NCBI GenBank assembly: GCA_016234405.1
Contig: JACRCC010000039.1
Location: 1-32,626, forward strand
Length of the DNA stretch: 32,626 nucleotides
Source of the DNA: Deltaproteobacteria bacterium
Lineage (GTDB): Bacteria > Desulfobacterota > GWC2-55-46
Reading direction: 5' to 3'
The notes beneath the pieces were generated by a model. It did not search any database. It was not told the origin of the DNA and worked only from the letters and a program-made list of their open reading frames with translations. The position numbers and the translations under genes are program-made. This document shows, in pieces, positions 1 through 32,626 of this stretch (positions within the stretch are counted from its first letter, which is position 1; every line of letters begins with the position of its first letter).

Positions 1-37
1 GTCTTAAGAATACATCCGTTGTCTCTCCCGTTGTATG

Positions 38-73
38 ATGCAGGAGGTTGTTTTTAGCCTCCTGCATTTTTTT
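38..73 (+). terminator. Rho-independent terminator of a gene left of the window
   Basis: A perfect 10-bp stem (38-47 paired with 58-67, arm ATGCAGGAGG) encloses a 10-base loop and is followed by a run of seven T on the plus strand. The T-run is only on the plus-strand exit side, so it should stop a plus-strand gene entering from the left, convergent with the minus-strand gene that ends at 203. No reading frame in bases 1-37 is long enough to name that gene. Bases 74-202 hold only a weak 6-bp hairpin at 161-176 and nothing else I can support. Confidence 0.8.
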
Positions 74-202
74 ATTCCCCAAAAAATACAACGGCGGACA
101 ATGTCAGCCGTTTACGGGAACTAAAGGCATAGACGTGTATGGGAACCCGGCATTACGGCGCGAGGCATCAGCCTCGACTCCATGGAGTTATTGACCTTCC
201 AT

Positions 203-2110
203 TTAAACGTCCGGAATCCTATCAAGATATTCCATAGCCCGTCTGTTCCCCGGGGCAAGCCTCAGCGCCTCTTTAAAGCGCGCGGCAGCCTCGTAGTTGC
301 GCCCCTTTTTAAGCAGCGCCTCACCAAGCCCGAAATGCACATCCGGCTGAATGGGATCCAGTTTCAAGAGTATCCGGTACTGTTCGATTGCGGCATCATA
401 ATCATTCATTTTATAATATGCAATTGCAAGGTTGTATCTGGGAAGGAGATACTGCGGGGAGATTTCAACCGCCCTCCGGTACTCCTCGACGGCCTTTTTA
501 AAATCCCCTCGCTCGGAGGCTATAAGACCGAGATTTATGTGCGGAACTACATCGCCAGACATAAAAAAAACGGACCTCTTGGCATAAAACTCGGCCTCAT
601 CGAGCTTTTTTAACCCAAGCAATGCGCCGACGATGTTATAGTGGACGAATATGTTATCAGGCTCAACCTTCAAAACACGCTTGAAATACTCAACGCTCAA
701 CTCGTCTTCGCCGTTGAGGTGATATGCGAGACCGAGGTCGTGCATTACGCTTATGGAATTAGGGGTTTTTTCGTAATTGTCCTTCCAGAACAGGAGCCTG
801 TCTCCCCAGACGATGTTTCTCCGATACGTCGCAACCGAGAGCGCGGTAACCGCCGTGATAACCGCAACGGCAAAGACCCTGCTTGATGCCGGGCGCGGCA
901 GATACGTTACCGCGAGATAGTGCGCGGCCGCTGAGGCTAAAACGGAGAGTCCTGCGTTTGGCAGATATACCCTGTGCTCGAAGATGGCGTCCTTTATGGG
1001 TATCACGGACGTCTCGACCGAGAGCGTCATAAAAAACCAAAAAATTCCGAACGAAAAGAGCATCCGTGCCCCATCCGCGCTCTTGCGCGCCGCGGCATAT
1101 AGATACACGGAGAGACCCAAGAGCGTCGAGATAAGCGCAAATGACACTAAGACCGCAGGCTCGAAAAAACTATGATACATCGGGTAATCGTAGATGAGTC
1201 TTAACCCCGTTGGCCAGACAAAAAGCCTCAGATAAGTGACTATCACCCTGAACTGCCCTACGAGATACTCGTATTTAGAAAACGCCGCAAACTCCATGAT
1301 CTGCCCTTTGCGGATATTGGCGGTAACGCCGGCGCCGGCGCCCTCTGAAAACCCTGAAAAAAAGGTAAACGGAATTATCAAAAACAGGAAAAGAAACGGC
1401 GTGAGACGCTTGAGCCTTTGGCCGAGGCTCGTTCCCTCTCCCTCGAAGAACAAAAACTCATACAGGATAATCATCACGGGCAGCGTGAAGCTTATCTCTT
1501 TGGATAACTGGGAGAGCGCGCCCAAAACAAGACTCGATACATAAAAGACCATCCCGCCTTTGCCGATTTCATCTTCGCACAGGGTAATCCTATATCGCGC
1601 ATAACACAAAACGGACGAGAGATAAAAAAACGCCGCGAGCGAGGCAAAACGCTGGGTGACATAAGACACCGCCTGCGTTTGAACCGGATGCGCGAGGAAA
1701 AGGAGCGACGCGGCAAATGCAATCGTCCACGCAGGCAGGGACTTGCCGTCAAAACCCCTTTTTACAATCGGGGTCTTTAAAGTCGTCAAGACTAAATAAT
1801 AAAGCCAGATGGAATTGAGGACGTGGATGATAATATTTGTCAGGTGAAAATCAAAGGAGTTGTACCCGCCGATGGCGTAATTGAGCGCAAAGGTGAGATA
1901 CGTCAAATACCTGTTCCACGGCACGGCTAAAAAGTTACCGAGGGCGCGCAGATTGACGTTGTTTAAGACATACATCTCGTCATCGTAGATAAACGGGGCA
2001 AGCAGGACGTTGGAATATATTGCAAACCCGATGATGAAAAGCGCGAGGATTATGAAAAGATTTTTCTTCCGTGCGTAAAAACCGGCCGGTTTATCCGTAA
2101 ATATACCCAT
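203..2110 (-). CDS. GT-C-like polytopic membrane protein with C-terminal TPR repeats
   Basis: This 635-residue protein has about ten hydrophobic segments in residues 17-425 and about five tetratricopeptide repeats in residues 455-630. The first extramembrane loop carries an acidic YDDE (42-45). HPVQTQAVSY (141-150) and EHRVYLPN (378-385) match motifs of TMTC/PMT-like GT-C proteins, which transfer sugars from lipid-linked donors. A sugar-transferase role is therefore likely by family but is not proven by the sequence. It starts at an ATG with no clear Shine-Dalgarno site, 116 bases after the pilR stop, and may be cotranscribed with it. In related pilus clusters this place usually holds the pilin pilA, so modification of pilin or another exported protein is a reasonable inference. 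It could instead be an assembly or secretion scaffold using its TPR domain. Confidence 0.7.
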   Translation of the reverse strand: MGIFTDKPAGFYARKKNLFIILALFIIGFAIYSNVLLAPFIYDDEMYVLNNVNLRALGNFLAVPWNRYLTYLTFALNYAIGGYNSFDFHLTNIIIHVLNSIWLYYLVLTTLKTPIVKRGFDGKSLPAWTIAFAASLLFLAHPVQTQAVSYVTQRFASLAAFFYLSSVLCYARYRITLCEDEIGKGGMVFYVSSLVLGALSQLSKEISFTLPVMIILYEFLFFEGEGTSLGQRLKRLTPFLFLFLIIPFTFFSGFSEGAGAGVTANIRKGQIMEFAAFSKYEYLVGQFRVIVTYLRLFVWPTGLRLIYDYPMYHSFFEPAVLVSFALISTLLGLSVYLYAAARKSADGARMLFSFGIFWFFMTLSVETSVIPIKDAIFEHRVYLPNAGLSVLASAAAHYLAVTYLPRPASSRVFAVAVITAVTALSVATYRRNIVWGDRLLFWKDNYEKTPNSISVMHDLGLAYHLNGEDELSVEYFKRVLKVEPDNIFVHYNIVGALLGLKKLDEAEFYAKRSVFFMSGDVVPHINLGLIASERGDFKKAVEEYRRAVEISPQYLLPRYNLAIAYYKMNDYDAAIEQYRILLKLDPIQPDVHFGLGEALLKKGRNYEAAARFKEALRLAPGNRRAMEYLDRIPDV

Positions 2111-2226
2111 GAGTTTAAAAACGCCCCGCTAAAAAATTTCCGCGGGTGACGGACAAACACCCGTAACAACGGAGAGACCAAATCTGTTTCCCTAAACCGA
2201 CGAGGCATCCATTCAAGGCGCTCCGT

Positions 2227-3738
2227 TTACCGGTCTTCGGTTATTCCGTATTTGCTGAGTTTATACCTCATTGACCGGAAGGAAAGCCCGAGCAGTTCGG
2301 CGGCCTTTTTCTTGGCGCCTCCGGTCTTTTTGAGGGCATCGAGGATGGCGGTCTTCTCGAACTCAACGACGGTCTTTTCAAGGTCAAACACGTCCTTCCG
2401 TGGGATTACACCATTAAGGACATCGGGCAAAACGGCGATAACGCCTTGCGCCTCCGCCCCGTTAGCGCGCTCAGCGCCACTTTCCGATTTATGCGTTTGC
2501 GCGGTAATGTTGGTTTGTGCCCGAAAGTGGCGCTGGGCGCGCCCCGAAACTCCGGCGTTCGCCTTTTCCGTCAGATAAGACGGGATGCTGCCCATAACTA
2601 CACTATCCGAATTCTCCAGCGTAACCGCATGCTCGATGATATTTTCAAGCTCCCTGACGTTTCCGGAATAACCGTAATCGAGCAAAAACCTCATGGCCTC
2701 TTCGGAAAAACCCTTTATGTTCTTGCCGGCGCTTTTGTTATACTTCTCAAGAAAGTGCCTTGTGAGCGCCGGGATGTCCTCCTTGCGTTCGCGCAGGGGC
2801 GGCAATTTCAATCTTATCACGTTGAGCCTGTAGAAAAGGTCTTCCCTGAACCTGCCCGTCCTTACCTCGTCCTCCACGTCCCTGTTGGAGGCGGCGATGA
2901 GCCTGATGTCAACGGATATGTCCGCAGTGCCCCCCACCCTTCGAAAATTCCGCTCCTGTATGAAACGCAGTATCTTCACCTGAAGATGCACGGGCATCTC
3001 CGTAACCTCGTCGAGGAAGAGAGTCCCGTTGTCGGCCCTTTCCACGAGACCTTCCTTATTGGAGACCGCGCCGGTAAACGCCCCTTTTTGATGCCCAAAA
3101 AGCTCGCTCTCAAGGAGGTTCTCCGGTATCGCGCCGCAATTGAGCGCGACGAACGGCTCGTCTTTTCTGTCGCTCTCGTTATGTATGGCCCTTGCGGCAA
3201 GTTCCTTGCCCGTGCCGCTTTCCCCGGTTATGAAGATGTTCGTCTTTGATTTTGCGACGCTCATTATCAGCTTATAGGTCTCAAGCATCCGCGGGCTGCC
3301 CCCGATGAGGTCGCCAAAACCCGTCCTGCCCTTGAGTTCATCCTTGAGAAGTCTGTTTTCGCGCTCGAGGTGCTTGAGCCTGAGTGCGTTTTTTATATTG
3401 TGTTTGACCTCGACTACGTTGAAGGGTTTTGTGAAATAATCGTAGGCCCCGGCCTTCATGGCCTCGATGGCGGTTTCCACGGAGGCATAAGCGGTTATCA
3501 TTATAACAAGGGCCTCTGGGTTCGCCTCCCTGAGAGTTTTCAGGAACGAGACCCCGTCCATGCCCGGCATTTTTAGGTCGGTAATGACGAGGTCGTAGTC
3601 GTTAGTCTTGCACCAATCGAGCGCTGGGCCGGCGGAGGAAAAGGCAATGACTTCATAGCCCTCCTTCCTCAGCATTATCTCGAGGAACTCCCTCATGTCC
3701 TTTTCGTCGTCTACGATGACTATTTTAAACTTGTGCAT
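2227..3738 (-). CDS. pilR: PilR-type sigma-54-dependent response regulator
   Basis: This 503-residue NtrC-family activator has a receiver domain (residues 4-120, phosphoacceptor D54 in VITDLKMPG, K104) and a sigma-54-interacting AAA+ domain (about 143-370). Walker A is GESGTGKE 172-179 and the sigma-54 contact motif GAFTGA is 219-224. A Fis-type helix-turn-helix follows at about 462-498. It should activate sigma-54 promoters, classically pilA, when phosphorylated by PilS. The start at 3738 has AGGAG just upstream; an upstream start at 3792 would overlap pilS and lacks such a site. Residues 399-426, in the linker between the AAA+ and DNA-binding domains, are encoded by a copy of the palindromic repeat described at 2463-2544. 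The reading frame stays open across it. Confidence 0.93.
   Translation of the reverse strand: MHKFKIVIVDDEKDMREFLEIMLRKEGYEVIAFSSAGPALDWCKTNDYDLVITDLKMPGMDGVSFLKTLREANPEALVIMITAYASVETAIEAMKAGAYDYFTKPFNVVEVKHNIKNALRLKHLERENRLLKDELKGRTGFGDLIGGSPRMLETYKLIMSVAKSKTNIFITGESGTGKELAARAIHNESDRKDEPFVALNCGAIPENLLESELFGHQKGAFTGAVSNKEGLVERADNGTLFLDEVTEMPVHLQVKILRFIQERNFRRVGGTADISVDIRLIAASNRDVEDEVRTGRFREDLFYRLNVIRLKLPPLRERKEDIPALTRHFLEKYNKSAGKNIKGFSEEAMRFLLDYGYSGNVRELENIIEHAVTLENSDSVVMGSIPSYLTEKANAGVSGRAQRHFRAQTNITAQTHKSESGAERANGAEAQGVIAVLPDVLNGVIPRKDVFDLEKTVVEFEKTAILDALKKTGGAKKKAAELLGLSFRSMRYKLSKYGITEDR
2463..2544. repeat. Inverted-repeat element, copy A, inside pilR
   Basis: Left arm 2465-2484 and right arm 2523-2542 pair at 19 of 20 positions around a spacer of about 38 bases. 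The right arm reads AGTGGCGCTGGGCGCGCCCC, the same arm seen in the copies at 15368-15455 and 19431-19508. The element lies wholly within the pilR coding sequence and is read in frame as about 28 residues rich in A, R, Q, S and E, in the interdomain linker. This resembles the in-gene palindromic elements known from Rickettsia in architecture, not in sequence. Confidence 0.85.
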
Positions 3739-3766
3739 GTCTCTCCTGAGGTAATGGCCGCCTGTG

Positions 3767-5458
3767 TCAAACGCCGCCTTCAACGGCCTCATAAACCGGA
3801 AGCGTTATCATAAAGGCGCTGCCCCTGCCTGCGTTGCTTTTAACCTCTACCCTGCCGCCGTGGCTCTCAACCACCCTGTGAACGATGGCAAGGCCAAGCC
3901 CTGTGCCGGTATCCTTCGTCGAAAAAAACGGGTCGAATATCCTGTTTAATGCCTCCGGCGGTATGCCCTTGCCCGTGTCGGAGACCGTTATCAGGACGTT
4001 AGCCCCCAAAGGCGCGCTGGGCGGATCTCCCGTTGGAATGCAGTCGAAACGCGACTCTATATTCAAACTGCCGCCGCCATCCATGGCGTGTGAGGCGTTC
4101 AGAAAAAGGTTCCAAAAGACCTGACCGAGTTGCCTTGCGTCGCCGAACACATAAACGTCGGGCAAAACGGAGTTTGTTATCTCGATATCCGCGGCCTCCG
4201 GACAGTTTTTGAACATCTTTACGGTCTCGGCAATTACGCCGGAGAGGTTCACTATCTCCCTTTTACCCTTCGCCGGTCTTGCAAAAAGCAGGTAATCGCT
4301 TATCAGAGAATTGAGTCTTTCGGTCTCGCGCAGCACTATCTCCATAAGGTGCAAGTTTTCACCACCCAAGTCAAGTTCGTTTTTGAGCACCTGTATGGAG
4401 CCGCTGATGGACGCGAGCGGGTTACGTATCTCATGCGCGATGCCTACGGAGAGTTCTCCGAGGGCGCGCAGCCTGTCGTTCATCCGCAGCCGCTCCTCCA
4501 TTGATTTCTTCTCCGTCAGGTCGTTGAATATCACGATATACGACGCTTCATTGCCCCTGCCCTCCAATACGTTGTACTCGAGACAGACCTCGACGCCGCC
4601 TGTTTTCATAAAACACCTTTCCAAGCTGACGCCTTTGCGCAGCCTTGCGGGATCGTCTAATATCCCGGGGAATACCTCGCGCGCGTCCCTGCAATAGACA
4701 TCTCTCAGCGGATACCCGGTTATGACCTCGGCGCCCCTGTTGAAAGACGTTACCCTCAAATCCGAATCAAGCGTCATTATGCCGCTTGATATGTTCTCGA
4801 CGATATACCGGTTGAGGGTTTCGAGTTTGTCGTAATCGCCCTCCTTTTCAACGAGCTTCTTCTCGGCACGCGCGGTCCTCTCGACGAGATACCCGGCAAG
4901 ATACGCTATCGTGAAATAGGCCAGGACGTTCGTGGCAAGCGTCGTGAAGACGTCTTCCCATACAGGGTTAGCCCTCCCGCCGAAGACCTTGAATTTAAGC
5001 GAAAGCAACTTGAAAAAATCAAGATCAACGACGACCGCGTAAAACATGCTCGACATCGCCGCAGCGTAGTATCCGCCTCTTTTATCGAGGATGACGGCGC
5101 TGCCTATGATGGAGAGCGGATAGAGCACGTGCAGATAACTGTCCGCGCCGCCGGTAACGTAGACTATCATCGTGATAATAACGATATCCGCCGTAACCTG
5201 CGCGTAGGCGAAGAAGGTGAGGTTTTGCGCCCTATTCAGGGTTGCGGCGTAGAGTATGGTCAGGAGACCGATAACGACCACCACCGCATAGAGCGGATAG
5301 AAATTATACTGGCCCGCTGCGATGTCCCGGATTTGAAACCATGACGTTATGCCGAGGAAGGTAAGGGCAAGGGCGGCCCTCAAGACCATCATGGCCATCA
5401 GTCGTGCTTTCATCGAATCGCGTTGTGCGCGATCTTTATCTGCCGTAGTCTCGGCCAT
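3767..5458 (-). CDS. pilS: PilS-type sensor histidine kinase
   Basis: This 563-residue protein has about six membrane segments in residues 20-195, then a short coiled region and a PAS domain (about 210-315). The HisKA domain follows, with the phosphoacceptor H342 in GIAHEIRNP, and then the HATPase_c domain. That domain carries the N box at about 450-459, DTGKG at 494-498 and GTGLGLA at 518-524. The six-helix sensor without a large periplasmic domain is typical of PilS, which senses pilin in the membrane and phosphorylates PilR. The gene ends 28 bases before the pilR start, so the pair is one operon. The catalytic domain has an extra segment of about 12-15 residues (near 472-487, P/G-rich) just before the DTGKG strand. 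The assignment to PilS rather than another kinase rests on topology plus neighbours. Confidence 0.9.
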   Translation of the reverse strand: MAETTADKDRAQRDSMKARLMAMMVLRAALALTFLGITSWFQIRDIAAGQYNFYPLYAVVVVIGLLTILYAATLNRAQNLTFFAYAQVTADIVIITMIVYVTGGADSYLHVLYPLSIIGSAVILDKRGGYYAAAMSSMFYAVVVDLDFFKLLSLKFKVFGGRANPVWEDVFTTLATNVLAYFTIAYLAGYLVERTARAEKKLVEKEGDYDKLETLNRYIVENISSGIMTLDSDLRVTSFNRGAEVITGYPLRDVYCRDAREVFPGILDDPARLRKGVSLERCFMKTGGVEVCLEYNVLEGRGNEASYIVIFNDLTEKKSMEERLRMNDRLRALGELSVGIAHEIRNPLASISGSIQVLKNELDLGGENLHLMEIVLRETERLNSLISDYLLFARPAKGKREIVNLSGVIAETVKMFKNCPEAADIEITNSVLPDVYVFGDARQLGQVFWNLFLNASHAMDGGGSLNIESRFDCIPTGDPPSAPLGANVLITVSDTGKGIPPEALNRIFDPFFSTKDTGTGLGLAIVHRVVESHGGRVEVKSNAGRGSAFMITLPVYEAVEGGV

Positions 5459-5487
5459 ATCGGATTAACGCGAAAAAGGAAAGAAAT

Positions 5488-5551
5488 AACCGGTTATCGG
5501 TTATCGGTCATCGGTCATCGAAAAAACGGTTATCGGTTTTACTTGTAACTG
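5488..5551. repeat. Tandem 7-bp repeat (CGGTYAT) element upstream of pilS
   Basis: Bases 5491-5518 are four exact tandem units of CGGTTAT or CGGTCAT, followed after a short A-run by another CGGTTATCGG. The same heptamer in tandem occurs around rpsE and before rplV. It occupies most of the 187-base gap between pilC and pilS (5459-5645), where no gene is visible. Whether it is inert or acts as a site for a repeat-binding protein cannot be told. Confidence 0.7.
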
Positions 5552-5645
5552 ATAAGGTCGGAGAATAAAAAAACGCGGCATGCGGGCGGTATTCGTCAAC
5601 GGCGAGGTTCGCAAATATCCGCAACAGAGGGCTTACGCAACGCAT

Positions 5646-6854
5646 CTAACCGGCGGCCGCGCCCGCGACCTGAAAGATTGGGAGATATAGGGCGATAACG
5701 AGACCTCCGACCACAACGCCGAGGAACGCCATGAGCATGGGCTCTATCAGGGCCGTGAGTCCGTCAACGGCCACGTCAACTTCCTCTTCATAAAAATCCG
5801 CGATCTTCGTAAGCATCGCGTCAAGCGCGCCGGTTTGTTCTCCGACCGCGATCATCTGGGTGACCATTCCGGGGAAGACCTTTGTCTCGATGAGCGGCTC
5901 GGCCAAGGTTTTGCCTTGTGAGAGGCTGTTGCGCGCCTGCATAATGGCCTCCATTATAATCATATTGCCCGCGGTCTTTGCCACTATCTCAAGGGCCTCG
6001 AGGATAGGCACGCCGCTTGACAACATTGTGCCCAGAGTCCTCGTGAAACGCGCAACCGCGGTTTTCCTGATGAGGTCGCCTACGACCGGGAGTCTCAGGA
6101 AGACGATGTCCATTATCCTCCTGCCCTTGGGCGTCTTATATGCCTGTTTAAGACCGATTATAATACCGGCGATTATCATGCCTATGAGCCACCACGCCTT
6201 TTTCATGGCGTTGCTCATGTTGACGACCATCTGCGTCGGCAGAGGCAGTGCCCTGCCCATGCCCTCGAACATGCCCTGGAATATCGGCACCACGAATACC
6301 AAGAGACCCGTAACGATGATGGCGGCGATGACGATGACCGCGGTCGGGTAAGTCATGGCGCTCTTTATCTTGCCCTTGAGTTTTTCGGATTTCTCCATGA
6401 AGCCTGAGAGCCTGCTTAAGATCGTATCGAGTATGCCGCCAATCTCACCGGCGGCAATAAGGTTGACGTAGAGGTCGTCGAAGGCCTTGGGGTGCTTGCG
6501 CAGTGCATCCGCGAAGGTCGAGCCTCCTTCAACCGCTCCCTTGACTTCAATCAATATCTTCTTGAACGCCGGGTTTTCCTGCTGGGAGCTGAGAATGTCG
6601 AGGCACTGGACGAGGGGGAGCCCGGCGTCTATCATAGTGGCGAACTGGCGGGAGAATATGACTACTTCCTTGGTTTTTACGCTGCCGCCGCCGAATGAAA
6701 TGCTAAATCCGCCCGCCTTCTTCTCGCTTATGGAAGAAGGTATCATGTTCTGGCGCTTGAGAGTTGCGGTGGCCTGAGCGAGGTTGGGGGCTTCTACCTC
6801 GCCTTTTTTCTCGCCGCCTCCCGGCACGGTCGCTGTATATACAAATGTCGGCAT
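5646..6854 (-). CDS. pilC: Type IV pilus inner-membrane platform protein PilC
   Basis: This 402-residue protein carries two T2SF (GspF/PilC) domains, at about residues 65-190 and 268-392. Each has a cytoplasmic helical bundle, with hydrophobic segments at about 172-192, 222-236 and 372-395. The repeated glycine-rich EIGGILD / EQTGALD motifs (137-143 and 339-345) are typical. PilC is the inner-membrane platform that couples PilB and PilT ATP hydrolysis to pilin polymerisation and retraction. It starts 3 bases after the pilT stop, with a GGGGAGG Shine-Dalgarno site inside the end of pilT, so translation is probably coupled. The length is normal for the family. Confidence 0.95.
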   Translation of the reverse strand: MPTFVYTATVPGGGEKKGEVEAPNLAQATATLKRQNMIPSSISEKKAGGFSISFGGGSVKTKEVVIFSRQFATMIDAGLPLVQCLDILSSQQENPAFKKILIEVKGAVEGGSTFADALRKHPKAFDDLYVNLIAAGEIGGILDTILSRLSGFMEKSEKLKGKIKSAMTYPTAVIVIAAIIVTGLLVFVVPIFQGMFEGMGRALPLPTQMVVNMSNAMKKAWWLIGMIIAGIIIGLKQAYKTPKGRRIMDIVFLRLPVVGDLIRKTAVARFTRTLGTMLSSGVPILEALEIVAKTAGNMIIMEAIMQARNSLSQGKTLAEPLIETKVFPGMVTQMIAVGEQTGALDAMLTKIADFYEEEVDVAVDGLTALIEPMLMAFLGVVVGGLVIALYLPIFQVAGAAAG

Positions 6855-6857
6855 ATC

Positions 6858-7997
6858 TTACGCAGGCCTCCCCGGATGCGCGCCAGGACCGCCCGGACGC
6901 GTTGCGCCGACGTTGCCGAACATCTGGCGCATCTCCTCAGGGTCCGAGGTCCTGCCCAACGCCTCGTCAAGCGTTATCATACGCCTCTGATAAAGGTTCA
7001 AAAAGCACTGGTTCATGGTCTGCATTCCGAATTTGGACTGACCCACCTGCATCTGGGAATATATCTGATGGACCTTGTCCTCCCTGATGAGGTTCCTTAT
7101 GGCCGAGTTAGGTATCATTATCTCAAGGGCGCAAACCCTGCCCTTGCCGTCCGCCTTCGTCAGAAGGAGCTGGGAGACGACGGCCTCGAGCACGAAGGAA
7201 AGCTGCGCCCTTATCTGCGACTGCTGGACCGACGGGAAGACGTCAACAATCCTATTGATGGTCTGCACGCAGGAGTTCGTGTGCAGCGTCGCAAAGCAAA
7301 GGTGTCCGGTCTCGGCTATGGTAAGGGCGGTCTCGATCGTCTCCATGTCGCGCAGCTCCCCCAAGAGCACGACGTCGGGGTCCTGCCTCAAGATGTATTT
7401 CAAGGCCTTCTTGAAGCTGTGCGTGTCGTAGCCGACCTCCCTCTGATTGACGAGGGCGGTCTTAGAGGCATGGAGATATTCGATAGGGTCTTCTATGGTT
7501 ATTATGTGCTCGGCCCTGGTTGTATTAACCCTGTCAATGATGGAGGCAAGCGTGGTGGATTTGCCGCTCCCGGTCGGGCCGGTAACGAGCACGAGACCGC
7601 GAGGCTTCTTGGCGATATCCTCGAGTATCGGGGGAAGGCCGAGTTCCTGAAAGGACTTAATCTGGAAGGGTATGGTCCTGAAGACCCCGGCCGTGGCGCC
7701 CCGCTGCACGAACATGTTTCCCCTGAAGCGGGAGAGGCCCTTCAACCCGAACGAAAAGTCCAGCTCGTTTTCCTCCTCGAACTTGTGCTTCTGCGTGTCC
7801 GCGAGGACCGAGTAGCAAAGCTGTTTCGTGTCAACTCCGGTCAAGGCGGCATAACCCTTGAGCGCCGTCAATTCACCGTGCACCCTCACCCTCGGCGCGG
7901 AACCCGTCGTCAGATGCAGGTCCGAGCCGTTTAGATCTATCATGGTCTTCAGGAGATCCTGAAGGCTTAACTTTTGCCCGCCGCCCTCAACCGCCAT
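6858..7997 (-). CDS. pilT: Type IV pilus retraction ATPase PilT
   Basis: This 379-residue hexameric ATPase has Walker A GPTGSGKS at 140-147, an Asp box around 163-172, Walker B near 206-216, a His box (GHLCFATLHTN, 231-241) and the PilT signature AIRNLIRE at 299-306. That last motif is required for retraction in studied PilT proteins and separates it from PilB. It would power pilus disassembly from the cytoplasmic side of PilC. The C-terminal tail (from about 364) is Gly/Pro-rich and is probably disordered. It lies between pilB and pilC in the same direction. Confidence 0.96.
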   Translation of the reverse strand: MAVEGGGQKLSLQDLLKTMIDLNGSDLHLTTGSAPRVRVHGELTALKGYAALTGVDTKQLCYSVLADTQKHKFEEENELDFSFGLKGLSRFRGNMFVQRGATAGVFRTIPFQIKSFQELGLPPILEDIAKKPRGLVLVTGPTGSGKSTTLASIIDRVNTTRAEHIITIEDPIEYLHASKTALVNQREVGYDTHSFKKALKYILRQDPDVVLLGELRDMETIETALTIAETGHLCFATLHTNSCVQTINRIVDVFPSVQQSQIRAQLSFVLEAVVSQLLLTKADGKGRVCALEIMIPNSAIRNLIREDKVHQIYSQMQVGQSKFGMQTMNQCFLNLYQRRMITLDEALGRTSDPEEMRQMFGNVGATRPGGPGAHPGRPA

Positions 7998-8086
7998 TAA
8001 CGTTCCTTTTTGTTCTTTATTTTACCGGTATACTCTATCACACCTTATGCCTTAATGGGATAATAACCTTGAGTTATCCTTTATCA

Positions 8087-9790
8087 TCAGTCCGCCATTG
8101 TCACCCTCATTATCTCTTCAACCGAGGTTGTGCCTTCGCCTATCTTCGTTACGCCGCTCATCCTCAATGACTTCATCCCTTCTTTTATGGCGGCCCTTTT
8201 AAGCTCGGACGAAGACGCGCCGTTTAAGACCATCTCCTTAATCGAATCCGAGAACGGCATGACCTCGTATAACGCTATCCTGCCCTTGTATCCGCTCCCG
8301 TTGCACGTCGCGCAGCCCTTGCCCTTTGCGGGCTCCATGGTCTTTATCTGCTCAGGGGTCGCGCCGAGGTCGAGTAGTACCTTATCAGGCACCTCGAACT
8401 TTTCCTTACACTCCTTGCAGACCTTTCTCGCAAGCCTCTGCGCGAGTATGACGTTGCAGGCGGAGGATACGAGGAACGGCTCTATGCCCATGTTGAGAAG
8501 CCTGTTGACGGTGGACGGGGCGTCGTTAGTATGGAGCGTGGAGAGCACAAGGTGGCCCGTAAGCGCGGCCTTGACGGCTATCTCAGCCGTTTCGTAGTCT
8601 CGTATCTCTCCGACCATGATGATGTCCGGGTCTTGGCGCAGGAAGCTCCTTAGCGCCGCCGCGAAGTTTAGCCCGATGTCATCGTGCATCTGCACCTGAT
8701 TTATGCCCATGAGGTTGAATTCCACGGGGTCTTCGGCGGTGGAGATGTTCTCGGACATCTTATTTAAATCAGAGAGCGCGGAATAGAGCGTGGTGGTCTT
8801 GCCGGAACCCGTAGGCCCCGTTACAAGGCATATCCCCCACGGCTTATGGATGGCGTGCATGAAGTCATTGAGCGCCTTTTCCTCGAACCCGAGTTTCGTC
8901 ATGTCGAGCTGGAGGTTGCCCTTATCGAGAAGCCGCGTGCAGACCTTCTCGCCAAAAAGCGTGGGGAGAATGGAAACTCGGTAGTCCATCTCCTTATTTT
9001 TGCCGAGTTTCAGTTTTATCCTACCGTCCTGCGGGAGCCTCCTCTCTGCGATATCGAGATTGCTCATTATCTTTACCCTCGACACTATCGCGTTCTTCAA
9101 CTTCATCGGAGGCTTCATGACCTCCTGCAATACACCGTCCACCCTGTAGCGCACCCTGAAGGATTTTTCGTAAGGCTCTATGTGTATGTCGCTCGCCCCC
9201 TTCTTTATGGCGTCGGTGAGGATGAGGTTGACGAGCTTGACGACTGGCGCGTCCTCGACCGACTTTTTCAACTCGTTGACGTCTATCTCCTCCTCGTCCT
9301 TGACGAGTTCCATGTCGGTCTCATCGAAGTCCGAGAGCATTTCATCTAAACCGGCTTCTTCCTCGGCGGTCTCGTACTGTTTATCTATGGCCGCTTTTAT
9401 GGCAACCTCGGAGGCGATGAGCGGTTCGACGTTATAACCGGTGAGGAATTTGATATCGTCTATGGCGAATATGTTGGACGGATCCGCCATGGCAAGCACA
9501 AGCGTGGAGCCGGTGCGGCTCACGGGGATGACCTGATACTTCTTGGCTACGTCTTCTGGGATGAGCTTGGCAACCTCGTGGTCTATTTCCTGCGTGGCGA
9601 GATCAATCGTGGGGATGCCGTATTGCCTGCTTAAAAAAGCAGTGAGGTCGCTTTCGGATATGAAGCCGAGTTTAGTGAGGTTAAGCCCAAGCCTGCCGCC
9701 GCCCTGCCTCTGTTCGTCAACGGCCTTCTTGAGCTGCTCTGTAGTTATCAGCTTTTCTCTCAGTAAAAGTTCGCCTATCCTGTCTGCCAT
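8087..9790 (-). CDS. pilB: Type IV pilus extension ATPase PilB
   Basis: This 567-residue GspE/PilB-family ATPase has an N-terminal MshEN-type domain (about 1-145) and an acidic linker (about 143-180). The ATPase domain has Walker A GPTGSGKT at 325-332, Walker B at 387-398 and a His box GHLVLSTLHTN at 412-422. The zinc tetracysteine is CKEC 458-461 with CATC 493-496. It drives pilin polymerisation through PilC. MshEN domains often bind cyclic di-GMP; I did not verify every residue of that motif here. It is preceded by a good sigma-70-type promoter and is probably the first gene of the pilB-T-C-S-R unit, with an 89-base gap before pilT. Confidence 0.95.
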   Translation of the reverse strand: MADRIGELLLREKLITTEQLKKAVDEQRQGGGRLGLNLTKLGFISESDLTAFLSRQYGIPTIDLATQEIDHEVAKLIPEDVAKKYQVIPVSRTGSTLVLAMADPSNIFAIDDIKFLTGYNVEPLIASEVAIKAAIDKQYETAEEEAGLDEMLSDFDETDMELVKDEEEIDVNELKKSVEDAPVVKLVNLILTDAIKKGASDIHIEPYEKSFRVRYRVDGVLQEVMKPPMKLKNAIVSRVKIMSNLDIAERRLPQDGRIKLKLGKNKEMDYRVSILPTLFGEKVCTRLLDKGNLQLDMTKLGFEEKALNDFMHAIHKPWGICLVTGPTGSGKTTTLYSALSDLNKMSENISTAEDPVEFNLMGINQVQMHDDIGLNFAAALRSFLRQDPDIIMVGEIRDYETAEIAVKAALTGHLVLSTLHTNDAPSTVNRLLNMGIEPFLVSSACNVILAQRLARKVCKECKEKFEVPDKVLLDLGATPEQIKTMEPAKGKGCATCNGSGYKGRIALYEVMPFSDSIKEMVLNGASSSELKRAAIKEGMKSLRMSGVTKIGEGTTSVEEIMRVTMAD

Positions 9791-9835
9791 TGTCTCTCTT
9801 CAATGCTGTTTTTGTAAACAAACGCTTAATGATAA

Positions 9836-9864
9836 TATATATAAAAATTACGCCATTATGTCAA
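9836..9864 (-). promoter_or_regulatory. Probable sigma-70 promoter for pilB
   Basis: On the minus strand a perfect -35 TTGACA (9859-9864) is followed by 17 bases and a -10-like TATATA (9836-9841). Alternative -10 hexamers lie a few bases on in the same AT-rich run. It sits in the 79-base gap between the sensor-kinase stop and the pilB start, about 45 bases before the pilB ATG. Confidence 0.6.
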
Positions 9865-9869
9865 GGCAT

Positions 9870-9883
9870 TTAACGGCCGTTAA
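9870..9883. repeat. Palindrome TTAACGGCCGTTAA over the kinase stop codon
   Basis: A perfect 14-bp palindrome encodes the last residues (N-G-R) and the TAA stop of the sensor kinase. The same core (AACGGCCGTT) sits on the stop codons of rplR and rpoA, and just after those of rplF, rplE and rpsN. Confidence 0.75.
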
Positions 9884-11822
9884 TGCACAGGGGCAGAAAG
9901 ACTTTGAATGTCGCCCCGCCTTCAGGGACGTTTTCTACTTCGATCTTCCCGCCGTGCTCTTTTATTATGCCTTGAGAAATCGAAAGGCCCAGCCCGATAT
10001 TCAGGCCTCCGCCCTTTTGCTTGGTTGAAAAGAACGGGTCGAATATCTTGTCCTTTATCTCATCGGGCACCCCGGTGCCAGTGTCGCGTATCTCGACAAC
10101 GGCGAAACCACCCCCATCTTCCTGCGCGATGCGAGTCGAGACGTATATCTTACCTGTCCCTGCCACCGCGTCGCGCGCGTTCTTTATGATGTTGAGGAGC
10201 ACCTCCATGATCCTGCCCTTGTTGCCGAGGATCTTGGGCAGTTCCATGTCGAGGTCCTTGACTATCTCTATGGAGGTCGTTTTAATCTCGGATGCAAAGA
10301 GCGCAAGGGTGGCGTTCACCGATTCGTTGAGATAAACGGGGGTCAACTTGTCGCCGGCCGGTCTTGAGTACGTAAGCATGTCGAGTATGATGTATTTGGA
10401 ACGCACCGCCGCGTCTTTCATCGTCGCGAGCAGATGATAATTCGGATTCCCCTGCCCGAGCCTGTTCATCAGCGCCTCGGTTATGCTCAATATGCCCGCC
10501 AAGGGACTGTTGAGCTCATGGGCGATACCCGCCCCCATCTCTCCCAAAGAACTCATCTTTGCGGACTGTATGAGCTTTTGCTCCGAGTGTTTAAGCCTTG
10601 CGTAGGCGTCTTCAAGCTCCTTGAGAGACTTATTCAACTCAAAGGTTCTGTCTTTCACGGCGACTTCAAGCTCCGCGATGTATTTGTTTATGGTCTCGCT
10701 GAAGGACTTTCTTTCTGAGAGGTCGCGCCAGATTTCGAGCATGTATTTTTTACCGGCGACATCAACGACGGAGGCCGCCACCTCGACCGGGACGGTAAAC
10801 CCGTCTTTCCTCCTCACGAGCGCGTCCATCAGGTATCCCTTCCCGTCGAGTATCCACCTGAGGAATGACTGCGTGTATTCCTTTATCTTCTCGGACGGGT
10901 AGATGTCCGAGTCCCTCATGCCGAGGAATTCCGCCCTCGTAAAACCCAAAAGCTCGGTTGCCGCCTGATTGACCTCCACGAAGACGCCGGCCTCGATGTC
11001 CTTGAGGAGGATCGCGTCCGCCGCCATCTGCACGAGGCGAGAATGTTTTTCGTTCAGGCCGTTGAGCCTCTCGGTGGTTTTTGACAGAGACTCGGCCATT
11101 GAGTCGAATGCCCTGCCGAGGTCTTCAAGCTCGTCTCCGGTCGTGAGGCCCACGCGGTGGCCGAGGTCGCCTGATGCCAGCGCCACCGCCCCCCTCTTCA
11201 ACGACTCAAGCGGGGCGCGCAGCCTGCCGTTGACTATCGTCAGAAGCGCGGCGGACAGGACAAAAACAATGCCGCCGCCCCAAATATAAAAATTCTTCGC
11301 GTGCGAGGCGACGACCTCCTCGTATTTTTTCAGGGATATCTTGATGGATATGGCCCCGGCCGCCGCGCCTTTCGCCCCCGCATGGCACCCGGTGCATTCC
11401 TTTTTTAATATAAGCGGCATGACGTAGCGGGCCTGCGTGTAGCCTTCTTTCACGCGCTCGGTCTTCGACGCAGACACGCCTGCAAGCGCCTGAAAGTCGA
11501 GCGCGTCCGCCGGCGACTCGTTAGGCTCAACCCCATACTGCGCGTCAATCGGGGGGCCGTGTATGAGACGTATCTCATCCACCCCTTCGAGCCTTCTGAA
11601 ACGTTCAACGGTGGCGCGGTTCTCGGCGCCGCCGCCGCCGAGCCTCATCGAGGTATGTATCTGGTCGAAGAGCGCCGCCGAGAGCCTCTCGGCCTCGGAA
11701 AGACCGACGTTCTTGAGGAGAGCCGCGTTGGACACGGAGTCATAATAAAAGAGCGCGGCAATGCCGAGGATGAGTATGCCTCCGACGTAGACGTTGAACC
11801 TCTGTGATAGTTTTAGCCTCAT
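9870..11822 (-). CDS. Membrane sensor histidine kinase with a CxxCH haem-type sensor domain
   Basis: In this 650-residue protein one N-terminal membrane segment (about 11-28) precedes a periplasmic domain with CTGCH at 143-147, a c-type haem attachment motif. This arrangement resembles the DUF3365/Tll0287-like family. A second membrane segment (about 178-197) leads to HAMP (about 198-252), PAS (about 262-370) and a coiled coil. The HisKA H435 is in GIAHELNSP. The HATPase_c domain has the N box at 544-552, DTGTG at 580-584 and GLGLS at 610-614. It probably senses redox state or a diatomic gas and phosphorylates an unidentified partner; no response regulator lies beside it. It is just upstream of pilB but separated from it by a promoter. 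The haem and ligand are inferred from the motif. Confidence 0.85.
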   Translation of the reverse strand: MRLKLSQRFNVYVGGILILGIAALFYYDSVSNAALLKNVGLSEAERLSAALFDQIHTSMRLGGGGAENRATVERFRRLEGVDEIRLIHGPPIDAQYGVEPNESPADALDFQALAGVSASKTERVKEGYTQARYVMPLILKKECTGCHAGAKGAAAGAISIKISLKKYEEVVASHAKNFYIWGGGIVFVLSAALLTIVNGRLRAPLESLKRGAVALASGDLGHRVGLTTGDELEDLGRAFDSMAESLSKTTERLNGLNEKHSRLVQMAADAILLKDIEAGVFVEVNQAATELLGFTRAEFLGMRDSDIYPSEKIKEYTQSFLRWILDGKGYLMDALVRRKDGFTVPVEVAASVVDVAGKKYMLEIWRDLSERKSFSETINKYIAELEVAVKDRTFELNKSLKELEDAYARLKHSEQKLIQSAKMSSLGEMGAGIAHELNSPLAGILSITEALMNRLGQGNPNYHLLATMKDAAVRSKYIILDMLTYSRPAGDKLTPVYLNESVNATLALFASEIKTTSIEIVKDLDMELPKILGNKGRIMEVLLNIIKNARDAVAGTGKIYVSTRIAQEDGGGFAVVEIRDTGTGVPDEIKDKIFDPFFSTKQKGGGLNIGLGLSISQGIIKEHGGKIEVENVPEGGATFKVFLPLCINGR

Positions 11823-11908
11823 GGGTAATGCTCTAAAATTTTAGCCTGCGGATTTGGTTTGTCAACGGGCTTCGAGGGTGGTTACTGCGATTAAAAGTGC
11901 GGTGAGTT

Positions 11909-12484
11909 TTAAGCGCGGGGAGACAAATATGCCCTGAAAAAACCGATGAAATAATCAAGCCCCGACCAGACGGTGAGGATAAAGGCCGCGGCAAAAAGGG
12001 CCATGCCTACGAGGTGGAAGTCAATGCCGAAGAACTCGTAATGGATAAGGAGGGCTGTAATCGAGGATACCTGAGCAAAGGTCTTATATTTACCGAGGTT
12101 CGAGGCCGGGATTACAAGCCCCGCGTTAGAGGCCGCGGCGCGCAGACCAGTTACGGCAATCTCGCGGCTTATAATGACCGCTATCATCCACGCCGGCACG
12201 CGGCCGAGCGGAATAAGCATAATCAAAACCGTGGTTATGAGTATCTTATCCGCCACAGGGTCGAGGAATTGCCCCAGCGCGGTGACGGAGGCGCGCTTCC
12301 TTGCCAGATACCCGTCAAGCCAGTCCGTGGCGCACACGGCGGAAAAGACGGCCGCGGTAACGATGCTCATGGTTTGGCTGGGGGCGAACAAAAGCATCAC
12401 GACGAGCGCCGGCGCTGCGGCAATCCTTACAAACGACAGCACATTGGGGAGGTTGACGTTGCCGGCCTGCGATTGGCTCTGCAT
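11909..12484 (-). CDS. pgsA: CDP-diacylglycerol--glycerol-3-phosphate 3-phosphatidyltransferase
   Basis: This 191-residue polytopic membrane enzyme makes phosphatidylglycerol phosphate from CDP-diacylglycerol and glycerol-3-phosphate. The CDP-alcohol phosphotransferase signature D-x2-D-G-x2-A-R-x8-G-x3-D-x3-D is complete in the segment starting DWLDGYLARK and ending FLDPVAD. The order of hydrophobic segments and the length fit PgsA better than PssA or cardiolipin synthase, although the substrate cannot be proven from the motif alone. An AGG precedes the ATG by a T-run. It lies 30 bases after the lytic transglycosylase stop, likely in one transcript, and 86 bases before the kinase. Confidence 0.88.
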   Translation of the reverse strand: MQSQSQAGNVNLPNVLSFVRIAAAPALVVMLLFAPSQTMSIVTAAVFSAVCATDWLDGYLARKRASVTALGQFLDPVADKILITTVLIMLIPLGRVPAWMIAVIISREIAVTGLRAAASNAGLVIPASNLGKYKTFAQVSSITALLIHYEFFGIDFHLVGMALFAAAFILTVWSGLDYFIGFFRAYLSPRA

Positions 12485-12514
12485 AAAAAAAACCTGAAAA
12501 CCGTTGCCTATAGT

Positions 12515-13111
12515 TCAACCGTTGGAAGTCTTGTATAACTTATAGTAGAGCAGCACCCTTTTAACGTAGGCGCGGGTCTCCGGGTAAGGCGGGATGGCCC
12601 CCCATTTGAACACCGCGTTCTCACCCGCGTTGTATGCGGCTATGGCGAGCCTTATATCGGAAGAGAAGAGTTTGAGCAGCCTGCTTAGATGCCTGACCCC
12701 TCCCTCGATGTTCTCCGCAGGGTCGTGGATGTCTCTTACGCCGAGCCTTCTGGCGGTCTCGGGCAGGAGCTGCATCAAGCCCCTCGCGTCCTTCATTGAG
12801 ACCGCTTGAGCGTTGAAGTTCGACTCGGCCTTTACTACGGCCTTTGCAAGGGCAGGGTCAACGCCGTGCCTCATGGCCGCCTCCGTTATCATGTCGTCGT
12901 AGCCGCGGTAATAATACGTCTTCTTCGGCTGCGCCTTGGCTCCGGCCTCACGCATTATCCATTTGTACTTTGACGAGGTGGGGACGTTCGTGATGTGCAC
13001 GACGCCGGACTCGTCCACATACCTGTAGAGGTCGGCGTGCGCCGCGCCCGTTGCCAACGCCGCAACGACGGAGGTTATAAATAAAATTCGCTTAAAAAAT
13101 ATTTTCTTCAT
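12515..13111 (-). CDS. Secreted SLT-family lytic transglycosylase with DUF4124 domain
   Basis: The protein has 198 residues from the chosen ATG at 13111. A signal peptide (about 1-26: KK, hydrophobic core, AHA end) is followed by a short DUF4124-type segment (LYRYVDESGVVHITN, 28-42) and an SLT domain (about 75-190). The SLT domain has the catalytic glutamate E96 in VKAESNFN, GLMQLLPETA (111-120) and AAYNAGENAV (158-167). It should cleave peptidoglycan glycan strands in the periplasm, non-hydrolytically. An upstream in-frame start at 13201 would put 30 charged residues before the signal peptide and is rejected. Such enzymes often help envelope-spanning machines, so a link with the pilus is possible, but turnover is equally likely. 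Confidence 0.88.
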   Translation of the reverse strand: MKKIFFKRILFITSVVAALATGAAHADLYRYVDESGVVHITNVPTSSKYKWIMREAGAKAQPKKTYYYRGYDDMITEAAMRHGVDPALAKAVVKAESNFNAQAVSMKDARGLMQLLPETARRLGVRDIHDPAENIEGGVRHLSRLLKLFSSDIRLAIAAYNAGENAVFKWGAIPPYPETRAYVKRVLLYYKLYKTSNG

Positions 13112-13153
13112 ATCCTGATTCGGCGAGATACGGACGAAAGACCCCACAGGTAA

Positions 13154-13181
13154 AGTATACCGGGATTTAAACAGTCTACAA
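13154..13181 (-). promoter_or_regulatory. Possible promoter of the transglycosylase-pgsA unit
   Basis: On the minus strand TATACT (13154-13159) matches five of six -10 bases, with a weak -35 TTGTAG (13176-13181) at a 16-base spacing, about 43 bases before the start codon. It diverges from the nadB promoter in the same intergenic region. Confidence 0.4.
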
Positions 13182-13253
13182 CGCGGCGGCGTAAAGGGCA
13201 AGTTTTTTAAAATTCTCAGGGGGAAAACTCCGGAAATCCCCGCGCCAAGCCTG

Positions 13254-13282
13254 TTGACAAAAAATACCCGTTATCATAATGT
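13254..13282 (+). promoter_or_regulatory. Probable promoter of nadB
   Basis: A perfect TTGACA (13254-13259) is followed by CATAAT (13275-13280, spacer 15) or TAATGT (13277-13282, spacer 17). It lies about 45 bases before the nadB ATG. It is the only plus-strand promoter I can support. Confidence 0.5.
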
Positions 13283-13325
13283 AGAACGAAGGATGCGGGA
13301 TAGCGCGGTTCGGAGGCCGTTTGGA

Positions 13326-14930
13326 ATGGAGCACAGAAGCGATTTTTTGGTAATCGGAAGCGGTATCGCGGGTTTGAGTTTTGCCGTCAAGGCCGCCCAG
13401 TTTGGCGCGGTTTCGCTCATCACAAAGAGGGCGATACGGGAATCCGCGACGTTTTACGCGCAGGGCGGCATCGCTTCGGTGATAAGCCGCGAGGACACGT
13501 TCGAGGCGCACATAAAAGACACGATCGAGGCCGGTGCAGGATTGTGCAACCCCCGCATAGTCGAGATGTGCGTAAAAGACGGCCCAACGCGGATTGACGA
13601 GCTTATCGCCCTCGGGGTGAAATTCACGAAAAGGAACGCCGGCCACGGCTCTGAGCTTGACCTCGGCCGTGAAGGCGGCCACTCGAAAAGACGCATCGTC
13701 CACGCCCAAGACCTCACTGGGAGGGTCGTTGAAGACGCCCTCGTCGAGGCGGTATACTCCAACAAGAATATAACCGTCTTCGAAGACCACATCGCCGTAG
13801 ACCTCCTGTCCCACGCGAAGTTCATCGGGCAGACCCCCGAAGACGTCATCTGGGGCGCATACGCGCTCGCAAAAAACACCGGGGAGATTCACGCATTCAC
13901 CGCAAAGGCCACCATACTCGCCACGGGCGGCGCCGGTAAGGTCTATCTCTACACCAGCAACCCGGACGTCGCCACCGGCGACGGCATAGCGATGTCGTGG
14001 CGCGCCGGCGCGGAGATAAGGAACATGGAGTTCATCCAATTCCACCCGACGTGCCTCTACCACGCTAAGGCCAAAGGTTTTCTGATTTCCGAGGCGATAA
14101 GGGGCGAAGGCGGCGCGCTCATCCTCAAAGACGGCTCGCCTTTCATGAAAAGATACCACCCGTTGGCGGACCTCGCGCCAAGGGACACGGTTGCGCGCGC
14201 CATTGACTCCGAGCTTAAAAAAAGCGGCGACGAATGCGTGTATCTCGACATCAGTTCCAAGCCCGCCTCCTTTATAAAGGAACGTTTCCCCAACATATAC
14301 GGGAGGTGTCTCGAATTCGGCTTTGACATGACAAAAGATGCGATACCGGTCGTGCCGGCGGCGCACTATACCTGCGGCGGCGTCCATACCGATGAGAACG
14401 GCCTGACGAGCGTAAAGCGGCTCTATGCCATCGGTGAGACGGCCGAAACCGGACTGCACGGCGCAAACAGACTCGCCTCAAATTCGCTCCTCGAGTCCCT
14501 CGTCTTTGCCGAGAGGGCCTTCGTCCATTCAAAAGAGGCGATAAAAGGCTCAGGCAACGTCCCAGCCGTGCCGGCGTGGAAGACCTGCGGCGCGGTCATA
14601 AGCGACGAGGCTGTGGTGATAACGCAGAATTGGGAAGAGATACGGCGCTTCATGTGGAACTACGTCGGCATAGCAAGGTCGGAGAAGAGACTTGAGCGCG
14701 CAGAGAGGCGCATCGAGCTGCTGAAAAAAGAAATCAACGAATATTACTGGAACTTCAAAGTAACGAGCGACCTCGTGGAGTTGAGAAACATCGCGGCAGT
14801 CGCCGAGACGATAATACTCTCGGCGGCCATGAGAAAGGAATCCCGCGGACTACATTACAACATGGATTATCCGGAAAAAGACGATATTAACTTCATGAAG
14901 GACACGGCCGTCGTGTGGAAGGCTCAATAA
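13326..14930 (+). CDS. nadB: L-aspartate oxidase
   Basis: This 534-residue FAD enzyme oxidises L-aspartate to iminoaspartate, the first step of de novo NAD synthesis; NadA then condenses the product to quinolinate. The sequence shows the dinucleotide-binding GSGIAGL (11-17) and the succinate dehydrogenase/NadB family motifs FYAQGGIAS, HSKRRIVHAQD, ATGGAGKVY, EFIQFHPT, RGEGG, APRDTVARAI, TCGGVHTD and GLHGANRLASNS. The start at 13326 has GGAGG nine bases upstream; a TTG at 13254 falls inside the promoter and is rejected. nadA and nadC are not in the window. It is the only plus-strand gene here and converges on the HU gene. Confidence 0.96.
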   Translation: MEHRSDFLVIGSGIAGLSFAVKAAQFGAVSLITKRAIRESATFYAQGGIASVISREDTFEAHIKDTIEAGAGLCNPRIVEMCVKDGPTRIDELIALGVKFTKRNAGHGSELDLGREGGHSKRRIVHAQDLTGRVVEDALVEAVYSNKNITVFEDHIAVDLLSHAKFIGQTPEDVIWGAYALAKNTGEIHAFTAKATILATGGAGKVYLYTSNPDVATGDGIAMSWRAGAEIRNMEFIQFHPTCLYHAKAKGFLISEAIRGEGGALILKDGSPFMKRYHPLADLAPRDTVARAIDSELKKSGDECVYLDISSKPASFIKERFPNIYGRCLEFGFDMTKDAIPVVPAAHYTCGGVHTDENGLTSVKRLYAIGETAETGLHGANRLASNSLLESLVFAERAFVHSKEAIKGSGNVPAVPAWKTCGAVISDEAVVITQNWEEIRRFMWNYVGIARSEKRLERAERRIELLKKEINEYYWNFKVTSDLVELRNIAAVAETIILSAAMRKESRGLHYNMDYPEKDDINFMKDTAVVWKAQ

Positions 14931-14971
14931 AAAAAGGGGGCGGGAGGCGGTAAAAGATTTTCCCGCTTCCC
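14931..14971 (-). terminator. Terminator of the HU gene
   Basis: On the minus strand a 9-bp stem with one G-U pair (14942-14950 with 14963-14971) is followed by C-rich bases and then a run of T that overlaps the nadB stop. The polarity fits termination of the HU transcript between the two convergent genes. The run of bases between stem and T-tract is longer than ideal. Confidence 0.5.
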
Positions 14972-14977
14972 ACTCCC

Positions 14978-15259
14978 TTATTTAAGGACTGCGTCCTTAC
15001 ATGCCTTTGATATTCTAAACTTGACGGCCCTCTTTGCCGGTATCTGAATAGTCTCTCCTGTCCTTGGATTTCTGCCTTGACGCGCCGCGCGGTCTACTAA
15101 AACGAGTTTACCGATGCCGGGGACCGTGAACGAGTTGGCGGCCTCCTCGTAGGCAAGTTCCGTGAGGGCCTCAATCACCGCCCTGACCGTCTTTTTGTCA
15201 GCATTGGTCTTGGTCACGATCGCCTCTTCTATCTGAGACTTGGTCATCGCTTTATCCAT
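14978..15259 (-). CDS. HU/IHF-family DNA-binding protein
   Basis: This 93-residue protein is of the histone-like family, which forms dimers that bend DNA and compact the nucleoid. The N-terminal helices start TKSQIEEAI (6-14), the beta-arm region carries the signature GRNPRTGETIQIPA, and the end is FRISKACKDAV. The length is typical of HU (about 90). The start at 15259 has GGAGG eight bases upstream; an ATG four codons later is less well placed. It has its own promoter and lies after the alpha-operon terminator. HU versus a single IHF subunit cannot be decided firmly; the sequence looks more like HU. Confidence 0.92.
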   Translation of the reverse strand: MDKAMTKSQIEEAIVTKTNADKKTVRAVIEALTELAYEEAANSFTVPGIGKLVLVDRAARQGRNPRTGETIQIPAKRAVKFRISKACKDAVLK

Positions 15260-15317
15260 GTTCGCCGCCTCCGTGATTTTTTATTTTCAAAAAATTCGCC
15301 GATATAACCTGCCGTTA

Positions 15318-15346
15318 GGTATAGACCAAAAATAGTTGATTGTCAA
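15318..15346 (-). promoter_or_regulatory. Sigma-70 promoter of the HU gene
   Basis: On the minus strand a perfect TTGACA (15341-15346), a 17-base spacer and TATACC (15318-15323) lie about 58 bases before the HU start. The promoter begins shortly after the terminator hairpin at 15368-15455. Confidence 0.65.
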
Positions 15347-15360
15347 GACGCGCCGGCTCA

Positions 15361-15455
15361 AAGAAAAAAGGGCGCGCCCAGCGCCACTTGGGATTAACGT
15401 TGTTTGTTGGTTGCAAACAACTATGGTAAACCCAAGTGGCGCTGGGCGCGCCCTT
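15361..15455 (-). terminator. Alpha-operon terminator formed by inverted-repeat element, copy B
   Basis: Perfect 25-bp arms (15368-15392 and 15431-15455, core GGGCGCGCCCAGCGCCACTT) enclose a 38-base spacer that itself contains an 8-bp inverted repeat (15399-15406 with 15414-15421). On the minus strand the structure runs straight into TTTTTTCTTT, giving the form of a factor-independent terminator 39 bases after the rplQ stop. The same element occurs at 2463-2544 and 19431-19508 without a T-run, so this copy appears to have been recruited as a terminator. Confidence 0.75.
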
Positions 15456-15493
15456 CGCGTATTCAATTAAACGGATGCGACGCGCCGATATTA

Positions 15494-16030
15494 CTAACCT
15501 GATTTTGACCCGATGATCCCCTTCTTTGGAGCCGACTTTTTCTCAGACAACTTCTTAGCCTGACTTGCCTGTTTCGCGCCCGCATTCATCTTATGGGCCG
15601 GTCTCTCTTTTACGGAGGGGGTCTTCTTGATCCTTTGCTTGGCCGGCTTTACCGCAGCGGCATCGAGGGAAGGCGCGGAGCCTACGTACTCGATAAGCGC
15701 AATCTTGGCGTTGTCTCCGGGGCGCACACCCAACTTCAATATCCGGGTATATCCGCCGTTTCTCTCCTTAAACTGCGGGGCCAAATCGGCAAATAGCCTC
15801 GTAACCGCGTCCTTGCTGCGCAAAAAGGCCATGGCGCGCCTTCTTGCGGCCACGCTGCCGTCTTTGCCGAGCGTTATCATCCTCTCCGCATAGCGTCTCA
15901 ACGCCTTGGCCCTCGAAGTCGTGGTCTTGATCCTTCCGTGCCGGATAAGGTCGGAGGCCATGTTTGCGAGCACCGACCTCAGGTGGCTCCACGTCATGTC
16001 AAATCTCTTCTCGTCCCTATTGTGTCTCAT
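15494..16030 (-). CDS. rplQ: 50S ribosomal protein L17
   Basis: This 178-residue protein is longer than the usual 115-135. Residues 1-118 are the L17 fold near the exit of the peptide tunnel, with recognisable segments HLRSVLANMASDLI, HGRIKTTTSRAKALR and NGGYTRILKLGVRPGDNAKIA. The very N-terminus (MRHNRDEKRFDMTWSH) departs from the common RHRKxGRKL form. Residues from about 127 are a low-complexity Lys/Ala-rich tail that is probably unstructured and rRNA-binding. It is the last gene of the alpha operon, 96 bases after rpoA, and precedes the terminator hairpin. Confidence 0.93.
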   Translation of the reverse strand: MRHNRDEKRFDMTWSHLRSVLANMASDLIRHGRIKTTTSRAKALRRYAERMITLGKDGSVAARRRAMAFLRSKDAVTRLFADLAPQFKERNGGYTRILKLGVRPGDNAKIALIEYVGSAPSLDAAAVKPAKQRIKKTPSVKERPAHKMNAGAKQASQAKKLSEKKSAPKKGIIGSKSG

Positions 16031-16118
16031 TAACTGCCCCTTTTATTACGGATAGCGAAGCCCAAGCCTCGCGCCGCATCATGGCTGATAAAGTCAGGCC
16101 TGTTGGTCTGAGCTGCCA

Positions 16119-16129
16119 AACGGCCGTTA
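16119..16129. repeat. TAACGGCCGTT element over the rpoA stop codon
   Basis: On the minus strand the rpoA stop TAA begins the sequence TAACGGCCGTT. Next in the 96-base gap comes CAGCTCAG (16110-16117), and then AGGCCTGA (16094-16101), relatives of the TCAGGCC family found after infA and rpsQ. Confidence 0.6.
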
Positions 16130-17149
16130 TGCGGCGCCCTTCTGAGCCGAGTGCATGGTATCAAGCTCTTTTCTCGAAGGGAAATCGTCGAGTTTTACGC
16201 CAAAGTCCAGACCCATGCCGTGGAGCAGCTCTTTTATCTCGTTAAGGGACTTCCTGCCGAAGTTTTTCGTCCTGAGCATCTCCTGCTCGGATTTTTGCAC
16301 CATCTCGCCGATATATTTGATGTCCGCGTTTTTAAGGCAATTCGCGCTCCTAACGGACAACTCGAGTTCATCCACCGTCTTGAAAAGGTTTTCGTTGAAC
16401 TGCGGTTTTAAGGCGGACGCGCCCTCGAAAGACCTCTCAGGGGCCTCCTCGAAGGTTATAAAGAGACTCAACTGGTCTTTCAAAATCTTGGCGGCTATCG
16501 CCACTGCGCTTTGCGGGTCAATTGCGCCCGACGTCCACAACTCAAGCGCCAACTTGTCGTAGTCGGTCCTCTGCCCCACCCTCGCGTGCGTCACGTTGAA
16601 GTTAACGCGAGAAACGGGCTGGAATACGGAATCTATCGCTATGGTGCCGACCGGCGCGTCCGGCTGTTTATTCCTCTCCGAAGGGGCGTAACCCTTGCCG
16701 GTGTCGGCGCGCAGCTCCGCCTCGAACTTGGAGTCCTTGGAGACCGTGGCGATATGAAGCTCAGGATTCAATATCTCCACCGTTGAATCGCAGATGATAT
16801 CCCCGGCCCTCACCGAGCCGTCCGCGCCGCCGCCCTTTATACGCAGCGTCTTTGGGCCTTCCCCGTGAATCTTGAGCTTCACCTGCTTCAAGTTCAATAT
16901 GATGTCGGAGACGTCTTCCTTGACGCCCGGCACGGAGGTGAACTCGTGGAGCACCCCGTCGAATCTAACGGACGTTACTGCCGCGCCCTGAAGTGATGAG
17001 AGCAGAATACGTCTCAATGCATTGCCTATTGTAACCCCGAACCCGCGCTCAAGAGGCTCCGCGACGAACTTGCCGTAGGTGCCGGTTAGGGTATCCTTGT
17101 CGGCTTCAAGCTTTTTGGGTTTAATAAGGTCGCGCCAGTTTTTCTGCAT
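16127..17149 (-). CDS. rpoA: DNA-directed RNA polymerase subunit alpha
   Basis: This 340-residue protein has an N-terminal dimerisation domain (about 10-235), including the family segment LERGFGVTIGNALRRILLSS (33-52) and the loop with GTYGKFVAEP. The C-terminal domain (about 255-325) binds UP elements and activators, with the helix-hairpin-helix segment ELELSVRSANCLKN and GRKSLNEIKELL. It assembles the core polymerase. The start ATG at 17149 matches the family start. It lies between rpsD and rplQ as in most bacterial alpha operons, but with long gaps of 138 and 96 bases. Confidence 0.98.
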   Translation of the reverse strand: MQKNWRDLIKPKKLEADKDTLTGTYGKFVAEPLERGFGVTIGNALRRILLSSLQGAAVTSVRFDGVLHEFTSVPGVKEDVSDIILNLKQVKLKIHGEGPKTLRIKGGGADGSVRAGDIICDSTVEILNPELHIATVSKDSKFEAELRADTGKGYAPSERNKQPDAPVGTIAIDSVFQPVSRVNFNVTHARVGQRTDYDKLALELWTSGAIDPQSAVAIAAKILKDQLSLFITFEEAPERSFEGASALKPQFNENLFKTVDELELSVRSANCLKNADIKYIGEMVQKSEQEMLRTKNFGRKSLNEIKELLHGMGLDFGVKLDDFPSRKELDTMHSAQKGAA

Positions 17150-17215
17150 TTGGCCCCCGATATTTTAAAGAAGTTTTTTATTAATATTGCCGTGCCGGTT
17201 AGGTGCGTCCCGCCG

Positions 17216-17272
17216 GCGGCCGTTTACTTATAACCGGCCGCGGGGTCAACCGCCTACGGGGAGAATCCCCCC
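17216..17272. repeat. Two adjacent hairpins between rpsD and rpoA
   Basis: GCGGCCG (17216-17222) pairs with CGGCCGC (17235-17241), with GTT/AAC extending the stem. A second hairpin is formed by GGGGA (17258-17262) with TCCCC (17266-17270). Both lie in the 138-base gap upstream of rpoA on the transcript. They may be repeats or intercistronic control structures; there is no T-run to make them terminators. Confidence 0.45.
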
Positions 17273-17287
17273 GAAGGGCGATTTACA

Positions 17288-17914
17288 TTATTTGGAATAT
17301 AGCTCGACTACGAGCTGCTCGTTCATCGGGACGGTAACGTCATCCCTTCTCGGCGCCCTCACTACCGTGCCCTTTAGATGTTCCTTATCGAGCATGAGCC
17401 ACTCCGGCACGCCTCTTCTTTCCGCAGATTTGATGTTCGCGGCTATCCGCGCGTCCTTTTTTCTCTTCTCGGCAAGCTCGACGCTGTCCGAGGCCTTGAG
17501 CCTGTAAGACGGGATATCCACCTTTTTTCCGTTTATCCTGAAATGTCCGTGCGTCACCATCAAGCGCGCCTCTTTCCTGCACCCGGCAAAACCCATGCGG
17601 TAAACCACGTTGTCCATGCGCCTTTCAAGAAGGGTGACAAGGTTTTCTCCTGTGATGCCCTTGGCCCTGTCGGCGTCCTTGAACGTGAGCCTGAACTGGG
17701 ATTCCATCAATCCGTAGACCCTCTTGAGTTTTTGCTTTTCACGGAGCTGCAGGGCGTATTCGGAGACCTTACCCCTTGACTGCCCGTGCTGTCCGGGGCC
17801 GTAGCTCCTGCGCTCGAACGCACATTTGTCCGTGTAACAGCGGTCGGCCTTGAAAAAAAGCTTCATGCCCTCGCGTCTGCAAATCTTACATACCGATTCG
17901 ATATACCTTGCCAA
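17288..17914 (-). CDS. rpsD: 30S ribosomal protein S4
   Basis: This 208-residue primary binder of the 16S rRNA 5' domain is often also a translational repressor of the alpha operon. The zinc ligands C9, C12, C26 and C31 mark the zinc-containing form. The S4 RNA-binding domain is near [22 protein letters not shown], about residues 92-160. I chose a TTG start at 17914 because AGGAGG lies seven bases upstream, and because the resulting [16 protein letters not shown] and the 208 residues match the family. An ATG at 17974 would add 20 basic residues not seen in S4 proteins. Confidence 0.96.
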
Positions 17915-18009
17915 CTTCTCCCTCCTTCTGAGCACATTCGCAACGCTTCCACGTAAACTCCGCGCACCCATCAAATCATTTTATTTGGGTCCGCCGCGCT
18001 TGACCCAAC

Positions 18010-18384
18010 CTACACCCTTCTCCTCTTAGGCGGCCTGCAGCCGTTGTGCGGAAGCGGCGTCACGTCGCGTATGAGGCTGATGCCGATGCCGGCTGCCTGC
18101 AAGGACCTCAGCGCCGATTCCCTTCCCGCGCCGGGTCCGTTTATAAAGACATCCACGCTCTTGACGCCCTGATCCATCGCCTTTTTAGCGGCCGTTTCCG
18201 CCGCAACCTGCGCGGCAAACGGGGTGCCCTTTCTTGAACCTTTAAAACCCTGCGCCCCGGCGCTCGACCACGCTATGACGTTGCCGGCATGGTCGGCGAT
18301 GCTCACTATCGTGTTGTTGAACGTTGATTTGATGTGGGCTATGGCCTTGGAGACCGCCCTTTTTTCCTTTTTCACCTTTGCCAT
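18010..18384 (-). CDS. rpsK: 30S ribosomal protein S11
   Basis: This 124-residue protein of the 30S platform contacts the mRNA-tRNA codon region. Typical segments are [45 protein letters not shown] and the basic end [15 protein letters not shown]. The ATG start gives the usual length. It follows rpsM after an unusually long 199-base gap and precedes rpsD by 95 bases. Confidence 0.98.
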
Positions 18385-18508
18385 CTATTATAACGCGCCT
18401 CCCGTTCTTTGTCCGTCCGTTGCCTTGTTTCAGAAATTGAAAATATTTATAATATCATGAAAACGGTGTTTTTTCACCATTAAAATCGCATCCCGGTATC
18501 AGGGACAG

Positions 18509-18565
18509 GTACCGGTGAACGGTTGGCGATAAAAACAGGTATCCCTTTAACCGTTTTACGGATAC
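18509..18565. repeat. Imperfect palindrome between rpsM and rpsK
   Basis: Arm 18509-18524 (GTACCGGTGAACGGTT) pairs imperfectly with 18549-18565 (AACCGTTTTACGGATAC). The wording (ACGGTTAAA, ACCGTT) resembles the repeats around rpsE and rplV. The same 199-base gap also has a small hairpin at 18465-18478 (GGTG/CACC) followed by an AT-rich stretch. No gene is visible in the gap. Confidence 0.45.
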
Positions 18566-18583
18566 GCCGCCTTTGATAACCGA

Positions 18584-18958
18584 CTACTCGGCCTTCTTCT
18601 TGACGAACACGCTCTTTCTCGGGCCTTTTCTGGTACGCGCGTTAGTATGAGTCCGCTGACCGCGCACCGGGAGGTTTTTCCGGTGGCGTATCCCCCTGTA
18701 GCAGCCCATGTCCATGAGCATCTTGACGTGCATGGAGACGTCTTTTCTGAGATCGCCCTCCACCTTGAATTCGCCGTCAATGACCTTTCTTACGGCCCCC
18801 GCCTGCGCCTCCGTAAGGTCCTGCGTCTTCGTGGCTGCGTCAACGCCGGCCTTCGTGAGTATCTTGGACGCGGAAGATCGCCCGATACCGAATATCTTGG
18901 TAATGGCGATGCCTATCCTTTTATTCTTGCTTAAATCCACTCCGGCAATACGAGCCAA
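18584..18958 (-). CDS. rpsM: 30S ribosomal protein S13
   Basis: This 124-residue head protein contacts the P-site tRNA and forms the intersubunit bridge to 23S rRNA. The start [13 protein letters not shown], the helix-turn-helix region, [27 protein letters not shown] and the Lys-rich tail are all standard. The start codon is TTG, chosen because AGGAGGGG lies just upstream and MARIAG is the family start. The gene follows rpmJ by 25 bases. Confidence 0.97.
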
Positions 18959-18983
18959 TTTCCCCTCCTTTTCCTTACGCCCT

Positions 18984-19097
18984 CTATCCCTGCCTCTGCT
19001 TGTGTTTCGGGTTTGGGCAGACGACCCGCACGACGCCGCTTCTTTTTACGATCTTGCACTTTATGCAAATCTTTTTTACCGAGCTTCTTACCTTCAT
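18984..19097 (-). CDS. rpmJ: 50S ribosomal protein L36 (zinc type)
   Basis: This complete 37-residue protein starts [14 protein letters not shown]. The zinc ligands are C11, C14, C27 and H32, the C+ form that needs zinc. It lies between infA and rpsM, the usual place in Gram-positives and many Deltaproteobacteria. It starts with ATG at 19097 and stops with TAG at 18984. Confidence 0.96.
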
Positions 19098-19126
19098 GTC
19101 GCCAATCGTCCTCTCTTGGTAAAATC

Positions 19127-19164
19127 TCAGGCCTGAAGGCCTGAGCTACAGGCCTGAGCTGCGG
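19127..19164. repeat. TCAGGCCTGAAGGCCTGAGC repeat after infA
   Basis: A 20-base near-palindrome beginning at 19127, TCAGGCCTGAAGGCCTGAGC, is followed by TACAGGCCTGAGCTG, in effect one and a half copies. It begins directly after the infA stop on the transcript. A sister copy lies at 26961-26983. Confidence 0.75.
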
Positions 19165-19383
19165 TTACTTCGAACGGTACGTAATACGCCCGCGCGTAAG
19201 GTCGTAAGGCGACAACTCTATCGTCACCTTGTCGCCGGGCAGGATCTTTATGAAATGCATCCTCATCTTCCCTGAGACGTGGGCGAGCACCTTATGCTTG
19301 TTTTCAAGCTCGACCCTGAACATCGCGTTTGGAAGGGTCTCGAGGACCGTGCCCTCCACCTGTATCGCTTCTTCTTTAGGCAT
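19165..19383 (-). CDS. infA: Translation initiation factor IF-1
   Basis: This 72-residue OB-fold protein binds the ribosomal A site during initiation and works with IF-2 and IF-3. The start [39 protein letters not shown] and LTRGRITYR are diagnostic. I chose the ATG at 19383 over an upstream in-frame start, because the upstream part is encoded by the repeat between map and infA and is not part of IF-1. It lies between map and rpmJ. Confidence 0.97.
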
Positions 19384-19430
19384 TATTACTTGGAGTTTTT
19401 CCGCACCCTGTTGATTGATTTTTTCAACGC

Positions 19431-19508
19431 CGCGCCCAGCACCACTTTGCTGCACGGTGTAATTTATTAAACGACATGCTTTCGTGATGCAAAGTGGTGC
19501 TGGGCGCG
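19431..19508. repeat. Inverted-repeat element, copy C, between map and infA
   Basis: A perfect 20-bp inverted repeat (19431-19450 CGCGCCCAGCACCACTTTGC, with 19489-19508) has a 38-base spacer. The outer bases pair imperfectly. Both arms carry a matched G-to-A/C-to-T change relative to copies A and B (CAGCACC instead of CAGCGCC), so pairing is kept although the sequence changed. No T-run follows on either strand. Confidence 0.85.
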
Positions 19509-19515
19509 CCCCCGC

Positions 19516-20274
19516 TTAAATCCTGCTCAAAACATAAGGCCCTTTTTGCGTAACGGCCACCGTGTGTTCGAAGTGGGCCGACAAACTCCCGTCTTTGGTT
19601 ACGGCCGTCCACCCGTCGTCAAGTATCTTTATCTCGTGGCCGCCCGCGTTTATCATGGGCTCTATTGCGAGCACCATGCCGGGTTTTAACCGAGTCCCGG
19701 TGCCCGGCTCTCCGAAATTAGGCAGCTGCGGCGGCTCGTGCAGCTCTCTTCCGATGCCGTGTCCGACAAAATCCCTTACGACCGAAAACCCGGCGGCCTC
19801 TACCGTAGACTGAACCGCATGGGATATGTCGTGGAGCCTCCCACCCACTACCGCCGCGGCGATTGCGAGGTCAAGCGACTTTTCCGTTACTTCCATGAGC
19901 CTTCGGGCATCCTCGCCAACACTACCCACCGGCGACGTGAACGCGGCATCCCCGTAAAAACCGTCATAGAGCACGCCGCAATCAATGCTTAATATGTCGC
20001 CTTCTTTTAGCGCCCTCTTTGACGGCATACCGTGCACCACTTGATCGTTAACCGACGTGCACAGGCAAAACGGGTATCCCTTATATCCCTTGAAGGCGGG
20101 ACGCGCCTTTCTTTTTTTTATCTCTCCTTCGGCTATGCGCTCAAGGTCTATCGTGGAGACCCCCGGCGCAATCCGTTCTTTGAGTATCAGGAGCGCCTCG
20201 GCGACGATTCGGCTGCTCGCCCTCATCACTTCAATCTCGTCCGGCGATTTAAGTATTATGACTTCCCTTCTCAA
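19516..20274 (-). CDS. map: Methionine aminopeptidase, type I
   Basis: This 252-residue enzyme removes the initiator methionine from nascent proteins. The dimetal ligands D98, D109, H172, E205 and E236, and the substrate-side H81, are all present, each offset by one or two from the E. coli numbering. The best start in frame is TTG at 20274, overlapping the adk end by 26 bases with a GAGG close upstream. No ATG gives a complete N-terminus. The order adk-map-infA is the common one where these genes join the spc and alpha operons. Confidence 0.95.
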   Translation of the reverse strand: MRREVIILKSPDEIEVMRASSRIVAEALLILKERIAPGVSTIDLERIAEGEIKKRKARPAFKGYKGYPFCLCTSVNDQVVHGMPSKRALKEGDILSIDCGVLYDGFYGDAAFTSPVGSVGEDARRLMEVTEKSLDLAIAAAVVGGRLHDISHAVQSTVEAAGFSVVRDFVGHGIGRELHEPPQLPNFGEPGTGTRLKPGMVLAIEPMINAGGHEIKILDDGWTAVTKDGSLSAHFEHTVAVTQKGPYVLSRI

Positions 20275-20926
20275 TAGCCTCTACGACCGCCTTCGTTATC
20301 CGGTCTACCGCGCCCGTTCCGTCAACGGCGCGGTAGAGCTTCTTCTTAGTGTAATAATCTATCAAAGGAAAGGTCTCGTTTTCATAAACCAAGAGCCTTG
20401 CCTCGATGGTCTCTTCCTTGTCGTCGTCCCTCTGGTATATCTCGCCGCCGCATTTGTCGCACATCCCGATATTTTGGGGCGGCGAAAAGGACACGTGGTA
20501 ATTCGCGGCGCACTTCCTGCAAACCCTCCTGCCGGAGAGACGCTTCACGAGCGTTTTTCTGTCCACCTCGATGCCTATTACGGATTCTATGAAGGGGGCA
20601 ATACCCCCCTCCTTGCGCATTCCGTTGAAGGTCTCTTCGAGCGCCCCAGCCTGCCTTATCGTCCTCGGAAAGCCGTCGAGGATGAAGCCGCTTATACAGT
20701 CGTCGCCTTTGAGCCTGTCTACAACCATGCTGACGACTATCTCGTCGGGCACGAGCACGCCCTTGTCCATGTACTCCTTTGCCCTTACGCCCAACTGGGT
20801 CTTATTCCTCACGTTTGCCCTGAGGATGTCCCCGGTTGATATCTGCGGTATGCTGAAGCGTTCGGAAAGAATATGTCCCTGAGTGCCCTTGCCTGCGCCG
20901 GGGGCGCCGAGGAGTATCAAGTTCAT
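20249..20926 (-). CDS. adk: Adenylate kinase (zinc-lid, long form)
   Basis: This 225-residue enzyme interconverts ATP + AMP and 2 ADP. The P-loop GAPGAGKGT is at 7-15, the AMP-binding region STGDILR at about 30-36, and GFPRT at 85-89. The long LID domain carries C136, C139, C156 and C159, the zinc-binding form. The start is four bases after the secY stop, so the gene belongs to the spc transcript. Confidence 0.97.
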   Translation of the reverse strand: MNLILLGAPGAGKGTQGHILSERFSIPQISTGDILRANVRNKTQLGVRAKEYMDKGVLVPDEIVVSMVVDRLKGDDCISGFILDGFPRTIRQAGALEETFNGMRKEGGIAPFIESVIGIEVDRKTLVKRLSGRRVCRKCAANYHVSFSPPQNIGMCDKCGGEIYQRDDDKEETIEARLLVYENETFPLIDYYTKKKLYRAVDGTGAVDRITKAVVEAIEKGSHNT

Positions 20927-20930
20927 AACT

Positions 20931-22241
20931 TTAAGCGCCTCTGCCTTTTATCTTGCCTTTTTTCAGCAGCCCTTCGTAGCTGCGCGAAAGCATATGCGAT
21001 TCAATCTGCTGGGCGGTGTCCATTGCCACGCCTACGACTATAAGGAGCGCCGTGCCGCCGAAATGGAAGGGCGCGTTGAACTCGGTCACAAAAAGCGACG
21101 GCAGGACGCAAACGAGCGCTAAATAGAGCGAACCCCACAGCGTAAGCCTTGTGAGCACCGTATCCAAATAATCGGCGGTGTTGGCCCCCGGCCGTATCCC
21201 CGGCACGAACCCGCCGTGTTTTTTAAGATTCTCGGCTACCTCCTTGGGGTTGAACTGAACGGCGGTGTAGAAGTAGGCGAAAAATATTATCAAACCCACA
21301 TATAGGAGATTATAAAGCGCCCCGCCGGGGTTAAGGCTATGAGCAACGGTCTTCATGAACGGGACGTTTATGAAATTAGCAATCGTCGCCGGAAAAACTA
21401 TTATCGAAGACGCAAATATCGGCGGAATGACCCCTGATGAGTTTATCTTAAGAGGCAGGTGCTGCATCCCTCCGCCCATCACCTTTCTGCCGACTATCCT
21501 CTTAGGGTACTGGATGGGGATCTTCCTCTGCGCCATCTCCATGTAGCATATAAAGGCTACCACCGCAACCATCAACGCCGCGAGAAAGAGGATGACGAGG
21601 ATGCCCATCTCTCCGGTCTTTACGAGTTGAAACGAACTGTATACGGCCGCCGGCATCCGCGCGATGATGCCGACGAATATTATAAGAGAAATCCCGTTGC
21701 CAATCCCCCGCTCGGTTATCTGCTCTCCAACCCACATGAGAAACGACGTTCCCGACGTGAGCGTAACGACCGTCATCAGTCTAAACGCCCATCCCGGATT
21801 AAGCACCACGGGCGCCCCGCCCGGGCCGGTGGAACTCTCAAGGCCGATAGCTATCATCATGCTCTGCACGATGGACAGAACTATGGTCAGGTATCTCGTA
21901 TACTGCGTTATCGTCCTTCTTCCGGCCTCCCCCTCCTTCTGGAGTTTTTCGAGCTGAGGGATTACGGCGGTCAGAAGTTGGATGATGATGGACGCGCTGA
22001 TGTAAGGCATGATGCCGAGCGAGAAGACCGAAAACCTCTCGAGCGCGCCGCCCGTGAACATGGTCGCAAAGTCAAGGAGGGTCCCGCTTGACGCCTTGAA
22101 AAACGCGGCCATTGCCTCCGCATCAATGCCGGGGGTCGGTATAAAAACCCCGATGCGGAATACCGCAAGGGCTATCAACGTGATTATGATTCGGCGATTA
22201 AGCTCGGGGATATTGCTTATTTTCGGGATGAACGCCGACAA
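20931..22241 (-). CDS. secY: Preprotein translocase subunit SecY
   Basis: This 436-residue, ten-helix channel protein of the Sec translocon shows the family segments FSVFSLGIMPYISASIIIQLL, TQYTRYLTIVLSIVQS, GNGISLIIFVGI and PGIRPG. The TTG start immediately follows the rplO stop, with GGAGG eight bases upstream inside the end of rplO, so translation is probably coupled. The N-terminus SAFIPKISNIPELNRRI aligns with other SecY starts. Confidence 0.97.
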   Translation of the reverse strand: MSAFIPKISNIPELNRRIIITLIALAVFRIGVFIPTPGIDAEAMAAFFKASSGTLLDFATMFTGGALERFSVFSLGIMPYISASIIIQLLTAVIPQLEKLQKEGEAGRRTITQYTRYLTIVLSIVQSMMIAIGLESSTGPGGAPVVLNPGWAFRLMTVVTLTSGTSFLMWVGEQITERGIGNGISLIIFVGIIARMPAAVYSSFQLVKTGEMGILVILFLAALMVAVVAFICYMEMAQRKIPIQYPKRIVGRKVMGGGMQHLPLKINSSGVIPPIFASSIIVFPATIANFINVPFMKTVAHSLNPGGALYNLLYVGLIIFFAYFYTAVQFNPKEVAENLKKHGGFVPGIRPGANTADYLDTVLTRLTLWGSLYLALVCVLPSLFVTEFNAPFHFGGTALLIVVGVAMDTAQQIESHMLSRSYEGLLKKGKIKGRGA

Positions 22242-22682
22242 TTATACAACCTCCGTTGCCCCGCCTGCCGCCTTTATCTTCGATATGGCGGACTTGCTGA
22301 ACAAGTTGGCCTTTACCGTAAGAGGGAACTTTATCTCACCGTCTCCGAGTATCTTCAACGGGCCTTTTGCGCCCTTTACAAGCCCCTTTGCCGCGCAGGA
22401 CTGCGCGTCAACGGTCTCGCCTTTTTTAAATACGCGGCTGATGTCTCCGACGTTTGTTATCCCGTTTACAACCCTGAAGATATTGGTGAATCCGCGCTTG
22501 GGGAGGCGCCTTTGAAGCGGCATCTGCCCGCCCTCGAACCCCGGCTTTATGCTGCCTCCGGTCCTCGCGGTCTGACCCTTGCCGCCCTTGCCCGACGTCC
22601 TGCCTGAGCCTCCGCCCTCGCCTCTGCCGACTCTTTTACGCGCGCGATTCGCCCCCTTGGGAGCCTTTAGTTTATCTAACAT
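22242..22682 (-). CDS. rplO: 50S ribosomal protein L15
   Basis: This 146-residue protein binds 23S rRNA late in large-subunit assembly. The N-terminal basic, glycine-rich segment RVGRGEGGGSGRTSGKGGKG, then GFEGGQMPLQRRLPKRGF, is diagnostic. The C-terminal globular part is of normal length. It is preceded by rpmD with a 34-base gap and directly abuts secY. Confidence 0.97.
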   Translation of the reverse strand: MLDKLKAPKGANRARKRVGRGEGGGSGRTSGKGGKGQTARTGGSIKPGFEGGQMPLQRRLPKRGFTNIFRVVNGITNVGDISRVFKKGETVDAQSCAAKGLVKGAKGPLKILGDGEIKFPLTVKANLFSKSAISKIKAAGGATEVV

Positions 22683-22716
22683 GAATCCTCTTTGCGATTT
22701 GCTTATTATTTTAAGG

Positions 22717-22929
22717 TTAAACCAGTTTAGGCGTTTTACCCTTAACCGCGCTCTCCACCGTCACGAGGTGCGCCACCTTGTTTATAAGCCCTCTTACGGC
22801 CGGCGTATCATTCAACACCTTTGAGCTGTTTACCTTTTTGAGCCCGAGACCGTGAACCGTCTTTATCTGCCTCTCGGTCTGACCGGATTTACTCTTGATA
22901 AGAGTTACCTTTAGTTTTTTGCCTGCCAT
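22717..22929 (-). CDS. rpmD: 50S ribosomal protein L30
   Basis: This 70-residue protein is slightly longer than the usual 58-62. [45 protein letters not shown] are typical; the extra residues are a Lys-rich C-terminal tail. It lies between rpsE and rplO as expected, but 138 bases after rpsE because of an inserted repeat. Confidence 0.95.
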
Positions 22930-22974
22930 CGCTCGACCCCGCGTTCTTTGTTTTAAACCCCGCCCGCAGTGAAA

Positions 22975-23060
22975 CGGTTATCGGTGGGCGGTTATCGGTT
23001 ATCAGTGAAGGTAAAAACCAATCGTCCTTAAACCGATAACCGGCAACTGATAACGGATAA
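22975..23060. repeat. Heptamer palindrome after rpsE (uninterrupted member of the pair)
   Basis: Left half 22975-23010 is built of CGGTTAT-like heptamers, and right half 23031-23060 of their complement (ACCGATAAC, CTGATAACGG). They are joined by a segment that contains GTGAAGGTAAAAA (23005-23017) and the 21-base segment 23020-23040. Both of those recur in inverted order in the element at 23573-23702, on the other side of rpsE. Confidence 0.8.
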
Positions 23061-23067
23061 CCATTTT

Positions 23068-23556
23068 TTACTGCGCCCTTTTGCCGCGCATCTCCGCGAC
23101 GCTCTCAGGACTCTTTATCTGCTTCAATGCGTCAAGAGTCGCCTTTACGACGTTGTGCGGGTTGCTGGTGCCGATGGACTTCGTAAGGATGTTTGTGATG
23201 CCCACGGCCTCGACAACGGCCCTGACCCCGCCTCCGGCAATTACGCCTGTTCCGGGAGATGCGGGCCTCAAAAAAACACGGCCCGCGCCGTATGTGCCGG
23301 TAACCTCGTAAGGTATCGTCCCCTCGTTCACATATATGCGCAGCAACGTCTTTTTAGCCTGTTCAATCGCCTTTCTTATGGCCTCGGGCACCTCGTTAGC
23401 CTTGCCCAGACCCACGCCCACATAACCGTGGCCGTCGCCGACGACTACGATGGCGTTAAAACTGAACCGCTTGCCTCCCTTAACGACCTTGGCTACCCTG
23501 TTAAGGTATACAAGTTTGTCTTTAAGCTCTAAGGCATTTGCGTCTATCTTCTCCAA
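23068..23556 (-). CDS. rpsE: 30S ribosomal protein S5
   Basis: This 162-residue protein takes part in translational accuracy and mRNA unwinding at the entry channel. The dsRBD-like N-terminal domain ([34 protein letters not shown]) and the C-terminal [15 protein letters not shown] and [14 protein letters not shown] are diagnostic. A TTG start fits a GGAGG six bases upstream and gives the usual N-terminus. The gene is framed by two mirror-image repeat elements, leaving gaps of 143 and 138 bases. Confidence 0.97.
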
Positions 23557-23572
23557 ACAAGACCTCCATAAT

Positions 23573-23702
23573 CAGTTATCGGTTATCAGTTATCTGTTAT
23601 CGGTTTAAGGACGATTATTTTTTGCTCCCCTCTTTCTTAAAGAGGAGTCGGGGGAGATTATTTTTACCTTCACCGATAACCGTCCACCGATAACGGCCGT
23701 TA
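23573..23702. repeat. Heptamer palindrome before rpsE, interrupted by a second palindrome
   Basis: CAGTTAT/CGGTTAT/CTGTTAT heptamers (23573-23606) and complementary CACCGATAACCG units (23672-23702) form the arms. The centre holds a 33-base insert, 23623-23655, bounded on both sides by the direct repeat GATTATTTTT (23613-23622 and 23656-23665). The sister element at 22975-23060 has this site only once and without the insert. The right end is the palindrome TAACGGCCGTTA (23691-23702), which includes the rplR stop codon. Confidence 0.8.
23623..23655. repeat. Small C/G-rich palindromic insert (TGCTCCCC...GGGGGA)
   Basis: CTCCCC at its left pairs with GGGGAG at its right, and CCTCTTT with AAAGAGG inside. 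A close relative in the opposite orientation lies at 24769-24803. The flanking 10-bp direct duplication suggests it arrived by insertion into an existing repeat. Confidence 0.7.
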
Positions 23703-24110
23703 GAACTTGAGTCCCGCCTCTCTCGCGGCCTCTGCAAGCGCCTTTATCCTGCCGTGATACCGGCATCCAGACCTGTCAAAAACCACTTTGCTTACGCCTT
23801 TTGCAAGCGCGAGACAAGCGATGTCGGTCCCGACCTTTTTTGCGGCCTCCGTCTTTTTCAGCGCGGGAATCCCTTTTGCACCGGCCTTAGCCCCCCCCTT
23901 AGGAGGGCTAACCACCTTATGGGAAACTACCGCCTTCGTAGAGGCGGCGGCAAGCGTCCTTGCCGAAACGTCGTCAATCACCTGCGCGTATATGTGCTTA
24001 TTGCTCCTGAATACGTTGAGTCTTGGACGCTCCGGCGTGCCGCGCACTTTTTTCCGCACGCGCTCCTTACGCCTTTCCAATCCCGTCATCTTGTCCGTTC
24101 TTAAATGCAT
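23700..24110 (-). CDS. rplR: 50S ribosomal protein L18
   Basis: The protein has 136 residues from the ATG at 24110, chosen for an AGG eight bases upstream. It binds 5S rRNA and brings it to the large subunit. [21 protein letters not shown] (27-47) and [26 protein letters not shown] (111-136) are diagnostic. Residues about 62-87 are longer than the equivalent loop of other L18 proteins by roughly 10-13 and include VSPPKGGAK (67-75), which is encoded by a palindrome at 23887-23911. The stop codon is part of the TAACGGCCGTTA repeat. Confidence 0.95.
23887..23911. repeat. Palindrome inside rplR
   Basis: TTAGCCCCCC (23887-23896) pairs with GGAGGGCTAA (23902-23911) at nine of ten positions around CCTTA. 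It encodes nine residues of the enlarged L18 loop. The composition resembles the C/G-rich inserts at 23623 and 24769, but the relationship is uncertain. Confidence 0.55.
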
Positions 24111-24145
24111 TTCTATCACCTTCCCAATCGGCTGTCGGTGTAAAT

Positions 24146-24208
24146 ACCGTTGTCCGTGACCGTGTCCGTGAAAGGATTTTTTCTTTACGGTTCACGGTCA
24201 CGGCCGTT
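24146..24208. repeat. ACCGTTGTCCGTGACCGT palindrome after rplF
   Basis: CCGTGACCGTG (24154-24164) pairs perfectly with CACGGTCACGG (24193-24203), followed by ACGGCCGTTAA next to the rplF stop. The 18-base sequence ACCGTTGTCCGTGACCGT (24146-24163) is repeated exactly at 25523-25540. Confidence 0.75.
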
Positions 24209-24213
24209 AATTA

Positions 24214-24765
24214 TTACTTCGCCCCTGCCGCCTTACCTGCCTTGCCGGCCTTCCTGCGCACGACCTCATCGGAATATTTTATGCCCTTTCCCTTATACGG
24301 CTCAGGCGGACGCAGCGACCGTATCTCGGCGGCCACCTGCCCTATCACCTGCTTGTCCGGCCCCTTTACGACGATGCTCGTCTGCTTGTCAACCGTCGCG
24401 AGGACCCCTTTAGGAAGGTTGTAGGCGATTGGATGGGAAAAACCAAGCGCGAAGTTAATGACGCTGCCCTGCACGTCGGCCTTATATCCAACGCCGATTA
24501 TGTCGAGCTTTTTCTCAAAACCCACGGTTACGCCCTTGACCATATTGGCTATAAGGCTGCGAGTGAGTCCGTGCAGAGCCATGGCGGTCCTTGTCTCGTC
24601 GTTCCGCGTAACCTCTATGACGGGCCCCTTTACCGCAACCTGAATCTCAGGTCTGACATAGAAATCAAGACTGCCAAGCGGCCCGGTAACCTTTACTGCA
24701 TGGCCGTCAACGGCCACCTTGACGTTGCCCGGAATTTGTATCGGTTGTTTTCCTATCCTTGACAT
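24214..24765 (-). CDS. rplF: 50S ribosomal protein L6
   Basis: This 183-residue protein near the factor-binding region of the large subunit has two similar domains (about 1-82 and 83-170). MSRIGKQPIQIPGNVKV and the C-terminal GPDKQVIGQVAAEIRSLRPPEPYKGKGIKY are diagnostic. It ends in a Lys/Ala-rich tail. The ribosome-binding purines just before the ATG (GGGGGATTACAG) come from the edge of the palindrome at 24769-24803. Confidence 0.97.
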   Translation of the reverse strand: MSRIGKQPIQIPGNVKVAVDGHAVKVTGPLGSLDFYVRPEIQVAVKGPVIEVTRNDETRTAMALHGLTRSLIANMVKGVTVGFEKKLDIIGVGYKADVQGSVINFALGFSHPIAYNLPKGVLATVDKQTSIVVKGPDKQVIGQVAAEIRSLRPPEPYKGKGIKYSDEVVRRKAGKAGKAAGAK

Positions 24766-24768
24766 CTG

Positions 24769-24803
24769 TAATCCCCCAGCCCCCCTTTAGAAAAGGGGAG
24801 CAG
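24769..24803. repeat. C/G-rich palindrome between rpsH and rplF
   Basis: On the minus strand it reads TGCTCCCCTTTTCT followed by AAAGGGGGGCTGGGGGATTA. It is the same element as the insert at 23623-23655 with a shorter centre. It ends four bases before the rplF start and supplies the G-rich sequence in the Shine-Dalgarno position. Confidence 0.7.
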
Positions 24804-24828
24804 CCTTATGTCCTGCGAACGACGTGAC

Positions 24829-25224
24829 TTAGTAAACGGTGCAAATAATCTCGCCGCCAACGCCGGTCTCTCGCGCCTTTTTGTCGGTCATGATGCCCTT
24901 GGACGTGGAGATTACGGATATCCCCATCCCGTTCAAGACCTTGGGGATTTCGTCCTTGCCGACGTATCTTCTGAGTCCAGGTTTGCTTATCCTCTTTATG
25001 CCGGTGATGGCGCTCTTTTTGGAGGAATATTTCAATTGCACCTTCAAGGATGACCGCTTGTCGTCCTTTATCAGGGAAAAATCTTTTATGAATCCCTCTT
25101 CCTTGAGCAGCTTGGCCAACTCCGTCTTTATATTGGACGAGGAGACCGTGACATCGCGCTTTTTAGCAATAAGCGCGTTTCTCATGCATGTGAGCATGTC
25201 CGCTATCGGATCCGTAACTGACAT
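24829..25224 (-). CDS. rpsH: 30S ribosomal protein S8
   Basis: This 131-residue central-domain 16S rRNA binder is the usual autogenous repressor of spc operons in E. coli. DPIADMLTCMRNAL and the C-terminal ISTSKGIMTDKKARETGVGGEIICTVY are diagnostic. The length is normal and the start is ATG. The gap to rpsN upstream is 94 bases and contains a palindrome. Confidence 0.98.
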   Translation of the reverse strand: MSVTDPIADMLTCMRNALIAKKRDVTVSSSNIKTELAKLLKEEGFIKDFSLIKDDKRSSLKVQLKYSSKKSAITGIKRISKPGLRRYVGKDEIPKVLNGMGISVISTSKGIMTDKKARETGVGGEIICTVY

Positions 25225-25257
25225 TCCTTAGTTCTCCTCTTTATTCATTGAAGCCGT

Positions 25258-25314
25258 AACGGCCGCGATGCGTGAACCGTCGAAAAGATAAAGACCATCA
25301 CGTTTACGGCCGTT
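25258..25314. repeat. Palindrome between rpsN and rpsH
   Basis: AACGGCCG (25258-25265) pairs with CGGCCGTT (25307-25314), and CGTGA (25271-25275) with TCACG (25298-25302). It lies five bases after the rpsN stop on the transcript and belongs to the AACGGCCGT group. Confidence 0.65.
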
Positions 25315-25318
25315 GGGC

Positions 25319-25504
25319 CTACCAGCTTGACTTCATTACGCCCGGGAGTTCGCCCTTCAACGCCATCTTCCGCATGCAGATCCTGCACATGTCGAACTTC
25401 CTGTAGTAGGCCCTGCTCCTGCCGCAGATGGGGCAACGGTTATACTCCCTCACCTTGAACTTCTTCTTTCTCTTTGCCTTTACTATAAGCGACTTTTTAG
25501 CCAC
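25319..25504 (-). CDS. rpsN: 30S ribosomal protein S14, zinc type
   Basis: This 61-residue short C+ form has zinc ligands C24, C27, C40 and C43 (CPIC, CRIC). Basic residues and the end [10 protein letters not shown] are typical of type-Z S14, found in Gram-positives, deltaproteobacterial lineages and others. The start codon is GTG (MAKKSL). It sits between rplE and rpsH as in the standard spc order. No second S14 gene is seen in the window. Confidence 0.97.
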
Positions 25505-25522
25505 TCCGAAACCCCCATTAAG

Positions 25523-25601
25523 ACCGTTGTCCGTGACCGTTGACCGTAACCGTAAAGAAATTCGTTTTTACACGGACACGGTTCACGGCCGTTACGCCGT
25601 T
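25523..25601. repeat. ACCGTTGTCCGTGACCGT palindrome after rplE
   Basis: CCGTGACCGT (25531-25540) pairs with the ACGGTTCACGG segment (25578-25588) with one bulge. The element ends in ACGGCCGTTACGCCGTTA, next to and including the rplE stop. It shares an exact 18-base sequence with the element after rplF. Confidence 0.7.
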
Positions 25602-26142
25602 ATTTTTTGAACGGCACCCCGAGATGTTTCAAGAGCGCCTTGCCTTCCACGTCCGTTCCCGCGTCGGTGTTTATGGTGATGTTCATGCCGCGTATCTTGT
25701 CAATCTTGTCGTATTGAATCTCAGGGAAGATTATCTGCTCTTTCACCCCTATGGTGTAGTTGCCCCTGCCGTCAAACGACCTGTCGGGCAGTCCCTTGAA
25801 ATCCCGTATCCTCGGTATGCTGAAGTTCACGAACCTGTCGAAAAACTCGTACATCTTTTGTCCCCTGAGCGTGACCATGCAGCCTATGGGCATCCCCACC
25901 CTGAGTTTGAAGTTTGCAATGGACTTTTTGGCCTTGGTGACGACGGGCCTCTGCCCCGTTATGGCGCCTAAATCGCGTGACGCGGCCTCAACGACCTTTG
26001 CGTCCTTTACCGCCTCGCCGAGTCCTATATTAATGACTATCCGCGTGATTTTCGGCACCTGCATCACGTTGGTGTAACCGAACTCACCCATCATCTTAGG
26101 AACGACTTCTTTTCTATATATATCTTTAAGCCGCGCCGTCAT
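25600..26142 (-). CDS. rplE: 50S ribosomal protein L5
   Basis: This 180-residue 5S rRNA-binding protein contacts P-site tRNA and the 30S head. [37 protein letters not shown] and [18 protein letters not shown] are diagnostic and the length is standard. It overlaps the end of rplX by four bases (ATGA), implying translational coupling. Confidence 0.98.
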
Positions 26143-26465
26143 TTATCAAGCACCTCATTGCACGATTTGCAGTACCTTACCTTCTTGGCGCCGTTTTCTA
26201 TGAACTTGCGCCCTACCCTTACCGGCCCTTTGCACTTCGCGCAGAGCAGCATAACGTTGCTTATATGGATGGGGACCTCTTTTTCGATTATCCCGCCGTG
26301 TTTGTGCTTCTGGGACGGTTTGCTGTGGCGCTTTACCACGTTTACCTTCTCCACCAACACGGTCTCTTTATCGGGGTTGACGCGGACTATCTTTCCGGTC
26401 TTGCCCTTGTCCCTGCCCGTTGTGACCATCACCTGATCGTCTCTTCTTATCTTTAAGCCCATCAT
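26139..26465 (-). CDS. rplX: 50S ribosomal protein L24
   Basis: This 108-residue protein starts 50S assembly near the tunnel exit. The KOW motif region [31 protein letters not shown] is clear. The C-terminal part carries C75, C78, C99 and C102 as two CxxC pairs, a likely zinc site found in many but not all L24. Two adjacent ATG codons begin the gene; either could be used. Confidence 0.97.
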
Positions 26466-26512
26466 CGTTGCCTTTTGTCTTTAATATTCACCTTTATCAA
26501 AAAGGTTCACGG

Positions 26513-26535
26513 GAGACGGGTTTGAAACCCGTCTC
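26513..26535. repeat. GAGACGGGTTT palindrome between rplN and rplX
   Basis: Perfect 11-bp arms GAGACGGGTTT (26513-26523) and AAACCCGTCTC (26525-26535) surround a single central base. It lies 35 bases after the rplN stop in a 105-base gap. No second copy is seen in the window. Confidence 0.75.
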
Positions 26536-26570
26536 TACGTCTCAATGTGCGTCCGCCTTAAACACCCCGA

Positions 26571-26939
26571 TTAGAGGACTTCCGGCGCCAGCGATACTAT
26601 CTTCATGAACTTTTTGGCCCTAAGCTCCCTTGCAACCGGGCCGAATATTCTCGTGCCAACGGGTTCGTTGTCCTTGTTTATTATAACGACGGAATTCTCG
26701 TCAAACCTTATGTAGGAGCCGTCGGGCCTGCGCGTTTCCTTGCGCGTGCGCACGACCACCGCGCGCGTTACCTCGCCCTTTTTAACCTTTGAATCAATGA
26801 CCGCCTCTTTCACGTTGACGATAACGACGTCTCCTATTAAGGCAAAGAGCTTATTCGACGCGCCTACCACCTTAATACATGAGACCTTCTTGGCCCCGGA
26901 ATTATCGGCCACGCCGAGTATGCTGCGCATCTGTATCAT
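26571..26939 (-). CDS. rplN: 50S ribosomal protein L14
   Basis: This 122-residue protein takes part in intersubunit bridges B5 and B8. [22 protein letters not shown] and the C-terminal [24 protein letters not shown] are diagnostic, with the standard length. It is the first gene of the classical spc operon; here it follows rpsQ by only 40 bases with no promoter that I can see. Confidence 0.98.
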
Positions 26940-26960
26940 AAAAACCTCTCCGTGACATGA

Positions 26961-26983
26961 TCAGGCCTAAAGGCCTGAGCTAC
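26961..26983. repeat. TCAGGCCTAAAGGCCTGAGC repeat over the rpsQ stop
   Basis: The near-palindrome beginning at 26961 continues with TAC. Read on the minus strand as GTAGCTCAGGCC, it contains the rpsQ stop codon TAG. It differs by one central base from the copy after infA. Confidence 0.75.
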
Positions 26984-27246
26984 TGCGCCCTCTCGACGAC
27001 CTCAATCACGCGCCACCTCTTTGTCTTGCTTATCGGGCGCGTCTCGATTATCGTAACCTTATCGCCGGCCTTGCACTCGCCCTTTTCGTCATGCACGGCG
27101 TATCTTACGCGCCTCTTGACGTATTTTCCGTAGAAGGGGTGTTTTGTGAGCCGCTCTATCGAAACCACCACCGTCTTGCCGGTACCCCCGCTTCTCACCA
27201 CGCTGCCGGTAAGGGTCTTCCTGTTGTCGGTGCGCGCCGTGCTCAT
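26980..27246 (-). CDS. rpsQ: 30S ribosomal protein S17
   Basis: This 88-residue OB-fold binder of the 16S 5' domain has TLTGSVVRSGGTGKTVVVSIERLTKHPFYGKYVKR and the end ETRPISKTKRWRVIEVVERAQ, both diagnostic. It overlaps rpmC by four bases. Its stop codon lies in a repeat. Confidence 0.97.
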   Translation of the reverse strand: MSTARTDNRKTLTGSVVRSGGTGKTVVVSIERLTKHPFYGKYVKRRVRYAVHDEKGECKAGDKVTIIETRPISKTKRWRVIEVVERAQ

Positions 27247-27461
27247 TGCCTTGCCCCCGAAGAAGGCAATGCCTTCTTTTCCATCCCGGTGATCGCGGTC
27301 TTTACCCTTGCGATATCCTTCCTGAGCGCCCTGAGTCTCAACGGGTTTTCAATCTGCGACGTAACGTGCCGCATACGGAGATTGAAAAGCTCCTTTTGGA
27401 GTTCCGACTCCTTCGATTTTATCTCCGCGAGCGTCATCTGTTTTAATTCTGCCGGTTTCAT
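27243..27461 (-). CDS. rpmC: 50S ribosomal protein L29
   Basis: This 72-residue two-helix protein at the peptide tunnel exit helps dock signal recognition particle and trigger factor. [32 protein letters not shown] and [15 protein letters not shown] are typical. It overlaps rplP and rpsQ by four bases each, so the three genes are translationally coupled. Confidence 0.96.
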
Positions 27462-27871
27462 ACGGTATCCCTTTTAATGAACTTCGTCGGAATGGATATC
27501 TTATGCTTGGCGAGCCTGAACGCCTCTTTTGCGACGTCCTCGGTCACGCCCTCCATCTCATAGAGTATCCGCGCCGGTTTAATGACGGCCACCCAGTCTT
27601 CGGGACTGCCCTTGCCGCTTCCCATCCGTGTCTCCGCGGGCTTTTTGGTGACCGGCTTATCGGGGAATACCCGAACCCAAATCTTTCCGCCCCTCTTTAT
27701 GAACCGGGTCATGGCCACGCGCGCGGCTTCAATCTCTCTGGTGGAGAGCCAGCCGCACTCGGTCGCCTGCAGCCCGTAATTTCCGAAACTAAGCGCGGCG
27801 CCTCGGGTCGCAAGCCCCCTTCTTTTGCCCCTCTGCTGCTTTCTGAATTTAACCTTCTTGGGTATCAACAT
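27458..27871 (-). CDS. rplP: 50S ribosomal protein L16
   Basis: This 137-residue protein near the A site organises 23S rRNA for tRNA accommodation. [63 protein letters not shown] and [19 protein letters not shown] are diagnostic. It follows rpsC after a 107-base gap in which I see no gene or clear repeat. Confidence 0.98.
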
Positions 27872-27978
27872 GGTGAATGACCTTTTTGCGCCAAGTAATC
27901 ACTGTATGGCGGGCAGGGGCGGCAACTGAGCAACGGTAAACTCTTTTACTCACCGCTTTCCACGTCCCTCACCCATCT

Positions 27979-28647
27979 TTATGCCTGCGCCTTTGATTCC
28001 GCTTCAACTGCCGGGGCCGTTGTTTGCGCTATCTCGCCCTTGAATATCCATACCTTTACGCCTATAATCCCGAATGTCGTTAAAGACTCGGCAAGCCCGT
28101 AATCAATCTCGGCCCTCAAGGTGTGAAGCGGAACCCTGCCTTCCCTGTACCATTCGGTGCGCGCGATCTCCCCTCCGCCAAGACGCCCGGCGCACATAAT
28201 CTTTATGCCCTTGACCCCCATGCGCACGGACGTAGTAACGGCCTTTTTCATCGCCCTTCTGAAAGAGACCCTTCTCTCCAGCTGCATGGCTACGTTTTCG
28301 GCAACGAGCTGCGCGTCCGTATCGGGCTTTCTTACCTCTACTATGTCAAGCTCCACTGCCCTGCCCGTGAGCGCCGCGAGAGTCTTTTTCATCACGTCAA
28401 TCTCCGCCCCGCGCTTGCCGATGACTATCCCAGGCCTTGCCGTGCGTATGATGACCTTAACGTTATTGGCGGTCCTCTCGATCTCTATCCGCGATATACC
28501 GGCGTGAAAAAGCTTCTTTTTCACGAACTGTCTTAGTTTTCTGTCCTCGTGGATGAAAACGGCGTAGTTCTTCTTGCCGTACCAACGAGAATCCCAGTCG
28601 CGGGTTATCCCAACCCTGAAGCCTATCGGATTTACCTTCTGACCCAA
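27979..28647 (-). CDS. rpsC: 30S ribosomal protein S3
   Basis: This 222-residue mRNA-entry protein starts [23 protein letters not shown]. It has the KH domain signature [12 protein letters not shown] and a C-terminal domain ending in an Ala/Glu-rich tail. The start codon is TTG, preceded by GGAGG and a six-base T-run. It is followed by rplP and preceded by rplV after 113 bases. Confidence 0.97.
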
Positions 28648-28760
28648 AAAAAACCTCCGTTTGTTTCGTTAGTTACTGAAGACCGGCGGCCATTGTCCCC
28701 GCGTCTGCCCATTGCAATTATAAAGACACTGTCCCGGACAAAACATCCGTCCCTGCCGCG

Positions 28761-29093
28761 TTATTTTTGAGCAACGACTATCGTTACGTGGCTGGATCTC
28801 TTGCGGATGAGCGCCCCTCTGCCCATCGCCTTCGAGTACGTGCGCTTCATGACCGGCGCCGGGTCAACGTAAGCCTTCGTAACGTAGAGCTTGTCAACGT
28901 CGAGCTTTTTGGCGTTCTCCGCGTTGGCTATGGCGCTTTTTAAAATCTTCACTATGTCGCGCGCGACGGCCTTTTCGACAAAGCTCAGTATAGAGAGCGC
29001 AATGTCCGCTTTTTTACCCCTTATAAGGTCAACTACAAGCCGCGCCTTCTGAGGTGAGATTCTCATGTATCTGACCGTTGACTTTGCTTCCAT
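28761..29093 (-). CDS. rplV: 50S ribosomal protein L22
   Basis: This 110-residue protein lines the nascent peptide tunnel. RYMRISPQKARLVVDLIRGKKADIAL, the extended hairpin AYVDPAPVMKRTYSKAMGRGALIRKRSSHVTIVV and the standard length are diagnostic. It begins with ATG, 70 bases after rpsS; that gap is mostly a palindromic repeat. Confidence 0.98.
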   Translation of the reverse strand: MEAKSTVRYMRISPQKARLVVDLIRGKKADIALSILSFVEKAVARDIVKILKSAIANAENAKKLDVDKLYVTKAYVDPAPVMKRTYSKAMGRGALIRKRSSHVTIVVAQK

Positions 29094-29097
29094 ATCC

Positions 29098-29145
29098 GTT
29101 ATCCGTTATCGGGTATCGGTTACGGGTATCGGTTACCGATACCCG
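29098..29145. repeat. Heptamer repeat and perfect palindrome between rpsS and rplV
   Basis: TCCGTTA/TCGGGTA/TCGGTTA heptamers in tandem lead into a perfect inverted repeat, CGGGTATCGGT (29123-29133) and ACCGATACCCG (29135-29145), with one central base. It is the same heptamer theme as around rpsE and upstream of pilS. Confidence 0.75.
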
Positions 29146-29163
29146 TTCACCGTTTTGCGGCTG

Positions 29164-29454
29164 TCAGCCCTTCGCGCCTGCGACCTTTACCTTCTTTATG
29201 CCGGTATGGCCGTGGAACGTGCGCGTGGGCGAGAACTCTCCGAGTTTGTGCCCCACCATGTTCTCCGTGATAAAAACCGGGATAAACTTCCTGCCGTTAT
29301 GGACGGCCATGGTGAAGCCGACCATCTCAGGGGTTATCATCGAACGCCTGGACCAAGTCTTGACGACCTTTTTTACCCTCGCGTCGCCCGATGCCTCTAT
29401 CTTTTCAAGCAGGTGCTTGTCTACAAACGGTCCTTTTTTTACCGAGCGGGCCAC
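29164..29454 (-). CDS. rpsS: 30S ribosomal protein S19
   Basis: This 96-residue head protein is near the intersubunit bridges. [69 protein letters not shown] are diagnostic. The start is GTG, overlapping the rplB stop by one base (TAGTG), so the two are coupled. Confidence 0.97.
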
Positions 29455-30278
29455 TACTTCTTCCTCCTCGTTACGATATACTTATTCGACTGAGTTCTTC
29501 TTCTGGTCTTGTATCCCTTTGTAGGAACGCCCCACGGATTAGACGGGTGATTTCCACCCTTACTTTTGCCCTCGCCTCCGCCGTGCGGATGGTCAACGGG
29601 GTTCATGGCAACGCCACGGACGCGGGGACTCCTTCCTAACCACCTCGAGCGTCCGGCCTTTCCGATGGTGATGTTCTCGTGATCGAGATTGCCGACCTGC
29701 CCGACTGTGGCATAGCATTCCTGCAGCACCATTCTAACTTCGCTGGAGGGGAGTTTTACCGTTGCATAGTCCCCTTCCTTCGCCATAAGCTGCGCGTAGG
29801 CGCCTGCGCTCTTTACGAGCTGTCCCCCCTTGCCGATCTTCATCTCGATATTGTGCACGAACGAACCGACCGGTATGGAGCGCAAGGGAAGCGAGTTGCC
29901 GGGTTTTATGTCGGCATCAATCCCGGACACCACCGTATCACCCACCTTGAGTTCGTGCGGCGCGAGTATATAACCCTTTTCGCCGTCTGCGTAATGCAGG
30001 AGGGCAATATTTGCCGTGCGGTTGGGGTCGTACTCGATGGCCGCGACATTAGCGGGCACGTTTTTTTTGTCCCTCTTAAAATCAATGAGCCTAAGAAGCC
30101 TCTTGTGCCCGCCGCTTATCCAGCGGGATGTAATCCTGCCGAAATGGTTTCTTCCGCCGGTGCGCTTGCGGGGCGCGGTAAGCGCGCGTTCAGGCCTTTT
30201 CTTTGCAACGCCAACGAATATCAGCGTTGTCTTGGTCCTTGAAGCGGGTGAAGTGGGTTTATAGCTTTTTACCGGCAT
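29454..30278 (-). CDS. rplB: 50S ribosomal protein L2
   Basis: This 274-residue protein is needed for subunit association and peptidyl transfer. [35 protein letters not shown], and the C-terminal [20 protein letters not shown] with the conserved histidine are diagnostic. Its length is standard. AAGGA lies seven bases before the ATG. It overlaps rpsS by one base. Confidence 0.98.
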
Positions 30279-30340
30279 CTTGTTTTCCTTATACGCGCAA
30301 AAGGCAGATTATCGTTTCACTCGGGACATTTTACGCTGTC

Positions 30341-30631
30341 TTATGCGCCCTCGAAGAGTTCTATCTTGTCGCCCTCTTTGAGGGATACGTAGGCCTTTTT
30401 GCGCGTGGGTTTTCTGCCGGCGGTCTTACCCATCCTCTTCATCTTGCCCGGCACCTTGTGCGTATTGACGTCCAAGACCTTCACGTTAAAGGCCTTTTCA
30501 ACGGCCTCTTTTATCTCTTTCTTGTTGGCGGAAGGCTCGACCCAAAAAACGACCTTATTGCCCTTGGCGGCCTCCGCGGTGCTTTTTTCCGTTATGACGG
30601 GCGCCAATATTACCGAATATGGGTCTTTCAT
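30341..30631 (-). CDS. rplW: 50S ribosomal protein L23
   Basis: This 96-residue tunnel-exit protein is the docking site of trigger factor and SRP. VILAPVITEKST, VVFWVEPSANKKEIKEAVEKAFNVKVLDVNT and GKMKRMGKTAGRKPTRKKAYVSL are diagnostic. Its ATG overlaps the rplD stop (TAATG). Confidence 0.97.
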   Translation of the reverse strand: MKDPYSVILAPVITEKSTAEAAKGNKVVFWVEPSANKKEIKEAVEKAFNVKVLDVNTHKVPGKMKRMGKTAGRKPTRKKAYVSLKEGDKIELFEGA

Positions 30632-31257
30632 TAAAGCATGGCCTCCACTTTCTCAAACGCGCTCTTTGTCATGACGAGGTTGTCGTAGTTAAGCACGTCG
30701 TATACGTTTATGCCCCCCGGCAAGAGCACCTTGAAGTCCTTTAGATTCCGCGCCGCGAGTTTGAAGTTCTTGTTGTCCGCGTCAATCACCACAAGGGCGT
30801 TGTCGAGCTTATTTTTCGTTAATAGTTCAACCGCGAGCTTTGTCTTAGGCTCCTTGAGGTTCAAGGACTCGAATATCGTGAGTTTGCCGTCGTTGAGCCT
30901 GAGCTTGAGGGCAGATACAAGCGCGCCCTTTTTGACCTTCTTGGGGACGCTGTATGAATAATCGCGCGGATGCGGGCCGAATGCTATGCCGCCGTGCCGC
31001 CATATCGGCGACCTATTCGACCCTGAGCGCGCCCTGCCGGTGCCCTTCTGCTTCCACGGCTTTACGCCGCCTCCGCTTACGTTTGCGCGGGTCTTGGTGG
31101 ATGCGGCGCCGGCCCTTTTGTTGGCCGTCTGCATCTTCACCACCTCGTAAAAGAGCGCCTCATTGACGCGGCCCGCGTAGCGCTCCGGGTCGAGGGTTAT
31201 CTCCGTCACCTTTTTTCCGTCGTTGTCAATTACGTCGAGTTTCATCTTCTGACCCAT
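30631..31257 (-). CDS. rplD: 50S ribosomal protein L4
   Basis: This 208-residue tunnel protein is an autogenous regulator of S10 operons in E. coli. The loop segment GGGVKPWKQKGTGRARSGSNRSPIWRHGGIAFGPHPRDYSYSVPKKVK is diagnostic. The ATG at 31257 has GAGGG very close upstream; an ATG at 31245 (MKLDVIDNDG) would match more family starts and cannot be excluded. Confidence 0.96.
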   Translation of the reverse strand: MGQKMKLDVIDNDGKKVTEITLDPERYAGRVNEALFYEVVKMQTANKRAGAASTKTRANVSGGGVKPWKQKGTGRARSGSNRSPIWRHGGIAFGPHPRDYSYSVPKKVKKGALVSALKLRLNDGKLTIFESLNLKEPKTKLAVELLTKNKLDNALVVIDADNKNFKLAARNLKDFKVLLPGGINVYDVLNYDNLVMTKSAFEKVEAML

Positions 31258-31353
31258 AACCCTCTACCTGAATATATTACTATACGCAAACCTTAGATGT
31301 TTCTCAAGAAGAAAAAACCTTCCGACCAGACGGTTGTGCCCTATCGGCCGGGG

Positions 31354-31992
31354 TTATTTGCGTCTCTTTACTGACCTCTTTATTATCACGATGCCGTTGA
31401 TCGGCCCTGGGACCGCGCCGTTTATGAGGATAAGGTCGTCTTCCGCCCTTACGCCTACGACCTTGAGGTTCTGCACCGTTACCCTTTCGTCTCCCATGTG
31501 TCCCGCCATCCTCATGCCCTTGTAGACCCGGGACGGATCCGAGCTTGAGCCGATGGAGCCCGGGGCCCTATTGTGCATGGAGCCGTGCGATTCCGCGCCG
31601 CCGCTGAAGTGATGTCTCTTCATGGAACCTTGAAAGCCCTTGCCCTTGGACCTTCCGGTTACGTCCACGAAGTCGCCTTGCTTAAAAACGTCCGAGCATT
31701 TCAACGGCGCGCCGGGCTTGTAGGAATCAAGCTCCGTGCCCTTGACTTCGCAGAGATGATAGAGACACGGCGTGGCGGCCTTTTTGAAATGACCTTGCAT
31801 GGCCAATGTCGCCCGACCATCCTTCTTCACCAAGAAACCTATCTGCATGGCGTCATACCCGTCGCTTGACTTGGTCTTTCTCTGCACCACGCAGCACGAC
31901 CCTGTCGCAACCACCGTAACCGGCACGACGGCGCCGTCTCCCGAATATACGTGAGTCATCCCTATCTTTTTACCGAATATTCCTTCAATCAT
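31354..31992 (-). CDS. rplC: 50S ribosomal protein L3
   Basis: The protein has 212 residues from the ATG at 31992 (MIEGIFGKKIGMTHVY). It is a primary 23S rRNA binder near the peptidyl-transferase centre. SKGKGFQGSMKRHHFSGGAESHGSMHNRAPGSIGSSSDPSRVYKGMRMAGHMGDERVTVQNL is the family core. A GTG two codons upstream (31998) is possible, but the ATG has better spacing to AGAGG and fits homologues. Confidence 0.97.
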   Translation of the reverse strand: MIEGIFGKKIGMTHVYSGDGAVVPVTVVATGSCCVVQRKTKSSDGYDAMQIGFLVKKDGRATLAMQGHFKKAATPCLYHLCEVKGTELDSYKPGAPLKCSDVFKQGDFVDVTGRSKGKGFQGSMKRHHFSGGAESHGSMHNRAPGSIGSSSDPSRVYKGMRMAGHMGDERVTVQNLKVVGVRAEDDLILINGAVPGPINGIVIIKRSVKRRK

Positions 31993-32054
31993 AACCACCG
32001 AGCCTCTTAGCCTCTTATTGGGGTCTTCCGTCGTGCGTTATAATCACAATATTA

Positions 32055-32369
32055 TCAATCGAGTTTTATCTCGACGTCAACGCCGGCCGGCAGGTCGAGC
32101 TTCATAAGCGCATCCACCGTGCTCTGCGTAGGCTCGACTATGTCCATGAGCCTCTTGTGCGTGCGTATCTCGAACTGCTCCCTGCTCTTCTTGTCTACAT
32201 GCGGACTCCTCAGCACGCAATACTTATTTATGCGCGTCGGAAGCGGGATAGGCCCTTTTATGCTGGCCCCCGTCCTCTTGGCCGTGTCCACTATTTCCTT
32301 GACCGACCTGTCAAGAAGCCTGTGGTCGAAAGCCTTAAGCCTTATCCTTATCCTCTGATTGTCCACCAT
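32055..32369 (-). CDS. rpsJ: 30S ribosomal protein S10
   Basis: This 104-residue head protein also serves as NusE in antitermination. [65 protein letters not shown] are diagnostic and the length is standard. It begins 43 bases after the tuf stop, the common tuf-rpsJ arrangement. Confidence 0.98.
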
Positions 32370-32412
32370 ATTGCCCCGTTGTCCTTCTCGATATTAAAGG
32401 CCGTTTTCAGTA

Positions 32413-32626
32413 TTACGCCAATATCTTCGTCACTACGCCCGCGCCGACCGTTCTGCCGCCTTCCCTGATTGCGAACCTCAGGCCATCTTCCATGGCTATC
32501 GGCATTATCAACTCCACTTCCAAGTTCACGTTGTCTCCGGGCATTATCATCTCCGTGCCGTCGGGCAGCTTCGACACGCCCGTTACGTCCGTTGTCCTGA
32601 AGTAAAACTGCGGACGGTATCCGTTA
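32413..32626 (-). CDS. tuf: Elongation factor Tu, C-terminal end (runs off the window)
   Basis: Seventy C-terminal residues are visible in the minus frame. They start [16 protein letters not shown] and end [17 protein letters not shown] before a TAA stop at 32413-32415. This is domain III of EF-Tu, which delivers aminoacyl-tRNA to the ribosome. The 5' part lies beyond the right edge. Its place before rpsJ fits the str-S10 arrangement. Confidence 0.97.

Follow-up and report, generated by a model that had tools for sequence, protein, structure and literature searches.

The question raised by this locus is what is sensed by a histidine kinase with an apparent haem-attachment motif encoded directly before the gene of a pilus motor, and to which partner it signals. 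The window, i.e., the whole stretch of 32,626 nucleotides that was analysed, encodes on its minus strand a haem-type sensor histidine kinase of 650 amino acids with an ATG start (positions 9870..11822). The kinase domains, the promoter-like site and the pil genes given below with their positions lie on this strand. The kinase has a predicted periplasmic sensor domain (residues about 32-176; 11295..11729) between two hydrophobic stretches (residues ~8-31 and ~177-203, from Kyte-Doolittle values only), and the predicted haem-attachment motif CTGCH (residues 143-147; 11382..11396) falls between these stretches. The domains that follow were all identified with Pfam: a HAMP domain (residues 198-247; 11082..11231; 46.5 bits for a cut-off of 25), a cytoplasmic PAS domain of the PAS_9 type (residues 269-370; 10713..11018), a HisKA domain with His435 in the sequence AHELNSPL (residues 426-487; 10362..10547) and HATPase_c (residues 535-645; 9888..10220). 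The phospho-acceptor histidine and the ATP-binding motifs are intact in the sequence. Shuffling the kinase protein 2000 times never yielded a CXXCH motif. Because full-length relatives, 48-60% identical, are present at 23 other loci, the open reading frame is a genuine gene rather than a product of chance. An orthologue-like kinase was also found in a deltaproteobacterial contig from groundwater (JACRCM010000130.1, locus L131), the only one among the 80 matches listed for generic kinase patterns. A promoter-like site, TTGACA-16-TAAAAT, lies upstream of the kinase gene (11838..11865); it comes from a consensus scan only, which returned 5 sites in the region for 1.3 expected.

Downstream of the kinase gene, separated by a gap of 79 bp (9791..9869), is pilB, which encodes the pilus extension ATPase with an MshEN domain (8087..9790; TIGR02538, 802.1 bits for a cut-off of 675.65). 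It is followed on the same strand by pilT (6858..7997), pilC (5646..6854; PF00482, the best NCBIfam model being T4PiliAsmPilCMyx, whose cut-off of 700 bits is missed with 551), pilS, encoding a kinase with a 6TM_PilS domain (3767..5458), and pilR, encoding a receiver, a sigma-54 AAA+ domain and HTH_8 (2227..3792); pgsA lies upstream of the kinase gene. The sequence-only reading of this DNA had described a kinase with a periplasmic CTGCH, HAMP and PAS directly before pilB, and PilS/PilR four genes on. The open reading frame, the Pfam domains and the 79-bp gap agree with the former, and pilS is indeed the fourth gene after the kinase gene. Two observations lie outside the present question. The window PilB also matches the c-di-GMP-binding model NF053729 in addition to MshEN, and the motor may thus also be under c-di-GMP control. 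Past nadB, positions 14978-31998 carry a Bac_DNA_binding gene, rpoA and a long ribosomal protein cluster with secY and adenylate kinase, an ordinary arrangement.

We compared the sensor domain with known structures by using a profile of 32 sequences from 29 genomes, the window included; five of these sequences are short or second homologues and not the orthologous kinase. The profile matched 3b42, the sensor domain of GSU0935, with an E-value of 2.7e-5 and 3b47, that of GSU0582, with an E-value of 6.1e-4. The top of the ranking was occupied by a cytochrome c555 trimer (E 8.2e-8), which owes its place to three repeats of the CXXCH stretch at 10.8 bits each. CXXCH is present in 31 of the 32 sensor sequences; Met59 (codon at 11646..11648), Cys146 and His147 are found in all 32 and Cys143 in 31. 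In the alignment with 3b42, the CXXCH motif is paired with chain residues 106-110; with an offset of 34, these provide Cys140, Cys143 and His144 in the numbering of the review PMC8396549. Met59 is paired with chain residue 26, which is Met60 in that numbering. The window Met59 and His147 therefore align with the haem ligands Met60 and His144 of GSU0935, and Met59 is the predicted distal ligand. According to the same review, Met60 is the sixth haem ligand of GSU0935, CO and NO displace it from the reduced haem, and a change of redox state alters the coordination. In the preprint PMC12889525, a signalling-type sCache_heme protein without an axial Cys is credited with NO-sensor properties.

The window protein alone remains below the Pfam cut-offs of PF11845 (15.9 against 24.1 bits) and PF21563 (17.4 against 27 bits), each of which is matched by 28 of the 32 sensor sequences at E up to 1; because these cut-offs are missed, we refer to the sensor as sCache_heme-like and divergent, and not as a curated member. 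A weak AlphaFold model built with 4 sequences (mean pLDDT 67.4) places residues 143-147 between strands 130-137 and 156-163, and the best match in a Foldseek search with it was a WalK-YycH model (E 6.4e-4), followed by 3b47, which did not reach significance (E 0.093). Taken together, the kinase sensor looks like a divergent sCache_heme domain of the Tll0287/GSU0935 type and, judging from its conserved residues, very probably binds haem. Cytochrome c assembly proteins (PF01578) are above cut-off at three places in the window's genome. An earlier proposal had been a haem-type kinase that senses redox state or a gas; the grouping with c-type haem sensors, axial-ligand residues included, supports the haem-type part at the sequence level, whereas redox or NO as the signal is what we infer by analogy. 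With the two models tested, no source of NO was found in the window's genome: NrfA had no match, and no COX1-family protein was over cut-off, only a COX1 fragment being present under it. The sCache_heme (DUF3365/Tll0287-like) sensors GSU0935 and GSU0582 of Geobacter sulfurreducens likewise have a periplasmic domain with CXXCH; however, they are chemotaxis receptors, whereas the window protein is a kinase encoded next to pilB and, taken alone, is under the Pfam cut-offs. Two side observations concern the distribution of this sensor. In one kinase, the sole case among the 24 aligned (locus L051 of genome G012), RRECH replaces CXXCH, with loss of the first haem Cys and retention of Met59 and His147. 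Four proteins of 426-437 amino acids (L072, L075, L076 and L078, from G044, G043, G041 and G032, respectively) share the haem-type sensor and are not the orthologous kinase.

Linkage of the kinase gene to pilB in relatives had been set beforehand as a test able to refute the proposed pilus connection, and it held: pilB lies within 1 kb downstream of the kinase gene, on the same strand, in 25 of the 27 genomes whose contig extends far enough, gaps being measured between match ends. The exceptions are G003, in which a receiver-only regulator gene follows and no pilB comes after it, and G039, in which pilB is 4.3 kb away with a second kinase gene and the regulator gene between. This count covers loci with a complete orthologue and sensor at the place counted; it leaves out those cut by a contig end (L012, L050, L053, L057, L063, L070, L071 and L073), those with no such orthologue (L118, L123, L126 and L078), those that are not the orthologue (L072, L075, L076, L077 and L079), and L055 and L069, which duplicate L129 and L130. 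The gene pgsA lies upstream of the kinase gene in 24 of the 27 genomes, one of the remaining three being cut by the contig end. As pgsA is conserved as well, part of the linkage between kinase gene and pilB is inherited gene order. A link between the kinase and the pilus is supported at the gene-neighbourhood level. As an observation apart, positions 9498-15687 of locus L065 (G039) hold two consecutive kinase genes, with cores from the same clade, ahead of the regulator gene and pilB; the first-named sensor type, with haem, occurs in one of the kinases, and HAMP, PAS and GAF domains occur in the other.

The absence of an adjacent response regulator, which had been pointed out before, is true of the window locus but not of most relatives: in 22 of the 25 pilB-linked genomes, a receiver-only regulator that we call RR-A is encoded between the kinase and pilB, in the place of the 79-bp gap. 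It is missing from this position in the window's genome (G000), G006 and G040. In the window's genome, which is 97.76% complete, no RR-A was found at all; the closest regulator belongs to another group, RR-B, and the next best match is 38% identical. RR-B is the sister clade of RR-A, is encoded elsewhere and is separated from it with a FastTree support of 0.998. Scanning of four regulators, two of each clade, revealed a receiver domain only, and all 62 regulators retain the acceptor Asp (30 of 30 RR-A and 32 of 32 RR-B). The RR-B of the window's genome has 139 amino acids (G000:C41:17480-17899, minus strand), its assignment being based on the tree and on its neighbours. That it might be a relocated RR-A was considered and rejected. 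The protein falls in the RR-B clade; at a diagnostic position that is Phe in all 25 RR-A sequences outside five f4-type ones, it has the Tyr found in 32 of 32 RR-B; and its gene has the thioredoxin-like and PsiE neighbours that RR-B has in L093 and L095. In all five RR-B loci scanned (L092, which is that of the window's genome, L093, L094, L095 and L096), a Thioredoxin_2 gene stands beside RR-B; a PsiE gene is found in L092, L093 and L095, the last two of which also have a Y-family DNA polymerase gene, and these neighbourhoods consist of genes without a pilus link. The missing regulator of the window locus looks like a secondary loss. A FastTree phylogeny of the kinases unites the window protein with those of G006, G010 and G018 (support 0.983) and, among these, places G006 next to the other two (support 0.74). 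Because G010 and G018 keep RR-A, the losses in the window's genome and in G006 may be separate events.

We then asked which regulators accompany the kinase across genomes. In a collection of 59 genomes, 48 of which belong to the same order (own included), the kinase core was detected in 36 and RR-A/B in 38 at the thresholds used, own genome included. The kinase core has a single match in 33 of its 36 genomes and two in G011, G016 and G039, and two or more regulators were matched in 23 of the 38 regulator-bearing genomes. In the 18 genomes of the same order that belong to other families, kinase core and RR-A/B coincide without exception, 8 genomes having both and 10 neither; of 20,000 shuffles made within families, 23 reproduced this pattern. 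The 11 genomes outside the order have neither. RR-A/B without a kinase core occur in G001, which is 89% complete, and in G020, where the kinase runs into the contig end. At E up to 1e-32, with the 14 first-look candidates per genome scored, RR-A/B was found in 7 of 297 genomes of the phylum, all 7 from the same order. PilS, in contrast, is present in 55 of the 59 genomes, including all 18 of the other families. As the kinase core co-varies with RR-A/B and PilS is present regardless, the likely partners are RR-A and RR-B and not PilR; on this comparative evidence we hold the pairing with good confidence. The clade's kinase core also occurs with other sensors, in G032, where core and regulator are not beside pilB, and in G037; these cases indicate that haem input is one of several placed before this core.

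From these data we propose that the kinase is the sensor of a two-component system which, in this family, belongs to the pilB-pilT-pilC-pilS-pilR cluster. By homology, Cys143/Cys146 and His147 would hold a periplasmic c-type haem, whose exchangeable sixth ligand would be Met59; oxidation, or NO or CO on the reduced haem, would displace Met59 and change the sensor domain. The signal would pass through HAMP and the cytoplasmic PAS to the HisKA/HATPase core, presumed active from its intact motifs, and the kinase would phosphorylate both RR-A, beside pilB in most relatives, and RR-B, encoded elsewhere, as linkage and co-occurrence suggest. Because RR-A lacks an output domain and is usually encoded beside pilB, the simplest assumption is that it targets a protein directly: phospho-RR-A may act in a CheY-like manner by binding a component of the pilus motor, PilB in the first place, as its position and the precedent of the PilB-binding regulator EmvR suggest. 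That RR-A acts on the pilus machine is, by this analogy, a little short of an even bet. In the window's genome, the kinase would probably signal via RR-B, a rerouting that we consider somewhat likely, and direct control of the pilus may be weakened or lost; because the RR-A step is missing there, pilus control is better supported in the relatives than in the window's genome. The whole explanation (haem kinase, RR-A and RR-B as partners, CheY-like action of RR-A on the pilus and rerouting here) has, in our estimate, an even chance of being right.

The alternative that survives best is that the kinase works with RR-A and RR-B as a relay or phosphate-sink pair with a non-pilus output, and that the place before pilB is inherited order. 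The conserved pgsA, the neighbours of RR-B and the frequency of genomes with two or more regulators fit this reading, as does the description of PilH of the Pil-Chp system as a possible phosphate sink in PMC11656802. Against it, RR-A keeps its position ahead of pilB in genomes with an inverted or unseen pgsA (G033, G039, G037 and G044, the contig of the last beginning at RR-A), and in G037 and G039 it does so even behind another kinase of the clade, that of G037 having another sensor make-up. We consider it unlikely. The system could also be decaying in the window's lineage, RR-A being gone and the kinase, without a pilus role, being on its way out or serving only RR-B. In favour of this, RR-A is absent from the window's genome, where RR-B is the best remaining regulator, and neither G006 nor G040 has it at the place beside pilB, but the kinase has an intact reading frame, haem motif and catalytic motifs and keeps its place before pilB, which makes decay rather improbable. 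The suggestion of the sequence-only reading that the kinase feeds PilR, as a second input controlling pilin transcription through sigma-54, has PilR in the same cluster and the lack of an adjoining regulator in the window's genome in its favour, but it is set aside as the main route and very doubtful, since pilR is adjoined by the gene of its own kinase PilS, which occurs with or without the haem-type kinase (10 of the 18 other-family genomes lack the core), and since RR-A stands beside the kinase in most relatives. Cross-talk to PilR could still occur where RR-A is lost; the kinase would not primarily feed PilR.

The preferred circuit, in which the haem kinase signals through RR-A and RR-B, resembles known systems in part. 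As described in PMC11973254, EmvR of Xanthomonas oryzae pv. oryzicola is a single-domain regulator that binds PilB and lowers its ATPase activity by about 40%, with the kinase ColS upstream; the likeness is one of description. RR-A shares with it a receiver only with the acceptor Asp, PilB binding being only predicted for RR-A; EmvR, however, is an orphan by gene place, whereas the RR-A gene stands between pilB and the gene of its presumed kinase. The Pil-Chp system of Pseudomonas aeruginosa also ties one kinase and two single-domain regulators, PilG and PilH, to pili, but according to PMC11656802 its kinase ChpA works with the chemoreceptor PilJ, whereas the kinase of the window is a membrane protein with its own predicted haem-type domain. 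With PilS-PilR the kinase shares the gene cluster and the HisKA type; PilS, however, contains a 6TM domain and is paired with a sigma-54 regulator, whereas the haem-type kinase does not match PF25323 (6TM_PilS), which the window pilS does, and goes with receiver-only regulators. No description of a haem sensor kinase at pilB was found in a literature search of titles and abstract starts with partial coverage, including few subscription journals, and the main text of the 2026 preprint on the sensor family (PMC12889525) does not contain the words pilus or pili. The parts are of known kinds, and the arrangement appears to be new.

Our more specific proposal, which remains tentative, is a one-kinase, two-regulator circuit in which a redox- or NO-switched periplasmic c-type haem with Met59 and His147 would directly gate the pilus motor via the CheY-like RR-A, with an RR-B branch elsewhere, and in which lineages like that of the window would have dropped the pilus branch and retained the other. 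What appeared to be an orphan kinase thereby becomes a testable circuit, the comparison with relatives naming the missing partner, and the genomes that have no RR-A are natural tests of the need for RR-A in pilus control. If true, a covalently bound haem would let bacteria extend or halt their pili in direct response to redox potential or NO. The presence of a haem-type kinase at pilB suggests, from the sequence comparisons, that redox state or NO can steer pili.
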